Assembly (NCBI GenBank): GCA_029266615.1
Contig: JAQSWN010000032.1
Coordinates: forward strand, 1-64,000
DNA length: 64,000 bases
Direction of reading: 5' to 3'
From: Polyangiaceae bacterium
GTDB taxonomy: Bacteria > Myxococcota_A > Polyangia > Polyangiales > Polyangiaceae
Part shown: positions 1-64,000 of the stretch, piece after piece
How the letters are laid out: every line of letters starts with the position of its first letter
How positions within the stretch are numbered: the first letter of the stretch is position 1
Translations under genes and position numbers: made by a program
Notes under the pieces: generated by a model
The model's input: only the letters and a program-made list of their open reading frames with translations
Database searches by the model: none
What the model was told of the DNA's origin: nothing

Positions 1-143
1 CAAGCAATCTTTACATCGCAACTCGATACAACCGCTGCTTTTGAAGTGGGACCGCCTCGGGTCCGTCCAGCGCGGGGGTCTAGGCTCGATGTCGTCCGGA
101 ATCGCCGCGCGAGTGACGAAGCAACGAGCCCCCAAATGCGAAA

Positions 144-179
144 CGCGGCTGCCGCGGGGTGTGCCCGCGAGCAGCCGCG
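144..179. terminator. Strong hairpin downstream of the enolase-like gene
   Basis: A GC-rich inverted repeat pairs CGCGGCTGC (144-152) with GCAGCCGCG (171-179), and the inner bases CGCGGG/CCCGCG extend the stem. It lies 14 bases beyond the stop of the leftward enolase-like gene. No T-run follows, so it is a terminator candidate by position and strength only. Bases 1-143 show no gene I can support. Confidence 0.5.
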
Positions 180-192
180 CTCCCGTGCTCGT

Positions 193-1707
193 TCAGCCCG
201 CGGCCGGAACCTTCACGCCGTCCGGCAAGCCCGCCCAGCCCGCGATTTCGGTCTTGATGCCGCGCTCACGGATCTGCTCCTCGGCGCGGAGCAGCGGGTT
301 GTAGTTCTGGAGGTTGCGCTCGCCGTTCGGCGCGCCCGCCTTGAACCACAGCTTGCGCGTGAGCGGACCGTACATGAGCGGCAGGTACGGCAGGAACTCA
401 CTCGAGCCTTCCGTGGAGCGGTGGGAAATGAAGGCGGTAAACCCGTAGGATTTGATGTTGGCCAGCGCCTCCTCCAGGCTGCTCACGCCAACCTTGGCGC
501 ACTCGGCGAGGATCCATTCCAGGTCCCCACGAGCCACGAGGAACTCGCGAACCTGGTCCACTTCGGCGAGGCCGAGCACGGTTTCGATCGCGAGGCGCGT
601 CTCCGTGAAGGTGCCGGCTTGGTTGAGCTTGATGAGCACGCTGTTACCGGCGCGGTCCTCACGCTTCTTACCGCTCAGCCACGGAATGATGAAGCGCAGC
701 TGCGTCACCACCAAGTCGTCCAGCACGACCTGGGTGCGATCGCCGTAGCGCGCGTTCATGAGCTTGTGAGCCTCCACGTCGTGCTCGGATGCGGGGTCTT
801 CCATCGTTGCGAAGTTGTCCGCGCTTTTGACTACCTCGCCGTCGAAGTCGATGAGCTGCTCGCGCGTCTTCTTGCCCGTGCCGGAGAAGCGCATGTCGTA
901 GGTGCCAGACTTGATGAGCTCTTCGCCCTTCTGCACCTCGCTGAACGCGTTGTCCGTACCGATCGCGTAGTCCGCCAGCTTGAGGCCGAGCTGGCCCGCG
1001 GTCTCCTTGATGCGGTTCAGGCCCTCGAAGTTGTCCGCGACCGGGAATACGAAGCCGCGCTCCTTGGCGGTGCCAGTGGGCAAGCCGTCCCGCACCAGGT
1101 TCTTCTCGAACTGACGGAAGAACTTCGTGCCGACCTCGAACACCTGCTTCACCGAGGTGGCGTTCATGGCGAAGAAGAACATCTCTTGGATATCTTGCTT
1201 CGTGCCGGGTACGTGCTCGCCGCCGCACACCATGTTGAAGGCGATGTTCGGGAAGTAAAAGGTCTTGGTCTGCTCGGTCGCGAACAGCTCCCACGCCTCG
1301 TAGCCGCTCGCCTTGAGCAGCGTCTGGAAGAACGCGGTCGAGGAAGCGAGACAGGCATTACCGCCCCACACCTTCTTGTTCTGACCGGCGCCCTTGACGA
1401 GCTTGAGGTCGAACGCGGCGGCAGCGTCCAGGATGTCCTTCGGCTTGTTGATCACGACCTGAGCCGGCAGGAGCGGAGCGATGTTCTGAGTGATCGACGC
1501 CAGCGCCTGGTCGTTCGCGATGTAGACGGCTTCGTTCTCGCCGTCGGAGGTTCCCTTGGCGATGCCGTTGCGCTCGGTCACGGTCCAGGTCTCCTCGCCG
1601 CGCGTCGCTTTGGCGGTGACCTCCCCTTCGAGGGTGAAGTTGGCGTAGGAGGAGAGGATTTCGCGCCCCTTGAGGCGGAAGTTCGAAACGGTGGTCTGCT
1701 TGGCCAT
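193..1707 (-). CDS. Diverged enolase-superfamily protein (enolase paralogue)
   Basis: The 504-residue protein is collinear with enolase but much diverged and longer than the usual ~430 residues. The N-terminus keeps GREIL...EGEV (residues 14-30). GGEH (162-165) and DIQE (172-175) match the enolase substrate-loop region. TDNAFSEV (251-258), MEDP (302-305) and LDD (329-331) keep the three metal-binding acids. VLIKLNQ (357-363) keeps the catalytic lysine, and SHRS (428-431) the histidine/arginine. The enolase GDEGG motif, which carries the second catalytic glutamate, is replaced by an unrelated stretch near 218-230. It is therefore unlikely to be the glycolytic enzyme. It diverges from a sulfonate-binding protein gene across an operator-like palindrome, which suggests a sulfur-related beta-elimination or hydratase reaction. 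The substrate is unknown. Confidence 0.8.
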   Translation of the reverse strand: MAKQTTVSNFRLKGREILSSYANFTLEGEVTAKATRGEETWTVTERNGIAKGTSDGENEAVYIANDQALASITQNIAPLLPAQVVINKPKDILDAAAAFDLKLVKGAGQNKKVWGGNACLASSTAFFQTLLKASGYEAWELFATEQTKTFYFPNIAFNMVCGGEHVPGTKQDIQEMFFFAMNATSVKQVFEVGTKFFRQFEKNLVRDGLPTGTAKERGFVFPVADNFEGLNRIKETAGQLGLKLADYAIGTDNAFSEVQKGEELIKSGTYDMRFSGTGKKTREQLIDFDGEVVKSADNFATMEDPASEHDVEAHKLMNARYGDRTQVVLDDLVVTQLRFIIPWLSGKKREDRAGNSVLIKLNQAGTFTETRLAIETVLGLAEVDQVREFLVARGDLEWILAECAKVGVSSLEEALANIKSYGFTAFISHRSTEGSSEFLPYLPLMYGPLTRKLWFKAGAPNGERNLQNYNPLLRAEEQIRERGIKTEIAGWAGLPDGVKVPAAG

Positions 1708-1762
1708 GAATTACCGCCCCTGCGCTACCGCGGTACGGGCGCGCTGAAAACCCAGATAATTT

Positions 1763-1778
1763 GTCTAGGGCTGGGGAC
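1763..1778. promoter_or_regulatory. Near-match to the island palindrome
   Basis: GTCT-N8-GGAC lies 56 bases upstream of the enolase-like start. It has one mismatch to the GTCT-N8-AGAC element found before many genes of this island and lacks the TATA core. Weak on its own; it counts mainly because a perfect copy lies 110 bases away in the same divergent spacer. Confidence 0.3.
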
Positions 1779-1887
1779 ACTTTCGCCAGCACCACTTGGA
1801 AACGACGACTACCGGAAACATTGCTTCCCCAGCAACACAGCCGCATCCGCGTAGCGTGGGGCCACCGCCCCCTCCTTGTCCCCGCTT

Positions 1888-1903
1888 GTCTACCCACGTA
1901 GAC
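1888..1903. promoter_or_regulatory. Perfect GTCT-N8-AGAC palindrome (operator candidate)
   Basis: GTCTACCCACGTAGAC lies in the spacer between the leftward enolase-like gene and the rightward binding-protein gene, 26 bases before the latter's start codon. Here even the inner AC/GT pairs are symmetric (GTCTAC...GTAGAC). It is one of seven exact copies in the window. It could serve both divergent genes. Confidence 0.6.
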
Positions 1904-1929
1904 ATATCTACACAGGAGTACATCGACAC

Positions 1930-3006
1930 ATGATACAGCGGCGCGATTTTCTCAGGACTCTGGCGGGCGGAGCGGTGGCGGCAGGGCTACTGCGCGGCGG
2001 AGCCGCCCAAGCGGCCGACAAGCCCTCCGTGATTCGAATCGCCTTCCCGGGCGTCGGGATCGGCAACCGGCCGTTCGTCGGCGGCGGGAATGCGGCCAAC
2101 CTGCATTTGCAGGGGTCATTGGAGGAGGAGTTCAAGGCCGACGGCATCAAGGTGCAGTGGACGTTCTTGCGCGGCGCGGGCCCGGCCGTGAACGAGTTGT
2201 ATGCCAACGGCCTGGTCGACATCTCCCCCCTCGGCGACCTCCCGTTCATCGTCGGTCAAGCGAGCGGGCTCAAGCGCAAGGTTTTGGCGAGCGCTTTCAT
2301 CCGCGGCAACACCTACCTCGTGGCCCCGGCCGACTCATCGATCAAAAACATCAAAGACATCCGCGGCAAGAAGGTCGCCATCTTCAAGGGCACCAACCTG
2401 CAACTGGCGGTCGCGCAGATCCTCGAGCCGCTCGGTCTGAGCGATAAGGACGTCAAGTTCATCAACATGGATACCGGCGCGTCGCGCGCGGCCCTCGTCA
2501 CCAAGGACATCGACGCGTACTTCGGCGGGAACGATGTGCTGTCCCTCCGCGACCAAGGGGTCGCCAAGCTGGTCTACAGCACGCGAGGTGACCCTCGCTT
2601 TCTACGCCACGGCGTGTTCATCGGGATAGAGCAGTTCGTGAATCGCTATCCAGAGATCACTCAGCGCATCGTCAAGCGCTTCGTGGTCGCCTCCAAATGG
2701 ATCTCGGACCACGACGCCAATCCTACCCCCGCATTCCAGCTATGGACCAAATCCGGCGTGCAATTTGCCAACTACAAGGAGGACTATCAGGGCACGTCGC
2801 TCAAGCTCAGCGCCAGCCCCTTGCTCGACCCCTACCTGGTGTCGCAGCTGAAGGCGAAGATCCCGCTCGCCAAAAAGTTCGGGCTCATTCGCCAAACGTT
2901 CGACCTCGAGTCGCTGTTCGACCGACGCTTTCTCAATCAGGCACTCAAGGAGCTGAACCTCGAAGGCTACTGGCCTCAGGTGTCCCCCTCCGGCCAAGTC
3001 GGCTGA
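1930..3006 (+). CDS. Tat-exported sulfonate/taurine-type ABC substrate-binding protein (orphan)
   Basis: This is a periplasmic binding protein of the SsuA/TauA/NMT1 class. The chosen ATG puts a twin-arginine signal at the extreme N-terminus (RRDFLRTLAGG, then a hydrophobic stretch ending AAQA). It also leaves AGGAG (1914-1918) 11 bases upstream; a longer upstream start would bury the signal. The mature part has class-typical segments such as PLGDLPFIVGQ, IKNIKDIRGKKVAIFKG and a YFGGNDVLSL ligand-pocket region. There is no adjacent permease or ATPase, so it must work with a transporter elsewhere, plausibly the binding-protein-less system at 24.8-27.2 kb. A palindromic operator candidate precedes it. 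Confidence 0.88.
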   Translation: MIQRRDFLRTLAGGAVAAGLLRGGAAQAADKPSVIRIAFPGVGIGNRPFVGGGNAANLHLQGSLEEEFKADGIKVQWTFLRGAGPAVNELYANGLVDISPLGDLPFIVGQASGLKRKVLASAFIRGNTYLVAPADSSIKNIKDIRGKKVAIFKGTNLQLAVAQILEPLGLSDKDVKFINMDTGASRAALVTKDIDAYFGGNDVLSLRDQGVAKLVYSTRGDPRFLRHGVFIGIEQFVNRYPEITQRIVKRFVVASKWISDHDANPTPAFQLWTKSGVQFANYKEDYQGTSLKLSASPLLDPYLVSQLKAKIPLAKKFGLIRQTFDLESLFDRRFLNQALKELNLEGYWPQVSPSGQVG

Positions 3007-3022
3007 AGCGCGTTGCCACAAA

Positions 3023-3060
3023 ACGCCGAAGGCGCCGCCGGGTAGCGACGCCTTCGGCGT
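3023..3060. terminator. Bidirectional hairpin between convergent genes
   Basis: A perfect 12-bp stem pairs ACGCCGAAGGCG (3023-3034) with CGCCTTCGGCGT (3049-3060) around a 14-base loop. It sits between the stop of the rightward binding-protein gene and the stop of the leftward lipoprotein gene. There is no T-run on either strand. Confidence 0.6.
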
Positions 3061-3082
3061 ACCTCCTCACCAGAGCCGGGGC

Positions 3083-3364
3083 TCAGCCAGCGCCGCCGGC
3101 CGCGGGCACACCACCTTCGGGCGCGGCTCCCGCCTCCGCTGCGGGAGCGCCGCCTTCCGTCGCCGCGTCGCCTCCCGCGCCTCCGGTCGCAGAGCCGCCG
3201 TTGCCGCCGACACTGGCGCCGCCCTTACCGCCGGCACCGCCCGCTCCGGCCGCGGGGGGGATGGGTGGGAGCCGGTCGTCCGAGCTCGAGCAACCCGCTA
3301 CGGATGAGCTGAGGCCCCCGACACCCACACTAAAAGCCAATAGCCAAGCGCCACGAATAGACAT
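3083..3364 (-). CDS. Small Gly/Ala-rich lipoprotein, function unknown
   Basis: The 93-residue protein has a hydrophobic signal segment and a lipobox (SVAG followed by Cys, residue 25), predicting a lipid-anchored envelope protein. The mature part is almost entirely Gly/Ala/Pro repeats (GGAGG, GGNGG). Such low-complexity lipoproteins are common in myxobacteria; this gives no clue to function. The gene ends against the hairpin it shares with the convergent binding-protein gene. A perfect palindrome (3406-3421) lies 42 bases before its start and could influence it as well as the divergent flavoprotein gene. Confidence 0.6.
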   Translation of the reverse strand: MSIRGAWLLAFSVGVGGLSSSVAGCSSSDDRLPPIPPAAGAGGAGGKGGASVGGNGGSATGGAGGDAATEGGAPAAEAGAAPEGGVPAAGGAG

Positions 3365-3405
3365 GAAACTCCTTGAGCGCAGACAGCAGGGCCCGCTCGC
3401 AAAAC

Positions 3406-3421
3406 GTCTCTTATACGAGAC
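3406..3421. promoter_or_regulatory. Perfect GTCT-N8-AGAC palindrome with TATA core
   Basis: GTCTCTTATACGAGAC; the symmetry extends one base each side (CGTCTC...GAGACG, 3405-3422). The TATAC core resembles a -10 element. It lies in the divergent spacer between the small lipoprotein gene and the flavoprotein/ferredoxin operon. Confidence 0.65.
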
Positions 3422-3516
3422 GACTCGTCAAGTGCTCTGATCTACGACGGTTTGGTTGGGATTGCTTCTGTGGCAGCAGCCGCGCCCTCATCACCGTCCT
3501 GAGCTTGCGCCTCAGA

Positions 3517-3532
3517 GTCTTGCAAACTAGAC
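3517..3532. promoter_or_regulatory. Second perfect GTCT-N8-AGAC palindrome before the flavoprotein
   Basis: GTCTTGCAAACTAGAC ends 19 bases before the flavoprotein ATG, just ahead of a strong ribosome-binding site (GGAGG, 3541-3545). With the copy at 3406 it makes a tandem pair about 111 bases apart centre to centre. Confidence 0.6.
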
Positions 3533-3551
3533 AAGAGACTGGAGGTACAAG

Positions 3552-5180
3552 ATGGCAGAGCTCGGCATCGATCGCGACGCGCAGAAGCCCCCGACCAGCC
3601 CGCCCGTGAGCGATGACTTGCTCAGTTTGGAGGCGGACGTTCTCGTCATCGGCGGAGGGCCGGGCGGCACTTGGTCCGCCTATGCCGCGGCCTCGCAGGG
3701 CGCGCGGGTGGTGTTGGTGGACAAGGGCTACTGCGGCACCAGCGGTGCGACCGCGCCGTCGGGAGTGGGCGTCTGGTACGTCGAGCCGGACGAAACATTG
3801 CGCGCCGAGGCGCGCGCCAGCCGAGAGGTCATGGGCGGCAACCTCGCCGAGCGCAGCTGGATGGACCGCGTGCTCGACCAAACGTACGAGAACGTCGGCA
3901 AGCTAGCAGACTGGGGCTACCCCTTCCCGGTGGACGAGGAAGGCAAGCCCGCGCGCCGCAGCCTGCAGGGCCCCGAGTACATGAAGCTGATGCGCAAGAA
4001 GGTGCGTCAGGCTGGCGTTCGCATCTTGGATCACAGCCCTGCCCTGGAGCTCCTGGTGGACGATCATGGAGTCGCGGGCGCTCGCGGCGTGTCACGGCAA
4101 ACCGGCCAGCGCTGGCAGGTGAAGGCGAGCGCGGTGGTCATCGCGACTGGGGGCTGCGCGTTCTTGAGCAAGGCGCTCGGCTGCAACGTGCTCACCGGGG
4201 ACGGCGGCCTGCTCGCGGCCGAGGTCGGAGCCGAAATGTCGGGCATGGAGTTCTCCAACGCGTACGGCCTCGCGCCCGCCTTCGCTTCGGTGACGAAAGC
4301 CGCTTTTTACCGCTGGGCAAGCTTCTACTACGCCGATGGGCGGCCCATCGAAGGCGCGGGCTCGGCGCGCGGCCGCTCCGTCATCGCGCGCACCCTGATG
4401 ACGCAGCCGGTGTATTGCCAGCTGGATCAAGCAACCGAGGAGATGCGCGCTCAGCTACGCGCCGCGCAGCCCAACTTCTTTTTGCCCTTCGATCGCGCTG
4501 GCATCGATCCTCTCACGCAGCGCTTCCCCGTCACGCTGCGCCTCGAGGGAACCGTGCGCGGCACCGGTGGCATCCGCATCGCGGACGAAGGCTGCGGTAC
4601 GTCCGTGCCGGGGCTATACGCCGCGGGTGACGCCGCCACGCGGGAGCTGATCTGCGGCGGATTCACTGGCGGCGGCAGCCATAACGCCGCATGGGCCATA
4701 TCGTCCGGCTTTTGGGCAGGTCAAAGCGCCGCTCGCCACGCGAAAGCGCTGGGTGGAAACGCCGCCAAGCGCATCCCGCGCGGCGCCGGTGTGGCAACCC
4801 TCGCCGCGAGCGCCGGCAAGCAGTTGGACGCGGACGCGCTGGTGCGCGACGTGCAAGCGGAAGTGTTCCCCTACGAACGCAACCTGTTCCGCACCGAGCA
4901 AGGTTTGGTGGACTCGCTCGGCCGCCTCGACGGGCTGTGGCAAGACGTCCAGGCGGCCCGCCCCGAGCAGCACGCACGCAGCGTGATCCGCGGACGGGAA
5001 GCAGCGAGCATGCTCGCCACCGCGCGGTGGATGTACGCGACGGCGCGACACCGCCAAGAGTCGCGCGGCATGCACAAGCACGTGGACTTCCCGGAGCTAG
5101 ATCCTTCTCAGCAGCGCCGCCTCGTCACGAGTGGCTTGGACAAGATTCGCGTTCGCGCCGAAGGCCGGGTGCCAGCGTGA
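3552..5180 (+). CDS. FAD-dependent oxidoreductase, fumarate reductase/AprA-like flavoprotein
   Basis: The 542-residue flavoprotein has an N-terminal dinucleotide-binding motif (VLVIGGGPGG, about residues 30-39). Typical FAD segments follow: TSGATAPSGVG, VVIATGG, and late GLYAAGDAA with FTGGGSHNAAWA. The architecture is that of the fumarate reductase/succinate dehydrogenase/AprA flavoprotein superfamily. It overlaps a two-cluster ferredoxin gene by four bases, so the two subunits are probably made in equal amounts and form an AprAB-like complex. Its place directly before a sulfonate ABC system suggests a redox step on an organosulfur compound or sulfite; the substrate cannot be read from sequence. 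Start fixed by GGAGG six bases upstream. Two palindromic operator candidates precede it. Confidence 0.85.
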   Translation: MAELGIDRDAQKPPTSPPVSDDLLSLEADVLVIGGGPGGTWSAYAAASQGARVVLVDKGYCGTSGATAPSGVGVWYVEPDETLRAEARASREVMGGNLAERSWMDRVLDQTYENVGKLADWGYPFPVDEEGKPARRSLQGPEYMKLMRKKVRQAGVRILDHSPALELLVDDHGVAGARGVSRQTGQRWQVKASAVVIATGGCAFLSKALGCNVLTGDGGLLAAEVGAEMSGMEFSNAYGLAPAFASVTKAAFYRWASFYYADGRPIEGAGSARGRSVIARTLMTQPVYCQLDQATEEMRAQLRAAQPNFFLPFDRAGIDPLTQRFPVTLRLEGTVRGTGGIRIADEGCGTSVPGLYAAGDAATRELICGGFTGGGSHNAAWAISSGFWAGQSAARHAKALGGNAAKRIPRGAGVATLAASAGKQLDADALVRDVQAEVFPYERNLFRTEQGLVDSLGRLDGLWQDVQAARPEQHARSVIRGREAASMLATARWMYATARHRQESRGMHKHVDFPELDPSQQRRLVTSGLDKIRVRAEGRVPA

Positions 5181-5527
5181 TCGAGCTGGTCAGTGACTCG
5201 CGCTGCGTCAAGTGCGACATCTGCGTCAAAGTTTGCCCCACGAGCGTGTTCGACGCGGTGCCGGACGAAGCTCCCGTCATTGCACGCCAAGAAGACTGCC
5301 AAACCTGCTTCATGTGCGAGCTCTACTGCCCGACGGACGCGCTGTTCGTCGCGCCGGAGGCGGACCACAGCGTTGCTGTGGGCGAGCAAGCGCTCGTCGA
5401 CAAGGGGTTGCTCGGCAGCTACCGCGCGGCCGTGGGCTGGGGTGACGGACGCACGCCGGGGGCGCAGCGCGACGCTTCCTACATCTTGCTGAAGCCGGAG
5501 CGAAAGCCGGCCGCGGCTCCGCGCTGA
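5177..5527 (+). CDS. Two-[4Fe-4S] ferredoxin, partner of the flavoprotein
   Basis: A 116-residue ferredoxin begins at GTG inside the stop of the flavoprotein (GTGA overlap). Two cysteine motifs are clear near the N-terminus: CVKCDICVKVCP and CQTCFMCELYCP, each CxxCxxCxxxC(P), for two [4Fe-4S] clusters. The C-terminal ~50 residues have no iron-sulfur motif and end in a Lys/Ala/Pro-rich tail. It is probably the electron-transfer subunit of the preceding FAD protein, comparable in layout to AprB with AprA. Confidence 0.85.
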   Translation: MIELVSDSRCVKCDICVKVCPTSVFDAVPDEAPVIARQEDCQTCFMCELYCPTDALFVAPEADHSVAVGEQALVDKGLLGSYRAAVGWGDGRTPGAQRDASYILLKPERKPAAAPR

Positions 5528-5573
5528 AAAGTACTCGCGGGGCGGGGATCCGCTTGCGGTGCCTCACCGCACA

Positions 5574-5589
5574 TGACACTTTAATAGAC
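5574..5589. promoter_or_regulatory. Half-matched island palindrome before the binding lipoprotein
   Basis: TGACACTTTAATAGAC keeps the right arm (AGAC) and an AT-rich core but has a mismatched left arm. It sits against the first possible ATG of the binding lipoprotein (5590). If it is a real promoter/operator, the downstream ATG at 5611 becomes the likelier start. Confidence 0.35.
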
Positions 5590-6651
5590 ATGATTCTCCT
5601 ATCACGGACAATGCACTGGACGCGCATCGCCGAGCGCCTGGGCTTGTTGCTGCTCGTCCTCACCTGCGCGATAGGCTGCAAAGGGGCTAAGCCGGACCAG
5701 GCGACGCCCAGCATAGAAGGCAACGGTCCGGAGCAGCTCGAGCTGCGCTATCAGGGCTTCACGGGTCAGGTGACGTACCCGGAGCTCGCCGAGGATCTCG
5801 GCCTCCTCGCTCCCATCAAGCTCAACTACGTCGGCAACACGATCAGCGGGCCGCAGGACATCCAAAGCGTCGTCACGGGAGACACGGATTACGGCGGGGC
5901 CTTCAACGGCGCCGTGATCAAGCTCATCGCCGCCAAGGCTCCTATCAAGGCCGTCGTCGGCTACTACGGCACGGACGAGAATACGTGGGCCGGCTATTAC
6001 GTCTTGGAGGACAGCCCCATCAAGGGCGCTCGCGATTTGATCGGTAAAAAGGTAGCCGTCAACACGCTCGGTGCCCACATGGAGTTCGTGTTGCGCGAGT
6101 ATTTGGCGCGGGGCGGATTGCGCAAAGAGGAAGTAGACCAGGTCACGCTCGTCGTCGTGCCGCCCGTCAGCGGCGAGCAAGCGCTGCGGCAAAAGCAGGT
6201 GGAAGTCGCGACGATGAGCAGCATCATCCGTGACAAGGCTGTTTCTCGAGGCGGCCTGCGCCTGCTCTTTTCGGACTACCAGCTCTTCGGCAAGTTCACC
6301 GCCGGTAGCTACGTCTTCTCCGAACGGTTCCTGCGCGAGAAGCCGCGAACGGTAAAGAAGTTCGTGGAAGGCACGGCGCAGGCCATCGAGTGGGCTCGGA
6401 GCCACACCCGCGAAGAAGTCATTGCGCGGTACACCGCCATCATCAACAAGCGCCGCCGCCAGGAAGACGCGAGCGCGGTCGCGTACTACCGCTCCACCGG
6501 CATCGCCTTCCCGGGCGGCGTCATTCAAGACAGCGAGCTCCGCGTGTGGCTGGACTGGCTGGTCAAGAGCGGGCAGCTGTCGGCCGGTAAGCTCCAGGTC
6601 CGCGATCTCTACACCAATCAGTACAACCCCTTCGCGAACGGCCCCACGTGA
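5590..6651 (+). CDS. ABC transporter substrate-binding lipoprotein (sulfonate/taurine type)
   Basis: This is a lipid-anchored binding protein: hydrophobic segment, then a lipobox LTCAIGC. Candidate starts are ATG 5590 and ATG 5611; the latter gives a compact MHWTRIAERLG signal and lies clear of the AT-rich operator-like site. The mature protein has the NMT1/SsuA pattern (LELRYQGFTGQVTYPELAEDLG, a GGAFNGAVIKL pocket, and DSPIKGARDLIGKKVAV). Its last bases overlap the ATPase start (GTGA), so binding protein, ATPase and permease form one operon. The substrate is probably an organic sulfur compound. Confidence 0.85.
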   Translation: MILLSRTMHWTRIAERLGLLLLVLTCAIGCKGAKPDQATPSIEGNGPEQLELRYQGFTGQVTYPELAEDLGLLAPIKLNYVGNTISGPQDIQSVVTGDTDYGGAFNGAVIKLIAAKAPIKAVVGYYGTDENTWAGYYVLEDSPIKGARDLIGKKVAVNTLGAHMEFVLREYLARGGLRKEEVDQVTLVVVPPVSGEQALRQKQVEVATMSSIIRDKAVSRGGLRLLFSDYQLFGKFTAGSYVFSERFLREKPRTVKKFVEGTAQAIEWARSHTREEVIARYTAIINKRRRQEDASAVAYYRSTGIAFPGGVIQDSELRVWLDWLVKSGQLSAGKLQVRDLYTNQYNPFANGPT

Positions 6652-7517
6652 CTGCCAAAATCCGCTTCGAATCCGTCGGCAAGACCTTTCAGGTCAGAGA
6701 GCCCGGTAAGCCCTCCGGCAAGCGAGAGAGCTTCACCGCCATCAAAGAAGTCAGCTTCGATGTGCACCCAGGGGAGTTCCTGGTCATCGTCGGGCCGAGC
6801 GGCTGCGGGAAGTCGACGCTGCTGGACTTGCTCGGGGGACTCACTCAACCAACCTCGGGCCGAATCCTGCTGGATGGCAAGCCGATCACCGGCCCGGGCA
6901 TGGATCGCGGCATCGTCTTTCAGCAGTACGCGCTCTTCCCGTGGCTCACCGCGCTTCAGAACGTGGCGTTCGGCTTGGAGGTGAAGGGGCTCGGCGAGCG
7001 CGGCCGGAACGAGCTGGCGCAAAAGTACCTCTCCCTGGTCGGGCTGGACGGTTTCGAGCACCGTCACCCCCACGAGCTATCGGGCGGTATGAAGCAGCGC
7101 GTCGCCATCGCCCGGAGCCTCGCCTACGACCCCGCTGTGCTGCTGATGGACGAGCCCTTCGCCGCGCTCGACGCGCAAACGCGCGAAACGCTGCAGGGCG
7201 AGCTCGTGAAAATCTGGCAAACGTCCAAGAAGACGATCGTCTTCATCACCCACGGCATCGACGAGGCGGTCTCGCTCGGCAGCCGTGTAGCACTGATGAC
7301 GTCGCGCCCCGGGCGCATCAAGAACATCATCGACATTCCGGAGTCTTTGCGGCTCGCGGAGGACCGGCGCGAGCACTCGGAGTTCCTGGAGGTCCGAAAC
7401 ACCATCTGGTCCCAGCTGCGGGACGAGGTCAAGCGCGCGCAAGAGCAAGAACGAAGGGACCCCGTCGGCGTTTCGCCGCGTAAGGCGGGTATCGCGGAGG
7501 TTACGACCCATGGCTAG
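6648..7517 (+). CDS. ABC transporter ATP-binding protein, SsuB/TauB family
   Basis: Cytoplasmic ATPase of a nitrate/sulfonate/taurine importer. Walker A GPSGCGKST (about 49-57), signature LSGGMKQR (144-151), Walker B VLLMDEP (164-170) and the H-loop histidine (about 202) are all intact. It starts at GTG overlapping the upstream lipoprotein stop, and its end overlaps the permease ATG by eight bases. There is an extra basic insert near residues 17-28 before the first conserved strand. The gene order, binding protein-ATPase-permease, is typical of SsuABC/TauABC systems. Confidence 0.9.
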   Translation: MTAKIRFESVGKTFQVREPGKPSGKRESFTAIKEVSFDVHPGEFLVIVGPSGCGKSTLLDLLGGLTQPTSGRILLDGKPITGPGMDRGIVFQQYALFPWLTALQNVAFGLEVKGLGERGRNELAQKYLSLVGLDGFEHRHPHELSGGMKQRVAIARSLAYDPAVLLMDEPFAALDAQTRETLQGELVKIWQTSKKTIVFITHGIDEAVSLGSRVALMTSRPGRIKNIIDIPESLRLAEDRREHSEFLEVRNTIWSQLRDEVKRAQEQERRDPVGVSPRKAGIAEVTTHG

Positions 7518-8340
7518 TATCGAACAATCGCTGCCGCTCTCATCCCACGAGCCCACCCGCCACCTAGACACCATCGCAGGCGCGGTACGCCGAGCCCTGG
7601 CGCGCTCGGCCGCCATCATCCTCCTACTTGCAATTTGGGAGCTTTCCCCGCGTCTGCACCTCGTCGAGCCGGCGTTTTTGCCCCCGCTCTCGGAGGTGCT
7701 CGCCACCGGCTGGCAACTGCTGCTCTCCGGCGAGCTGCTGAGCCACGTGCGGGCGAGCCTTGCGAGGTCATTGCTCGGGTTCGGTCTGGCGATCGCGTCC
7801 GGGATTCCGCTCGGGTTGCTCATGGGCTGGTACAAGGGCTTCGAGCGCGCCGTGAGCCCGCTGCTGGAGGCGCTGCGAAATACGGCGTCCTTGGCGCTCC
7901 TGCCGGTCTTCATATTGCTCCTCGGCATCGGAGAGGCCTCCAAGGTATCGCTCATCGTTTACGCGTGCTCGTGGCCGATTTTGCTCAATACGCTCAGCGG
8001 CGTACGCAACGTCGACCCCCTCCTGATCAAGTTCGGCCGCACCATGGGCCTCTCGCCGTTCCAGCTTTTCCGCAAGGTAATCCTCCCCGCGGCCGTGCCC
8101 ACCATCTTCGTGGGTATTCGCCTAGCCGGGGCAACCTCGCTCGTGGTGCTGGTCGCCGCGGAGATGATCGGTGCCAAGGCGGGCCTCGGCTACCTCATCA
8201 TCTACTCGCAGTACAATTTCCAGATTCCGCACATGTACCTGGGCATCATCACCATCACCGGCATCGGGCTCCTCTTCAACGAGCTGCTCCAGCACGTCGA
8301 GGCGCGCTTCACGTCGTGGAAGGCGGCGGCGCACGAGTGA
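7510..8340 (+). CDS. ABC transporter permease, SsuC/TauC family
   Basis: The 276-residue inner-membrane permease has about six hydrophobic helices and the BPD_transp_1 EAA-like loop (GRTMGLSPFQLFRKVILPAAVPTIF) characteristic of SsuC/TauC proteins; its C-terminal region GLGYLIIYSQYNFQ is also family-typical. It overlaps the ATPase gene and completes the first importer. About 200 bases without a gene follow, holding the palindrome at 8491-8506. Confidence 0.9.
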   Translation: MASIEQSLPLSSHEPTRHLDTIAGAVRRALARSAAIILLLAIWELSPRLHLVEPAFLPPLSEVLATGWQLLLSGELLSHVRASLARSLLGFGLAIASGIPLGLLMGWYKGFERAVSPLLEALRNTASLALLPVFILLLGIGEASKVSLIVYACSWPILLNTLSGVRNVDPLLIKFGRTMGLSPFQLFRKVILPAAVPTIFVGIRLAGATSLVVLVAAEMIGAKAGLGYLIIYSQYNFQIPHMYLGIITITGIGLLFNELLQHVEARFTSWKAAAHE

Positions 8341-8490
8341 GCTTGCCTCGAGCGTGGCGCGGTGCCTGACCGACGTCCTGCTCGGCCGAAATCCGTTCGG
8401 CTACAGCGCCTGGAGGAGTCTCTCTAGCAAGTCCAGCACTAGTGACGAGCTTCTTCCGATGATGCGGACTGGACTCCCTTGACCGTCACA

Positions 8491-8506
8491 GTCTCCTATA
8501 CTAGAC
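8491..8506. promoter_or_regulatory. Perfect GTCT-N8-AGAC palindrome with TATA core
   Basis: GTCTCCTATACTAGAC lies 38 bases before the DUF2325 start, in the roughly 200-base spacer after the permease. The core TATACT would make a good -10 hexamer, so the operator and promoter probably coincide. Confidence 0.65.
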
Positions 8507-8544
8507 ATCCAGCACACCGTAACGGCGACCAGCGAGGAACCCAG

Positions 8545-8865
8545 ATGCACATTGGAATAGTCGGCGGGGTCGAACGAGGTGAGCAGCGCTACGCGGCCGT
8601 GGCCGCGAGTTTGGGCCACACCTTCGAGTTTCACGGGGGCAACACCGCGGGCCGCGGCTCGGACACGCTCGAGGCATTGGTCGAGCGGTCCGACATCGTC
8701 ATCTGCGTTACCGACGTGAACAGTCACTCCGCCGTCATTGGCGCGCGGCGCTACGCTCGCGCTCACGGCCGACGCTGCGTCCTCACGCGGCGCGTCGGGT
8801 TGTCGCGGTTTCGCGCGCTGCTGGCCGATATCCAGACGCCGAACCAGCTCGCAGCGGCGCTCTAA
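8545..8865 (+). CDS. DUF2325 domain protein
   Basis: The 106-residue protein has the DUF2325 pattern: N-terminal IGIVGG, a central SDIVICVTDVNSH segment and a basic middle (ARRYARAHGRRCVLTRR). The ATG at 8545 is preceded by GAGG (8533-8536). Biochemical function of the family is not established to my knowledge. The upstream palindrome marks it as a member of the sulfur island rather than a bystander. It stands alone, with a convergent GST gene immediately downstream. Confidence 0.75.
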   Translation: MHIGIVGGVERGEQRYAAVAASLGHTFEFHGGNTAGRGSDTLEALVERSDIVICVTDVNSHSAVIGARRYARAHGRRCVLTRRVGLSRFRALLADIQTPNQLAAAL

Positions 8866-8899
8866 CCCTCACTCGGTGGGCGCGCCGCTCAGCCGGGCT

Positions 8900-9624
8900 T
8901 CAGCGACGCCCGGCTACCGTGCTCGCGTCTTGACCGTACAGGAGACGCCGCTCCTCGTCCGTGAGCGGCGCGGCCGGCTTCGCCGGATTCACCTTCTCGG
9001 CCAAGGCGTAGGCGCGCTCGGTCGCGGGCCGCTCCGCAATTGCCTTCTGCCAGCGCTGCAAGTTCGGAAAGTCTTCGATTCGTTGATTCAGGCGGGCGTA
9101 GTTCTTGGTCCACGGGTAGCTCGCGATGTCCGCGACGCTGTATTCCCCACGCCCTGCACCCGCCAAAAAGTCTCGCTCTTGCAGCCGCTTGTCCAGCACC
9201 GCGTACAGACGCGCGGTCTCTCGCTCATACCGGTTGATAGCGTAAGGAATTTTCTCCGGTGCGGCCTTGTTGAAGTGACTGTTCTGGCCCGCCATCGGCC
9301 CGAGGCCGGCCATCTGCCAGAATAGCCACTCGAGCGCCGAGGCCCGTCCTCGCAAGTCCTGCGGGATGAGCTTGCCGGTCTTCTCTGCCAAGTACAGCAG
9401 TATGGCGCCGGATTCGAAAACGCTGATGGGAGGGCCCGCGCCAGTAGGATCATGGTCCACGATCGCGGGGATGCGATTGTTCGGTGCGATCGCCAGGAAC
9501 TCGGGCTTGAACTGATCGCCCTTGCTGATGTTCACCGGCAAGAGGCGGTACGGAAGTCCAACCTCCTCTAAGTAGATGGTGATCTTGTGACCGTAGGCGT
9601 CGTCCAGTAGTGAAGGTCGAGCAT
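8900..9624 (-). CDS. Glutathione S-transferase (YghU/YfcG type) with apparent 1-nt frameshift near the N-terminus
   Basis: From about residue 13 the frame reads GHKITIYLEEVGLPYRLLPVNISKG and continues through a complete GST ending at 8900. The expected N-terminus, MLDLHYWTTP, starts at ATG 9624 but in a different frame. Joining them needs one added base near 9592-9598: family members read Pro-Asn-Gly-His where this has CCTACGGTCAC. Corrected, the gene is exactly 242 codons, normal for YghU-like disulfide reductases. Either the gene is freshly broken or the assembly lost an A. Without correction, translation could begin at an internal codon and would lack the N-terminal glutathione-binding strand. 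Confidence 0.7.
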
Positions 9625-9707
9625 GGGTCCGCCGTTTGCCAGCTTATGGAGCCGATCTCGCCACCATGCAAGACCCCCCGTCAGTACTCCAGACGGCGAC
9701 CCGCGCT

Positions 9708-10133
9708 TTACCAGGTGCCTTGGTTGCCTTGCGACACCCACGGCTCCCGCGGCGCCAGCGCCTCGCCCTTCTGCAGCAGCTCCACGGAGTGGCCGTCGGG
9801 AGACTTGACGAAGGCCATGCGACCATCACGCGGAGGGCGAAGGATATCCACGCCCGCTGCCTGAAGGCGGCTGCACGTTTCGTAGATATCGGAGACCTCG
9901 AACGCCAAATGCCCAAAGAAGCGGCCCGAGGGATAAGGGGTCGTCTCGTCCCAATTGTAGGTCAGCTCAATTTCGGCGGAGTCCCCTGCCGCGCCGCTTC
10001 CGATGAATACCAGCGTGAAACGGCCACCCTGATTTTCGTGGCGCCGGAGCTCCTTTAGCCCGAGCTTGTTCGTGAAGAAATCCACTGATTTTTCCAGGTC
10101 GTGCACGCGCAGCATCGTGTGAAGGAAACGCAT
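9708..10133 (-). CDS. gloA: Lactoylglutathione lyase (glyoxalase I) family protein
   Basis: The 141-residue protein matches glyoxalase I. It has [20 protein letters not shown] at the N-terminus, TYNWD in the middle, and the four expected metal ligands: His5, Glu56, His74 (FGHLAFEV) and Glu118 (HSVELL). It isomerises the glutathione hemithioacetal of methylglyoxal to lactoylglutathione. The ATG at 10133 is chosen because the family N-terminus begins exactly there; the upstream in-frame extension is Arg-rich and unlike protein. It shares strand with the adjacent GST gene. Confidence 0.88.
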
Positions 10134-10242
10134 CCGCGAAGCTCTATCACCGTTTGCGCGCTCAGTCGTGGAGCGGTCTAGACCTCGCCGGGCTAGCACG
10201 ACCACGCGTTCGCGTCCTTCATAGAAGACGCAAGCGACCGAC

Positions 10243-10806
10243 TCAGCTGAGGAGAGCCGAAAGCGCTGCCGGCTCAAGCCCGTATTTGTCGCACAGTGCC
10301 GCGAGCCGCTCCGCCTTCGAAAGGTGCGACAGGGCGGCCGCCTCCTGGGCGATAGCGCGCGGGTGATGATGCACGAGCCACGGCCCGAGCTGCTTCCAGA
10401 CCTCGCGCGCCCCAATCCCTTCCCGCACTTCCACCCCACCGTCGCGGAGGATGCGGATGCCCGCGCCGTCCACGCGAGGATTGGGGTCGCGGATCGCCGT
10501 CACTACCCGACTCAAGCCGCGTGCCACGATAGCGTGCGCGCAGGCGGGGGTACGGCCGTGGAAGGAGCACGGCTCGAGCGTGGAATAAAGAGTTGCCCCA
10601 ACGATGGAGTGACCGCGCGAGGCCGCGTCCGCCGCAGCCGAGATCTCGGCGTGGTGCTCACCGGGACCGCGTGTGTAGCCGAGCCCGAGCACCTGACCTT
10701 CCACGCTCACGATCGCGCAGCCTACCCAGGGGTTGTCTCCGGTGTTGCCGCGCGCGAGCTCCGCCTGTTCGATGGCGAGCTGCATGAAGGCTTCGTCTGA
10801 GCTCAC
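10243..10806 (-). CDS. RibD-like cytidine/deoxycytidylate-type deaminase (deaminase domain only)
   Basis: The 187-residue protein has the zinc deaminase signature: HAEISA, then [15 protein letters not shown], with the HAE and PCxxxGxxxxC ligands. This arrangement is that of the RibD N-terminal domain (diaminohydroxyphosphoribosylaminopyrimidine deaminase). The reductase domain of RibD is absent; a short helical tail replaces it. GTG at 10806 ([14 protein letters not shown]) is the likely start; the longer upstream frame is not protein-like. With ribB at 41.6 kb it may raise flavin supply for the island's FMN enzymes, but another nucleotide deaminase role is possible. Confidence 0.75.
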
Positions 10807-10885
10807 GCGCTCAGGATTAGCACCACAGCCCGCAGGCGCGTCTTCCCATTTGCGGGCGGGAGCTCTACAAAAATGGACACGGCCC

Positions 10886-11229
10886 ATGAGCTTGCGTCCT
10901 CTCACCCTGACCCTAGCCTTGAAGGACGAGGCGGGCGCGAAAAGTGCGGCGGAGCAAGCGTTGTCCGTCATCGAGAGTAGCACGCCCAAAGGTGGCAAGA
11001 CGGCCTCTCCGCGATCGAGCGCGCTCTCGCCCTCGCCTACGGCCCTCGCCGCATTGGGTTCCTCGGCCTCAAGGCGAAGTTGCTCAGGGGCGACGGCAAG
11101 CTCGAGCAAGCGCGCGCAGTGCTGCAGGCGCAGCTGAGTGAATATCGCGCGCTTCCCCCCGGTCAGCGCCAGCCCGATGCGGAGACCGTCGTGCAAAAGC
11201 GGTTGGACACTTGGGGCGCGCCTCCGTAG
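10886..11229 (+). pseudogene. Frameshifted remnant of a TPR-like protein C-terminus
   Basis: Two frames together look like one protein end. The first, from ATG 10886, gives MSLRPLTLTLALKDE followed by AEQALSVIESSTPKGGK. Near 10990-11010 the coding character passes to another frame, giving an AIERALALAYGPRRIG helix, then a LEQARAVLQAQLSEYRALPP helix, and ends QKRLDTWGAPP at 11229. Neither frame is complete. It resembles the helical-repeat C-terminus of a larger myxobacterial protein. It is probably a decayed fragment; one indel plus loss of the 5' part would explain it. Confidence 0.45.
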
Positions 11230-11313
11230 TCCTTGCTTCGCGATCGGCTTGAAGCGAGCGCCTACGCGCTCACGAATTGGGCGCAGGCGAGCGGCACCGG
11301 CACCTTCCGGGTC

Positions 11314-12150
11314 TCAGCGTACGACTTGGCCCGTCGGGGGCCCGTAGCGGCGCGGCACTAGGCGCCCGCCGTCCTCGCTGAGCGATTGCACGGCGGTGAG
11401 CTCGGAGCCGTAGAATCGCGTGGCGTGCTCACGGAAGAAGACGGGGTCGCTCGTGCACTCGGCTTGCACCACACCGTCGCCCGGGGCGTCGAATTGGGGA
11501 TGCCGCTCGAGCCAGTCCGAAAGGCGGTCCGCCACGAACGGGGCCGGATCCAGGATCTTGGCAGCGCACGAATCCACAAACGCCGGCATGAGCAGCGGGT
11601 AGTGGGTGCAAGCCAAGACCAGCGTGTCGATACCCTTCAGCTCACTCACGTAGCGCGCCACCATTTGGCGAGCGATGTCCGTGTCCTCCCACCCTTCTTC
11701 CACGAGCGGTGCCAGCAAGGGCGCAGCCCGCTGCGAGACTCGATGCGGAGCGAGCTTGCCGATCTCGATTTCGAAGGTGCCGGACAACACCGTTCGTTTG
11801 GTACCGATCACGCCGATGTGACCGCCGCTGATCGCGACCGCCGCTTCCGCCGCGGGGATCGTCACCCCTAAGATGCGCCGAGAAGAGCTGGCGCCCGCGT
11901 AGCGACGTTGCAGGTGCCGAAGCGCGACGCACGAGATGGTGTGGCACGCCACGACGACGAGGCCGCACCCCCGCTCGAACAAGCGCTCGGTGCACTGCTC
12001 GGCGAAGTCCAGCAACGTATCGCAGTCGCGACCGCCGTACGGGGCGCGCCCGGAATCACCCAAGTAGAGGAAGTCGCGGTCCGGCAGGCGGGCCCGGAGC
12101 TCCCGGAGCACCGAGAGCCCGCCGAAGCCGGAGTCGTAAACACCAATCAT
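11314..12150 (-). CDS. murI: Glutamate racemase family protein
   Basis: The 278-residue protein from ATG 12150 (MIGVYDSGFGGLSVLREL) has the MurI fold landmarks: DSGFGG (6-11), GDSGRAPYG (31-39), ACHT with catalytic Cys69, and ACTHYPLL with Cys181. It should interconvert L- and D-glutamate for peptidoglycan. Two differences stand out: the usual ACNT is ACHT, and GCTHYP is ACTHYP. A second, canonical murI elsewhere would suggest that this copy acts on a different amino acid. It follows the flavin monooxygenase on the same strand with about 90 bases between. Confidence 0.82.
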   Translation of the reverse strand: MIGVYDSGFGGLSVLRELRARLPDRDFLYLGDSGRAPYGGRDCDTLLDFAEQCTERLFERGCGLVVVACHTISCVALRHLQRRYAGASSSRRILGVTIPAAEAAVAISGGHIGVIGTKRTVLSGTFEIEIGKLAPHRVSQRAAPLLAPLVEEGWEDTDIARQMVARYVSELKGIDTLVLACTHYPLLMPAFVDSCAAKILDPAPFVADRLSDWLERHPQFDAPGDGVVQAECTSDPVFFREHATRFYGSELTAVQSLSEDGGRLVPRRYGPPTGQVVR

Positions 12151-12243
12151 GGATGCGACTCGGGTTCGTAGCGAAGGATCGCCTCGCGGCCAAGCCGCCA
12201 ACGCTTTCCACCGGAAAAACCACGACCCGTATCGCGGCGAGAT

Positions 12244-13596
12244 TCACTCTGCGCTGACTGCGCGCGCCGTTTCGGTGAAGCGGTTCTGCGGACGCTCCAG
12301 GCCGAGGTGGTCGCGCAGCGTGGTTCCGCTGTACTCGCTGCGGAACAAGCCGCGACGGCGCAGCTCCGGCACCAGCTGTTCTACGATGTCGTCCAATCCC
12401 GTCGGTAACACCGGCGGCATGAGGTTGAAGCCGTCGGCGGCCTCGTTGTCGAACCAGCTCTGGAGCTGGTCGGCGATTTGACTGGCGGTACCGACCAAGG
12501 TCCAGTGGCCGCGCGCGCCGGCGACCCAGAGGTATAGATCGCGGATCGTGAAGTTCTTCTTCTTCGCGATGTCGTACATCAAGGCTTGGCGGCTCTTCTG
12601 ATTGTTCGTCTCCGGAAGCGGCGGCAGCGGGCCGTCTACCGGGTACTTGGAGAGGTCGAAGTCCCCCGCCAAGCCGCCGAGCAAGCCGAGCCCCACCTCG
12701 GGCAGGATCAGGTCTTGAAGCTCGTCGTACTTGGCCTTGGCTTCGCTCTCCGTCTTGCCGAGCACGGGGAAGATGCCGAGCATAATCTTGAGCTGGTCGT
12801 CGCGACGGCCGTACTTGCCAAGGCGGCCCTTCACGTCGCGATAAAAGGCTTGAGCGTCTGCCAGCGTCTGCTGGGCGGTGAAAATGACCTCTGCGGTGCG
12901 GCCGGCGAACTCCTTGCCCGGTTCGGAAGAGCCCGCTTGGACGATGACGGGGTACCCTTGCGGCGGGCGCGGCACGTTGAGCGGCCCGCGTACCTTGAGG
13001 TGCTTGCCGTTGAAGTCCAGGCGGTGGGACTTAGTGGGGTCATAGAAAAACCCACTCGCCTTATCGCGCGAAAAGGCGTCATCCTCCCAGGAATCCCAGA
13101 GGCCGGTGACGACGTCGTAAAACTCGTTGGCGCGTTCGTAGCGGAGTGAGTGGTCCGGGTGCGCTTCGAAGCCAAAGTTGCCGGCGGCGTGGGGGCTGCC
13201 GGTAGTGACGATGTTCCAGGCAGCGCGGCCGGCGCTAATGTGGTCCAGCGAGGCGAACTTCCGCGCCAGGAGAAACGGATCTTCGTAAGTCGTGGAAGCG
13301 GTCGCGATGAAACCGATGCGCTCCGTCACCGCCGCCAACGCCGAGAAGAGGGTGACGGGCTCGAACGTGCCGCCGTAAGCGGTCTTGCCCTCGGCGCCGG
13401 TGAAGAAGTTCGCCGACAAGCCATCTGCCAAGAAGATCGCGTCGAGCTTCGCCTTCTCCGCGGTTTGCGCGAGCCGGACGTAGTGCTTGAGGTTCACGCC
13501 CGCGTCCGCTTGCGCGTGCGGGTGGCGCCAGGCCGCGACGTGGTGGCCGGCGGCGGGGATGAAGGCGCCGAGCTTGAGATCCCGTTTGTTGGACAT
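12244..13596 (-). CDS. FMN-dependent LLM-class monooxygenase, NtaA/SnaA/DszA family (copy 1)
   Basis: The 450-residue two-component flavin monooxygenase has a luciferase-like TIM barrel. Family landmarks are GAFIPAAGHHVAAWRHP at the N-terminus, ATASTTYEDPFLLARKFASL, SAGRAAWNIVTT, and GPLNVPRPPQGYPVIVQAG followed by SS. These define the DszA/NtaA/SnaA subgroup, which oxidises sulfones, sulfonates or aminopolycarboxylates with FMNH2 from a partner reductase. The ssuE-like reductase at 16.25 kb is the obvious partner. Start ATG 13596 was chosen because conserved sequence begins there. Two compact palindromes lie upstream. Confidence 0.9.
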   Translation of the reverse strand: MSNKRDLKLGAFIPAAGHHVAAWRHPHAQADAGVNLKHYVRLAQTAEKAKLDAIFLADGLSANFFTGAEGKTAYGGTFEPVTLFSALAAVTERIGFIATASTTYEDPFLLARKFASLDHISAGRAAWNIVTTGSPHAAGNFGFEAHPDHSLRYERANEFYDVVTGLWDSWEDDAFSRDKASGFFYDPTKSHRLDFNGKHLKVRGPLNVPRPPQGYPVIVQAGSSEPGKEFAGRTAEVIFTAQQTLADAQAFYRDVKGRLGKYGRRDDQLKIMLGIFPVLGKTESEAKAKYDELQDLILPEVGLGLLGGLAGDFDLSKYPVDGPLPPLPETNNQKSRQALMYDIAKKKNFTIRDLYLWVAGARGHWTLVGTASQIADQLQSWFDNEAADGFNLMPPVLPTGLDDIVEQLVPELRRRGLFRSEYSGTTLRDHLGLERPQNRFTETARAVSAE

Positions 13597-13633
13597 GGTT
13601 CGACTTGTGGCGCCGAGCGGGGCCCATTGTCCA

Positions 13634-13662
13634 GTCTCCAAGACGTTCGTCTCCCAGGAGAC
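13634..13662. promoter_or_regulatory. Two short-spaced GTCT...AGAC palindromes before monooxygenase 1
   Basis: GTCTCCAAGAC (13634-13644, spacer 3) and GTCTCCCAGGAGAC (13649-13662, spacer 6) stand back to back in the gap between the ABC exporter stop and the monooxygenase start. The arms are those of the island operator but the spacing is shorter and there is no TATA core. They may bind the same protein or be variant sites. Confidence 0.4.
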
Positions 13663-13734
13663 GGACGGTTTGCTGCGCGGGGAGCACCGCAAGCGAGCCG
13701 GGTCCGCGGGTGACGTGAAACCCCTCCAGCAGGC

Positions 13735-15585
13735 TCATGCTGCGTCTCCGACCTTGGATTGTGCCGCCCAAAGCTCGGCGTAACCGCCGCTCTTGGCGAG
13801 CAGCTCCTGATGAGTGCCGTCTTCGATCACGCAGCCCCGCGAGAAAACCAAAATCCGGTCCAAGTGCGCGATGGTGGAGAGCCGGTGCGCTATAACAACG
13901 ACCGTCTTGCCCTCCATGGCGTCGTCGAGCGCCGATTGAATCGCGAGCTCCGTGAGCGAGTCGAGGCTGGCGGTCGCTTCGTCCAAGACCAAGAGTGGCG
14001 CGTCCTTGAGCATCACTCGTGCGATGGCGATGCGTTGGCGTTGCCCCCCGGAGAGCTTCACGCCGCGCTCGCCGACCATCGCGTCGTACTGTTCCGGCAT
14101 GGCGGCGATGAACTCATGGGCGTGAGCGCGCCGCGCGGCTTGCTCGACCTCTTGGTCACTCGCGCCGGTGCGGCCATAGCGAATATTTTCGCGCAGCGTG
14201 CGGTGGAAGAGGGTGGGATCTTGAGGGATGAGTCCCACCTGCCGGTGCAGCGAATCCTGAGTCATCGAGCGCAAATCATGCCCGTCGATGCGGATCGTAC
14301 CGGCCTGCGGATCGTAGAGGCGCAGCAGCAAGCTCACGAACGTCGACTTGCCCGAGCCGGACAAGCCGACCAGGCCCACGCGCTGCCCGGCCGGGATCGT
14401 CAGGGACAGGCCGCTGAACACGTTCGCCCCCTCCGCGTAACGGAAGTCGACGTTGGAAAACTCGATGCTCCCGCGCCCAATCTCATGATCCAGCGCCCCA
14501 CTATGGTCGGCCAGCTCGTGCGGCTTGAAGATGGTGCTGACACCCTCGGAGACATTTCCGAGCGCTTCGAACAACTCGAGGAAGCGGCGGCTCAAGTTCC
14601 GAACCTCACCGATGACGAGCAGGCTCAAGCTCACCGCCATGACGAAGTCGCCGACCCGCAGCTGACCGCGCTCCCAGAGCCACACTGCCAGTACCACCGT
14701 GCCGCCCTTGAGGACGGCGGAGGCGGAGAACTGAAAGAGCCGCACCTGCTCCATGGCAAGGTTGGCGCGCAGCACGGTGGTGAGCTCGCGCGACTGCGCG
14801 TCCGCCAAGCGCTCCCGCTCGTGCTCGAGCCGTGCAAATAGCCGCACCGTCGCGTGATTGGTCACGGAATCGACGACCGCGCCGGCGGTCCGACTGCGCG
14901 CGCGAGACGCCGCTGAGGAGAGCGGTTGGGTGCGACGCGCCAAATAAAGGGACGCGGCGATGAACGCGATGGACCAAGTCGTGGTGAACGCGCCGAGCCA
15001 GGGACTCGCTCGCAGCAGAAGCACGTTGGCCACCGTGATCACGATGCTCATCGGCCAAAATTCGGTCAGCGTCGCGAACATGACCTGGTTGACGCCGTGC
15101 GAAGTCTCGCTGATGCGGTGGGCGAGCGCGCCCGCGAAGTTCTCCGTCAGAAAGCGGTGCGAATGGCGGTGTAGATACCGGAAGAGCGCGCGCGCTACGT
15201 ACTGACGCTGGCGCGGCGCTAGCCGCAGCTGCACGGCAGAGCCGATGCGGCCGAAAACGAGCTCCGCGCCACAGAGGACCGCGAACAGCACCACGGACCT
15301 CGTGACCGCAGCGAGCGCAACGCCCTCCGCCCCCGCGCGCGTGATGGTGCCGATGATGCGACCAAGCACCTGAGGGAGCAGGGCGCCGCACAAGGCGTGC
15401 AGCCCTTCGCTGAGCAAGATCGCGAGCACCCACAGCCGAAAACGGCCGCTCGCGACGCGGAGGATGAACCCGGCGCTGCCAATCGGCAGCTCCGTAGCGC
15501 TAGGCAACGGCAGCTCGTCCGGCAAGGACGGCGTGTCGGCGCGCAGCTCGAGTCCTGAGTTGACGACAGATTGCAAGACAACCAT
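13735..15585 (-). CDS. ABC exporter, fused permease and ATPase
   Basis: The 616-residue half-transporter has an N-terminal six-helix ABC exporter membrane domain (about residues 45-330) and a C-terminal ATPase. Walker A GLSGSGKST, signature LSGGQRQR, Walker B LLVLDEA and the HRLST H-loop are intact. It belongs to the MsbA/HlyB-like exporters that work as dimers. It lies between the HAD phosphatase and the flavin monooxygenase genes in a run of same-strand genes, so it may export a product or a toxic intermediate. A weak GTCC-type palindrome overlaps its start region (15584-15599). Confidence 0.88.
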   Translation of the reverse strand: MVVLQSVVNSGLELRADTPSLPDELPLPSATELPIGSAGFILRVASGRFRLWVLAILLSEGLHALCGALLPQVLGRIIGTITRAGAEGVALAAVTRSVVLFAVLCGAELVFGRIGSAVQLRLAPRQRQYVARALFRYLHRHSHRFLTENFAGALAHRISETSHGVNQVMFATLTEFWPMSIVITVANVLLLRASPWLGAFTTTWSIAFIAASLYLARRTQPLSSAASRARSRTAGAVVDSVTNHATVRLFARLEHERERLADAQSRELTTVLRANLAMEQVRLFQFSASAVLKGGTVVLAVWLWERGQLRVGDFVMAVSLSLLVIGEVRNLSRRFLELFEALGNVSEGVSTIFKPHELADHSGALDHEIGRGSIEFSNVDFRYAEGANVFSGLSLTIPAGQRVGLVGLSGSGKSTFVSLLLRLYDPQAGTIRIDGHDLRSMTQDSLHRQVGLIPQDPTLFHRTLRENIRYGRTGASDQEVEQAARRAHAHEFIAAMPEQYDAMVGERGVKLSGGQRQRIAIARVMLKDAPLLVLDEATASLDSLTELAIQSALDDAMEGKTVVVIAHRLSTIAHLDRILVFSRGCVIEDGTHQELLAKSGGYAELWAAQSKVGDAA

Positions 15586-15643
15586 TCCTTAAACAGGACG
15601 GCGAAGGTCGTCAACGCTGCTGTCTGTTAGGCGACGCCAACTG

Positions 15644-16360
15644 TCACGCTTGCTGCGCGGGCAGCAACCGCGACAGCTCCGCGGCGAGCGCCGCTGCGTC
15701 ACCCTCGAACCGAAGCGCGCGCATACCGACCGCGCGCGCGGCGTCGCAGTTTTGGCTTCGGTCGTCGATGAACAGGCACTCGCCCGTTCCGACCCCCAGC
15801 TCTGCCGCCGCACGTTCGAATATCCGGGGATCGGGCTTCCGCAGGCCGAGCCGGCAAGACATGAAGGTCCAGCTCACGTAGCGAGACAGCGCGAGCCGTT
15901 CCTCGATCCAGCGGTACCAAACCGGGTAGTTCGAGAGGACGTGCATGGTGTGACCACGAGCCTTGAGCTTGGCCAAGAGTGGCTCCATGCCCTCCAACCA
16001 AGAATAAGCGCTGCGGACCTTCGTGCAGAACTCATCGTGATCGAACTTTCGCCCATCGGCAAAGAAGCGATCCAAAAACTGGGTTTCGCTGAGCTCCCCG
16101 CGCTCGAACTGCCCCCAAGCCTCCGGCTGCTTGAGCTGCATCATCTCGCTCAACGTCATGCCGAAGAAGCTCGGCATGACGTCACGAAACGGGTCGCGCA
16201 CGAGGGTATCCATCACGTCCCAGAGCAGGACGCGCGGCGGCGAGCGCTGCGGGTCAGCTATGCTGAACCTCGTGAGCGGCGCGATGAAGGCCGACCCGAA
16301 AACTCTTGATGGTCGCGTCCAGCTTGGCGGAGAGGTCAGCGTCGAGGTCCAGGCCACCAT
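15644..16360 (-). CDS. HAD-superfamily hydrolase, homologue of plant chloroplast FMN hydrolase
   Basis: The core reads LLWDVMDTLVRDPF, SWLEGMEPLL, VLSNYPVWYRWIEERL and CRLGLRKPDPRIF, ending FIDDRSQN. This pattern closely follows the plant chloroplast FMN/pyrimidine hydrolase family, not a generic HAD. It would dephosphorylate FMN or a similar phosphate ester. The conserved start is near 16225, yet no ATG, GTG or TTG lies between it and the stop of the upstream reductase gene. The ATG at 16360 lies inside that gene, so the true N-terminus is uncertain. Its place beside an FMN reductase makes flavin turnover a plausible role. Confidence 0.75.
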   Translation of the reverse strand: MVAWTSTLTSPPSWTRPSRVFGSAFIAPLTRFSIADPQRSPPRVLLWDVMDTLVRDPFRDVMPSFFGMTLSEMMQLKQPEAWGQFERGELSETQFLDRFFADGRKFDHDEFCTKVRSAYSWLEGMEPLLAKLKARGHTMHVLSNYPVWYRWIEERLALSRYVSWTFMSCRLGLRKPDPRIFERAAAELGVGTGECLFIDDRSQNCDAARAVGMRALRFEGDAAALAAELSRLLPAQQA

Positions 16361-16808
16361 CCTCCCGCACGACCAGCTGCTTATCCAGGACGAAGAGGCC
16401 CGGAACGACGTGAAGCGGATCGAGCGAGCTCAGCACCGGTCGGAGCGCGTAGTCGATGGCGAGCACGTGAGCCACGGTACCGCCGGTGGCGAGAGGAAGC
16501 ACGACCTTGTCACGCAGGCCAAACTGCGGCAGCAAGTCCAAGAAGGCTTTCAACACACCGGAGTACGCGGCCTTGTACACGGGCGTTGCGATGACGACTC
16601 CACGTGCGCCTTCCACCTGCGCCAGCGCCGCCACGATGGCAGGGGCGTCGAACTTGGCGCTCAGCAAGTCCTCCGCCGGCAGGCTCCGCACGTCCAAGAG
16701 TGAGCTGTCGATGCCGCTCTGGGCCAAGCGAAGGCCCACGAGGTGAGCCAGCTTGGCGGTGCGGGACGTGTGGGAAGGGCTGCCCGTAATGATGAGGGTT
16801 TTGGTCAT
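16254..16808 (-). CDS. ssuE: NAD(P)H-dependent FMN reductase, SsuE family
   Basis: The 184-residue flavodoxin-fold reductase has the phosphate loop GSPSHTSRT near the N-terminus, VIATPVYKAAYSGVLKAFLD (SsuE-type flavin-binding segment) and LPLATGGTVAHVLAID. It reduces FMN with NAD(P)H and passes FMNH2 to sulfonate or sulfone monooxygenases; the two LLM monooxygenases at 12.2 and 19.8 kb are natural partners. It starts at ATG 16808, ten bases after the SDR stop, so the two genes are cotranscribed. Confidence 0.9.
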   Translation of the reverse strand: MTKTLIITGSPSHTSRTAKLAHLVGLRLAQSGIDSSLLDVRSLPAEDLLSAKFDAPAIVAALAQVEGARGVVIATPVYKAAYSGVLKAFLDLLPQFGLRDKVVLPLATGGTVAHVLAIDYALRPVLSSLDPLHVVPGLFVLDKQLVVREDGGLDLDADLSAKLDATIKSFRVGLHRAAHEVQHS

Positions 16809-16818
16809 GACTCGGCTC

Positions 16819-17577
16819 TCAGTAGTGAATCGTGCCTGGGCTACCGCCGCCGATTGGGATGGCGTCCCCGTTGATCGATACGCTCTTTGGCGATGCCAGA
16901 AACGTGACGACCCAGGCAACCTCTTTCGCATCCACGATGCGACCGATGCTCACGTTCGCGCCGAGCTCCTTGGCCGCCTGCTCCGTGGTGCGCTCCGTGC
17001 GCGTCGCGCCCGGGTGTACCGCGGTCACGTTGATGCCCTGCGGCCCGAGCTCGTCGGCCAGGTTCTTGGTGATAGCGGCGACCCCGACGTTGCGCAGGGT
17101 GGCCACCGGGCGGCCCGTGCGGTGAATGGCGAGCCCGCCGATGTTGATGATACGGCCCCAGCCTTTTGAGATCAGATGCGGGGCAAGGGCCCGCGCGGTA
17201 CGCAGGTAGCCAACGACCTTGATGTTGATGTCCTCCAGCACCTGCTCGTCTACGATCTGCTCGAGCTTGGTTGCCGGGGAGATACAGCCGGGAAGAGCGG
17301 CGTTGTTGACCAAGATGTCCACGCCCCCGAGCTCACGAATGGCGGTTTCCACCAGCCGATTCACGTCCCCGTCTTTGCCCGTGTCCGCGACGATCGGTAC
17401 GATGCGGCGACCGGTCGCGTTCGCGAGCTCCGCGGCCGTGTCCCTGAGCGGTCCTTCGGTGCGGGCGGAGATGGCAACGTCCACCCCCTCGGCGGCGAGA
17501 GCGCGCGCGATGACTTTACCGATGCCTCGACTGCCGCCGGTGACGATTGCGCGCTTTCCTGCCAGCTCCAAATCCAT
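16819..17577 (-). CDS. SDR-family oxidoreductase lacking the catalytic Tyr/Lys
   Basis: The Rossmann-fold protein has TGGSRGIG (14-21), VNNAA and PGATRTER, like classical short-chain dehydrogenases. The usual YxxxK motif is missing: where it should stand the sequence reads GRPVATLRNVGVAAITKNLADELG. A sub-family with LRNxxVAxxTKxLADELG is known by sequence, so the change is probably ancestral. The substrate and even oxidoreductase activity are open. It is first in a run with ssuE, the HAD hydrolase and the exporter, and diverges from a broken aldo/keto reductase across an operator-like site. Confidence 0.8.
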   Translation of the reverse strand: MDLELAGKRAIVTGGSRGIGKVIARALAAEGVDVAISARTEGPLRDTAAELANATGRRIVPIVADTGKDGDVNRLVETAIRELGGVDILVNNAALPGCISPATKLEQIVDEQVLEDINIKVVGYLRTARALAPHLISKGWGRIINIGGLAIHRTGRPVATLRNVGVAAITKNLADELGPQGINVTAVHPGATRTERTTEQAAKELGANVSIGRIVDAKEVAWVVTFLASPKSVSINGDAIPIGGGSPGTIHY

Positions 17578-17607
17578 ATCGTGGCTCCTTGCGGAGAGGT
17601 CCCTTGC

Positions 17608-17623
17608 CTCTTGTTTTGTAGAC
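17608..17623. promoter_or_regulatory. Near-match to the island palindrome in a divergent spacer
   Basis: CTCTTGTTTTGTAGAC has one mismatch in the left arm and a T-rich core. It lies 31 bases before the SDR start and 57 before the aldo/keto reductase start, so it could serve both. Confidence 0.4.
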
Positions 17624-17679
17624 GCTCAGATAGCATAGTGGACAACGCGCTCCAAGCCGGAGCGGAAGGATTTGAAGCG

Positions 17680-18439
17680 ATGCAGACGAGAAACCTTGGC
17701 ACCACGGGCCTGTCAGTGTCCCGTCTGGTGCTCGGCACCATGACGTTCGGCCTCCAGACTGACGAGCGCACCTCCGGAGAGATCTTGAATGCGGCGACTG
17801 GCGCCGGCATCAACTTTCTGGACCTCGCCGACGTCTATCCGCTGGGTGGCGACCTGGCCACCGCCGGTCGCACCGAAGAGATTGTCGGCCGTTGGCTGGA
17901 AGGCAGGCGGCACCGCTACATCATCGCCACGAAAGCGGTCGGTAAGATGGGACCTGCGCCGTGGGACGAGGGCGCATCCCGCAAGCACTTGCTCGACGCA
18001 GTGGACGCATCGCTGCGCCGGCTGAAGACCGACTACATCGACCTGTATCAGTTGCATTCGGACGACCGAAGCACGCCCCTGGAAGAAACCCTTCAAGCGC
18101 TAGACGACATCGTACGCGCCGGTAAAGTCCGTTACGTACGCGTGTCCAACTTCCTCGCTTATCGGCTCGCGCTGGCGCTCGGTAAGGCGGAAGCGAACCG
18201 ATGGACGCGCTTCGTCTCGGTCCAGCCCCGTTACAACCTGCTCTTCCGTGAAATCGAGCGCGAGCTCCTCCCCTTGTCGCGCGAAGCCGGCCTCGGCGTC
18301 ATTCCTTACAACCCGCTCGCGGGCGGCCTACTCACGGGCAAGGACGCACCAGGCGACCGAGCTCGAGCTGGACTCGCAGCTCAAGTTGCGGCTGGACGAG
18401 CTCACCACCGAGTACCGCCGGGGCGACGCCGACCGCTGA
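17680..18439 (+). pseudogene. Aldo/keto reductase with an internal deletion and frame change
   Basis: From ATG 17680 (MQTRNLGTTGLSVSRLVLGT) the frame gives a normal aldo/keto reductase N-terminal two-thirds, including DLADVYPLG, ATKAVGKMG and the LHSDDRST strand, up to YNPLAGGLLTGK at about residue 222. Bases after ~18345 carry the family C-terminus (LELDSQLKLRLDELTTEYRRG, then DADR and a stop at 18439) in another frame. Roughly 70-100 residues between them are missing, so an out-of-frame deletion has removed the last barrel strands. The product should be inactive. A complete relative lies at 23.3 kb. Confidence 0.75.
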
Positions 18440-18474
18440 GCACGCCGAGGCGGCTCGTCCGGACCTGGCGACCG

Positions 18475-19059
18475 TTAGGGTCGAGGGTCCACGCAAACTC
18501 CGAGACGCTCCGTGTGGCGCTGGCAGGCCTGCGAAGGGGCGCAGTCGCGTCCGAAGCGGCACCGCCCCGGTGTCACCCGGCACACGCCGCGCGGCGCGCT
18601 CGGCGCGTAGTGACAAGAGAAGCCGTCCGTGCACGCTGGCTCGCAGGTCCCGAGCGCCTGCGCTTTCGGCGCTTGGGGAGTGGCCGCTTTGGCTCCTCGC
18701 GGTCCGAGCTCGAAGTGGACATCCACGTGATCCTTGCCCCGGGCGGGAAAGCGTAACTGATTCAAACGAATCCGAACGCATTCGACCAGCATCGGGCGAT
18801 CGGGATCGACGCGTCGGGGGACGGAGGTGACCGAGCCGTCCCGGGCGACGTTGAGCGAGTAGTCCAGCATGACTAGCTGGCCGTCCCGCTCGAGCTCGGT
18901 CCCCGCATAGCAACGGGACCAAAGGTCCCCCGCGGGCGCAAGCGCCGCGTCGGTCTCCGCGGGTGTGAAGGGTGAGGGCGGCGGTGGAGCGCAGGCTACG
19001 GCCAGCACTAGTACCAGCAACAGCAGGCTAGGCGACGATTGCCAGCGTGAAGCCGTCAT
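18475..19059 (-). CDS. Cys-rich lipoprotein, function unknown
   Basis: The 194-residue protein has a signal segment (LLLLVLVLAVAC lipobox, Cys23) and a Pro-rich mature start. The middle (SRCYAGTELERDGQLVMLDY, then NVARDGSVTSV, ECVRIRLNQLRFP) resembles the AgmX/GltG-type C-terminal domain of myxobacterial envelope proteins. The C-terminal 60 residues hold eight cysteines in a TCEPACTDGFSC...CRFGRDCAPSQAC pattern, like small disulfide-rich modules. Its start overlaps the end of the upstream O-methyltransferase gene by 32 bases. Confidence 0.7.
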   Translation of the reverse strand: MTASRWQSSPSLLLLVLVLAVACAPPPPSPFTPAETDAALAPAGDLWSRCYAGTELERDGQLVMLDYSLNVARDGSVTSVPRRVDPDRPMLVECVRIRLNQLRFPARGKDHVDVHFELGPRGAKAATPQAPKAQALGTCEPACTDGFSCHYAPSAPRGVCRVTPGRCRFGRDCAPSQACQRHTERLGVCVDPRP

Positions 19060-19693
19060 ATCCCTTACTGCCGACGGTTTGAATCGTCGTGGCGTCGATA
19101 CCTCGATGATTGCGCAATCTTTCGTGCAACCCTTGGACCCCCTTCACGTTGGCGTCCGTGGTGGATGGGTCCGCGACGGCGCCCCGGCGCACCGTGTTGT
19201 CGACTACGATCACACTGCCACTGGCGCTGAGCTTCACGGCCCAATCGAAGTAGCTTGGCACGTTCTGTTTATCAGCGTCGATGAAGACGAAGTCGAAAGG
19301 GGCGCGCTTTTCCTGGGCGAGCGCCGGCAAGAGCTCGAGCGCGCTGCCCACGCGCACGTCCACGGTTTCCGCTAGACCCGCGCGCCGCAGGTTCTCACGT
19401 GCGACCTGAGCGTGCCGTTCGGAAAGCTCCAGCGTCACCAGCTTGCCGCCCGGCTTGAGCGCCCGCGCCAGCCAGATGCTGCTGTAGCCGCCGAGCGTGC
19501 CCACCTCGAGAATCGAGCTGCTACCGCGCAAGCGAGCTAGCAAGTGCAAGAGCTTGCCTTGGTTGGGCGAGACGTTGATGCCAGGTAGCCCGGCCGCCTC
19601 GCTCGCGGCCAGCGCCGCATCGAGGGCTGCGTCCGGAGGCACGAGCGCGTCGACGATGTACTGATCCACCAAGGTCCACTGTTCGATGCTCAT
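19028..19693 (-). CDS. Class I SAM-dependent O-methyltransferase (COMT/CCoAOMT type)
   Basis: The 221-residue methyltransferase has ILEVGTLGGYSSIWLARAL (motif I), VTLELSERHAQVARENL, and FDFVFIDADKQNVPSYFDWA, the metal-binding acidic motif of the CCoAOMT-like family. VVDNTVRRGAV completes it. It should methylate a catechol-like or small hydroxyl substrate using SAM and a divalent cation. ATG 19693 fits the family start; a palindrome variant (19721-19736) lies 28 bases upstream, which would put the gene in the island regulon. Confidence 0.88.
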   Translation of the reverse strand: MSIEQWTLVDQYIVDALVPPDAALDAALAASEAAGLPGINVSPNQGKLLHLLARLRGSSSILEVGTLGGYSSIWLARALKPGGKLVTLELSERHAQVARENLRRAGLAETVDVRVGSALELLPALAQEKRAPFDFVFIDADKQNVPSYFDWAVKLSASGSVIVVDNTVRRGAVADPSTTDANVKGVQGLHERLRNHRGIDATTIQTVGSKGYDGFTLAIVA

Positions 19694-19720
19694 CGGTGGA
19701 CAATGGTAGCAGACGTCAGC

Positions 19721-19736
19721 GTCTTCTTTAGTGGAG
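19721..19736. promoter_or_regulatory. Variant palindrome before the O-methyltransferase
   Basis: GTCTTCTTTAGTGGAG has a perfect left arm, a T-rich core and two mismatches in the right arm. It lies in the gap between the second flavin monooxygenase stop and the methyltransferase start. Confidence 0.35.
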
Positions 19737-19751
19737 ATTCGCCGGTCACGC

Positions 19752-21104
19752 TCAGGCCGCGCCCTGAAGACCTCGCGCAACCTCGTTGCGGTTCGCGGGA
19801 CGCGCCAAGCCGTAGTGATCTCGTAATGTCCTCCCCGTGTACTCGGTACGGAACAGCCCGCGCCGCTGCAGCACCGGGACGACATGGTCGACGAACGCTT
19901 CTAAGCCCGAGGGGAGGACGGCCGGCATGACGTTGAAACCGTCCGCCGCGCCTTGCTCCCACCACTGCTGCATCGCGTCCGCTACCTGCTCGGGTGTTCC
20001 AGCGAAGGTGCGGTGTCCTCTACCGCCACCGAGGCGAGCAATCAGTTGCCGCACGGTGAGGTTCTCGCGACGCGCGAGCTGAACCGTCAACGTGTAGCGA
20101 CTCTTGGCGCCTTGAATGGCGTCCTCGCTAGGCAGATCCTTAGGCAAGTAGCCGTCCAGCTCCAGGTCCTCCGGCTTCAAGCGGAGAGTTTCGGCCAGCT
20201 GCCGCTTGGCGTACTCGGGCTTGATGAGTCTCTCCAGCTCCTGCTCGCGCTCGAGCGCCTCTGCTTCCGTGGCGCCAATGACCGGCACCAGGCCGGGGAG
20301 AATCTTGATGCCGTTCGGATCCCGGCCGAGCGCCGCGGCGCGCTCCTTCAAGTCCCGATAGAATGCTTGGCCGTCTTCGAGCGTCTGCTGGGCCGTGAAG
20401 ACCGCTTCCGCGAAACGCGCGGCGAGGTGCTTGCCATCGTCCGACGATCCAGCCTGGACCAACAGCGGGTAACCTTGGGGCGACCGCGGCACGTTGAGCG
20501 GGCCGGCAACCTTGAAATGCTTGCCGACGTGCCGGGGTGGGTAGAGCTTGTCATCGTCGCCCCACACGCCGTCCTCTTTGTCCGCGATGGCAACGTCGTC
20601 CGACCAGCTGTCCCAGAGCTTCTGTGAGACCTCCACGAATTCCGCGGCGCGCGCGTAGCGCTCCGCGTGGGCCGGGAGCTCTTCCAAGTTGAAGTTGCGG
20701 GCCGCGTCCACGCCGGCGGTGGTCACGATGTTCCAGCCGGCGCGGCCTTCACTCAAGTGGTCGAGAGACGCGAACCGACGCGCTAGGTTGAACGGCTCGT
20801 TGTAGGTCGTGGACGCGGTCGCAATGAGCCCGATACGACTCGTCGCCCCTACTAGCGCCGCGAGCAGCACCGTCGGCTCGAGCGTGCCTCCCGGCCGGCG
20901 GCCGAGCTTGTTCCAAAGCACCGGGCTGTCCGCAAAGAAAAGCGAGTCTAGCTTGCCACGCTCGGCGACCGTCGCGAGCTTTTTGAAATGGGCCAGCGAC
21001 GTGTTCGCAAACGGGTCGCTCTCGGGCAAACGCCAGGCCGCTTCGTGGTGGCCCACGCTCATCAAGAATGCGTTGAGGTGGAACGGTCCGCTTCGCGTCG
21101 TCAT
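19752..21104 (-). CDS. FMN-dependent LLM-class monooxygenase, NtaA/SnaA/DszA family (copy 2)
   Basis: The 450-residue paralogue of the monooxygenase at 12.2 kb has the same landmarks: HLNAFLMSVGHHEAAWRLPE, ATASTTYNEPFNLARRFASL, SEGRAGWNIVTTAGVDAA, GPLNVPRSPQGYPLLVQAG. The two copies differ throughout, so they probably take different substrates. It needs FMNH2 from a separate reductase. Its ATG overlaps the stop of an orphan winged-helix regulator (ATGA), and a GST gene precedes that, giving a GST-regulator-monooxygenase operon. Confidence 0.9.
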   Translation of the reverse strand: MTTRSGPFHLNAFLMSVGHHEAAWRLPESDPFANTSLAHFKKLATVAERGKLDSLFFADSPVLWNKLGRRPGGTLEPTVLLAALVGATSRIGLIATASTTYNEPFNLARRFASLDHLSEGRAGWNIVTTAGVDAARNFNLEELPAHAERYARAAEFVEVSQKLWDSWSDDVAIADKEDGVWGDDDKLYPPRHVGKHFKVAGPLNVPRSPQGYPLLVQAGSSDDGKHLAARFAEAVFTAQQTLEDGQAFYRDLKERAAALGRDPNGIKILPGLVPVIGATEAEALEREQELERLIKPEYAKRQLAETLRLKPEDLELDGYLPKDLPSEDAIQGAKSRYTLTVQLARRENLTVRQLIARLGGGRGHRTFAGTPEQVADAMQQWWEQGAADGFNVMPAVLPSGLEAFVDHVVPVLQRRGLFRTEYTGRTLRDHYGLARPANRNEVARGLQGAA

Positions 21105-21469
21105 GTGTAGGTACCTTCGTTGGCTTTAGTGGTCGGCGCGTCCAATCGGTAACCGACGCGCCGCAGCGTGACCAAGGGCAGCTCCTGCCCCAATTTTCGG
21201 CGCAGCCGGCTCACGTGGATGTCCACGGTGCGGCTTCCGCCATCGTAACCAGGGCCCCAAACTTCGCTGACCAGCTCTTGGCGAGTCAGCAAGCGCCCGG
21301 TTCGCCCGCTCAAGTACACCAGAAGATTCAGCTCACGAGCAGTTAGCGCGACGGGCGAGCCTGCCACCGTCACTGAGTAGGCGACGCGATCGATCGCGAT
21401 GCTCCCGAACTGGACGCTATCTCCCGCCCCCTCACTCTGGGTGTAGGCCTCTGCCACAGAGCTCGACAT
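21101..21469 (-). CDS. Stand-alone OmpR/PhoB-type winged-helix DNA-binding protein
   Basis: The 122-residue protein has only a winged-helix output domain: LTARELNLLVYLSGRTGRLLTR with SEVWGPGYDGGSRTVDIHVSRLRRKLG, the classical OmpR recognition-helix and wing sequence. There is no receiver domain before it, only about 40 residues that include a short beta-hairpin region. It is translationally coupled (ATGA) to the monooxygenase gene. An unphosphorylated wHTH of this type could respond to partner proteins; its target is unknown, perhaps this operon. Confidence 0.85.
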   Translation of the reverse strand: MSSSVAEAYTQSEGAGDSVQFGSIAIDRVAYSVTVAGSPVALTARELNLLVYLSGRTGRLLTRQELVSEVWGPGYDGGSRTVDIHVSRLRRKLGQELPLVTLRRVGYRLDAPTTKANEGTYT

Positions 21470-21499
21470 GGACTCGCTCCTTTCGAAAAAGAAGAGGCG

Positions 21500-22111
21500 T
21501 CAAGACAAGCCTTCGGCTTGCAGTGCAGCCCGCACGCCGGGCCGTTCCCCAAGACGCTCGAAGTACGCCTCGAGGTCCGCCGACCTTTCGATGACGCTCG
21601 GGTCCAGTTTTCGCAGGTTACGGAGCGTGTAGTAAGCATACCCGTCGGCGACGGTGAAGCTGTCACCGACGAGGTACTTACGGCCCTCAAGGCTGCGGGC
21701 CAGGAACTCGAAGCGGCTCAGCAAGCGGGTTTTGAAAAATTGCTTCGCCTCGTCGTTCGTCTTCGGATTATTGACGGGGCCGAAGCCTTTGTGCAGCTCG
21801 GTGGCGATGAAGTGGAGCCACTCTTGGAGCTTGTAGCGCTCGGGCGTGGACTGCTTCGGCACCAGGTTGCGCTCCGGCTTCTGGTCCGCGACCCATTGGA
21901 CGATGATTGCTCCTTCGGTCAGTAGCTGGCCGTTGTCCAGAACGAGCGCCGGCACATAGCCCTTGGGGTTCACGGACAAGAAGCTGTCGCCGTTTTTGAG
22001 TTTCTTCTCCGCCAGGTCCACCTGGACGAGCTCGAAATCGAGGTCGGCCTCGCGAAGAGCGATATGGGGAGAAAGGGAGCAAGCACCGGGCGTGTAGTAA
22101 AGCTTGGGCAT
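21500..22111 (-). CDS. Glutathione S-transferase (GstA/beta-class)
   Basis: The complete 203-residue GST starts MPKLYYTPGACSLSPHIALRE, the beta-class N-terminus whose Cys11 is the usual mixed-disulfide residue, continues with VNPKGYVPALVLDNGQLLTEG (glutathione site) and ends with the helical domain FTVADGYAYYTL. It is first in the operon with the winged-helix protein and monooxygenase 2. It may use glutathione to cleave thioether or disulfide substrates or protect against electrophiles released by desulfurisation. An AT-rich half-site ends at 22120, overlapping its start. Confidence 0.88.
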   Translation of the reverse strand: MPKLYYTPGACSLSPHIALREADLDFELVQVDLAEKKLKNGDSFLSVNPKGYVPALVLDNGQLLTEGAIIVQWVADQKPERNLVPKQSTPERYKLQEWLHFIATELHKGFGPVNNPKTNDEAKQFFKTRLLSRFEFLARSLEGRKYLVGDSFTVADGYAYYTLRNLRKLDPSVIERSADLEAYFERLGERPGVRAALQAEGLS

Positions 22112-22140
22112 TTAAAAGACTTTCGATTGATAAGGGCCGA

Positions 22141-23073
22141 TCACTCGGCCGCGACGACCTCAGGGCGAGCTGCGACGCGCTCCAGCCGCTGCTTGGGAGC
22201 ACGCTTGCGAGTGACGCTACGTCGGCCGTCGACGCCGACAGGCACGTCGCCGTCTACCGTCACGCGGCGCACGAGTCGATGCTGGTCCCCGTAATCGTTG
22301 ATGGCGTAGTGCTGCGTCGCGCGGTTATCCCACACCGCCACGTCACCGACCGCCCACCGCCAGCGCACCGTGTTCTCCAGTCGCGTGATGTGCTCCTGGA
22401 AGACCTCGAACAGATGCTGAGAGTCATGCGACGACAGGCCGATGATCTTCTTCACGAAGTGGCCGAGCAGAAGCGACCTCTCGCCCGTTTCCGGGTGAAC
22501 ACGCACGATCGGATGCTCGGTCTCGTACACGGTGGAGGTGAACACCTCGTCGTAATACTTGAGGTCCTCCGCGGTGGCCTTCGTGCGGCGGGCCTGGTAA
22601 TCGTACTCGTTGGTGTGGAGGGCCCAGAGCTTGTCCGCGAGCTCGCGCAGCTCGGGCGAGAGCTCCTGGTAGGCGGCCACTGTGTTTGCCCACACCGTGT
22701 CGCCCCCCGCCGTCGGCACGACCAACGCACGCAAGATCGAGGCCCGCGGATACGCGTCTACGAACGTGACGTCCGTGTGCCAAGAATTGGCGCGGCCGCC
22801 GTGACGCGAGTCCAGCTCCGTGATGTAGTTGGTACCGTGGATGGAGGGTACGGTGGGGTGACCGACGGGGGGGGCGCCGAACAGCGTGGTCAGCGACTCT
22901 TGCTGAGCTTCGTCCAGGTGCTGCTGATTACGGAAGAACAGCACCTTGTACTTCAGCCACGCTTCTCGAATCTGGCTGCGCACGCCCGCGCCGAGGTCCG
23001 CGGAAAGGCGAACGCCACGAATCTCCGCCCCGATACGGCCCGCTATGGGCACGATCTCAATCGAATCACTCAT
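22141..23073 (-). CDS. TauD/AtsK-family 2-oxoglutarate-dependent dioxygenase
   Basis: The 310-residue non-heme iron enzyme has the facial triad: NSWHTDVTF gives His99 and Asp101, ATQHYA gives His255, and HRLVRR supplies the 2-oxoglutarate-binding arginine. Family relatives oxygenate taurine, alkylsulfonates or alkylsulfate esters, releasing sulfite or sulfate. A C-terminal basic tail of about 35 residues is unusual. The palindrome at 23096-23111 overlaps a good -10 (TATAGT on this strand, 23100-23105). TAGACA stands 17 bases further upstream (23123-23128), so the operator sits on the promoter. GGGAG precedes the ATG. Confidence 0.9.
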   Translation of the reverse strand: MSDSIEIVPIAGRIGAEIRGVRLSADLGAGVRSQIREAWLKYKVLFFRNQQHLDEAQQESLTTLFGAPPVGHPTVPSIHGTNYITELDSRHGGRANSWHTDVTFVDAYPRASILRALVVPTAGGDTVWANTVAAYQELSPELRELADKLWALHTNEYDYQARRTKATAEDLKYYDEVFTSTVYETEHPIVRVHPETGERSLLLGHFVKKIIGLSSHDSQHLFEVFQEHITRLENTVRWRWAVGDVAVWDNRATQHYAINDYGDQHRLVRRVTVDGDVPVGVDGRRSVTRKRAPKQRLERVAARPEVVAAE

Positions 23074-23095
23074 CGTCGTCTCTCCCTTGGCTGCT

Positions 23096-23111
23096 GTCTA
23101 CTATACGAGAC
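23096..23111. promoter_or_regulatory. Perfect GTCT-N8-AGAC palindrome over the dioxygenase promoter
   Basis: GTCTACTATACGAGAC is centred on the -10 of the leftward dioxygenase gene. On the minus strand TAGACA (23128-23123) and TATAGT (23105-23100) are 17 bases apart, a near-consensus sigma70 promoter. A protein bound here would block RNA polymerase. It is the clearest promoter/operator overlap in the window. Confidence 0.7.
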
Positions 23112-23137
23112 ATGCCGTCCACTGTCTAGCAGGGTCG

Positions 23138-23319
23138 CTAGTTTTTGCTCGTGAATTGGTCGAGCGCGCCGAGATCTGGCAGCGCTGGTGCCCGGATTGC
23201 GGCGGTAGCAGCAACGACGAGGGTCACGCCGCCGCCGAGCACGACCGCGGGGGCGGTTCCGAGCAGGCGGGCCGCGACGCGAAGACGCGCGGCTGTCGCA
23301 GCGTGCTCAAAGCTCAACG
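23138..23319 (-). pseudogene. Possible C-terminal stub of an MFS transporter
   Basis: The minus-strand frame ending at 23138 reads AARLLGTAPAVVLGGGVTLV followed by VAATAAIRAPALPDLG, like the last transmembrane helix and tail of DHA3-type MFS exporters. No start codon or upstream remainder exists, because the aldo/keto reductase gene begins its stop at 23320. It appears to be a leftover of a replaced gene. Low confidence, since the fragment is only about 60 residues. Confidence 0.3.
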
Positions 23320-24357
23320 TCAGGGCGCGGGGCTCGGGTACCGCGTGTGAATCGATTCGATGCGCGCGAGCGCCGCAGAGTCCAGCGTGACCTCCAGGCT
23401 GCTCAAGTTCTCTTCGAGCTGGGACCGCGTGGTCGCGCCGATGATGGTGCTCGCGACGAACCAACGGCTACGCACGAAAGCTAGCGAGAGCTTCGCGGGT
23501 GATAGCCCCAGCTCCTGCGCGAGCGCGACGTACGCCGCAGTCGCGGCCGCGACGTTCACACCGCCGTAGCGCTGCCCGAACGAATCGAATAGCGCGAGGC
23601 GCGAGCCAGGCGCGGGACCGGCGTGGTGCTTACCGCTCAAGATGCCGAACGCGAGCGGGCTGTACGCGAGCAGGCTCACGTTCGTGCGCCGCGTCGCCTC
23701 CGCCAACGCAGAATCGAACGTGCGGTTGAGCAAACTGTAAGCATTTTGAATGCTCACGACCTTCGGCAAACCCTCTTGGGTGGCGATGCGGCTGAATTCA
23801 CTGACTCCCCAGGCGGTCTCGTTGCTCAGCCCCACGTAGCGAATCTTTCCATCCCGCGCGATGTCCGCGAAGGCCGCCAGCTGCTCCGCGATGGGCGTCG
23901 CGGTTCGCTCCTGCTCGGGCTCGTACGCCGTCTTACCGAACATCGGCACGTAGCGATCCGGCCAGTGAATCTGGTAAAGATCGATGTAGTCCGTCCTCAG
24001 GCGCTTGAGACTCGCCTCCACCGCCTTGCGCACGTTCTGTCGATTGACGGCCAGTGAGCCGTTGCGCAGCCACGTGATGGGACGACCTTGGCCGGCGATT
24101 TTCGTGGCGACGACTACCTGGTCACGGTTTCGACGGGCCAGCCAATCTCCGAGGATAGTCTCGGTGCGGCCCTGCGTCTCCGCTTGCGCCGGCACCGGAT
24201 ACATCTCGGCCGCGTCAACGAAATTGATGCCAACCTCGAGCGCACGGTCCAGCTGTTCTTCTGCCTCCTGGGCGGTGTTCTGCTGCCCGAAGGTCATCGT
24301 GCCGAGGCAGATTTCGGACACGACTAGCTCGCTGTTACCCAATCGATTGTACTTCAT
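23320..24357 (-). CDS. Aldo/keto reductase (Tas/YajO-like)
   Basis: The full-length 345-residue NADPH-dependent reductase has MKYNRLGNSELVVSEICLGT, catalytic Asp/Tyr in VDAAEMYPVPAQ, Lys in VVATKIAGQG, and His in LYQIHWPDRYVPMFG. The insert with EMYPVPAQAETQGRTE is typical of Tas-like proteins. It should reduce an aldehyde or ketone, perhaps the carbonyl product of sulfonate cleavage. It is the last gene of the importer run 28.9-23.3 kb, 24 bases after the nitroreductase fragment. Confidence 0.9.
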   Translation of the reverse strand: MKYNRLGNSELVVSEICLGTMTFGQQNTAQEAEEQLDRALEVGINFVDAAEMYPVPAQAETQGRTETILGDWLARRNRDQVVVATKIAGQGRPITWLRNGSLAVNRQNVRKAVEASLKRLRTDYIDLYQIHWPDRYVPMFGKTAYEPEQERTATPIAEQLAAFADIARDGKIRYVGLSNETAWGVSEFSRIATQEGLPKVVSIQNAYSLLNRTFDSALAEATRRTNVSLLAYSPLAFGILSGKHHAGPAPGSRLALFDSFGQRYGGVNVAAATAAYVALAQELGLSPAKLSLAFVRSRWFVASTIIGATTRSQLEENLSSLEVTLDSAALARIESIHTRYPSPAP

Positions 24358-24381
24358 CGCTCTCTCCCGCTCATTTCCATC

Positions 24382-24753
24382 TCAACGCAGACCGAAGCCA
24401 CGCGCCTTGAGCGCGTCCACGAGTCGATGCCGGCCGTTCAGCGAAGCCGCGTTCCTGACTCGCTCGGCCGAGTGCAGCGACCAACCTCCTGCCGGCACGC
24501 GCATTCTTTGTTCACCGCAGAACGCGGCCATTCGCTCGTCGTACTCGCGCACCAGCTCCGCGTTCACGGGCTGGTATCGGTCGCGTCCAAGCACGACGGA
24601 CTGCGGCAGCCGTGGCTTGATCGCAGCCGTCGCAGATTCCGCGTACCCCACACATACACCGAACAACGCGAACACGCCCGCGGGCAGCTCCAGCAGCTCC
24701 GCCACTTCCTCCGGCCGATTCCGAAGCGCGCCGATGTAGACCGGCGTGTCCAT
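24382..24753 (-). CDS. C-terminal half of an NfsA/FRP-type nitroreductase (truncated)
   Basis: The 123-residue frame matches the second half of NfsA/FRP flavin nitroreductases: VYIGALRNRPEEVAELLELP, FALFGVCVGYA, KPRLPQSVVLGRDRY, and a helical end. The N-terminal FMN-binding half with its HRSIR segment is missing; the stop of the ATPase gene stands there instead, two bases before the ATG. Either the 5' half was deleted when this operon formed or the fragment has taken on another role as an operon end piece. It cannot bind FMN in the usual way alone. Confidence 0.6.
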   Translation of the reverse strand: MDTPVYIGALRNRPEEVAELLELPAGVFALFGVCVGYAESATAAIKPRLPQSVVLGRDRYQPVNAELVREYDERMAAFCGEQRMRVPAGGWSLHSAERVRNAASLNGRHRLVDALKARGFGLR

Positions 24754-24755
24754 GC

Positions 24756-25526
24756 TCAGCTCTTGGCCGACGAGCCTTCGAGAATTTGCGCGCGGACCTG
24801 CTCGGTCAGGTTTTTCAGAACTGGGTCGGCGCGGTCCCTGGGGTGCGCGACGTCGATCGGGAAGATCTTCCTGATGCGCCCGGGACGCGGCTGCATCACG
24901 ACGACCCGGTCCCCGAGGTAGACGGCTTCGTCCACGTCGTGGGTAACCAAGATCATCGTGATCTTCTCCCGCTGCCAGATATTCTGCAGCTCGCTCTGCA
25001 GCCGAGAGCGGGTCAGCGCGTCGAGCGCGCCGAACGGCTCGTCCAGCAGCAAAATGCTGGGCTGGTTCACCAGCCCCCGCGCGATGGCGGCGCGCTGAGC
25101 CATTCCTCCCGAGAGCTGGTGTGGGTAGGCGCTCTCGAAGCCCCTCAGCCCCACTAGGTCGATGTGCTCGGCGACGGCTTGCTTCTTCTTGTCTTCGGAC
25201 CAATCCGAGTTCTGCAGTCCGAGCCCGACGTTCTGCTCCAGAGTCAGCCAGGGAAACAACCGGTGCTCCTGGAACACGATGCCTCGGTCCAGGCTGGTGC
25301 CGGTGACGACGTTTCCACCAACCTTGATCTGTCCCTCGTACTCTCGGTCCAGACCGACGAGCAGGCGAAGTAACGTCGACTTACCGCAACCGCTGGAGCC
25401 GACGATCGCGAGGAACTCGCCCGGCGCAATCGTGAGCGTCAGATCCTCCAAAACCGGGAGGACCTCGTTCTTCACCTTGAATTGCTTACGGACCCTTTGA
25501 ATGTCGATGACTGCGGACGTGCTCAT
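24756..25526 (-). CDS. ABC transporter ATP-binding protein, SsuB/TauB family (second system)
   Basis: The 256-residue ATPase has Walker A GSSGCGKST (43-51), Q-loop FQEHRLFPW, signature LSGGMAQR (138-145) and Walker B LLLDEP (159-164), then ILVTHDVDEAV. This is the nitrate/sulfonate/taurine subgroup. It is read with the two permease genes upstream and the nitroreductase fragment two bases downstream. The energy-coupling subunit is complete and should serve both permeases. Confidence 0.9.
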   Translation of the reverse strand: MSTSAVIDIQRVRKQFKVKNEVLPVLEDLTLTIAPGEFLAIVGSSGCGKSTLLRLLVGLDREYEGQIKVGGNVVTGTSLDRGIVFQEHRLFPWLTLEQNVGLGLQNSDWSEDKKKQAVAEHIDLVGLRGFESAYPHQLSGGMAQRAAIARGLVNQPSILLLDEPFGALDALTRSRLQSELQNIWQREKITMILVTHDVDEAVYLGDRVVVMQPRPGRIRKIFPIDVAHPRDRADPVLKNLTEQVRAQILEGSSAKS

Positions 25527-25538
25527 GGTGACTTTCTC

Positions 25539-26324
25539 TCAAGCGGCGCGGACGCGCCAACGCGTCAAGCGAGTTTCTAAGCGGGTGGAGAGCGCGTTCA
25601 AGGCGTAGCCAACCGCGCCCGCGATGATCACGCCGAGCAGCACTTTATCCATCTTGAACTGCTCACGGCCGTCAATCATCAAGTTGCCGATACCGAGTCC
25701 GGGCGCGAGCAAGTACTCAGCGCCGAGCGTGCCGAGCCACGAATAGACTAGCGCCAAGTGCAAGCCCGAGAAGATCGAAGGCAAGGCGCCCGGGAGCACG
25801 ACCTTCCGGAAAATCTGCGCGTGTGAGAAGCGAAACACACGCGCTACCTCCACGTGCTCACGACCCACGCTCCGTATGCCCTCGAACGTATTGAGCACCA
25901 CGGGGTAGAACGCGGATAGCGCGATGAACACTATCTTCGCGGGTTCCCCCGTGAACCACACCGAGATGAGCGGGATCCAAGCGAAGATGGCGACCTGCTT
26001 GGCGGCGTGGAAGGTGGGCCCGACGAGCTTGTCGGCCAAGCGAGACAAGCCCATGGCGCTGCCGACGACGAGACCGCCGACGGAACCGATGCCGAAGCCG
26101 ATCAAGTCGCGCTGCAGGCTCGCGGCCAACGCGGGAAATAGCTCACCTTCCCTCAACTGCTGAGCAAGGACCTTGAGCACCGAAGCCGGCGTCGCGAGGA
26201 GCAAGGTGTTGACGAGCTTGAAACGCGTCAGCAGATCCCACAGCAAGACGAGCGCGAGGGGCACGATCCAGCCTCGCAACCAGCTCGGAACGATGGACTT
26301 GTGGGAGATGGCAGCGGCGCTCAT
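25539..26324 (-). CDS. ABC transporter permease, SsuC/TauC family (second system, b)
   Basis: The 261-residue inner-membrane permease has about six helices and the coupling loop segment VARVFRFSHAQIFRKVVLPG. Its ATG overlaps the stop of the other permease (ATGA at 26321-26324), so the two are translationally coupled and probably form a heterodimeric channel rather than the usual homodimer. Family and context point to sulfonate or nitrile-like organosulfur import. Confidence 0.88.
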   Translation of the reverse strand: MSAAAISHKSIVPSWLRGWIVPLALVLLWDLLTRFKLVNTLLLATPASVLKVLAQQLREGELFPALAASLQRDLIGFGIGSVGGLVVGSAMGLSRLADKLVGPTFHAAKQVAIFAWIPLISVWFTGEPAKIVFIALSAFYPVVLNTFEGIRSVGREHVEVARVFRFSHAQIFRKVVLPGALPSIFSGLHLALVYSWLGTLGAEYLLAPGLGIGNLMIDGREQFKMDKVLLGVIIAGAVGYALNALSTRLETRLTRWRVRAA

Positions 26325-27196
26325 GATGCTTGCCCTTCAGAACCGAAGGAGCCGGTGGGTCGCCATCGCAGCAGGCGTGACTCCAGCTTCTCGATGCCCT
26401 TGTCCAGCACTAAGCCAACGACGCCGACTACGATGATGGCGGAGAGCACCAAGTCGAGCTGGAACAGCTGGCGACCCCAAACAATCAAGAAGCCGAGGCC
26501 CTCCGAGGAAGCGAGGAGCTCCACCGTGACCAGTGAGAGCCACGCTTGCGTCAAACCGTAGCGAATGCCCACGAAGACCGCGGGCACGGACGCGGGGAAC
26601 ACGACCTTGCGCAGCAACTGGCGCTTGGAAAACTGGAAGGAACGCGCCACGTCCAAGTAGGCCACCGGCACGTTGCGAATGCCCTTCAGAGTATTGATCG
26701 CGATCGGCACGAGCGCGGCGTGGGCAATGATCACCACCTTGAGCGATTCCCCGATTCCGAGGACCATCATCGCGAGCGGCAGCCAGCCGAGCACCGGCAC
26801 CTGGCTTATCGCGTTGAAAAACGTGTAAAGGTACTGCTCGACGCGCCGCGACAGGCCCATCGCGACGCCGAGTACGACGCCGATCAAACCGCCGAACACG
26901 ACCCCCCCCGCGACGCGACCGAGACTGATCGCGAAGTTGACGAACAGCTCCCCGGACTTCACTTGGTCGAGCAACGTTTGGGCCACCGCCGCCGGTGCCG
27001 GCAGGATCTGCGGCGCGACCCATTCTTTATGAGAGGCCACGGCCCAGGTGAAAAGCAGGGCCGTGGGAACGATCCAGCCGATGAGAGAGGGCCGTGCCTT
27101 AAGGGGCTTCTTGGCGATGACCGCAGGGCTCTGCGGCGAAGTCGGCGTTTCACGAGCGCCGGATGCGATGTCGAACGGAGCTTCCAGTTGAGACAT
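26321..27196 (-). CDS. ABC transporter permease, SsuC/TauC family (second system, a)
   Basis: The 291-residue permease has a 35-residue N-terminal extension before the first helix (LIGWIVPTALLFTWAVAS). The coupling loop DVARSFQFSKRQLLRKVVFP and GLGFLIVWGRQLFQLDLV are SsuC-like. It differs clearly from its neighbour. It follows the porin gene by about 45 bases. No binding-protein gene accompanies this importer. Confidence 0.88.
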   Translation of the reverse strand: MSQLEAPFDIASGARETPTSPQSPAVIAKKPLKARPSLIGWIVPTALLFTWAVASHKEWVAPQILPAPAAVAQTLLDQVKSGELFVNFAISLGRVAGGVVFGGLIGVVLGVAMGLSRRVEQYLYTFFNAISQVPVLGWLPLAMMVLGIGESLKVVIIAHAALVPIAINTLKGIRNVPVAYLDVARSFQFSKRQLLRKVVFPASVPAVFVGIRYGLTQAWLSLVTVELLASSEGLGFLIVWGRQLFQLDLVLSAIIVVGVVGLVLDKGIEKLESRLLRWRPTGSFGSEGQAS

Positions 27197-27239
27197 GATG
27201 GGAGTGCTTTCGAGAACGTTTCCTGCGCTCTGACACCTT

Positions 27240-28940
27240 TCAGAAGCCGAACTGAATTTGGGCGAGGACCTCGTTCGCCTCGCGCTTTTGGACCACGGCG
27301 CGCGGGTTCGGCTCGGGTTTGTCGGTGTTGAAGCGATTCTTGGTGTGGTTGTAGTTCAGCTGAAACTTCGTGGTTTCGGCGAAGAAGATGTTCAGGCCGG
27401 CGGTGAAGACTTCGCTCACCACCGACTGGTCACCCTTCTTGTCGAGATCCGGGTTCAGGCGATCGTAACGAAGGAACGGCTGATAGGTCTTGGGCCACCA
27501 ATCGTCGTAACGACCTTGGTTTCGGAAGCCGGAGACGAACTGTTCGCCGAAGCTGAGGAAGAAGGTCCCGACGTGAGAATCACTCTCGACGTTCTTCCGG
27601 CCGGGATTGTCGGCGGGTCCGGGCGTGATGGCGTCCTTCCCGCGGATGTACTCGTAGGTGAGCCCGAAAGGCCAGTGATTGTAGTAGATGTCCGCGCCGA
27701 AACGGTTACGCACGCCCTTGCCTTGCAGCGTTCGGGCCGCATCCGACGAGTAGAGGTTCTGCTTGCCGATGTAAGCGCTACCGCCGAGCGTGATCTGGCG
27801 AAGCCAAGAGTTGTAGTCGCTCGGGACCGTGAACGCGACGCGCGCCAGAATGTCCTTATTGTTGTTCTCGTCGAGCGTGTTCGGCCCCGCTCCGTTCACC
27901 ACACCGATCGCGTAGGCGAGCAGAGCTTGTCGGTAATTGTACCCGTAGTCCACGTTGACGAATAGATCGCCCCGGACGATGGCGCCCACGTCGCGCCGAC
28001 CCAAGTTCAAACCACTGATGTAAGGATTGCCGCCGTTGATCGCGCGCGGCGCGAGCGTGAACTGCGCGTTGCGAATGACGGGTTTCAGCTCCTCGCTGGC
28101 CGGCACTTCGAGACCGAACGGCAGCAGCTGTTGCCCCACGCTGATCGTGAGCGTCGGGTACTCGGGACTCGTCGTCGGCAGCACCGAGTAGGTGACGGCC
28201 GCGTTCAGCAAGTTGAGGAAGCTGTTGTTGGTGTTGGTCTGCTGAGAGACACCGAAGCTCAGCTGGTAGCTCAAGTTTCGGCCGTCCTCGTAGTCCTTGA
28301 AGAGATTGCCGTTGAAATTGAGCACCGCGAGCGGCACATCGAAGCTCGTCTTGCGGCGGTAGACCGTCGGGGTGGAGACGGCCTGATCCGAGAAACCGAA
28401 GCGCGCCTGAACGGTGCCGCCGATGGTGAGCGCGCGGGTCGTGATCGCAGTGTGGATGTCGCGCTCTCGCTGCCACTGAAACTTGAAGTTCTCGAGGTCC
28501 GTGCGAAGGCCTTGCACGTCGTCCGCGATGCTCTGCGGATCGGGTGGCGGGACCGCGTTCGGGTCCACGGGCGCGTTCGGGTCGACCGGGGGCGCCGTCG
28601 CAGCTGCGTCCACAGGAGCGGGGGCGGCACCTCCTGGCACTGTCGCCGGCGCAGCTGCCTCGGGAACCGCGGCGGGGGGCCCGCTCGGCGGCAGGGGATT
28701 GTCACCGGGCTTGAGGGGAGCTCCCGCCGGCGTGCCGGCTTCCCCCTTGGGCGGGACGGGACCTCGCGCGGCGTCTTGCGGCTTATCGGCGGCGGCGGGC
28801 GCGGGCGGTGCTGCAGGTTTGGCAGCTGGAGGCGCGGCGGGCGCGGGCGCAGGCTGCGCGGTCACGGTCAGCGTCCACAGCGAGACGGCGCCCGAGGCCA
28901 CGGCCATGAGCCATGCGCGCGTTGAAGCAGAAAATCTCAT
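27240..28940 (-). CDS. Outer-membrane porin (phosphate-selective porin O/P type) with Pro/Ala-rich linker
   Basis: The 566-residue protein has a signal peptide ending near TVTAQ, then about 110 residues of Pro/Ala-rich linker. A short coiled coil (IADDVQGLRTDLENFKFQWQ) follows and then a beta-barrel with OprP/O-like repeats of aromatic-ended strands, ending in the outer-membrane sorting residue Phe (IQFGF). The linker could reach peptidoglycan. It heads the operon with two permeases and an ATPase, so it probably carries the same anionic substrate across the outer membrane, which is unusual packaging for an ABC import system. Confidence 0.85.
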   Translation of the reverse strand: MRFSASTRAWLMAVASGAVSLWTLTVTAQPAPAPAAPPAAKPAAPPAPAAADKPQDAARGPVPPKGEAGTPAGAPLKPGDNPLPPSGPPAAVPEAAAPATVPGGAAPAPVDAAATAPPVDPNAPVDPNAVPPPDPQSIADDVQGLRTDLENFKFQWQRERDIHTAITTRALTIGGTVQARFGFSDQAVSTPTVYRRKTSFDVPLAVLNFNGNLFKDYEDGRNLSYQLSFGVSQQTNTNNSFLNLLNAAVTYSVLPTTSPEYPTLTISVGQQLLPFGLEVPASEELKPVIRNAQFTLAPRAINGGNPYISGLNLGRRDVGAIVRGDLFVNVDYGYNYRQALLAYAIGVVNGAGPNTLDENNNKDILARVAFTVPSDYNSWLRQITLGGSAYIGKQNLYSSDAARTLQGKGVRNRFGADIYYNHWPFGLTYEYIRGKDAITPGPADNPGRKNVESDSHVGTFFLSFGEQFVSGFRNQGRYDDWWPKTYQPFLRYDRLNPDLDKKGDQSVVSEVFTAGLNIFFAETTKFQLNYNHTKNRFNTDKPEPNPRAVVQKREANEVLAQIQFGF

Positions 28941-29116
28941 CGAAAATCCTGAAATTCGGTTGGTCTAACTCAAGTAAGCGCGGACGCGCCGCCTACAGAC
29001 TCCGATGACTTCCGACGATGAACCGAGACGACGTTGCATAGGCTTAAGTATTTCGTGCGCGGCGCGACCAGCTGACTGCACGCTCAGCCGGTCGCCGCCC
29101 CAAGTGACGAGGAAGC

Positions 29117-30626
29117 TCAGGCCGCCTTGTCGCGCTTCAGCTTTTGCTCGACCTGAGTGCCCTTGAAGAAGTCCGGATTCTTCCCCGCAAAGAAGGAGTG
29201 AGGGTGCGTGAAGACGAGGTCTTTGAAGTTCTGCTCCGTGAGCGCGCCCTTCTCCACCAAGCGCCACGTATCGGACAGGACCTCTGTGAGATCCGGCACG
29301 TCCCAGTGGCCGCTGTCGGACGCCCAGAACGCATTCACTTGCACTCCGAGCGGGTTCACCTTGGTGTTGAAGGCATAGGCGACGGTCGGATCGTCCGCCT
29401 CCGAACCGAAGTAGAAGTTCGGCACGAAGCGGTCGCGAATGTCTTCGATGCGCTGGATGCCGGCCTTGGCGAAGTCGTCGAGCGCGTCTGGCTCTTGAGG
29501 CTGGCGTCGAGAGTTGTTGGAAACGCCGAGCGCGCCGCCGAGCACGGACTTCACGTCGCCGAGGCGGCTCGTGACCTCGGGACCGCCGTACTCCTGATAC
29601 AGGCGATAGAGCAGCTCTGCATCGATGGCATCCGGATCGTAGTTACGTACGGCGTTGCCGTTGCGCTTCTCCCAGTGCCCCACGAGGTCCGCGTAGAGCT
29701 GGGCGCCCCAACCCGCGCCCCCTTCCAAGAACCCGACGCGCAGGTCCGGGAAAACGGCGCGTGACGCCGCCCAAGAACAGCGACTTCGCGAGCGCCTCCG
29801 AAGCGGAAGCGAAGTGACCGATGTGGTTGTACATGTAGCTGGAATACGAGCTGCGGCTCGTCCAACCCATGCCCGCCGAGTGCGTCGTCAGCACCGTCTG
29901 CAGCTCGACCGCCTTGGCCCAGAACGAGTCGTAGTCGTGCTCGCTGTCCAGGCCGAAGGTGTCCAGCCAATTCGCGTGCCGGGCGACATCAGGATGGTGC
30001 CGCGCCGGGTACTTCTCGGCGATGGAGCGAATCGGGCGACGCAGGTTGCCGGGGATGAGCGCCACCTTCAAGCCCAGCCCTTGGATCGCGAACTCCAGCT
30101 CCTCGATGCCCTCCTCGGGGGTGTGGAGCGGGATGGCCGCCACCGGCGTCAGGCGATCGGCGTAGGGGGCGTACACGTCGCGGTGGTATTCATTGACGGC
30201 GCGGATCAGGGCGCGTCGCAGGTCGGTGTCGCCAACGTGAGTCGCGAACGTAGATACGTTCGGGAACAGCACGGCGTAGTCGGTTCCGCTCTCCGCGATA
30301 CGCTCGTGCAGCAGCCGAGGCAGCGACACGGTGGCCAAGTCGTAAGTGTTCTTGGTCGGCAGCGCCCACCACGGCGGACGAATCGCGCGCTGGGCGGCGC
30401 GCTGCTCCGGGGTGAGCTCGTACCACTCGTTGTTCAGGTAGCCGAAACCTCGGTTGATGGCGGCGCGGAACTTGTCCACGGACGCCGCACCGCCATGCTT
30501 GGCGATGTAGTCCTCGAGCGCGGGGGCGAACTCGATCGTGTGGAGGTCAGTGTCGATGACGGGGTAATCGAGTTGCGCGCGAACGGCGGCAGACTTCGAG
30601 GCCTTACGAAGCAAGGAGCTTGTCAT
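29117..30626 (-). CDS. Amidohydrolase family protein with apparent 1-nt frameshift
   Basis: A metal-dependent amidohydrolase (PF04909-like TIM barrel) is spread over two frames. The first, from ATG 30626, includes VIDTDLHTIEF and runs through GHFASASEALAKSLFLGGVT to RRFP. The second continues DLRVGFLEGGAGWGAQLYAD to the stop at 29117. Removing one T from the run AAAA at 29751-29754 (TTTT on the coding strand) gives exactly 503 codons. A homopolymer indel is a common assembly error, so the gene may be intact. Related proteins decarboxylate or hydrolyse small aromatic acids. The region 28941-29116 holds nothing else I can support. Confidence 0.75.
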
Positions 30627-30663
30627 GATTCATCCTTTCCTTTTCACTTTGACCGGGCGCCGT

Positions 30664-31464
30664 TCAGACCGGGCGCGACGCGACCGCGAAGCTCAAGTTG
30701 CGTTGAAGACGGATACCCTCGGAGTCGCGGCGCTTCTCCAGCTCTCCCTCGAGCAGGGAGTGCGTGAGCGCGCGCTGCTCGTGAGTCAGCGTCGACAAGA
30801 AGTTGCCGAAGGAGCTAGCAGTGTTGAAGCCGATGACCGCCTCCGTGTCGTCGAAATGGTCGACGAACGACTTGATCTCGAGCTGAATGTCCGTGAAGCC
30901 TGCCGCGTGCAACTGCTCCCGCAGCGCGCTACTGCTCACCTTGTGCGTGGTGCCGCTGGGCACTTCCTCCACGTCCGCGAGGTCGGAGGACGCGAAGACC
31001 TCCTTGAGCAGGACCTCGAAGTCGTGCGGCGCGTCCGACGCGGCCGTGCTGATGCCGATGCGGCCGCCAGGCTTGAGCACGCGCAGCGCCTCACGCAATG
31101 GCTTCAGTTTCTCGGGCAGCCAGTGGTACACGCTGTTCAGGTACACGACGTCGAAGCTGCCGCTCGGGAAAGCGGAGAGGTCTTCCGCTGCACCCACGGA
31201 TACTTCGAGGTGGGACGGAGCGCGCTTCTTCGCGAGCGCAACCCGAAGCGGCAGCGGATCGATCGCGTCCACCTTACCGGAGGGACCGACGAGCTTCGCG
31301 ACGTGGAGAGCGAGCAGGCCGGTTCCGCAGCCTACGTCCAGGACCCGATGGCCCCCGCCGATGCGCAGCGCGGTTATTAGCTGCTTACCGTGGTTGAACT
31401 GGCGTTCGCCCACTCGGTCGTAGGTTTCTGCAAGGTGCGTCGAATCGAGGGCTAGGCTGACCAT
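30664..31464 (-). CDS. SAM-dependent methyltransferase (UbiE/ArsM-like)
   Basis: The 266-residue class I methyltransferase has HRVLDVGCGTGLLALHVAKL (motif I), VDAIDPLPLRVALAKK, FDVVYLNSVYHWL and LREALRVLKPGGRIGI. These point to the Methyltransf_11/25 group that includes UbiE and ArsM. The acceptor is unknown; the context suggests a small thiol or sulfur metabolite. A perfect palindrome lies 20 bases before the ATG. Confidence 0.85.
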   Translation of the reverse strand: MVSLALDSTHLAETYDRVGERQFNHGKQLITALRIGGGHRVLDVGCGTGLLALHVAKLVGPSGKVDAIDPLPLRVALAKKRAPSHLEVSVGAAEDLSAFPSGSFDVVYLNSVYHWLPEKLKPLREALRVLKPGGRIGISTAASDAPHDFEVLLKEVFASSDLADVEEVPSGTTHKVSSSALREQLHAAGFTDIQLEIKSFVDHFDDTEAVIGFNTASSFGNFLSTLTHEQRALTHSLLEGELEKRRDSEGIRLQRNLSFAVASRPV

Positions 31465-31483
31465 CTAGTCTACGAAGAAGATA

Positions 31484-31499
31484 GTCTTTTATAGTAGAC
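31484..31499. promoter_or_regulatory. Perfect GTCT-N8-AGAC palindrome with TATA core
   Basis: GTCTTTTATAGTAGAC lies 20 bases before the methyltransferase ATG and 78 bases after the end of the regulator gene. On the coding strand the core reads CTACTATAAA, a plausible -10. Confidence 0.65.
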
Positions 31500-31576
31500 A
31501 GCTCAACCGCCACGACGGCCGGGGCTTCTACGCGGCTCGGGTTGCTGACCTCGCAGCAACCTTGTGACGACGCCGT

Positions 31577-33526
31577 TCACTCGAGCGGCCAGGCCGCATC
31601 AGCCACGGACACCGCGCGAGGGATGAGCTTCAAGCGATAGAACGCGTCTGCGACGCGCTGCTGGGAAGCGATGATCTCGGGGCGGCGCAGGCTCTCCCCC
31701 AGGCTGCGCTTCAGCGCCAACCCAATCGCCTCTTGGGCGATGCCGACCTGCTCCGCCAGTGACTCGGCCGCCTCTTCCACGTGCTCGGTTGCCCAGCGTT
31801 GTACGGCGCGGAGCTCGCGCCGGAAGAGCGCCAGGATTTCCGGATGCTCGGTCGCGAACTCCGAGCTTGCCACGTAGTAGGCCGGGTTAGTGGTCAGTCC
31901 GCGCCCGTCACGCAGAACCCGCACTGGTAACCGCTGCTGGATCTCGGCCAAGATCGGGTCCGCGATCACCCACGCGTCCACCTCCCGGTGCTGAAAGCGC
32001 GCGCGAGCCGCGTCCGAGAACACGAACTTTGCTTGCACGTCACCGTAGGACAAGCCCGCCTCCTCGAGCGCGCGAATCAGCAGGTAGTGCGCGTTGGAGC
32101 CCCGCAGTAATGCCACTTTCTTGCCTCGCAGCCCCGCGACACTACGGATGGGCGAGTCTTGAAAGACGACGATCGCTTCGCCCTCCGGAGCGGGGGCCTC
32201 CGCTGCGACGTAAACGATCGGCACCGCTGAAGCTTGGGCGAAGATGGGCGGTCCTTCGCCCACGACGCCGATAGAGAGCTGCCCATTCTTGAACGCGTCC
32301 ACGAGCCGAATCCCGCTGGGATAGTGCTTCCACTCGACGTTGTAGCCGAGCTCGTTTAGTTGAGACTCGATGCTCCCGCGGGCGCGCAGCAGCTTGAGCA
32401 GCCCGAACGGTTGGTAGCCGAAGCTCACGACCGGACGCGCCCGCCCCGTCAGCCGCGGGCGGCTCTCGGGTGCGTCTCCGGCGGATGGCGCGCGCAGAAA
32501 TCCCGCGACCTCGCCGTATTGAATCAAGCGAGCGCGAACGACGTTGCGGCTGATGCCGAGAAGACGCGCCGTTTTAAGCTGATTTTGCCCTGAGAACCGG
32601 TACGCGCTGCGCATCACCGCTTCATCGATCAGCTCGTGCAGGTGGGGCGGGCTCAGCTCGAACAGCTTGGCGAGAGAGCGCTCGAGCTCCTGCAAGGGCG
32701 AGCCAGCTTCGACGCTCGGGGTTCCTTCGTCGCCGAGCCGCAGATCTTCTGGCGTGATGAAGCGGCCGCGGCAACGCAAGATTGCATGGTGAATTGCCCG
32801 CTCGAGCTCGCGGATGTTGCCGGGGAAATGATGGTCGCGCAGCAGCCGCTCGGATTCCGGGCTGAGCGAGCGCGAGCCGATGCCGATCCGCTGCTGGTAG
32901 AGAGCCAGGAAGTGCCGCGCGAGCGGCAAGATGTCGCCGCGTCGCTTTCGCAGAGGCAAAACCTCGAGCTTAGTCCCCGAGATTAGCCGCAGGAGATCGG
33001 GCCGGAAGTGGCCCGCCGTCACCGCTTCTTGAAGCTGAACGCTGCTGGCGATGACGAGCCGTACGTTGAAGGGTTGGTACCGCCGGGCCCCCAGCTTCCG
33101 AAACTGATGATCCTCGAGGACGCGAACCAGTTTGGCTTGAGTTGCCTGAGGCGTATCGCCAATCGCGTCCAAATAGAGAGTGCCGCCTTCGGCGCTCTCG
33201 AGAACACCGGTTCGGGTACCGCTGCTGTTCGGCAACGCGTCCTTCTCGTGGCCGAAGAGCTCCGCCTCCAGCTCTGCCCCCGGAAATGACGCGCAATTGG
33301 TGGATAAGAAAGGCCCGAGACGCCGCAGCGAGAGCTCGTGGATGTAGCGCGCTACCAGCTCGCGGCCCGTTCCTGCTTCTCCCGAGAGCAGAACCGGCCG
33401 GTCACTGCCGGCGACGCCGCGGATCTGCTCGAGGAGCTCGCGGGAGCGAGGATCTTCGAAAACCAGTGCCTTGGCGCGTTCAGAGAGCCCGGAGCCGCGC
33501 GCTTCGGGAAGGGTCAGTAAGGTCAT
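31577..33526 (-). CDS. Fusion regulator: degenerate NtrC-type AAA+ domain, Fis HTH and C-terminal SsuA-like sulfonate-binding domain
   Basis: Three parts are visible (residues counted from the upstream ATG 33574). AAA+ 35-225: Walker A GEAGTGRE has Arg for Lys (71), Walker B LYLDAI has Ala for Glu (137), and the GAFTGA loop is replaced by DALPNSSGTRTG, so neither ATP hydrolysis nor sigma54 contact is expected. A Fis-type helix-turn-helix stands at about 330-353 (NQLKTARLLGISRNVVRARL). From 380 to the end is a binding domain with SsuA landmarks: VSFGYQPFGLLKLLRARG, GPPIFAQAS, VALLRGSNAHYLLIRALEEAG. No signal peptide exists, so it works in the cytoplasm. The ATG at 33526 is preferred because 33574 lies inside an operator-like TATAAT element. 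Probable sulfonate sensor of the island. Confidence 0.85.
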   Translation of the reverse strand: MTLLTLPEARGSGLSERAKALVFEDPRSRELLEQIRGVAGSDRPVLLSGEAGTGRELVARYIHELSLRRLGPFLSTNCASFPGAELEAELFGHEKDALPNSSGTRTGVLESAEGGTLYLDAIGDTPQATQAKLVRVLEDHQFRKLGARRYQPFNVRLVIASSVQLQEAVTAGHFRPDLLRLISGTKLEVLPLRKRRGDILPLARHFLALYQQRIGIGSRSLSPESERLLRDHHFPGNIRELERAIHHAILRCRGRFITPEDLRLGDEGTPSVEAGSPLQELERSLAKLFELSPPHLHELIDEAVMRSAYRFSGQNQLKTARLLGISRNVVRARLIQYGEVAGFLRAPSAGDAPESRPRLTGRARPVVSFGYQPFGLLKLLRARGSIESQLNELGYNVEWKHYPSGIRLVDAFKNGQLSIGVVGEGPPIFAQASAVPIVYVAAEAPAPEGEAIVVFQDSPIRSVAGLRGKKVALLRGSNAHYLLIRALEEAGLSYGDVQAKFVFSDAARARFQHREVDAWVIADPILAEIQQRLPVRVLRDGRGLTTNPAYYVASSEFATEHPEILALFRRELRAVQRWATEHVEEAAESLAEQVGIAQEAIGLALKRSLGESLRRPEIIASQQRVADAFYRLKLIPRAVSVADAAWPLE

Positions 33527-33568
33527 GACTGCTGCGAGAGCAGCACCCTGCCACGAGAACGGACGTGC

Positions 33569-33584
33569 GTCCATTATAGAAGAG
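33569..33584. promoter_or_regulatory. Variant palindrome in the regulator/MFS divergent promoter
   Basis: GTCCATTATAGAAGAG keeps the spacing and the TATA core; each arm has one mismatch. It closely resembles the site before the rhodanese gene (GTCCATTATACTGGAG). It lies between the leftward fusion regulator and the rightward MFS gene, so it could mediate autoregulation. Confidence 0.5.
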
Positions 33585-33618
33585 ATGCCGATGCGGGCTT
33601 CGGCTATGGCGTTGTTAA

Positions 33619-34860
33619 ATGGCGCTCGAGCGGCCTCCCTTCCCCCACCTTCGCGAGCAGCGGTCGCTGCTCTTGGCCCTCGGCGCTGCCACTTTCGTGG
33701 TTGGGCTGGACGCGAGGATCGTCGCGCCGCTGCTCCCGAGCATCGCGGACGAGCTCGGCTGCTCCATCGCCGTCGCCAGCTACACGGTCTCGTTTTATCT
33801 CTTACCCTATGGCCTTTGCCAGTTGGCGTACGGTCCCCTCGCGGACCGATTCGGCAAGGTGCGCGTGGCGACTTGCGCGATGGCCGCGTTCAGCGTTGGC
33901 ACGGCCGCATGCGGCGCCTTCGGAGGCCTTGCGGGCCTACTCACGTTGCGAGCTCTCACGGGGGCAGCGGCGGCGGCGCTCATCCCGCTCACTATCGCGT
34001 ACATTGGCGATACGGTGCCTTACTCGCGCCGCCAGGCGACGCTCGGCATGTTGATGGCGAGCACGGGCGCCGCTCAAAGCCTCAGTACGAGCGCGGGCGG
34101 ACTGATGGCAGAGGTCATGTCCTGGCGCAGCATTTTTCCGTCGTTAGGAGGCCTTTCCGCGCTCGTGACGCTCTGGCTCTGGCACCGCGCGCGGCGTGTT
34201 CCGGTCGCTCGCGGCGGCAGCGCCGGCAGTTACCGTGAAGCGCTGCGGTCGAGCCTGCGCCCGCTCCTGTGGTTGGTCCTCCTAGAAGGCGCGCTGTTCA
34301 TGGGCTGCTTCCCTTTCCTGAGCGGCCTGCTCGATGCCCGCTTCCACGCAGGTCCGCTCAGCATCGGCCTCACCCTCGCGATCGCCGGGCTAGCGCAGGT
34401 CGGCGTGGCCAAGGCGCTTCCCCTCGTCTTGCGACGAACGACCGAACAGCGCTTGGTTCTCGCGGGCGGGACGTTCATGGCCGCTGCGTACGTCCTAGCC
34501 GCCTCTGCCCCGAGCATGGCTTGGGTCGCGCTCAGCGCCGCGCTGCTCGGAGCCGGCTTCAGCCTGTGTCACTCCACAATCCAAGCGCGCGCCACGGAGG
34601 CCTTCCCGTCCGGTCGTGGGCGCGCGCTTTCGCTATTTGCGTTCAGCTTGTTCGTAGGCGGAGCCGCAGGCACGTTCGTGATGGGCTGGCTCGTCGAGGG
34701 GTTCGGCTACACACGCAGCTTCATCGCGGCGGGAATCTCCTTCGCGGTGTTCACGCTGCTCGCGAGCCGTACAATCGCGGATCAGAGTCGTCGAGCACAA
34801 CTCCTCGCGCTCGATGAAGCGCGCGTCGAAGCCGAGCTCGGCGGCGCTACCTCGCTATAG
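33619..34860 (+). CDS. MFS transporter (DHA1-like, 12 TM)
   Basis: The 413-residue major-facilitator protein has an N-terminal motif D/A pair in GLDARIVAPLLPSIADELG and the loop GPLADRFGKVRVAT, a second-half signature SGRGRALSLFAFSLFVGGAAG, and about twelve hydrophobic segments. It belongs to the drug/metabolite exporter (DHA1) branch. It diverges from the fusion regulator, suggesting regulated export of a pathway product or uptake of a substrate. No clear ribosome-binding site is visible; starting slightly downstream is possible. Confidence 0.85.
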   Translation: MALERPPFPHLREQRSLLLALGAATFVVGLDARIVAPLLPSIADELGCSIAVASYTVSFYLLPYGLCQLAYGPLADRFGKVRVATCAMAAFSVGTAACGAFGGLAGLLTLRALTGAAAAALIPLTIAYIGDTVPYSRRQATLGMLMASTGAAQSLSTSAGGLMAEVMSWRSIFPSLGGLSALVTLWLWHRARRVPVARGGSAGSYREALRSSLRPLLWLVLLEGALFMGCFPFLSGLLDARFHAGPLSIGLTLAIAGLAQVGVAKALPLVLRRTTEQRLVLAGGTFMAAAYVLAASAPSMAWVALSAALLGAGFSLCHSTIQARATEAFPSGRGRALSLFAFSLFVGGAAGTFVMGWLVEGFGYTRSFIAAGISFAVFTLLASRTIADQSRRAQLLALDEARVEAELGGATSL

Positions 34861-34977
34861 CTGGACGCGAGCACTCGCTCCCGATGCTCACGACTCCGGC
34901 GCGGCCCATTCAAATGGAGGAAGCTCAGCGCTTCGGCGGTTGAGCCCGCATCCTTTCGACACTATACAGAACTAATC

Positions 34978-34993
34978 GAATCTTATAGAAGAC
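34978..34993. promoter_or_regulatory. Half-matched palindrome before the MarR gene
   Basis: GAATCTTATAGAAGAC has the right arm and a TATA core, five bases before the MarR start. Another TATAC core (GACACTATACAGAAC) lies 18 bases upstream. Both belong to the 137-base spacer after the MFS gene. So close to the start codon, a -10 here would give an almost leaderless transcript. Confidence 0.4.
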
Positions 34994-34997
34994 GGAT

Positions 34998-35450
34998 ATG
35001 CCCCCGGCACGCGCCTTCCCTGTGCAAGAGGTCTCACCGCTCAGCCAGGTCGACTATCGCGCCCTCGCTGAGTTTCGTTTTCAGATCCGGAGCTTCCTCA
35101 GCTTCAGTGAGCGAGCCGCGCGCTCGAACGGGGTCGAGCCACAGCAGCATCAACTGCTACTCGCGTTGAAGGGACTGCCGGAAGGTAAACGCCCCACCAT
35201 CGGTACGATCGCGGAGCGGCTGTGCGTAGAGCACCACACCGCCGTCACCCTGACGGATCGCTTGGAACGCGCCGGCTTGGTGCAGCGCGAGCGCAGCGCC
35301 CACGATCGTCGCGAGGTGCTGCTCAGTATCACGCCGCGGGGAGAAGAAATCCTCACCCAGCTGTCTCAGCTCCACCGGGAGCAGCTGAAGACGGTCGCCC
35401 CCGGACTGCATCGCGCGTTGGCGACGGTGCTTTCGCTCAACGACAGCTGA
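34998..35450 (+). CDS. MarR-family transcriptional regulator
   Basis: The 150-residue winged-helix regulator reads LRSFLSFSERAARSNGVEPQ in the dimer helix, TIGTIAERLCVEHHTAVTLTDRLERAGLV in the recognition region and RSAHDRREVLLSITPRG in the wing. MarR proteins usually repress nearby genes until a small aromatic or thiol ligand binds. It lies between an MFS exporter and a transporter stub, inside the sulfur island. It is one of four regulators here that could read the shared palindrome. Confidence 0.88.
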   Translation: MPPARAFPVQEVSPLSQVDYRALAEFRFQIRSFLSFSERAARSNGVEPQQHQLLLALKGLPEGKRPTIGTIAERLCVEHHTAVTLTDRLERAGLVQRERSAHDRREVLLSITPRGEEILTQLSQLHREQLKTVAPGLHRALATVLSLNDS

Positions 35451-35460
35451 TGCCTGCGCG

Positions 35461-35757
35461 TCAGTCGCACGGCGCCGCCAGCGGCCGCATCCACAGGAGC
35501 AGCGAGGCGACGCCGAAAGCAGCGGCGATGGTGAGGAACACTCGCGGCAGGCTGAGGAAGTGTCCGAGCCCGGCCCCCACGAGGTTGCCGAGCACTCCGC
35601 CGGACGGACCGACGAGCGCGCTCATGCCTGAGATGGACGCGGCGCTCCCGCTCGCCCCGAGTTGGGTAACGGCTAGCACGATCACGAAGAAGGTGAAGAA
35701 CGAGGCCGCGGCTTGCGTCGCGAGCTCGACGATCGAGACGCCGCGGACACGCTTATC
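35461..35757 (-). pseudogene. C-terminal fragment of a membrane transporter (MFS-like)
   Basis: The minus-strand frame from just inside the palindrome to the stop at 35461 encodes about 97 residues and two to three helices: AAASFFTFFVIVLAVTQLGA, then GPSGGVLGNLVGAGLGHFLS, LPRVFLTIAAAFGVASLLLW. The first stretch (RVRGVSIVELATQ) is protein-like but has no start codon before a TAA. It looks like the last helices of an MFS-type protein whose 5' three-quarters are gone. A short expressed membrane peptide from an internal GTG (35685) cannot be excluded. Confidence 0.45.
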
Positions 35758-35773
35758 GTCTATTTAAAAAGAC
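35758..35773. promoter_or_regulatory. Perfect GTCT-N8-AGAC palindrome beside a truncated gene
   Basis: GTCTATTTAAAAAGAC stands between the stop of the XRE-cupin gene (35776) and the transporter fragment. It probably was the promoter/operator of the now-truncated leftward transporter gene, so a functional-looking site remains without an intact target. Confidence 0.55.
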
Positions 35774-35775
35774 TC

Positions 35776-36390
35776 TCAGACGACTCGCTCAGCGTACGTC
35801 ATGACGAGGTACATCCATGCTTCTTCGTCGCCCGGGTTTTCATACGAGTGCGGGAGGTCGGCGTCGAAGATGATGGAGTCGCCCTCCTTGAGCTCGTGCT
35901 TGCTCTTGCCGACACGAATGTCCACCGACCCGCGCGCAACGACGAGGTTCTCGGTCGTACCGGGCGCGTGCGCTTCGGCGTGCTCGGCGCCTTTGGCCGC
36001 CAGACGCAGCTCGTAAAACTCGATGTTGCGAGGGGCATTGAACGGCGACAGTGCGCGCGAGGTGAACGCGCCGTCAGCCGAGGTGAGGAGCTTAGCGCCT
36101 TTGCTGCGCAGCACCGTCGCCGTGCGCGCGGTAGAAGCCGTCACGAGGGTGGAGAACGGCACTTCGAGCGCGCGTGAGATCTTCCACAGGAGGTTGATGG
36201 TGGGCGTACTTTGCCCGAGCTCGATCTGGCCGAGCATGGCTCGGCTCACGCCGGAGGCGCGCGCAAGCCGCTCGAGAGACAGGCCGCGTTTCACGCGTAG
36301 CCGCCTCAAATTGGCGCCCACGATGGGCGTGAGATCGGCGTCGGACTCAGCGGGTGACGAGGGCAACGGGAGCGTGGTGGGGCTGGACAA
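35776..36390 (-). CDS. XRE-family regulator with C-terminal cupin (SutR-like)
   Basis: The 204-residue protein has an XRE helix-turn-helix (GANLRRLRVKRGLSLERLAR...GVSRAMLGQIELGQSTPTI, about 25-66) and a C-terminal cupin (EFYELRLAAKGAEHAEAHAPGT, FDADLPHSYENPG). This architecture is shared with E. coli SutR (YdcN), a regulator of sulfur utilisation, and with others. The gene diverges from a 1-Cys peroxiredoxin across a 29-bp palindrome whose arms are GGTCTAT/ATAGACC. It is a serious alternative candidate for the reader of the island palindrome. Confidence 0.88.
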   Translation of the reverse strand: MSSPTTLPLPSSPAESDADLTPIVGANLRRLRVKRGLSLERLARASGVSRAMLGQIELGQSTPTINLLWKISRALEVPFSTLVTASTARTATVLRSKGAKLLTSADGAFTSRALSPFNAPRNIEFYELRLAAKGAEHAEAHAPGTTENLVVARGSVDIRVGKSKHELKEGDSIIFDADLPHSYENPGDEEAWMYLVMTYAERVV

Positions 36391-36422
36391 GGTTCAAACT
36401 GAGCCGTAAGCTCGCTCCATAT

Positions 36423-36451
36423 GGTCTATGTGTTTAAGAGACTGATAGACC
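36423..36451. promoter_or_regulatory. 29-bp palindrome between XRE-cupin and peroxiredoxin genes
   Basis: GGTCTAT (36423-36429) and ATAGACC (36445-36451) are perfect inverted arms around a 15-base centre that contains TTTAAGAGAC, i.e. an extra AGAC half-site. It is the widest of the GTCT/AGAC elements. It lies 33 bases from the XRE start and 35 from the peroxiredoxin start. Confidence 0.55.
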
Positions 36452-36485
36452 GTCGTCAAGCGCCAGGCGCGCACGGAGCCTTTGA

Positions 36486-37124
36486 ATGACCTTGCACATT
36501 GGAAGCATCGCCCCCGATTTCACTCAGGACTCTACGGAAGGGCCGATCTCGCTGCATCAATACCTCGGCACGAGCTGGGGCATCCTCTTCTCACACCCCA
36601 AGGACTTCACTCCCGTGTGCACCACTGAGCTGGGGCGCGCCTCCCAACTCAAGGAAGAGTTCGCCAAGCGCAACGTCAAGCTCGTCGCCGTCAGTGTCGA
36701 CGACGTCGAGTCTCACCACCGGTGGGCGGGGGATATCGAGGAGACGCAGGGGACCAAGCTGAATTTCCCGCTGCTCGGCGACCCGGACCGCAAAGTCTCC
36801 AAGCTGTACGACATGATTCACCCGGAAGCGAACGACACGCTGACGGTGCGCTCCGTGTTCGTGATCGACCCCAGCAAGAAGATCCGTGCATTGTTCACTT
36901 ACCCCGCCAGCACGGGGCGGAACTTCGAGGAAATCCTTCGGCTCGTGGACTCGCTCCAGCTGACGGACAGCCACAAGGTGGCGACGCCGGCAGATTGGAA
37001 GGACGGCGGGGACGTCGTCATCGTGCCGGCTCTGCAGGACCCGAAGGAGCTTGCGGAGCGGTTTCCGAAAGGCTTTCGCGCGGTCAAGCCGTACCTCCGG
37101 TTGACGCCGCAGCCCAACCGCTGA
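36486..37124 (+). CDS. lsfA: 1-Cys peroxiredoxin (Prx6/LsfA type)
   Basis: The 212-residue peroxiredoxin has the peroxidatic Cys45 in FTPVCTTELG, the Prx6 C-terminal domain (PADWKDGGDVVIVPA, KPYLRLTP) and no resolving Cys. It reduces H2O2 and organic peroxides. Pseudomonas LsfA, a member of this class, is induced by sulfate starvation, in keeping with this context. It is followed after 11 bases by the YeeE/YedE-like pair. Confidence 0.9.
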   Translation: MTLHIGSIAPDFTQDSTEGPISLHQYLGTSWGILFSHPKDFTPVCTTELGRASQLKEEFAKRNVKLVAVSVDDVESHHRWAGDIEETQGTKLNFPLLGDPDRKVSKLYDMIHPEANDTLTVRSVFVIDPSKKIRALFTYPASTGRNFEEILRLVDSLQLTDSHKVATPADWKDGGDVVIVPALQDPKELAERFPKGFRAVKPYLRLTPQPNR

Positions 37125-37135
37125 ACGACGAACAC

Positions 37136-37555
37136 ATGCTGACGGCGCTGCTCGGTGGCCTCCTCATTGGTGCGAGTGCCTCGGTGGCTTGGAGCGGCGC
37201 CGGTCAGGTTGCTGGCATCAGCGGGCTGTTAGGACGCGTGGTGCGGGCGCCCGCGTCGGCCGGCTTTGCGGCATGGTTTCTGGGCGCGTTGCTGCTGACG
37301 AGCGCGGCACTGGGTCTCATTTCGGGTCCCTGGGAGTTGGTCAGTGTGCCGACTCGCCCACTGGGCCTCATCGCTGTTGCTGGTCTCCTCGTCGGTTACG
37401 GGACTCAGCTGGGCAATGGCTGCACGTCCGGCCACGGCGTTTGCGGCTTGAGTCGAGGCTCGGTGCGCTCTCTCTCCGCGGTGCTGACGTTCATGCTCAC
37501 CGCAGCCGCGGTCGTCTTCATCGTGCGCCACCTCCTGCCAGGAGTCGGTCGATGA
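37136..37555 (+). CDS. YeeE/YedE-family membrane protein, first half (sulfur-compound transporter subunit)
   Basis: The 139-residue protein has four hydrophobic segments and the family motif GNGCTSGHGVCGLSRGS. Proteins of this family (TsuA/YeeE, PmpA) conduct thiosulfate or other sulfur species; the Cys in GCTSGHG is the conserved pathway residue. It starts eleven bases after the peroxiredoxin stop, and its stop overlaps the next ATG (ATGA). In many bacteria the transporter is split in two like this. Confidence 0.88.
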   Translation: MLTALLGGLLIGASASVAWSGAGQVAGISGLLGRVVRAPASAGFAAWFLGALLLTSAALGLISGPWELVSVPTRPLGLIAVAGLLVGYGTQLGNGCTSGHGVCGLSRGSVRSLSAVLTFMLTAAAVVFIVRHLLPGVGR

Positions 37556-37989
37556 CGGAGCGAGTCACCGCAGTCGTCAGCGGCGCGCTGTTCGCGGTCG
37601 GCCTGGCGCTATCTGGAATGACGGATCCGGGCAAGGTACTCGGCTTCTTGGACTTGGCCGGCAGGTGGGATCCGTCGCTCGCCTTCGTCATGGCCGGAGC
37701 CGTCGGCGTTCACTTCACTTGGCTCAGGTGGCTGGCTCGGCGCTCGGTGGGCGCGGGAACGAGCACCCCGCCGTCAACTGCCGTGGACGGTCGGCTGCTC
37801 TTCGGCGCTGGGCTCTTTGGTATCGGGTGGGGCCTCTCCGGATACTGCCCTGGCCCCGCGCTGGTGGCGTTGGCCTACGGGCGCGGAGAGAGCGCGGTCT
37901 TCGTGCTGGCGATGTTGGCCGGAATTCTGCTGTTCAGTGTTCGTGGAAAACGAGCAGACCAGGCGCTCAGCGGGGCTGCCCAGAGCTAA
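37552..37989 (+). CDS. YeeE/YedE (DUF6691)-family membrane protein, second half
   Basis: The 145-residue protein has four hydrophobic segments and the second-half motif GIGWGLSGYCPGPALVAL with its own conserved Cys, and SGMTDPGKVLGFLDLAGRWDPSL near the N-terminus. It is translationally coupled to the first half and should pair with it to form the pore for thiosulfate or a related sulfur anion. The operon therefore reads peroxiredoxin, YeeE-a, YeeE-b. Confidence 0.88.
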   Translation: MTERVTAVVSGALFAVGLALSGMTDPGKVLGFLDLAGRWDPSLAFVMAGAVGVHFTWLRWLARRSVGAGTSTPPSTAVDGRLLFGAGLFGIGWGLSGYCPGPALVALAYGRGESAVFVLAMLAGILLFSVRGKRADQALSGAAQS

Positions 37990-38104
37990 GCCTGGTTTCC
38001 ACCACAAGTACGGGAGCTTAGCCGGCTCGAATCACAAGTAGCCGATACCATTCATGTATCGCGATCAGACTAGTTTTCCGATGAGTACCTGCCAACAGCG
38101 GAAC

Positions 38105-38120
38105 GTCCATTATACTGGAG
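38105..38120. promoter_or_regulatory. Variant palindrome before the rhodanese gene
   Basis: GTCCATTATACTGGAG, with one mismatch in each half-site pattern, ends three bases before the rhodanese ATG. TATACT (38111-38116) as -10 would start the transcript at about the ATG, so the gene may have a very short leader. GGAG within the site may double as ribosome-binding site. Confidence 0.5.
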
Positions 38121-38123
38121 AGC

Positions 38124-38459
38124 ATGGTCAAGCCGCTGTCGCCCAAGCAGGCTCTGGAGCTCATCACCGAGCGCGGTCTAGAAGTGATCGATGTGCGCGA
38201 TCCGCATGAGTGGATCGACGGCCACGTCCCGCACGCGCGGCTCGTTCCCCTCCCTCAGTTTCGGCAAAACCCGAAAGCAGCGCTCCAGCACGACGGCGTC
38301 GTTTTCGTGTGCGCGGCCGGCGTGCGCAGCGAAACGGCAGCTCGCCTCGCGGCTCAGCAGGGTTTCAAGGAAGTTTATAATCTGACGGGCGGCACGCGCG
38401 CGTGGGTGAAGGCGGGACTGGCACTCGATCACGAGGCGGCCGTCACCGCCGCCGAGTAA
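38124..38459 (+). CDS. Rhodanese-like sulfurtransferase, single domain
   Basis: The 111-residue rhodanese domain has VIDVRDPHEW at the N-terminus and the active-site loop CAAGVRS with catalytic Cys63. It moves sulfane sulfur from donors such as thiosulfate or persulfide to a thiol. It is convergent with the encapsulin/cysteine desulfurase operon and separated from it by a strong hairpin. Rhodaneses are frequent companions of Family 2A encapsulin loci. Confidence 0.9.
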   Translation: MVKPLSPKQALELITERGLEVIDVRDPHEWIDGHVPHARLVPLPQFRQNPKAALQHDGVVFVCAAGVRSETAARLAAQQGFKEVYNLTGGTRAWVKAGLALDHEAAVTAAE

Positions 38460-38468
38460 GCAATTGGT

Positions 38469-38508
38469 GGAAGCCGGCTCGCGTGCAAGGGACGCGAGCC
38501 GCGCTTCC
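38469..38508. terminator. Bidirectional hairpin between rhodanese and desulfurase genes
   Basis: GGCTCGCGT (38476-38484) and ACGCGAGCC (38492-38500) form a perfect 9-bp stem, extended by GGAAGC (38469-38474) and GCTTCC (38503-38508). It lies between two convergent genes ten bases past the rhodanese stop. Confidence 0.6.
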
Positions 38509-38532
38509 GCTTCGTGTGCTCAGTGAAGTCGG

Positions 38533-40518
<1,986 letters not shown>

Positions 40519-40535
<17 letters not shown>

Positions 40536-41337
40536 GGTATTTTTCGACCTGCACGTTTTCGAGCACGCCCACGGCATCTTCCGTGAGCACCGCCGCCGAG
40601 CAGTACAGCGAAACCAAGTACGCCGCCGCGCCGCGCTGGTTGATACCCATCCAGCGCACGGTGAGGCTGGGGCTCACCTCTCCCGGCAAGCCCGGTTGGA
40701 ATAGACCGACGACGCCGCGCTTCCGCTCACCCGTACGCATCAGCAAGATGTTGCTCGCGCCGTCCTTGATGTGGAGCTTGTCCGACGGAATGAGCGGGAT
40801 GCCGCGCCAAGTGAGGAACGGGGAGCCGAAAAGGGTGGTGGTGGGTGGCGGAACACCGCGACGCGGCCGAATGCGGCGATAGCTCGCGGCGCGCATCTCG
40901 GGAGGGGGCTGGCTGAGCAAGCCGTAGTTGGCGTTGTTCACGAGCTCGTTCTCCTGCCGCTCTTTCACCATCTCGATGAGGACGCCGAGCTGCTCCCGCA
41001 CCTGATCCATGGGGCTGCGGTAAAGGTCAGAGATGCGGGTCTGCACCTCCAGCGTGGTCGTGACCGTGCTGAGCGTGTACTCCCGCGGATTCTCTTCGTA
41101 GTCCACGAAGGCGTGCGGTAGCTCGGCGCCGTCGCTCGGACTGCATTCGATGCCGATGCCCTTGGCGTCCGCCTCCTTCACCTTGTTCACGCGGTACGTG
41201 CCGGCCTCGACCGGAACCCACGGCAGCAGGCTGACGAGCCAGCGCGGCGTGGTGCCCACCCATTGGGGCGGAGTCTTGGTGGTGTTCGCTAACTGCCGCG
41301 CTGCGGCGGCACCAAGCGGTGCCGGTTCTGAAGCCAT
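40519..41337 (-). CDS. Family 2A encapsulin nanocompartment shell protein (SrpI-like)
   Basis: The 272-residue protein has no signal peptide and an HK97-like layout known from SrpI: QLANTTKTPPQWVGTTPRWL near the N-terminus, STVTTTLEVQTRISDLYRSP in the long-helix region, and GLFQPGLPGEVSPSLTVRW with NQRGAAAYLVSLYC near the end. The cyclic-nucleotide-binding domain of Family 2B shells is absent, so this is 2A. Its end overlaps the start of the cysteine desulfurase cargo. Such shells store or handle elemental sulfur or persulfide made by the cargo and are induced by sulfur starvation in cyanobacteria. Confidence 0.9.
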
Positions 41338-41391
41338 GACGTTTCGAGCCCTCGGTTGGCGGGTCGACGCGACCCAGCGACTGGGCGGAAC

Positions 41392-41571
41392 CTAACTGCC
41401 ACGGATCGAATTGCCAATGCCGGCGGCGCCACCGCCCAGCGATTCGTCCAGCGAAAACGCCGCTTTATCCGTTACAGCAGTGGTCAAGTTACCCGATGGG
41501 GTGATGAGCCCGTGCTCGGGCAGACCGTAATTCACTGCTGATCGCGCAGCAGGCGTTCTGAATCTGACCGT
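41392..41571 (-). CDS. Possible small protein preceding the encapsulin gene
   Basis: A 59-codon frame begins at ATG 41571 (MTVRFRTPAARSAVNYGL), has AGGAG about ten bases upstream and ends SLGGGAAGIGNSIRGS. Its middle (EHGLITPSGNLTTAVTDKAAF) looks protein-like but has no family I recognise. It lies between the operator-like site at 41606 and the shell gene, 54 bases before the latter. It could be a leader-encoded peptide, an extra encapsulin component or chance. Confidence 0.4.
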   Translation of the reverse strand, partial: TVRFRTPAARSAVNYGLPEHGLITPSGNLTTAVTDKAAFSLDESLGGGAAGIGNSIRGS

Positions 41572-41605
41572 CATTGGGCGCGCCACTCCTGGACACCACT
41601 CCGGC

Positions 41606-41621
41606 ATCCAGTATAAGAGAC
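41606..41621. promoter_or_regulatory. Variant palindrome between encapsulin and ribB
   Basis: ATCCAGTATAAGAGAC has a perfect right arm and a TATA core. CTGGAC stands 17 bases before the core's TATAAG on the plus strand, giving a possible ribB promoter. The same spacer must hold the promoter of the leftward encapsulin operon. Confidence 0.45.
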
Positions 41622-41647
41622 ATGTTTCCAGTACTCAGAGATTCATC

Positions 41648-42316
41648 ATGTCGAACGCAGTCGAACTCGCTTTGCTGGCCCTGCTCCGTGGGAACTTCGT
41701 GGTGGTGGCGGACGACGCCTCGCGCGAAAACGAGGGCGACCTCATCATCGCAGCCGAGAAGCTGACACCCCAAGCGCTCGCCTTCATGCTGCGGCACACG
41801 AGCGGCGTCGTTTGCGTCGCGCTCACGGACGAGCGTGCGGACGAGCTAGAGCTCCCGCTCATGGTGCCCGAAAACAGCGAATCGCAGTGCACCGCCTTCA
41901 CGGTGACGGTCGACCTGCGTCACGGCACGAGCACCGGCATTTCTGCCGCCGATCGCAGCGCCGCGATCCGTGCCCTGGCCGAGCCGGGTCTCGGCGCGGA
42001 CGCGTTCCTCCGCCCGGGCCATGTCTTCCCCCTGCGGGCGCGCGCCGGCGGCGTCCTCGAACGGCGCGGCCATACGGAAGCTGCCGTCGATTTGGCTCGC
42101 CTGGCCGGGTTTGAGCCGGCTGGCGCTCTCTGCGAAATCGTCGACGAGGACGGGGAGTTGCTACGGGGCGCAGAGCTCGAGCGCTTCGCGCAACGCCATC
42201 GGCTTCCGTTTCTTCACATCGCAGAGCTCGTCGAGTACCGCCGCGAGGCGCGGGGCACGCAGCCTAGCGTGCGCGCCCCTTCGTTCGGCTACGGCTCGCT
42301 CGAAGCCGTGCGTTGA
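41648..42316 (+). CDS. ribB: 3,4-dihydroxy-2-butanone 4-phosphate synthase
   Basis: The 222-residue protein has the RibB motifs DDASRENEGDLIIAAE, FMLRHTSGVVCVAL, GTSTGISAADRS, RPGHVFPLRA and GHTEAAVDLARLAGFEPAGALCEI. It converts ribulose 5-phosphate to the four-carbon riboflavin precursor. There is no GTP cyclohydrolase II (RibA) domain fused to it. A lone ribB under an island operator suggests extra flavin supply during sulfur scavenging. It converges on the DUF2892 gene with six bases between. Confidence 0.9.
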   Translation: MSNAVELALLALLRGNFVVVADDASRENEGDLIIAAEKLTPQALAFMLRHTSGVVCVALTDERADELELPLMVPENSESQCTAFTVTVDLRHGTSTGISAADRSAAIRALAEPGLGADAFLRPGHVFPLRARAGGVLERRGHTEAAVDLARLAGFEPAGALCEIVDEDGELLRGAELERFAQRHRLPFLHIAELVEYRREARGTQPSVRAPSFGYGSLEAVR

Positions 42317-42322
42317 AGCGAC

Positions 42323-42775
42323 TCAGCTCGCGGCGAGTCTTCTATCCACGGGCACGGACAACGCTTCCCGAAGCGCTGCCCGCTCGACCTCGATTTCGCG
42401 CTGCGTGCGGAAGCCGAGGCGCCGAAACACCGACGCGGGCGGGCACCACCCCGCCACGCCGTGCAGCAGCAGGAAGCCGAGCTGGGCGCCGAAAAAATAC
42501 AGGAAGCCTTTGCGACGCGGACCGAATGGCGACGACGTGGCAAATCGGGTGATGCCGGCAGCGAAGGTGGCGGCCCCTGCCACCGCGAAGTTCACCATCA
42601 GCGCGCGGTCCACGTCCCATTCCTGGTCCAGCTCCGCCAGGCGCTTGGCAATCGCCTCCGACCCCTGTTCCACGTGCTCCGCGATGGACGCGCGCGTCAG
42701 GCGGTCGATGCTTTCGTTCACATGGGGCGCCGTGTGCTCGCGTACCCGATCGTGAGCCAAAGTGGTGGTTTCCAT
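42323..42775 (-). CDS. DUF2892 membrane protein
   Basis: The 150-residue protein ends with a DUF2892 domain: two hydrophobic segments (VNFAVAGAATFAAGITRFAT and FLYFFGAQLGFLLLHGVAGW) followed by CPPASVFRRLGFRTQREIEVER. DUF2892 often accompanies rhodanese domains (YgaP). The N-terminal ~70 residues are predicted helical and soluble (SIDRLTRASIAEHVEQGSEA). The ATG at 42775 precedes the protein-like part; the upstream in-frame stretch is not coding. Confidence 0.8.
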   Translation of the reverse strand: METTTLAHDRVREHTAPHVNESIDRLTRASIAEHVEQGSEAIAKRLAELDQEWDVDRALMVNFAVAGAATFAAGITRFATSSPFGPRRKGFLYFFGAQLGFLLLHGVAGWCPPASVFRRLGFRTQREIEVERAALREALSVPVDRRLAAS

Positions 42776-42874
42776 GCTGCAGTGCGTAGCAATTCTTGGA
42801 CCGCCCGCGTGCGGCCGCCGCCTCGGTTTCCAGATTCCGCGCAAATGCGGTAGACGTCGACCCAGCCACCAATC

Positions 42875-43111
42875 ATGAGCAAGTTCACGACATTTTACGA
42901 ATGGCTCGAAAAGCAGAAGAGCCAAAAGACGCCCCTTGGCAGCCTCGCGGGCGAGTTCGCGCGGGACGCCGCATTCCCCAAGGACGTCGCGAGCCTGGAC
43001 GCGCTTCTCGCGTACATGAAGACCAAGAAGTTTTCCGGCCTGAAGATCGCGACCGCTAAGATCGCTTGGCAAACGTACGCGCGTGGACAGGCCCCAGAGC
43101 GCCCCATCTGA
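42875..43111 (+). CDS. YozE SAM-like (UPF0346) family protein
   Basis: The 78-residue protein begins MSKFTTFYEWLEKQKSQKTP and reads GSLAGEFARDAAFPKDV and LLAYMKTKKFSGLKIATAKI, matching the small all-helical YozE fold. Its function is unknown. It stands alone; the following 174 bases up to the PBP1A stop show no gene. Confidence 0.75.
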   Translation: MSKFTTFYEWLEKQKSQKTPLGSLAGEFARDAAFPKDVASLDALLAYMKTKKFSGLKIATAKIAWQTYARGQAPERPI

Positions 43112-43285
43112 CCGGCATCGACTAAACGGCGCCTGCTTCGTGCGCGCCCATCACTGCGCGTTACGAAGCAGGCTCGAGACCGTGAGGAGGGAACCGGTGG
43201 GGAGCAGCGTTCGTGCCGCAGCGCGACCGGGTTCGTTGGCCCCCAGAATCGATCGCAGACGTGCGAACTTTCCGCCGAGCGTCGC

Positions 43286-45691
43286 TCAGAACGGTGGCGG
43301 CGGCGCTTCCGGCAACGTGCCCGGGGTCGCTTCTGAGACGGGCGGCGGGAGTGGCTGGGCGGTGGCGGGAGCCGTGGCGGCGGCAGCCTCGTCGTCGCGC
43401 GGCGCGGCGGGCGCGACTTCGGACGGCGCGGCGGCTTCGGGCGCGGGAGCGCTGACTTCGGTGGGGGCGGTCCCGTCCAGGTATTCTTCTTCGATGCCTT
43501 CGCCGATTTCCGGCGACGCGAGGAGGCCGGTGATCGGATCGATGCGCACGGTGACGATGCCGGCGGGGCGCGGAAAGTCGACGGCAGGGCGACCCTGTTC
43601 GGCGACTTTCATGAAGCTTATCCAGATCGGCAGCGCGGTGACGGCGCCGGCTTCGCCCCAGCCGAGCGGCAGAGCTTCGTCGTAGCCGACCCAAACGCCA
43701 GCCACGTAGTCCGTGGAGTAGCCCACGAACCAGGCGTCTTTTGCCTGGTTCGTGGTGCCGGTCTTTCCGGCGAGTGGCCGCTGCAGTGAGTTGGCGCTCT
43801 TGGCGGTGCCCTCTTTGACGACGCTCGTGAGGCCGCTCGTGATCAGGTACGCCACTTCCGGAGGGATGACTTGGCGGGGTGGAGGCTGGGGCGGCAGCGC
43901 GAACTCACGACCCGAGGAGTCCGTAATGCGCTTGACCAACACCGGCGGGCGGTACTCGCCGGCGGCGGCGTAGGTGGCAACGGCCGCGGTGAGCTCGAGG
44001 GGCGTGACCTCATAGGCGCCGAGCGCGAGCGACGGTGTGGGCGCGAGCGGCGACTCGATGCCGAGAGATTTGGCAAACTCGACGACGTTGGGGGCCCCGA
44101 CTTCTTCGAGGATCTTTTGAGCGGCGGTGTTGTCGCTGATCGCGAGCGCCTCGCGGACGCGCAGCTTGTATTCGGTCGCGTCCGGCGCCACGCCGGGGGG
44201 CGGCTTCTTCTTCAAGTCTTTGCCGCTGCGGGTGAGGCTCAGGACGCTGCCGAGCGTGAGGCGGCGTGAGTGCAGCGCGTAGCCGTAGACGAGCGGTTTG
44301 AAAGCGGAGCCAGGTTGACGACGGGCTTGGGTCGAACGATCCAAGCCGCCCGCGACGGCCTCGTAGCTGCCGATGAGGGCCCGCACCTCGCGGCTCCGTG
44401 GCTCGAGCGCGACGAAGGCGGCTTCGGGGCCGAGCTCCAGCCGGAGCTCCGCTTTGCCGCCGGGGGAGTCCGGCAGCGAAAGCACGCGAACGCGTAGGGC
44501 GGCGCCTTCACGCGAGAACTCGCTCGGGGCGAGGCGCTTCGGGTTGAAGCGCTCTTCGTGCCGCAAGTCGATGCGGCCGAGCACCACCCCGACTTGCACG
44601 TCCAGCGTCCCCGAGCGGTCGTCCAGCCCCGTGACCTTGCCGACGTAGACCTTGTTCTGCTTGGGAGTGCCGCTCTCCGCGGGTCCCCACAGCTTGCGCT
44701 CTTCTTGCGTGTAGGGCGGGAGCGCCTTTTGGCGTACGAGGTACTGATCCAGCGCGTCGCGGGTTGCCTTGCGGGCCGCGGCTTGGAGCGCCGGGTCGAT
44801 GGTCGTCTCCACCACGAAGCCGCCCCGAGCTGCGGCCTCCCCCGCGACTTTGACGAGGAGCCGCTTGACGTGCTCCACCACTTCTGGCGCGAGCTCCGAC
44901 TCGCCTTCGCTCACGGGGGCGAGGCGGAGCGGGCGCTGCTCTGCGTCGTCGTAAACCTCACGGGTGATGAAGCCTTTGTCCAGCAGCTGCGAGAGCACGT
45001 AGTGCCGGCGCTGCATGGAGAGGGTCACGTCCCGTCGCGGGGAGTAGCGCTCGGGGGACGCGACGAGACCCGACAAGGTGGCCGCCTCCGCGACGTCCAG
45101 CTCTCGGACGCGCTTGCCGAAGTAGTAGCGAGAGGCTTCTTCCACACCGTAGCGGCCGTGTCCGAGATAGATCTGATTCAGGTAGAGCGAGAGGATCTCG
45201 TCCTTGGACAGCTCGTGCTCCAGCCGCCGCGCGAGGATGGTTTCCTTGATCTTACGCTCGTAGGTACGCTCGGGCGCGAGCAGCACGTTCTTCACCACCT
45301 GCTGGGTGATCGTGCTCGCGCCCTGACGCGAACGACCCGAGCGCAAGTTGACGGCGAGCGCGCGCAGCATACCGAGGTAGTTGAGGCCCTCGTGCTGGTA
45401 GAAGCTCGCGTCCTCGGCCGCGAGGAAGGCCAGTTTGACGTGATTGGGGATCTCCGCGAACTTGACGACGGTGCGGCGCTCCGTGAAGAGGCTCGCCAGC
45501 ACCGCGCCGTCTCGCGAGAGCACGCGCGTCACCTGCGGCGGCTCGTAGCCTTTACGAACCTTGTCCAGAGTGGGCAGCTTCGCTTCGTAGTGGCGCACCA
45601 CCAAGACCACGGCCACGGCCGAGAGCACCAACACGGCCAGGGCCGACAGCCCTGCGATTTTTAGGAGCTTGAGAGCGCGCGCGCGATTCAC
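43286..45691 (-). CDS. mrcA: Class A penicillin-binding protein 1A (bifunctional peptidoglycan synthase)
   Basis: The 801-residue protein has one N-terminal membrane helix (about 12-32), a GT51 glycosyltransferase domain with catalytic Glu93 in AAEDASFYQHEG and QGASTITQQVVKN, and a transpeptidase domain with Ser462 in GSAFK, SDN 519-521 and KTGT 643-646. The tail is Pro/Ala-rich and low complexity. It polymerises and cross-links peptidoglycan. It is the last gene of a two-gene run with the kinase upstream (12 bases between), hinting that cell-wall synthesis and the kinase are coexpressed. Confidence 0.93.
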   Translation of the reverse strand: MNRARALKLLKIAGLSALAVLVLSAVAVVLVVRHYEAKLPTLDKVRKGYEPPQVTRVLSRDGAVLASLFTERRTVVKFAEIPNHVKLAFLAAEDASFYQHEGLNYLGMLRALAVNLRSGRSRQGASTITQQVVKNVLLAPERTYERKIKETILARRLEHELSKDEILSLYLNQIYLGHGRYGVEEASRYYFGKRVRELDVAEAATLSGLVASPERYSPRRDVTLSMQRRHYVLSQLLDKGFITREVYDDAEQRPLRLAPVSEGESELAPEVVEHVKRLLVKVAGEAAARGGFVVETTIDPALQAAARKATRDALDQYLVRQKALPPYTQEERKLWGPAESGTPKQNKVYVGKVTGLDDRSGTLDVQVGVVLGRIDLRHEERFNPKRLAPSEFSREGAALRVRVLSLPDSPGGKAELRLELGPEAAFVALEPRSREVRALIGSYEAVAGGLDRSTQARRQPGSAFKPLVYGYALHSRRLTLGSVLSLTRSGKDLKKKPPPGVAPDATEYKLRVREALAISDNTAAQKILEEVGAPNVVEFAKSLGIESPLAPTPSLALGAYEVTPLELTAAVATYAAAGEYRPPVLVKRITDSSGREFALPPQPPPRQVIPPEVAYLITSGLTSVVKEGTAKSANSLQRPLAGKTGTTNQAKDAWFVGYSTDYVAGVWVGYDEALPLGWGEAGAVTALPIWISFMKVAEQGRPAVDFPRPAGIVTVRIDPITGLLASPEIGEGIEEEYLDGTAPTEVSAPAPEAAAPSEVAPAAPRDDEAAAATAPATAQPLPPPVSEATPGTLPEAPPPPF

Positions 45692-45702
45692 GGCTTCGTG
45701 AC

Positions 45703-46779
45703 CTACGGCGAGAGCGCTTTCATCACCAGCACGGCGATGAGCACGCCCGCGAACAAGCAGGCGGCCGCAACGATGACCAGCAGCTTGGCGCTGGGACCGC
45801 TGCCCTTGGCGAGCTCCACCGGCGACCCGGTCGTGGTGAGCTTCGCGTCCGCGCCGGGACCCGAGGGCGTAGGGCCTACGGCGGGCAGCGCCTTGGCGGC
45901 CGCGCCGCCGAAGGGACGGAGCGCCTCCCCGAACTCACCCGCGGTTTGGAAGCGGTCGTCCGGCTGCTTCTGCAGCGCTTTGGCCAGCACTTCGTCCAGC
46001 GCCTTGGGGAACTTGCGATCGGCAACGCGCTCGCTGAGCGAGATAATCGGATCCGTCACGTGCTTCTGGATGTACTCCATGGGCGTGCGCGCGGAGAACG
46101 GCAGCTTACCGGTGAGCACTTCGTACAAGATGACCGCCAGCGAGTAGATGTCGCTGCGAGCGTCCAGCGTCTTGCCCTGGGCCTGCTCGGGAGACATGAA
46201 CTCCGGCGTGCCGAAGACCATTCCCTCTTGCGTCAAAATCACGGAGCCGGGCTGCATCTGCCGCTCCGTCACTTTGGCGAGCCCGAAGTCCAAGACCTTG
46301 GGGAAGTCGTTCATGCCGCCCTGCTTGGAGAGAAAGATGTTCTCCGGTTTCAAGTCGCGGTGCACGATACCGAGCTCGTGCGCCTCCTGCAGCGCCCCGC
46401 AAACCTGGATCAGGATCGGGATGGCGCGATCCGCGGCCATGGGGCCCTCCTTCCTGACCGTTTGATTCAGGTTACGGCCCTCGAGCATCTCCATGACGAT
46501 GTAGAGCGAGCCGTCGTCTTCGAGCTCCCCGTACATGAACACCTTGACTGTGTTCGGGTGCGTCAGCTGGCTCATGGCGCGAGCCTCGCGACGGAAGCGC
46601 GAGGTCAGGTCCTTGCGCCCTGCGAGCTTCGGATGGAGGATCTTGATTGCCACCATCCGGTTCATCGCCGGCTGCTCCGCCTTGTAGACGGAACCCATGC
46701 CCCCCGTGCCGATTTTCTCCAGGACCTTGAACTGGCCGCCGAGTAGCTCGCGGCCGATGAAAGGGTCCTTGGGGCGCAT
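45703..46779 (-). CDS. Serine/threonine protein kinase with C-terminal membrane anchor
   Basis: The 358-residue protein has a eukaryotic-type kinase domain: GTGGMGSVYKAE (glycine loop), VAIKI lysine, GIVHRDLKPENIF catalytic loop, VLDFGLAKV and the GTPEFMSPEQAQG activation segment. A Pro/Gly-rich linker and one hydrophobic helix (LLVIVAAACLFAGVLIAVLV) end the protein, so the kinase faces the cytoplasm. The ATG at 46779 is where the kinase reading begins (MRPKDPFIG); the longer upstream frame is antisense to pgeF. Such kinases are abundant in myxobacteria. Confidence 0.9.
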   Translation of the reverse strand: MRPKDPFIGRELLGGQFKVLEKIGTGGMGSVYKAEQPAMNRMVAIKILHPKLAGRKDLTSRFRREARAMSQLTHPNTVKVFMYGELEDDGSLYIVMEMLEGRNLNQTVRKEGPMAADRAIPILIQVCGALQEAHELGIVHRDLKPENIFLSKQGGMNDFPKVLDFGLAKVTERQMQPGSVILTQEGMVFGTPEFMSPEQAQGKTLDARSDIYSLAVILYEVLTGKLPFSARTPMEYIQKHVTDPIISLSERVADRKFPKALDEVLAKALQKQPDDRFQTAGEFGEALRPFGGAAAKALPAVGPTPSGPGADAKLTTTGSPVELAKGSGPSAKLLVIVAAACLFAGVLIAVLVMKALSP

Positions 46780-46803
46780 TGGGCCACAGCAATACCAAAA
46801 CTT

Positions 46804-47613
46804 ATGCCCGGAAGCGATTTGAACCAGATTGAGCGAGCGTTCGGCACCGGCCCGCACCATCAAAGCCCCGTTCTGCTCCGGGCGGGCTTTCGCCACGCCT
46901 TCTTCACCCGCCTCGGCGGAGCGTCCGAAGGGCCGTTCCACAGCCTGAGCTTCTCCACGGCCGTCGGGGACGACCCCGAGCACGTGGAGGAAAATTTGAG
47001 ACGCGCGGGCGAGCTGCTCGGCGTGGACCCGTCGCGAATCTTGTATCTGTCTCAGGTGCACGGCCGAGAAGCGCGCTTCTATGGGCAGCCGATGCGGCGC
47101 GCCGAAACGATAACCCTGGAGGGTGACGCTATCGGCGGCTCCGATCCAGGCTCCGCCTACGGCGTGCGCTCCGCGGACTGTGTTCCGATCTTGGTCGCGG
47201 ACGCGCAAAGCGGCGCCGTCATGGCGATTCACGCCGGGTGGCGTGGCGTCGTGCGCGGGGCGGTAGAGGCGGGGGTCGCCCGGTTGCGCGAGCAATCGCC
47301 CCACGGCGCCGAGCTCTTGGCGGCGATTGGCCCTCACATCTCTCGCGCTGCCTTCGAGGTCTCCGAGGAAGTGGCCGCGGAGCTCGAGGTCGCGTGCCCC
47401 GTTCCGGGTGCCGTCACCCGCCACGCCGAGGCAAAACCGCACGTGGACTTACGTTTCATCGTCACGCAAAAGCTGCTCGCGCTCGGCCTTACTGAAGCGA
47501 ACGTGGACCAGGTCGGTGGCTGCACCGTGCTCTCACGGGAGCGGTATTTCTCATTCCGGCGTGACGGTAAAGTCAGCGGCAGGCACCTTTCCGCCATCGT
47601 CCCGCGCGCGTGA
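46804..47613 (+). CDS. pgeF: Peptidoglycan editing factor PgeF / polyphenol oxidase (laccase-domain) family
   Basis: The 269-residue YfiH/DUF152 protein has FTRLGGASEGPFHSLSFS, YLSQVHG, VRSADCVPILVAD, and IHAGWRGVVRG; the His, Cys and His in these form the metal site. PgeF removes wrongly incorporated L-Ser from peptidoglycan precursors. It diverges from the kinase/PBP1A operon by 24 bases. Confidence 0.9.
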   Translation: MPGSDLNQIERAFGTGPHHQSPVLLRAGFRHAFFTRLGGASEGPFHSLSFSTAVGDDPEHVEENLRRAGELLGVDPSRILYLSQVHGREARFYGQPMRRAETITLEGDAIGGSDPGSAYGVRSADCVPILVADAQSGAVMAIHAGWRGVVRGAVEAGVARLREQSPHGAELLAAIGPHISRAAFEVSEEVAAELEVACPVPGAVTRHAEAKPHVDLRFIVTQKLLALGLTEANVDQVGGCTVLSRERYFSFRRDGKVSGRHLSAIVPRA

Positions 47614-47661
47614 GCGGCTTGCCGGTCGTCACGTTTCGATAGATGCTGAAGGTGTTTTTTC

Positions 47662-49302
47662 ATGGCCTTCGCAGTTATCTGCAAGAGCTGCCAAGCTCGC
47701 TTTCTTCTCAATGACGACCTGTTGCGGCGCAAAGTGGCCGGGCGCGTCGTCACCGTGCGCTGCCGACAGTGTCACGCGCCGATCGAGGTCGACGCCTCCG
47801 CCGTCGATCCAGAGCGCGTAGTGGCGACCGCGAGCAAGCCGGACCTTCCTGGGCCGCCGCCGCCCTCGCCGCTCACACCAGTCAAAGCGACGCTCAACTA
47901 CAAGCCTGCGCCTTCCCCGCCTCGCCCCGCCAAGTCTGCCACGTTGATTGGGATCGGCGGGCCACCGCGACCCGGCGGCGTCAGCGAGATGGTCGCGCTG
48001 TCGCAAGGGCTCCTCAACATGGCCCCGCCACTTCCGGCCGGCCCCCGCGGATTTCCGGAGCCGCCCCCGCCCCCGAGCGGGATCGAAGACATTTCCGGAG
48101 ACTGGGAGATCCCCGAGGCGAAGACCCCGTTGATGTCCGCCGCCGACACCGCGCCCGAGAGCGTGGATGACTTCATCGAGGAGCTTGCCCCGAGCGTTCC
48201 CCCGCCCCCCGAAGAAGAGCAGCCCAGCTCCGTGGGTACGCCGGCGCTGAGCGCGCTCGTGCATCACGACCAGGTGCCGAAGCGACGCAGTGACGACTTC
48301 TTCGCGAACACCGGCGGCACGGTCCCGCTCGACTTGGGAGCGCCGACAATCGACGTTTCGACTCTGGACGCATCGGACCCGCCGCCAGCCGGGCCTAGCA
48401 TCGATATTTCGAGCTTCGACGTAGCCCCCGCGCGCAGGCAGACGCTGCCCCTGTTCGGCATGCAAGACGCCGCGCCCTCGTCGAGCCCCCAGGCGAGCTC
48501 GCTGAGCCCCGCGTCTATCGACCGCCCCCCGCCGAGTCAACGCCCTGACAGCATGCGCTCGCGGCGTCACGTCGTCGCCCCCTCGACGAAGAGCGATCCC
48601 CCACCCGCGCCGAGCCAGCGACGTAGTGTGTTGGCGTTACCAGTGTTGTTGGTGCTGGCCGCCGCCGCGGGCTTCTTGATCTGGAAGCGTAGCGGAGGGC
48701 CAACCGAGAGCCTTGCTTCGGTGGAGCCGGTCCCTCAGACCCAGGCGTCCGCCCCCGCCGAGCCACCTACCGTCGCGCCCGCGCCGACGACGGAACCCGT
48801 CGCCATCGCGCCGACGGCCGCGGCCGACGACGTCACGTTCCAGACGACGCCGACGCGAGGACCGGAGAGAGCGACCGCGTCGCCGACGGAGCGCCAACCT
48901 CAAGCGCCTTCGAGCACCAAGCCAACGACGGAGCCGGAGCCCAGCGCGAAAGCCAAGGTGGAGGCTCCCTCCGAGCCCGCCCTGTCCGCGCCAAAAGAGG
49001 AACCGAAGCCGGACGTGCCGAGCGAGCCCGCGGGGCCGTTCGATCGTGCGGCGGCGGCGGCCGCGCTCACTTCGGCGGCCAGCGCGGCGTCGACGTGTCG
49101 TAAAGACGGCGATCCGTCCGGTACTGCGAGCGTCGTCATCACCTTCGCTCCTTCCGGCCGCGTGACGAGCGCCAACCTCGGCGGACCTCCATTCGCCGGC
49201 ACGCCCACTGGAGGCTGCATCGCCGCAGCGCTTCGTAAGGCGCGCGTGCCCGCATTCGAAGGCGAGCGGGTCACCGTCAGCAAGACGATCGTCGTTCAGT
49301 AG
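47662..49302 (+). CDS. Zinc-ribbon, single-TM protein with TonB-like C-terminus (AgmX/GltJ-type)
   Basis: The 546-residue protein begins with a four-cysteine zinc finger of the MJ0042 type (CKSCQARF...VRCRQCHAPIEVD, residues 8-42). Long Pro/Ala/Ser/Asp-rich cytoplasmic linkers follow, then one membrane helix (VLALPVLLVLAAAAGFLIW, about 320-338), a second Pro/Thr-rich linker and an AgmX-like C-terminal domain of about 90 residues with two Cys (STCRKDGDPSGT, GGCIAAAL). The layout matches myxobacterial envelope-spanning motility or trafficking proteins; a specific role is not shown. Confidence 0.75.
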   Translation: MAFAVICKSCQARFLLNDDLLRRKVAGRVVTVRCRQCHAPIEVDASAVDPERVVATASKPDLPGPPPPSPLTPVKATLNYKPAPSPPRPAKSATLIGIGGPPRPGGVSEMVALSQGLLNMAPPLPAGPRGFPEPPPPPSGIEDISGDWEIPEAKTPLMSAADTAPESVDDFIEELAPSVPPPPEEEQPSSVGTPALSALVHHDQVPKRRSDDFFANTGGTVPLDLGAPTIDVSTLDASDPPPAGPSIDISSFDVAPARRQTLPLFGMQDAAPSSSPQASSLSPASIDRPPPSQRPDSMRSRRHVVAPSTKSDPPPAPSQRRSVLALPVLLVLAAAAGFLIWKRSGGPTESLASVEPVPQTQASAPAEPPTVAPAPTTEPVAIAPTAAADDVTFQTTPTRGPERATASPTERQPQAPSSTKPTTEPEPSAKAKVEAPSEPALSAPKEEPKPDVPSEPAGPFDRAAAAAALTSAASAASTCRKDGDPSGTASVVITFAPSGRVTSANLGGPPFAGTPTGGCIAAALRKARVPAFEGERVTVSKTIVVQ

Positions 49303-49309
49303 CGGAGTT

Positions 49310-52300
49310 CTAGGGGCCGACGTCCTCGCCGGATGGCGCGCTCAAGTCCGACGGCTCTTTACCGCGCGCGACCACGTTGGAAGCTTGCGTGAGGATGTCC
49401 GGGTTCACCGCGACGTCGCTCTCCATGCCACTGACCGAACCGTGGCAGCCACCGCACATGCCGTCGAAGAGCTCTCGGCGGAAGCCTTGGCGCACGACCT
49501 CGCCTGGATAAAATTGCATCTCTTCGCGCTGAAGGTGCGGCGCCGGCCCGCCGTCGTCCGCGAGCGTGGTCATGAGCTCCAGCAGGATTGGCGAGCCGCC
49601 CCGCAAGCGCATCGCCGCGGAGCCGTCCGCATAGATCTCCGGAACGCCGAGCAGCTGGCGACGCGAGTAAACTTGGCCGAAGTCGTCGCTGGCTACGAAG
49701 CTCGGATCCAGCTCGGCAAAGGTCTTGCCGCCTTGGGGCGGCAAGCTCTCCCACACCGCGCGTAGGGCGGGGCCACTGTCGATGCGGCGCCCGCTGCGCG
49801 TATTCTGGAAGACGAGACTAGCCAGCAAGTTGACGTCCAATATGGTGACGTCCGAGTATCGGGGATCCCCGCCGACCTGCGAGGCGCCGTTGGCTTCGTC
49901 CAAGCGCGAGGTAAAAACGCCGATCGAAGAGCGCGGGTAGATGGCGGCCGGCCAGAGCTCGTCTTGACCGCCGCTGACGAGCGGCGTCCGCGCACCGGTG
50001 CTTGGGTTGATCGACACGATGTCGAAGTTGCCGCTGAAGTCGTCCAGCGCGACGACGTTCGCGGCGTAGCTCACCAAAATGTCCCCGTTCGGTAGCGGCG
50101 CCGGGCTCTTGTACGCGCCTTGGGTGCCGGAGAGCTTGCCGGTGGCGGCGGGGTCCAAGAGCCGAATCGAGTGCTGATAAAAGTCCGGGCTCGGGTAGTC
50201 GATGGCGGCCGGGTCCTGCACGAACGCAGCCGGGTCGTCCCCCCGTTGGTCGATGCCCAAGCTGCGATTGACGAGCGCGAGCGCGCCGGCTCCGTGTGCG
50301 GCGCCGCGCTCACTGAAGATCGCAGCGAGGTTCTTGTCGGACAGCTCCACCACGTCCGTGAATTGATTGAACCCGATGGTCCCGCGTTGGCCGAACAGCG
50401 GGTGATAGTCCCCGCCGTCCAAGTTCATTCGCCGCCCCGCGAGCTGGTAGAAGCCGGGCTGGCGCTTTTCCGTCACCAGCATCAGGCGACCGTCCCGCAT
50501 GAAGCTCGGCGACAGCTCTTGGTTGAGCAAGAACGTCAGTTGGCGAACCTTGCCGTTTTCCAGCACGTACAGGTTCGCGTTCAGCTTGGTCGGATCGGCG
50601 GGAGTGCGTTGGGGACCGGAGTAGCCGGGAAAGCTCGACGTTGCCGTCACGTTACCGCGCGTCGAGACGAAGACCAGCCGGTCGTCGGCTGAGAACACGG
50701 GGTCGAAATTGTGGACGAGCTCGCCGTTGTCGGGCACCGCGCCGCCGGTGTCGTCCACGGCCGCCGCCGCGATCGCCGGCTCCAGTGCGCACGACGTGCC
50801 GTCTATCACATACACGCCGAGCGGCACCGACTCCGAGGCGCGGGCCGAGAACGCGATGCGCTTGCCGTCCCAAGAGACGGTGGGGCGCCGCACGTCGGCG
50901 GTCGCGGGCAGGCCGCACAGGGCGGACAAGCTCTCTTCTGCACCGACCGTGACCGCGCCGGTTTCGTCTTCCGTTGCTGCGACGCGCACCAGCTCCGCGC
51001 CGCCCGCGAACGTGCCGTAGTCCTGGACCCAGTCGCGCCCCGGCGCGGGGCCGCGCCGCACGAAAACGATGCCGGACAGGCCGCGCTCCGGCATTCGCGC
51101 TTGGCGCTCCAGCTCGATCCACGCGGCGATGACGCAGTATTCGCTCTGATCGTCCAGGGGACCGGTCATGGATGCGTCTCCGTCGCAAACGGGTGGACGC
51201 TCGGCGAAGAGCGGCCCGCCGCGATGCAAGATGCCCGGGCCGTTGGGGGCGGGAACGAGGTTCTTGCGGACCAACCGGCTCGCTTCCGGATTAGGCGCGT
51301 CGAGCGCCAGCTGCTCCAGCGTCAGGTCGTAGTTCTTGCGCGTTGCGGGCAGGCCGAAGTGGCCGCCGCTGCCGCCGCGCAGGCGGTAGTCGTGGAACAT
51401 CGACGACGAGTGACAGCCGAGCATCATGCAGCCTCGGCGCACCAACATGGGCTGCACGCGCTCCGTGAAAAACTCGAAGCCAGGGCTGGTGTCCACGTTG
51501 GTAGGGCCGCCCTTTTCGGTCGCCCAATCCAAGAGCGCCTGGTAGCCGGCGTCGGCCGTGCTCTCGAAGACGGTGCCGCCTTCGTGAAAGGTTCCTCCCG
51601 CGGAAGCCGCCAACGGCCGGCGCACGATCTCGCTCAGCGGTGAGTCGCTCGATACGTAGTCTCGGGTCGCGAAGTAGTTCCAACGCACTTGCTCGGGGCC
51701 GCTGCCGCAGGTGAGGTGCAGGGAGTTGGAAGGCGAGCCGTGGCAGTTGGAAGCGGCGCAGCTCTTTCCCAGCACCGAGTTCACTCGCTCCTGGAACGTG
51801 CCGAAATCCGCGGACTCGGGATCGCGGTTCGGGTCGAACGCGGGGTCGGTTCCGATCGTCTCCGAGCAGTCGGTGGTCGCGTATTGCTTGTCCGCTTGGC
51901 GCGCGTTGTTCGCGGCCGCGCCGTTCTCCATCCACGTTTGAAGCTGCGTGAAGGAGGTGGAGGAGATATCGATCGGCGAGCCGCCCTGGTGGGCGATGTG
52001 CGAATCGATGACGAGGGGGGTGTTGCTCTTCCAGTTGGTGAGCGCGAGCTTGAAGTCGGGCGCCACCTTCACGAGCAACCCCGGCATACCGTACGGACCG
52101 TAGTTGACGAGCAGGTCCCGCCGTTTGATGAGGTCGTCGTACGACGCAAGGCTCAGATTGCCGAGAGCGTTGCCCTTGTCGTCCGCGCTGACGTGGCAGC
52201 CAGCTTTGGCCGGACCCTCCGCACAGGACCGCTCCAAGATTGGGCCGATGCGCCGTTGATAGAAGTTCGTCTCCGCCGGCTGTTCCTTGCGGTCGCACCC

Positions 52301-52363
52301 CATGGACGCGAGCAGCAAGGGCGCGCACAACCCGACGGACCAACGCTTGTAAAGCGACAGCAT
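49310..52363 (-). CDS. Large lipoprotein with heme-c-type motifs and beta-propeller repeats (HzsA-like)
   Basis: The 1017-residue lipoprotein has lipobox LLASMGC (Cys23). CH motifs include SCAASNCH, GCMMLGCH (both CX4CH), an AKAGCH site in the first domain, and a canonical MCGGCH near the C-terminus. The centre has TolB/PD40-like blades (WDGKRIAFSARAS, FSADDRLVFVSTRGN). It resembles the hydrazine-synthase-alpha-like cytochromes found in several non-anammox bacteria. It is read with the HEAT protein and the similar 782-residue lipoprotein upstream. The substrate is unknown. Confidence 0.7.
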   Translation of the reverse strand: MLSLYKRWSVGLCAPLLLASMGCDRKEQPAETNFYQRRIGPILERSCAEGPAKAGCHVSADDKGNALGNLSLASYDDLIKRRDLLVNYGPYGMPGLLVKVAPDFKLALTNWKSNTPLVIDSHIAHQGGSPIDISSTSFTQLQTWMENGAAANNARQADKQYATTDCSETIGTDPAFDPNRDPESADFGTFQERVNSVLGKSCAASNCHGSPSNSLHLTCGSGPEQVRWNYFATRDYVSSDSPLSEIVRRPLAASAGGTFHEGGTVFESTADAGYQALLDWATEKGGPTNVDTSPGFEFFTERVQPMLVRRGCMMLGCHSSSMFHDYRLRGGSGGHFGLPATRKNYDLTLEQLALDAPNPEASRLVRKNLVPAPNGPGILHRGGPLFAERPPVCDGDASMTGPLDDQSEYCVIAAWIELERQARMPERGLSGIVFVRRGPAPGRDWVQDYGTFAGGAELVRVAATEDETGAVTVGAEESLSALCGLPATADVRRPTVSWDGKRIAFSARASESVPLGVYVIDGTSCALEPAIAAAAVDDTGGAVPDNGELVHNFDPVFSADDRLVFVSTRGNVTATSSFPGYSGPQRTPADPTKLNANLYVLENGKVRQLTFLLNQELSPSFMRDGRLMLVTEKRQPGFYQLAGRRMNLDGGDYHPLFGQRGTIGFNQFTDVVELSDKNLAAIFSERGAAHGAGALALVNRSLGIDQRGDDPAAFVQDPAAIDYPSPDFYQHSIRLLDPAATGKLSGTQGAYKSPAPLPNGDILVSYAANVVALDDFSGNFDIVSINPSTGARTPLVSGGQDELWPAAIYPRSSIGVFTSRLDEANGASQVGGDPRYSDVTILDVNLLASLVFQNTRSGRRIDSGPALRAVWESLPPQGGKTFAELDPSFVASDDFGQVYSRRQLLGVPEIYADGSAAMRLRGGSPILLELMTTLADDGGPAPHLQREEMQFYPGEVVRQGFRRELFDGMCGGCHGSVSGMESDVAVNPDILTQASNVVARGKEPSDLSAPSGEDVGP

Positions 52364-52412
52364 GTCCTCGCCCGTGTACTAGCACGCTCGAACGCGTGGG
52401 GAGGTGTGGGTA

Positions 52413-53339
52413 TCAGAGCCGAAGCATGCGCGCCGCGATCTTGGCCGCGCTTCGAACCGAGGCGTCCGTGTCTTCTTGCGCCTCGAGGATCACGCTGCGC
52501 GCGCTCGGGTCGCCAATCTGGCCCAAGGCCCAAATCGCGGCCGTGCGGACGGCGGCGTCGGACTCCTCACCCTCGGTGCCCAGCACCATGAGGCCGGCGA
52601 CGGCGTCCTCCGACCTCATGACTCCTAGTGTCTCGGCCGCGCGGCGGCGAACCAGCGCCGAGGAGTCCCCGATCAGCGCGACCACGGCTACCGCGTCCGT
52701 GAACGCGTTGATGCGCGTGGTGGCGTGCAGCGCCGCGAGCTTCACGCTCTCCTCCTGGTCGGAGAGCGCGCTCGCGAGCGCGCCATCGCCCGACGAGTTC
52801 AGCCGCTCCAGCGCGGCCACGGCCGCGCCGCGCACCAACGGCGATGCGTCTTGGGTGATGGCGCTCCGGAGAGCGGGGACGCCGCTCAGCGATAGGAATT
52901 CGCCCAACGCGTTGGCCGCGTACACGCGATGCGACTCGCTCTCGCTCGAGTCCCCGAGCGTGCCGACGGTCTGCGCGTAGACTTGACCGGGTCCGAACAC
53001 GCCGAAGATGCGCCGCCGTAGCCACCATGCCGAGATTTCCCGGGTTTTGGGGTGCGCGTTGTAGAGGAGCTTGGAGACGATCGGAATGCAGTCCAAGCAC
53101 TCCAGCTTTTCCCCATGCTCCAGCACCTTCCAGATTCGCGTCGGGGGGATGTTCGAAGCGCGGAGATTCTTGATTTGTTCGCGAGTGCTCACGGCTTCGA
53201 GCGAGCCGGGCTGAAGCTGCTTGTACACCTCCGCGCGGCCGGCGGTGACGTTCGCTTCCTGGGCGCGCGCGCTGGCACCGCACAGCAGGGCGCCGAGGAG
53301 GACCGAAGACTTGACGAGGTAGGAGAGCTTGATGGCCAT
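52413..53339 (-). CDS. Secreted HEAT-repeat protein
   Basis: The 308-residue protein has a signal peptide (VLLGALLCGASARAQ) and a periplasmic region with a CLDC pair (ECLDCIPIV). HEAT/PBS-lyase helical repeats follow from about residue 100 to the end (PLVRGAAVAALERLN, SALVRRRAAETLGVM, AAVRTAAIWALGQIGDPSAR). It lies between two large c-heme-type lipoproteins with 20-50 base gaps, so it is probably a scaffold for them. The CxxC could be a disulfide. Confidence 0.8.
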   Translation of the reverse strand: MAIKLSYLVKSSVLLGALLCGASARAQEANVTAGRAEVYKQLQPGSLEAVSTREQIKNLRASNIPPTRIWKVLEHGEKLECLDCIPIVSKLLYNAHPKTREISAWWLRRRIFGVFGPGQVYAQTVGTLGDSSESESHRVYAANALGEFLSLSGVPALRSAITQDASPLVRGAAVAALERLNSSGDGALASALSDQEESVKLAALHATTRINAFTDAVAVVALIGDSSALVRRRAAETLGVMRSEDAVAGLMVLGTEGEESDAAVRTAAIWALGQIGDPSARSVILEAQEDTDASVRSAAKIAARMLRL

Positions 53340-53358
53340 GGTCTAAACTCCTGTTCGC

Positions 53359-55707
53359 TCAGTACTGGGTGCCCGCGACGGGGTCGTTGTTGAACGGCTT
53401 GAAACCGGTATTTTGACGGGCGAAGTACTGACCGCCCATGTCGATGGCGCGGATCAGCATCCGCACTTCTTCGCGCGTCAGGTTCGCTTGCGCAGCGTGA
53501 TCCGTGCGAGCTGAGCCGGCGATGGCTCCGAGCGAGAAAGGCTCACCGAGCGCCCAGGCGTACTTGCTGGAGTCGAGCTCGGAGGTGATGTTCAGCTTCT
53601 CGATGAGGGCGCTGTGTCGCGCGTCGCTCGGAACGCCCCACTTGGGCGGAATCGTGCCGGTTACCATGTCCACGCGCCCCATCTCCATTTCCAGCGCGGC
53701 GGGGTAGAAGATGGACACGTAGGAAGCGGGCCACTCGTGCGTCTGGCGGTCGTAGGTAACGGTGATGGGGCGCGACGACAGGTCCAGCCGCGGGATCTGG
53801 TAGTTGTACGCGTCTCCAGTCACCGCGTTCATGCTGGCGATCTCGTAGAACTCTTGCGGTTGGTCCCCGTTGGTTTCTTCGTTGTGGCAGCTGACGCACT
53901 TCTGGTCGAAGAGGGCCTGGATCTGATTGGGGTTGGCCTCGTCGTTCGCGCCCGCCCAGGGGTACTCCGTGCGCTCGAGCACGGGAATCATGAAGTCTTC
54001 CGGCCCTCGACCGCGCGCGATGGTGACGCCCTGCCCGCCCGGCAAGCTCGGCTGGGTGCGGTCCTCATGGCAGCCGCCGCAGACGCGATCCTCACCCGGC
54101 ATACCCTGAATCCACACGGTTTCGTTGCGGATCGCGAGCTCGAACTCGTCCACCGCCTGCAAGTGCATCGGAATGTACGGCGGCACGTTCGCGAGCCACG
54201 AGCCGTCGGCCTCCACCTTCGCTTCGCCGATCAGCGCGGCGCCCTCGGCCATGGTGAGCCCGAACATGGTCGCCCCGGTGGCGGCTTCGCTCGAAAAGCC
54301 TTCGATGATGCGCACCTTGACCGTGCCCTTGAGGGCTTCGTCCAGCGAGGTGCCGTCGGCGAACTGCGCGCCGCCGACCGTGTTCTTGTGACGTTTGTAC
54401 AGGGACGACTGCCGAACGTCGATCGAGCCGAAGAGCGCGGGCACGGTGGCGTCCGTCACGTTCTGGCGAGAAGAGATGATTTGCGGAGTGTCCCGGGTCG
54501 CAACCGGCTTGGCGTAGAGCTCCCACGACTTCTCGTAATTGACGACGAGCTCGTTCTGGCGCTTCTCCGCGTTGTACACGTAGACGCCGTAGTCGGGAGG
54601 CGTGAGCGCGAGCTCGCTCAGCTCGTTGACCTCTTTATCTGCCCAAGTGACGAGGAGGCGGCCGTCCGGCAGCACGGCGGGCGAGCGGTAGCGACCGACC
54701 GGCGAGGCCTCGTCCCCCGTTGGAACGGCGGGGGTCAGCATCTCGTAGGCTTCCTCCGAAGACTTTTCCATATCGAGCTTCGTGAGGTCGGAAGTGAAGC
54801 GTGCGTCCAGCTTCACGAGCGATCCCGCTTGTATGGTGTTCTCGCGATTGGTGACGATGCCGTAAAAGACGTACGGGGTCTGGCTCTCCGTGAACTGCAC
54901 CAGCGAGTTGCCCGGCTTGCCGAACTGTCCGTTCAGGCCGATCATCTGCGTGCAGTCCGGATTCATCGCCATCAACTTCACGTCGTTCACGTTCTCGAGG
55001 TGTTCCCAACGCGAGAAGCCGACTCGTCCGTCCTGCATCGAGAACAAAGTGACGGTGTGAGACAGGTTCTGCGAGCACAGCTTGCGGTCCGCATCCCCCC
55101 CCGCGAACGTGATGCTCGCGAGCTGGGTGACGACGCGGGCGTGGTTGTACTCGTCCGCGCGGGTACCCATGTCCGTGTACGCCTGGTTGGTGGTGAACAC
55201 GATGCGATCACCCGCCGCCCAGATGGCTTGTTGGTCGTCGTAAGGGCCGAAGGTAAGCTGCGTGATCGGAAACTTGCCGTCGTCCCCCCGCGTGAGCCCG
55301 GCCCAATACACGTGGTACTGATCCGCAGCGTCACGCTTCATCGTGAACAGCACCTTCGTGGCGTCGAAGGATAGGTCGACGCTGGAGACGTCCGCGGTCT
55401 CGTAGCCCTCGATGACGTTTTCGACCTTGCCCGTTGCTAGGTCCCGAAGCTCCAAGCGCCCCCCGGGGACGTAGCGGCCGTAGTCCATCACTTGGCCCAT
55501 GCCGCCCGCGACGTCGATCCGCTCGACCTTGCCGTCCTCCACGACCGTGTGCTGGCGAACGGCGTAGACGATTTGCGAGACCCCGTTGATGTTCACGCCG
55601 GAGCCATCTCCCGGGCTCTCCGTGTTGCCGCAGCCGGTGAGCATCGCCAGCGCGCCGACGAGGGCGCTGGTTCCGAGGGAAAGATGAGGAGCGACGGTTC
55701 GGGCCAT
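53359..55707 (-). CDS. Large lipoprotein, hydrazine-synthase-alpha-like cytochrome
   Basis: The 782-residue protein begins at ATG 55707 with AGGAGA just upstream; signal and lipobox LAMLTGC are then N-terminal. It has a propeller-like N-terminal domain (SVDLSFDATKVLFTMKRDAA) and two CxxCH heme-c motifs (VCGGCHEDR, KCVSCHNEE) in the last third. It is first of the three-gene run with the HEAT protein and the 1017-residue lipoprotein. The family name comes from anammox enzymes but does not show hydrazine chemistry here. The 240 bases upstream to hisIE show no gene. Confidence 0.7.
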   Translation of the reverse strand: MARTVAPHLSLGTSALVGALAMLTGCGNTESPGDGSGVNINGVSQIVYAVRQHTVVEDGKVERIDVAGGMGQVMDYGRYVPGGRLELRDLATGKVENVIEGYETADVSSVDLSFDATKVLFTMKRDAADQYHVYWAGLTRGDDGKFPITQLTFGPYDDQQAIWAAGDRIVFTTNQAYTDMGTRADEYNHARVVTQLASITFAGGDADRKLCSQNLSHTVTLFSMQDGRVGFSRWEHLENVNDVKLMAMNPDCTQMIGLNGQFGKPGNSLVQFTESQTPYVFYGIVTNRENTIQAGSLVKLDARFTSDLTKLDMEKSSEEAYEMLTPAVPTGDEASPVGRYRSPAVLPDGRLLVTWADKEVNELSELALTPPDYGVYVYNAEKRQNELVVNYEKSWELYAKPVATRDTPQIISSRQNVTDATVPALFGSIDVRQSSLYKRHKNTVGGAQFADGTSLDEALKGTVKVRIIEGFSSEAATGATMFGLTMAEGAALIGEAKVEADGSWLANVPPYIPMHLQAVDEFELAIRNETVWIQGMPGEDRVCGGCHEDRTQPSLPGGQGVTIARGRGPEDFMIPVLERTEYPWAGANDEANPNQIQALFDQKCVSCHNEETNGDQPQEFYEIASMNAVTGDAYNYQIPRLDLSSRPITVTYDRQTHEWPASYVSIFYPAALEMEMGRVDMVTGTIPPKWGVPSDARHSALIEKLNITSELDSSKYAWALGEPFSLGAIAGSARTDHAAQANLTREEVRMLIRAIDMGGQYFARQNTGFKPFNNDPVAGTQY

Positions 55708-55947
55708 GGGGTTTCTCCTATGAGAGCCGGCAGGGGGCGGGCTGCCTAACGAAAGACAGAGCAGGATCCGAGCCAATGAATAAGATCAACGATTTCAACG
55801 GATTGGCTGCCCGAATTCGAGGCGTTGGGCCCCCAACTCGGTGAGCGCTCGGGGCGAGCCCCCCCATCGCCGCAACGGGCGAATGCCTGACGCTGGCGAA
55901 GATTTCGGATTCGCCAAGAGACTCATTGTGAGGCAAACCCGGGCGGC

Positions 55948-56598
55948 ATGTTGAAGTTTGATGAGCGCGGACTGATCCCTGCGATTTGCCAAGACCACCT
56001 GAGCGGACAGGTGCGGATGATGGCCTACATGAATCAGCAGTCGCTCGAGCACACGCTGGCGAGCGGAAAGGCCACGTTTTTCAGCCGTTCGCGCGGCGCG
56101 CTGTGGACCAAGGGGGAGACGTCGGGCAACGTGCTCGAGGTCGTTTCGATCATGGCCGACTGCGACGCCGACACGCTCCTACTCGCGGTGCGTGCCATCG
56201 GCCCTTCTTGCCATACCGGTCGCCCTGCGTGCTTTTTCCGGCGCGTCACCGCAGGCGGTGAGCTCGCCGATCAGCCGACCGAAGCCGCGCCCTTCCTCAT
56301 GGAGCTCGGCGCTGTGCTCGAGGCGCGCAAAGCTTCCACCGAAGAGAAGAGCTACACGAAGGCGCTGCTCACCGGCGGACCCGAGAAAATCGGCGCGAAG
56401 CTCCGCGAAGAAGCGGGCGAGCTCGCCGAGGCCATCAAAAACGAGAGCGACGAGCGCGTGCTGTCCGAAGCGGGCGACGTGCTGTATCACACCATGGTCG
56501 CCCTCACTCAACGCGGTCTGACCCTGCGCCAAGTTATCGAAGTGCTCGCCAAGCGCACACATCAGAGCGGGCATGCGGAGAAGGCGAGCCGCGGCTAA
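55948..56598 (+). CDS. hisIE: Bifunctional phosphoribosyl-AMP cyclohydrolase / phosphoribosyl-ATP pyrophosphatase
   Basis: The 216-residue fusion has an N-terminal HisI (VRMMAYMNQQSLEHTLASGK, DCDADTLLL, GPSCHTGRPACFF zinc/active site) and a C-terminal HisE (KIGAKLREEAGELAEAIKNE). It catalyses steps two and three of histidine synthesis. It stands alone, outside a his operon. Confidence 0.93.
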   Translation: MLKFDERGLIPAICQDHLSGQVRMMAYMNQQSLEHTLASGKATFFSRSRGALWTKGETSGNVLEVVSIMADCDADTLLLAVRAIGPSCHTGRPACFFRRVTAGGELADQPTEAAPFLMELGAVLEARKASTEEKSYTKALLTGGPEKIGAKLREEAGELAEAIKNESDERVLSEAGDVLYHTMVALTQRGLTLRQVIEVLAKRTHQSGHAEKASRG

Positions 56599-56682
56599 GC
56601 GTCGGTCCCCTCAAACCCAGGTTTGACCCTCGGAAGGGCGCCCGATATCGTGGCGACTCTCGCCGTAATTTCAAGGACCTGG

Positions 56683-59208
56683 ATGGCCATCAAGGTACTC
56701 GTCTTCGAGAGTGATCCGTCGTTTGCCGAAACGCTCCGCGCGGGGCTACTCACCTACGGATGTGAGGTCACGGTCGTCGACGACGCCAATGGCGGGCTCA
56801 CCGCCGCGTCGAACAACAAGCCCGACCTGATTCTGCTCGCGATCGAGCTGCCGCGCATGAACGGCTTCTCCGTCTGCAACAAACTGAAGCGCGACCCCGC
56901 GCTCAAAGACGTGCCGCTCATCATCATGAGCTCGGAGTCGACCGAAGAGACGTTCGAGCAGCACCGGCGGCTGCGGACGCGCGCCGAGGACTACGTTCAC
57001 AAGCCCATCACTTTCGAGGACTTGGTGACGCGCATCCAGGCGTACGTGTCCCTCGTTCCGGCGGTGAATACGGTGAGCGATCCGCCGCCGATGAGCGAAG
57101 AAGCCATCGAGATAGACGACGACATCGAGATCGAAGAAGCCGAGATAGACGACGTCGGCTCCGGTGACACCGAAGGCGGCGCTCCCAGCGTGAGCGTGGA
57201 CGACGGCGAGGTCAGCACCTCGACGCGCGAGAGCACGGTCGATGCGGACGTAGAAGATTTCGCCGAGCAGGCTTTCGGCGCGCTCATCGACGAGCCCGAG
57301 ATCGCCGCGCCGTCGATTCGTCCGCCCAGCGTCGCGCCCGCCCCGCCCGCGCCAGAGGGCGACGTGGAGAGCGCAGAAATCGCGATGGAGGAAGCCGAGA
57401 TCGGAAGCGCCGAGGTCGCGCCGAGCGAATCTCCGCCGCCGCCGCCGCCGCCGAGCGAACGCCCTCCGGTGGATCCCGAGGCGCCCGCGCCTTTTGCGGC
57501 CATGCCGAGCGCTCCGCCGGCCCCTGCCCCCGCGGAAGATCAAGACGACGCGATGGTGGAAATCGACGACGTGGAGGTCGCGGAGCCGAGCCCGGCCCCC
57601 CCCGTGGCGTCCGTCCCCCCGGAGCCTCAGCTTCCCCGGCCGCCCTCCATGGCGCCGGTCCCCGCCGCGGCCCCACGCCTTTCCTCGATGCGCCCTTCCT
57701 CGTTGCCGCCACGCGCCGCGGAGGTGGGAGACGTTGGAAAGTATCGGGAGGAGCTAGAGAAATCCCGCGTACGCGTGAAGGAGCTCGAGGACGAGCTGCG
57801 CCGCACGAAGGACAAAGCGGCCGAGCTCGAAGAGGTGGCGCGCCGGGGTTCGAACAAGGACATGGAGGTCCAGCGACTTCAGCGCGAGCTGACCGATACG
57901 CAAGCCAAGCTCGCGTCCAGCGGCAAGAGCGCCGGCTCGGCGCGCGAGTTTCTGGATTTGCGTGAGCAGCTGAACAAAAAAGACAAGGACATCCTCGACT
58001 TCAAGGACCAGCTCTCTTACCGCGAGAAGGAGCTCTTGGCCCTGCGCGACTCTTCTTTGGCGCTCGAGCGCGAGAGGGCGGATTCCTCGGATCGTATCGC
58101 GGACCTCGAGAAGCAGATCGTGGACCTCACCCGCGCCACGGACGCGGCCAAGGGGGACAAGGAGCAGGCCGTCAAGCGCGCCGACGACTTCAAGCGCAAG
58201 GCCGAGAAGACCAAGGCCGATCTGGACGCCCGCGTCGCGGAGCTAGCCGAGCTTGCGAGCGCGCATCAGGCCGCTCTCGCCGAAAAAGAGGAAGAAAAAG
58301 CGACGCTCGTCGCCGATCAACAGCAAGCGCTCCAAGAGGCGGATCGCTCGAAGATTCACGCGCTAGCGGCGGCCGCGAGCGCGGCTCAAGAGTTGGCCGA
58401 GGCGGCGCGACAGGAAGCGCGGGCGGCGGCGCAGGCCGAGCACGAGCAGGCGCTGTTCGTGCTCCGCGAGCAGAACGACTTCGCCAAAGCCGAGGCAGTC
58501 GCGGCTCGAGAAGCGGAGCTGAAACGAGAGCACGACGCGAAGCTCATGTCGCTACACCGGGCCGGGGAAGACGCGCTCGGCAAGCTCCGCGCAGAGCACG
58601 AGCAAGCGTTGGCCGAGCAGCGGCAAGCGGCCCAGAACACGCTCGCGGAACGTGAAGCGGAGATCATCTCCGAGCACGAAAAAGAGCAGGCCAAAGAAGC
58701 CGACGATCACGCGGCCGCGCTCATGGCCCTTGTCGATCAGAAGCAGGCTTCGGAGGCGGCTCGCGACGCTCGCATCGCGGCGCTCGAGGCCGACGTCGTG
58801 GCGCGCACCTCCGAGCGCGACGACGCGCAGCGCACCATCGCGCAGCTCACCGAGCGCAATGAGCTGCTCTCGAGCGAGCTTTCGGAGCGCACCAACGAGC
58901 GGGACTCCAAGGCGCTCACGCTCCAAGAGCGCGACGCGAGGATCGCACAGCTCGAGGCGGATCTCGCTGAGCGCACATCTCAGCGCGATCTGGAAAAGGC
59001 GGCCGTGGAGGAGCGCGATACGAAGGTCGTTCAGCTCGAAGCGGCGCTCGCTTCGGCCAATGCGGCCGCGGGCGAGCTGCAGAAGGAGCTGTCGACGGCG
59101 CTTGGGAGGCTCTCGCGCGCCAGCGGGAAGTGGACTGAAGATCGGGGCTCGCTCGAGCGCGCGAAGGACGCGCTCGCGCCACATGAGCCACGACGCGCGC
59201 CGCCGTAA
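56683..59208 (+). CDS. FrzS-like pseudo-receiver and coiled-coil protein
   Basis: The 841-residue protein starts with a receiver-fold domain (MAIKVLVFESDPSFAETLRA...KPITFEDLVTRIQAYV, 1-125). The phosphoacceptor position is Ala53 (LILLAIELP) instead of Asp, so it is a pseudo-receiver. An acidic Pro-rich linker (to ~360) and then a coiled coil of nearly 480 residues (Glu/Ala/Lys/Arg heptads) follow. This is the layout of the M. xanthus gliding/pili polarity protein FrzS. The ATG at 56683 fits the domain start; a TTG 60 bases earlier is in frame. It probably localises to a cell pole through the coiled coil. Confidence 0.85.
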   Translation: MAIKVLVFESDPSFAETLRAGLLTYGCEVTVVDDANGGLTAASNNKPDLILLAIELPRMNGFSVCNKLKRDPALKDVPLIIMSSESTEETFEQHRRLRTRAEDYVHKPITFEDLVTRIQAYVSLVPAVNTVSDPPPMSEEAIEIDDDIEIEEAEIDDVGSGDTEGGAPSVSVDDGEVSTSTRESTVDADVEDFAEQAFGALIDEPEIAAPSIRPPSVAPAPPAPEGDVESAEIAMEEAEIGSAEVAPSESPPPPPPPSERPPVDPEAPAPFAAMPSAPPAPAPAEDQDDAMVEIDDVEVAEPSPAPPVASVPPEPQLPRPPSMAPVPAAAPRLSSMRPSSLPPRAAEVGDVGKYREELEKSRVRVKELEDELRRTKDKAAELEEVARRGSNKDMEVQRLQRELTDTQAKLASSGKSAGSAREFLDLREQLNKKDKDILDFKDQLSYREKELLALRDSSLALERERADSSDRIADLEKQIVDLTRATDAAKGDKEQAVKRADDFKRKAEKTKADLDARVAELAELASAHQAALAEKEEEKATLVADQQQALQEADRSKIHALAAAASAAQELAEAARQEARAAAQAEHEQALFVLREQNDFAKAEAVAAREAELKREHDAKLMSLHRAGEDALGKLRAEHEQALAEQRQAAQNTLAEREAEIISEHEKEQAKEADDHAAALMALVDQKQASEAARDARIAALEADVVARTSERDDAQRTIAQLTERNELLSSELSERTNERDSKALTLQERDARIAQLEADLAERTSQRDLEKAAVEERDTKVVQLEAALASANAAAGELQKELSTALGRLSRASGKWTEDRGSLERAKDALAPHEPRRAPP

Positions 59209-60406
59209 CTTGGTTTGGGGCGTGACGTGGCTCGCCTACGCCAGCTACTACCTGGGTCGCAAAGGCTTCAGCGCCGCCAAGCACCGCATCAAAGAAGCGG
59301 GGCTGATGGACACGCAGCTTCTCGGCGTCGTGGATACGGCGTACCTCGCCGCGTATGCGCTGGGCCAGTTCGGGAGCGGAGCCCTGGGTGACCGCATCGG
59401 GGCGCGGCGACTCGTCGGATTCGGGCTCCTCGCCTCCGCGGCGCTGTGCGCGGCGTGCGGCTCGGTCGCGGCCGCGCTGCCCTTCCTGCTGTTCTTCGCG
59501 CTGAACGGCGCGGCGCAAGCGACAGGCTGGCCCGGCACGATGCGGGCAATGTCCGAATGGACGACGCCGGCCAACCGCGGCACGGTGATGGGCCTTTGGT
59601 CGACTTGCTACCAAGTCGGTCCTTTCGTCGCGGGGCCCGTGCTCGGTCTGCTCATCCATCGCTACGACGACTGGCGGCCGGCCTTCTTCGCGCCTGCGTT
59701 CGTCATGGTTCCGGTCGCGCTGCTGGTGCTCGCGCTCGTGCGAAGCGGCCCCGAGCCGGCTCGAAAGGTGACGCCTTCGGAGCCGGAAGACCTGGTTTCG
59801 GCCCGACGCCTCGCGCGGCGCGCGGTCCTGCGGAGCCGCACCCTGTGGTGCTACGGCGCCTGCTACTTTTTCATCAAATTCACCCGGTACACGCTGGCGT
59901 TCTGGCTCCCGTTCTACCTGTCGGAGAGCCTCGGCTATTCGGACGCGCTGGCGAACGGGGTCGCTTCCGCGTTCGAAGGGGGCGGGGTCGTGGGGGTGAT
60001 CGCCATCGGGGCGCTGTCCGACCGGCGCGGGCTGGGCCGCGTCCCGCTTTCCGCGGCCGCGTTGCTCGGCCTCGCGCTCGCGCTGTTCGCAAGCGCCCAT
60101 CTCGTCGGCACGAGCACTTGGCTGAATGGCGCCCTGTTCGCGCTCGTCGGCGCGTTGCTGTTCGCCCCCGATTCGATCGTCTGCGGCGCGGCCGCTCAAG
60201 ACGCCGGAGGACGACACGCGGCGGCCATGTCGACCGGATTCGTCAATGGCGTCGGCTCCGTGGGCGCCCTCGTCGAAGGTCTCACCGTTCCCCTGCTTGC
60301 GAAGCACTACGGTTGGAGCTCGTTGTTCCCGGGCTTGGTCGTGATGGCGGTGCTCGGGGCCGCTTGCCTCCTCCCCGTTTTGCGAGAGCCTGCGCCGGCT
60401 ACGTAA
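59183..60406 (+). CDS. MFS transporter, organophosphate:phosphate antiporter-like (GlpT/UhpC)
   Basis: The 407-residue protein has 12 predicted helices. The N-terminus WGVTWLAYASYYLGRKGFSAAK matches OPA-family members (GlpT/UhpT/UhpC), as do SGALGDRIGARRLVGFGLL and NGAAQATGWPGTMRAMSEWT. These exchange sugar phosphates for phosphate; UhpC-like members act as sensors. The ATG at 59183 overlaps the end of the FrzS-like gene by 26 bases. It ends eight bases into the convergent bpt gene. Confidence 0.85.
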   Translation: MSHDARRRNLVWGVTWLAYASYYLGRKGFSAAKHRIKEAGLMDTQLLGVVDTAYLAAYALGQFGSGALGDRIGARRLVGFGLLASAALCAACGSVAAALPFLLFFALNGAAQATGWPGTMRAMSEWTTPANRGTVMGLWSTCYQVGPFVAGPVLGLLIHRYDDWRPAFFAPAFVMVPVALLVLALVRSGPEPARKVTPSEPEDLVSARRLARRAVLRSRTLWCYGACYFFIKFTRYTLAFWLPFYLSESLGYSDALANGVASAFEGGGVVGVIAIGALSDRRGLGRVPLSAAALLGLALALFASAHLVGTSTWLNGALFALVGALLFAPDSIVCGAAAQDAGGRHAAAMSTGFVNGVGSVGALVEGLTVPLLAKHYGWSSLFPGLVVMAVLGAACLLPVLREPAPAT

Positions 60407-61145
60407 ATTCTTGCCACACGCCGTCCAGCAGGCGCTGGTGTGGGAGAAAGCGCGCCTTGTACGCCATGTGCAGGGACTCGGAGATGAACAGCCCCAAGTA
60501 CAGGTAACGGAGCCCCCAGCTGTGGCACAGCTCTAGTTGCTTCAAGATGGAGTAGGTGCCGAGGCCGAGCCGCTCGTAGGTCGGATCGTAGTAGCAATAA
60601 ACGGCCGAGAGCGCCTCGCTGCTGCGATCCGCAATCGCGACGCCGACCAACTCGCCGCCGAGCCGGTAGCGGAGCTCCAGCGTGTCGCAGCAGGTCATGG
60701 CCAAAAACTCACGGTAGCTCCGCACGTCGACCTCACCCTGCCCCGCGGACAAGCCGCGCATCGCCTTGTGCTTGTTGTAGAGGGCGACGCGCGCCTGATC
60801 TGCGATCGGCTCGCCCAGCTCCAGGGTGAGGTGCTGGTCGCCACGGGCAAGCGTGCGCCGCTGCGAACGATTCGGTTTGAATGACTGCAGATCCAACCGA
60901 ATGGGCTCGCACGCGACGCAACCGGGGCACGCCGGCCGATAGAGGAACAGGCCCTGACGGCGATCGCCGCGGGCGAGCCGAACCTCGAGCTCACCGCGCT
61001 CCAACCCGCGCGCCGGGATGCGCAGCGGCAAGCGGGACACGCGCCCTTCCAAGTAGGGACAGGGCTGCAGCTCGTCGTGCACCACGAGCTCGGGCGGCTG
61101 ATCCAAGATCAGTCTCCCCGCCGGCACGAAGCGCGGCCCGCTCAT
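60399..61145 (-). CDS. bpt: Aspartate/glutamate leucyltransferase / arginyl-tRNA--protein transferase family
   Basis: The 248-residue Bpt/ATE-like protein has ELQPCPYLEGRVSRLPLR, YRPACPGCVACEPIRLDL and a GNAT-fold C-terminus (GVAIADRSSEALSAVYCYYD, GLRYLYLGLFISESLHMAYK). It transfers leucine from tRNA to N-terminal Asp/Glu of proteins, marking them for Clp degradation. The stop of its ATG codon region overlaps the cytidine deaminase end (61142-61145), so it is coexpressed with the nucleoside-salvage genes. Confidence 0.88.
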   Translation of the reverse strand: MSGPRFVPAGRLILDQPPELVVHDELQPCPYLEGRVSRLPLRIPARGLERGELEVRLARGDRRQGLFLYRPACPGCVACEPIRLDLQSFKPNRSQRRTLARGDQHLTLELGEPIADQARVALYNKHKAMRGLSAGQGEVDVRSYREFLAMTCCDTLELRYRLGGELVGVAIADRSSEALSAVYCYYDPTYERLGLGTYSILKQLELCHSWGLRYLYLGLFISESLHMAYKARFLPHQRLLDGVWQEFT

Positions 61146-61576
61146 CGCGCGTCCTCTTCCGGGACGAGCTCGAACGCCTCCGGCAGGAGCGCGGCGAAGG
61201 AGCGACGGAGCACGCCCCCGGGTCCCGCGACCAGTACCTCGGCGTCGCGACAGAACTCGGAGATCACCTGCCGGCACATGCCGCACGGCATGGCCACCGG
61301 CTCCCCCGGCGCGTAAACGCACACGCTGGCGATGCGGCGCTCACCGGCGGCTACCATCGCGAACACCGCCGAACGCTCGGCGCACATGGTGGCGCCGTAG
61401 CTTGCATTCTCGACGTTGCAGCCGGTGTAAACCTGCCCGCTCGCGCCCCGGATGGCGGCGCCTACCGAGTACTTGGAGTAGCGGCAGTACGCTCGCTCCG
61501 ACGCGAGCCGGGCGCTCTCCACGAGTAGCTGCTCCTCGGCCGTGAGCTCGGCCAGCGAGAGCAGCGGCTGGCTCAC
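61142..61576 (-). CDS. cdd: Cytidine deaminase
   Basis: The 144-residue homotetrameric-type deaminase has SVGAAIRGASGQVYTGCNVENASYG, TMCAERSAVFAMV (CAE zinc/proton relay) and PCGMCRQVISEF (PCxxC). It deaminates cytidine and deoxycytidine to uridines. It starts at GTG 61576 overlapping the purine nucleoside phosphorylase stop (GTGA) and overlaps bpt at its end. Confidence 0.92.
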   Translation of the reverse strand: MSQPLLSLAELTAEEQLLVESARLASERAYCRYSKYSVGAAIRGASGQVYTGCNVENASYGATMCAERSAVFAMVAAGERRIASVCVYAPGEPVAMPCGMCRQVISEFCRDAEVLVAGPGGVLRRSFAALLPEAFELVPEEDAR

Positions 61577-62406
61577 GCTACGCCTCCGACGCGCTGGACC
61601 CAAGCCGTGAAAAGCCGAACGAAATCTGCCTTCACGCGGGCGGCGGTCGCCTCCACCTCGGTATGACTGAGCGGCTCGGGCGAGCGCCCTGCGGCTAGGT
61701 TGGTGATGCAGCTCACGGCCCCAACCCGCACCCCCATTTGGCGTAGCGCGATGACCTCCGGTACCGTGCTCATCCCGACCGCGTCCGCGCCCAGCGTCGC
61801 CAACATGCGAATCTCGGCAGGGGTCTCGTAGCTGGGGCCGAGCAAGCCGGCGTACACGCCCGACAGAAGCTCTACCCCGACGTCCCGCGCCGCGAGCGCG
61901 CACGCCTCCGCGACCTCCGCGTCGTAGGCGCGCGACATGTCCGGAAAGCGAGGACCGCGCGCGGACGGACCGCGCAGCGGACTGTCACCCATCAGATTGA
62001 TGTGGTCGTCGATGCGCATCAGGCTACCTGCGTACAATCGCTCCGCGATGCCGCCGGCCGCGTTGCTGAGGAGCACGACGCCACAACCGAGCTCCGCCAA
62101 GAGGCGCACGCCGAAGACCACCCGCCCGAGCGCGTGCCCTTCATAGGCATGTACGCGGCCTTGCATGCACGCGACCCGCACGCCGCCGAGCTCACCGAGA
62201 CAGAGATTGCCCGCGTGGCCCGCGACGCTGGACGTCGGGTGGTGTGGGATGCTGGCGTACGGCAGACGCCGCAGCTGCGAAAGCTCGTCCGCCAGTGCGC
62301 CCAAGCCGGACCCGAGCACGAGGCCAACGCGAGGCGCAGGCCCTGCGGCGTTTTGCTGAACGAATGTAGCCGCCTCGGCCACCTTGCTCGACTCGATCGC
62401 GTCCAT
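61573..62406 (-). CDS. punA: Purine nucleoside phosphorylase (trimeric, PunA type)
   Basis: The 277-residue protein has VGLVLGSGLGALADEL, HAGNLCLGELGGVRVACMQG, LLSNAAGGI (phosphate and substrate site), YAGLLGPSYETPAEIRML and VGMSTVPEVIALRQMG. It splits inosine/guanosine with phosphate. It is first of a three-gene nucleoside-salvage run with cdd and bpt. The ATG at 62406 is taken because the family begins there. Confidence 0.92.
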   Translation of the reverse strand: MDAIESSKVAEAATFVQQNAAGPAPRVGLVLGSGLGALADELSQLRRLPYASIPHHPTSSVAGHAGNLCLGELGGVRVACMQGRVHAYEGHALGRVVFGVRLLAELGCGVVLLSNAAGGIAERLYAGSLMRIDDHINLMGDSPLRGPSARGPRFPDMSRAYDAEVAEACALAARDVGVELLSGVYAGLLGPSYETPAEIRMLATLGADAVGMSTVPEVIALRQMGVRVGAVSCITNLAAGRSPEPLSHTEVEATAARVKADFVRLFTAWVQRVGGVA

Positions 62407-62558
62407 TGAGCTCAGGGCGCCGGAAATTCTTCCGGGCAGCCGACACTTTGCCAGATTTGGCGGCGCCGTGGGCCCGGCTCGGCTCGGAATGGGAGGAATC
62501 GGCCTTGTGTCCGCCACAAAGCGGGCTATGGTCCGCGTCCTTTTCGAGAAAGCCCCCT

Positions 62559-62891
62559 ATGGCCAGCAAGTTCGCCCAGTTCCTCGCCGACAACAAGATT
62601 GACCCGCGCCGCGTTGCCGCTGCCTCGAAGAAGATCGAGAGCCTGCGCCCCGAGGACCGCGCCAAGCGGCTCGCGCGCCGCAACGCCAAGAAGGCCGAGA
62701 CCAAGCCCGCGGAAGGCGCGGAGAAGCCGACGAAGCCGCGCTCCGGTCGCCCGGCCACCAGCCGAGCGCTGGCAGCTGTCAACGCCGGAAAGGCCGTGTC
62801 CGGCCCCACGAAGACGCGCCTCCTCCGTGCCGTGAACTACCTGCTCGAGCAGAAAAAGAAGAGCGCGACGGATCTGAAGACCCTTTTCTGA
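62559..62891 (+). CDS. Small basic protein, function unknown
   Basis: The 110-residue protein is very basic: FAQFLADNKIDPRRVAAASK at the N-terminus, then a Lys/Ala/Pro-rich linker (AKKAETKPAEGAEKPTKPRS) and a C-terminal helical region (RLLRAVNYLLEQKKKSATDL). The alternation resembles H1-like or DNA-binding low-complexity proteins, but no family is recognised. It diverges from the purine nucleoside phosphorylase gene across a 150-base spacer. Confidence 0.6.
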   Translation: MASKFAQFLADNKIDPRRVAAASKKIESLRPEDRAKRLARRNAKKAETKPAEGAEKPTKPRSGRPATSRALAAVNAGKAVSGPTKTRLLRAVNYLLEQKKKSATDLKTLF

Positions 62892-62936
62892 GCTACCGCG
62901 TGAAAAGGCCCGCGGGGGCGCGCACCAGAGCTGAGG

Positions 62937-63668
62937 TTGGCTACTGCCTCTTTTCTGCTTCCGCCCCCGACGGACCCCGCGCCGTTCGCTGCCGCTTGGT
63001 GGGATACCGTCTCCAAGCGCGAGCCACGCGGCCCGGTCGCTGTTAAAATCCTCCCCGTGGAACCTCTCGGCCTCGTGGAGCGCTGTCAGCGCGGCGAAAC
63101 CGAGGCCTTTCGCCAACTCTTCCGCGAGCACCACACGGACGTCGCGCGTCTGGCGCAGCGCATGCTCGGCCGCTCCACGGATTTGGAAGACATCGTGCAG
63201 GAAGTCTTTCTGCAGGTGCACCGCAGCATCCGCGAATTCCGGCACGGAGCGCGCTTCTCCACTTGGCTGTATCGGGTCACCGTCAACGTGGTGCTCATGC
63301 ACCGCCGTGCGGCGAAGAGCCGCCCCGTCTTCGGTGACGCGCCGGAGAGCCTCGTCGCGGTGGACCATAACGCGTTCGCGGACGAGCAGCTCGAGCGACA
63401 GCGCCGCGTGCAAGCCTTCCACCGCCTTCTGGATCGGCTGAGCGAGAAGAAGCGGCTGGTCTTCGTGCTGCACGAGCTCGAAGGTTTGGCCCCGGGAGAG
63501 ATCGCCAAGATCGTCGCCTCCCCCGTGCTCACCGTCCGTACGCGCCTGTTTTACGCGCGACGCGAGCTGCTCGCGATGCTTGCCGAAGAGCCTAGTCTGA
63601 CCGGCGTAGCCGCCGAGCTCGCCGCGGTAGCGCCATCTTCACGAAGCCCCGCGAAGGAGCCCGCATGA
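62937..63668 (+). CDS. ECF-type RNA polymerase sigma factor (RpoE-like)
   Basis: The 243-residue protein holds region 2 (FRQLFREHHTDVARLAQRML...LEDIVQEVFLQVHRSI, WLYRVTVNVVLMHRR) and region 4 (LDRLSEKKRLVFVLHELEGL...IVASPVLTVRTRLFYARREL) of ECF sigma factors. The start is uncertain: TTG 62937 adds 40 unlike residues, GTG 63057 (VEPLGLVERCQRGE) begins at the conserved part and is preferable. It overlaps the next gene by four bases (ATGA), the usual sigma/anti-sigma arrangement. Confidence 0.88.
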   Translation: MATASFLLPPPTDPAPFAAAWWDTVSKREPRGPVAVKILPVEPLGLVERCQRGETEAFRQLFREHHTDVARLAQRMLGRSTDLEDIVQEVFLQVHRSIREFRHGARFSTWLYRVTVNVVLMHRRAAKSRPVFGDAPESLVAVDHNAFADEQLERQRRVQAFHRLLDRLSEKKRLVFVLHELEGLAPGEIAKIVASPVLTVRTRLFYARRELLAMLAEEPSLTGVAAELAAVAPSSRSPAKEPA

Positions 63669-64000
63669 AGAGCGAAGCCTCCCGCGAAGCCGCGCTGCGC
63701 CGTCTCGTCCGAGACGCGCGCGCGGAGAAGCCGCCCGAGCTCGACTGGTCCGGCGTGGAGGAGCGTCTGGCTCGCGCCGTGGGCCGCAGCGCGGCGCCCG
63801 AAGCGAAGCGCTCCTATTACCCGGTGGCGTGGGCGGCGCTGGCGGCAGCGGCCGCAGTCGCGTTGTGGCTCGTCGGCGTTCGCGCCGATGTCGCCACGAG
63901 GCCTGCGCCGCCTGCGATCATCGAAGCGACCGAGCCGTTGCGCAAGAACGGCGACAAGCTGCCCCTGGGCACGCGCGTCGCCGCTCTCGAGCGTGAAGTA
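63665..64000 (+). CDS. Probable anti-sigma/FecR-like membrane protein (partial, cut by window end)
   Basis: An open frame begins at ATG 63665 inside the sigma factor stop and runs off the window. It has an N-terminal cytoplasmic part (REAALRRLVRDARAEKPPEL), one hydrophobic segment (VAWAALAAAAAVALWLVGV) and the beginning of an extracytoplasmic domain (KNGDKLPLGTRV), as in FecR-type regulators. Coupling to the sigma factor gene supports a role in holding it inactive. Confidence 0.75.
   Translation, partial: MKSEASREAALRRLVRDARAEKPPELDWSGVEERLARAVGRSAAPEAKRSYYPVAWAALAAAAAVALWLVGVRADVATRPAPPAIIEATEPLRKNGDKLPLGTRVAALEREV

Follow-up and report, generated by a model that had tools for sequence, protein, structure and literature searches.

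The window, by which we mean the whole 64,000-nucleotide stretch of Polyangiaceae DNA that was analyzed, carries a gene whose product joins an AAA+ domain, a Fis-type helix-turn-helix (HTH), and an SsuA-type substrate-binding protein (SBP) domain in one chain. Judged from its sequence, this protein appears to be a conserved family member with a dead motor that is kept beside two live members and apparently shares their operator. The two live members are full-length fused paralogues encoded in the same genome (G000), here designated A (C321:3778-5709) and B (C321:29544-31496); both have intact motors and are 48 to 49% identical to the window protein. In the sister species (G377), the orthologues of the window protein, A, and B all lie on one contig.

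The regulator gene is one open frame at positions 31577..33526 of the minus strand and encodes 649 amino acids. An alternative ATG upstream, at position 33574, gives a frame of 665 amino acids. In the sister species this upstream ATG reads ATA, and it overlaps a TATAAT box; translation is therefore taken to begin at 33526, a start that is also backed by the alignment with the paralogues and the sister species. The sequence-only reading had placed the gene at the coordinates of the 649-amino-acid frame, which stand, and had numbered its domains (35-225, 330-353, and 380-665) in the 665-amino-acid frame, which does not. The AAA+ domain (PF00158; E value, 1.5e-46) covers residues 22 to 186 (32969..33463, minus strand), with the AAA+ lid at residues 193 to 263. 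The Fis-type HTH (residues 315 to 338; 32513..32584, minus strand) gives a weak HTH_8 match at residues 315 to 337 (E value, 0.011) that is under the Pfam cut-off, and 20 of the 24 positions of its core are identical to A and to B. After the HTH and in the same frame comes the SsuA-type domain (residues 366 to 646; 31589..32431, minus strand), in which residues 379 to 645 match TIGR01728 (SsuA family) with 193.3 bits versus a curated cut-off of 163.5 and for which the closest solved relative is E. coli SsuA (2x26; E value, 3.4e-46). The PF00158, HTH_8, and TIGR01728 matches confirm that the fusion first read from the letters is encoded in one gene. The structure prediction that had been suggested as a check succeeded for one part only: AlphaFold, run with 14 alignment rows, modelled the AAA+ part as a fold with fair to confident scores (pLDDT block means of 70 to 94 over about residues 21 to 260), but the SsuA-type domain has no confident model, most of residues 340 to 555 being below a pLDDT of 50 (mean, 58.6).

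The three motor losses noted earlier were all seen in the column alignment. Walker A reads GEAGTGRE, with Lys changed to Arg (33359..33382, minus strand), Walker B reads LYLDAI, with Glu changed to Ala (33161..33178, minus strand), and the L1 loop has DALPNS in place of GAFTGA (33224..33241, minus strand), the orthologue having DAVPTS. The window protein thus has none of the Walker A lysine, the Walker B glutamate, and the GAFTGA loop by which sigma54 activators are recognized. Two further losses, additional to those three, were observed: sensor I is IASS instead of AATN, and the second Arg of the FRxDLxYR arginine finger is displaced (FRPDLLRLISG; 32975..33007, minus strand), which brings the total to five catalytic or sigma54-contact features lost at the sequence level. 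A second assembly (SECP01000001.1; Myxococcales MAG PMG_095), from the sister species, contains an orthologue that is 96% identical over residues 1 to 649 and has the same losses. Of the 46 family rows in the alignment, 24 fused and 22 without the fusion, 44 have an intact Walker A, L1, and Walker B (L1 being GAYTGA in three and GAFSGA in two); the window protein and its orthologue are the only two with a dead motor.

Intact fused versions in the own genome, Enterobacterales, Azospirillum, and Methylocystis rule out a unique fusion, and the position of the sensor C-terminal to the HTH, which the sequence-only reading had called an unusual domain order, recurs across the wider family with working motors. 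A search with the single protein (E value of ≤1e-80) matched 2 of 377 genomes of the own phylum, namely, G000 and another genome of the same genus (G337), whose protein (L088) is without the SBP. A profile search of the same phylum at an E value of ≤1e-75 matched 376 of the 377 genomes via the AAA+ part, a threshold that is too loose; among the matches listed, with at most three candidates scored per genome, full-length proteins were seen only in G000. Searching plasmids with tblastn (E value of ≤1e-50) gave 196 records, in 72 of which a single place covers 80% or more of the query, and the matches listed include Azospirillum, Methylocystis, Pantoea, Klebsiella, and Chimaeribacter. At an E value of 1e-125, 14 of 398 genomes of Pseudomonadota (the phylum of Alcanivorax) passed, 2 with fused proteins and 12 with proteins without the SBP. 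In the family of one fused-protein genome (G564), the fused protein is present in 10 of 99 genomes at an E value of ≤1e-170, and the tree places these proteins with their Klebsiella, Pantoea, and Chimaeribacter counterparts.

All seven fused plasmid loci that were read have ssuD or sfnG genes within the stretch, some together with msuE or an SfnB-type gene. Three loci of homologues without the SBP were fetched, and the two annotated ones adjoin sfnG/msuE or ssu genes. We named the family SfnR-like because of the ssuD/sfnG contexts and because the published SfnR is described as a sigma54-dependent activator of such genes (PMC8234197). The 46 family rows are split from four outgroups with support of 100/98, and the SBP domains of the own genus form one clade (support, 95/98); on the AAA+ tree, the fused label has to change three times, and the long branches leave deep placements unsure. 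The window protein falls within the clade of the SfnR-like fused subfamily, has its domain order, and has the predicted operator near its predicted target genes. From these alignments and contexts, the intact fused members resemble sigma54 activators of the SfnR type that carry a sensor at the C terminus. In the tree of the AAA+/HTH part, the stem of the dead pair measures 1.87 versus 0.70 for B and 0.42 for A, and in the SBP tree it measures 0.88 versus 1.14 and 1.06 for B and A. The motor seems to have undergone a burst of change and then to have frozen, whereas the sensor apparently did not.

The pattern TGYTGC-N4-GCARCA was drawn from four conserved dyads found by comparison with the sister species; three lie beside A and B, in front of the ABC operon, an apr-like gene, and an ssuD-like gene, and the fourth precedes the window gene. 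Outside the genus, 18 fused Pseudomonadota loci were examined (7 plasmid and 11 genome loci, all with an intact Walker A, GAFTGA, and Walker B); in 16 of them, a copy with at most one mismatch precedes a sigma54-like site by 40 to 200 bp, and five block shuffles gave 0 each. The 18 are not independent cases because several are close relatives. The spacing between the operator and the sigma54-like site is 78 to 81 and/or 110 to 112 bp in 13 of these 16 loci. At SfnR-only loci, of which 18 of 22 were available with just 1.5 kb of flank, the combination was found in 4 of 22 (shuffles, 0 to 1). TGYTGC-N4-GCARCA is thus likely to be the family operator, as judged from the placement of its copies.

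Exact copies number 12 in the own genome, of which 6 are in contigs C320 and C321 (two of the six inside genes), and 13 in the sister species, of which 8 are in a 180-kb island stretch. The reversed control pattern is commoner genome-wide (35 and 24 copies, respectively), and for that reason it is the placement of the copies, not the genome count alone, that carries the evidence. With up to one mismatch allowed, C320 has 8 intergenic copies and C321 has 6 (shuffled mean, 0.0 for either contig), and the sister species has 11 (shuffled mean, 0.2). The island counts, those of exact copies included, are partly circular because the pattern was drawn from island promoters. Ten of the 11 island copies that were aligned with the sister species are kept there; the lost one is C321:29334, one of two before paralogue B. 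No copy was found before paralogue A in a pattern scan allowing one mismatch.

The presence of palindromes in the island, pointed out earlier, is borne out: copies of this predicted operator precede several island genes as well as the regulator gene. The regulator copy (TGCTGC-N4-GCAGCA; 33530..33545) is 4 bp upstream of the ATG. Another exact copy (15651..15666) precedes the ABC exporter-like gene at 13735-15585 and lies inside the 3' end of the preceding gene. Copies with one mismatch are located before the run of genes from the methyltransferase to the transporter (31543..31558), before the TauD-like dioxygenase gene (23198..23213), before the luciferase-like monooxygenase gene at 12244-13596 (13671..13686; a copy precedes the orthologue too), before the FAD-binding oxidoreductase gene at 3552-5180 (3463..3478), between an enolase-like gene and an NMT1-type binding protein gene (1822..1837), and before ribB, encoding DHBP synthase (41536..41551). 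Conservation of the copy at 23198..23213 is weak evidence because the surrounding DNA looks like the remains of a conserved coding region. A further intergenic match with one mismatch is present at 11120.

Sigma54-like (-24/-12) sites with a score of at least 24 were counted in upstream regions, the target genes themselves being predicted. The 30 upstream regions of the window side gave 0 such sites (shuffled mean, 0.45, which makes this weak evidence of absence), and of the 22 beside A and B, 5 had one (maximum, 28; shuffled mean, 0.28). Four of these five sites lie 16 to 22 nt from the start codon, and three recur in the sister species, before ABC, apr-like, and binding-protein genes. In the sister species, the corresponding counts are 3 of 27 upstream regions on the A/B side (shuffled mean, 0.5; maximum, 3) and 3 of 59 on the window side, one of them well placed (shuffled mean, 0.83; maximum, 4). 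PF04552, the sigma54 DNA-binding family, is matched once in the own genome.

The regulator gene has a TATAAT -10-like box (33573..33578, minus strand) about 46 nt before its ATG. The operator at 33530-33545 falls between this box and the ATG, a geometry that would fit autorepression. Upstream of the methyltransferase, ribB, and TauD-like genes, the -10-like boxes are TATAAA, TATAAG, and TATAGT, and the operator centres lie 59, 70, and 102 bp, respectively, upstream of the TATA palindrome centres. The other operator-bearing window promoters showed no -10-like box with at least five matches between the operator and the start. These boxes are short matches found only at some operator-bearing promoters, and most have no demonstrated good -35 element.

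Taken as a whole, the reading that the window protein is a ligand-sensing cytoplasmic factor derived from the SfnR-like sigma54-activator branch, which acts without ATP on sigma70-type promoters and represses its own gene, has in our judgement an even chance of being right. The protein would bind the predicted operator as a dimer or oligomer via its Fis HTH without ATP hydrolysis; operator binding by the window protein is inferred from the homologous HTHs and the conservation of the sites. A sulfonate-like or other small organosulfur ligand would close the C-terminal domain and thereby change DNA binding. From upstream operators, the protein would activate or repress sigma70-type promoters, and it would repress its own gene through the operator that separates the -10 box of that gene from its start codon.

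The main rival of this sigma70 reading is a trans-acting brake, which we regard as unlikely: the dead protein would occupy shared operators or join mixed rings with A or B, poisoning their ATPase and sigma54 activation unless released by a ligand. The same operator class, the near-identical HTH core, and the linkage of the dead gene to the intact paralogues on one contig in the sister species would fit a brake, but the window-side operators are without strong sigma54 sites to be braked, and the arginine finger and sensor I are lost. Selection speaks in favor of the rival. When the own genome was compared with the sister species (NG86), the dN/dS ratio of the whole gene was 0.027 at a dS of about 0.9 and that of its AAA+ part was 0.015, versus 0.062 and 0.078 overall and 0.053 and 0.040 for the AAA+ parts of the intact paralogues. 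These ratios indicate that the dead protein is under strong purifying selection, and since the dead motor is more conserved than the working ones, the protein must do something. DNA binding alone would not obviously demand very strong selection on an AAA+ part that is still modelled as a fold; the strict conservation therefore favors some protein-protein role of the dead ring and keeps the brake alive beside the sigma70 reading.

The sensor bears on the ligand. In X. citri SsuA, the sulfonate is reported to be held by Gln36, Gly68, Gly86, and Ser141, and Trp185 to line the pocket (PMC3839906). The equivalents of the first three are kept in the window protein as Q372, G405, and G423, and with three of the four sulfonate contacts kept and the family cut-off passed, the SsuA-type assignment made from the letters is upheld. 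Ser141 corresponds to Asn478, and Asn is found here in all 24 fused proteins; Trp185 corresponds to Ala522, which among the 24 occurs only in the window protein and its orthologue. Paralogue B has His in place of the pocket Gln. The ligand is likely to be sulfonate-like, as suggested by the retained contacts, and may differ from that of SsuA because of the Trp-to-Ala and Ser141-to-Asn changes; the three sensors (window protein, A, and B) probably differ in ligand. The same substitutions, including Gln to His in B, could be taken to mean that the SsuA fold has been repurposed in a repressor or sensor for a nonsulfonate ligand (another organosulfur compound or a carboxylate). This is improbable, given that the Gln36, Gly68, and Gly86 equivalents are kept and that the neighbors include genes for a TauD-like dioxygenase, luciferase-like monooxygenase, and FMN reductase. 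The neighbors with Pfam matches also comprise a methyltransferase, an amidohydrolase-like protein, a porin, an aldo/keto reductase, a second luciferase-like monooxygenase, a peroxiredoxin, a rhodanese, ribB, an ABC ATPase, and an ABC permease (one of two permease-like genes scanned), and by their predicted functions they fit an organosulfur island.

Instead of a DNA operator, the palindrome at 33530-33545 might be a hairpin in the RNA ahead of the start codon, since its arms are conserved in the sister species, its spacer (the loop) is changed, and the ATG is 4 bp away; this is very unlikely, as the same sequence recurs in front of other genes and, in distant bacteria, next to sigma54-like sites. 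That the gene is a degenerating pseudogene or an assembly artefact, as the loss of several catalytic motifs and the estimated contamination of 7 to 8% in both source genomes might suggest, has a negligible probability: decay is ruled out by the intact frame in two assemblies together with the dN/dS of 0.027, and an artefact, including the assembly-made fusion that the sequence-only reading had named as a possible refutation, by the full-length orthologue with the same losses in the separate sister-species assembly.

The two working sisters and the seemingly shared DNA sites mean that the dead protein may be a switch moved between transcription systems. In this tentative but possible scenario, an SBP was captured behind the HTH of a sigma54 activator, which produced a regulator family whose cytoplasmic sensor is C-terminal, and in one myxobacterial genus a copy lost the ATPase and the sigma54 loop, kept the sensor and the DNA site, and took over sigma70 promoters that bear the same operator, leaving a two-sigma sulfur regulon with three related sensors that have different pockets. 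A full-text literature search, mostly outside subscription journals, showed no published SBP-fused sigma54 activator among the papers listed, and database labels for the fused proteins are inconsistent (sigma-54-dependent Fis family regulator, sigma 54-interacting regulator, and aliphatic sulfonate SBP). For this architecture, in which an SfnR-like AAA+ protein carries an SBP sensor behind its Fis HTH, the analysis supplies a predicted operator and regulon. With one dead copy alongside two live ones, it can be tested directly how a sigma54 activator can turn into a sigma70 regulator, and the SsuA-type domain could serve as a sulfonate biosensor part.

Among known systems, the likeness to SfnR/SfnR2 of Pseudomonas, which act on dimethyl sulfone and sulfonate genes, runs via plasmid homologues without the sensor that are about 45 to 49% identical to the window protein and via gene context. 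These SfnR-type homologues differ from the window protein in having an intact motor and no C-terminal SBP, and to our knowledge SfnR itself has no C-terminal SBP either. The fused regulators of Pantoea, Klebsiella, Chimaeribacter, Azospirillum, and Methylocystis have the same domain order, a similar length, and the same operator type in 16 of 18 loci, but all 18 examined have kept Walker A, GAFTGA, and Walker B. SsuA, the periplasmic alkanesulfonate-binding protein of X. citri and E. coli, is homologous over the whole domain, with the three sulfonate contacts named above in common; in the window protein, the domain is fused behind an HTH and carries Trp185 to Ala and Ser141 to Asn. The sensors of TyrR, NtrC, and VpsR are N-terminal, whereas that of the window protein is C-terminal. 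Bacterial enhancer-binding proteins (bEBPs) without GAFTGA have been reported at sigma70 promoters, namely, TyrR of E. coli, NtrC of R. capsulatus and Caulobacter, and VpsR (PMC10274813 and PMC6375630), and they have in common with the window protein a bEBP fold without the sigma54 loop. Caulobacter NtrC is stated in the cited work to need ATP binding and hydrolysis, whereas Walker A and B are both changed in the window protein. By analogy, the mechanism of the window protein would resemble that of the sigma70-acting TyrR, R. capsulatus NtrC, and VpsR, with an SBP replacing their N-terminal sensors.

A second palindrome, GTCTNNTATANNAGAC, occurs at four positions in the window (3406 to 3421, 8491 to 8506, 23096 to 23111, and 31484 to 31499). 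A whole-genome count showed that these are the only four exact copies in the 8.88-Mb genome, and that the reversed control pattern has none. In the sister species, all four copies in the genome likewise lie on the contig that carries the island. A different sulfur regulator probably uses this palindrome as its operator, and candidate genes for it are a MarR-like one (34998 to 35450) and an XRE-cupin-like one (35776 to 36390), both named by eye. The TATA core of GTCTNNTATANNAGAC is a possible -10 box.

Among the transport genes called in the window, an ABC ATPase gene and a pair of permease-like genes form a cluster at 24756 to 27196, with no adjoining binding-protein gene in the gene calls; binding-protein genes are found at 1975 to 3006 and 5611 to 6651. 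An enolase-superfamily-like protein (193 to 1707; Enolase_C match) is encoded by a gene that shares an intergenic region bearing the predicted TGYTGC-N4-GCARCA operator with a binding-protein gene. In the region 29117 to 30626, the overlapping frame 29117 to 29728 looks by eye like a continuation of the amidohydrolase-like frame, as if frameshifted.

Paralogue A (L003; C321:3778-5709) has an intact motor. In the alignment, its substrate-binding protein (SBP) domain is ~26 residues shorter near the C terminus than that of the window protein, in both species, and its sensor may therefore be altered.

The genus-mate genome G337 encodes an SfnR-like protein without the SBP domain (L088), adjoining a gene that resembles cysH by eye. 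Fused regulators in Azospirillum (L160) and Chimaeribacter (L193) are recorded as "aliphatic sulfonate ABC transporter substrate-binding protein," a name that hides their regulator domains.
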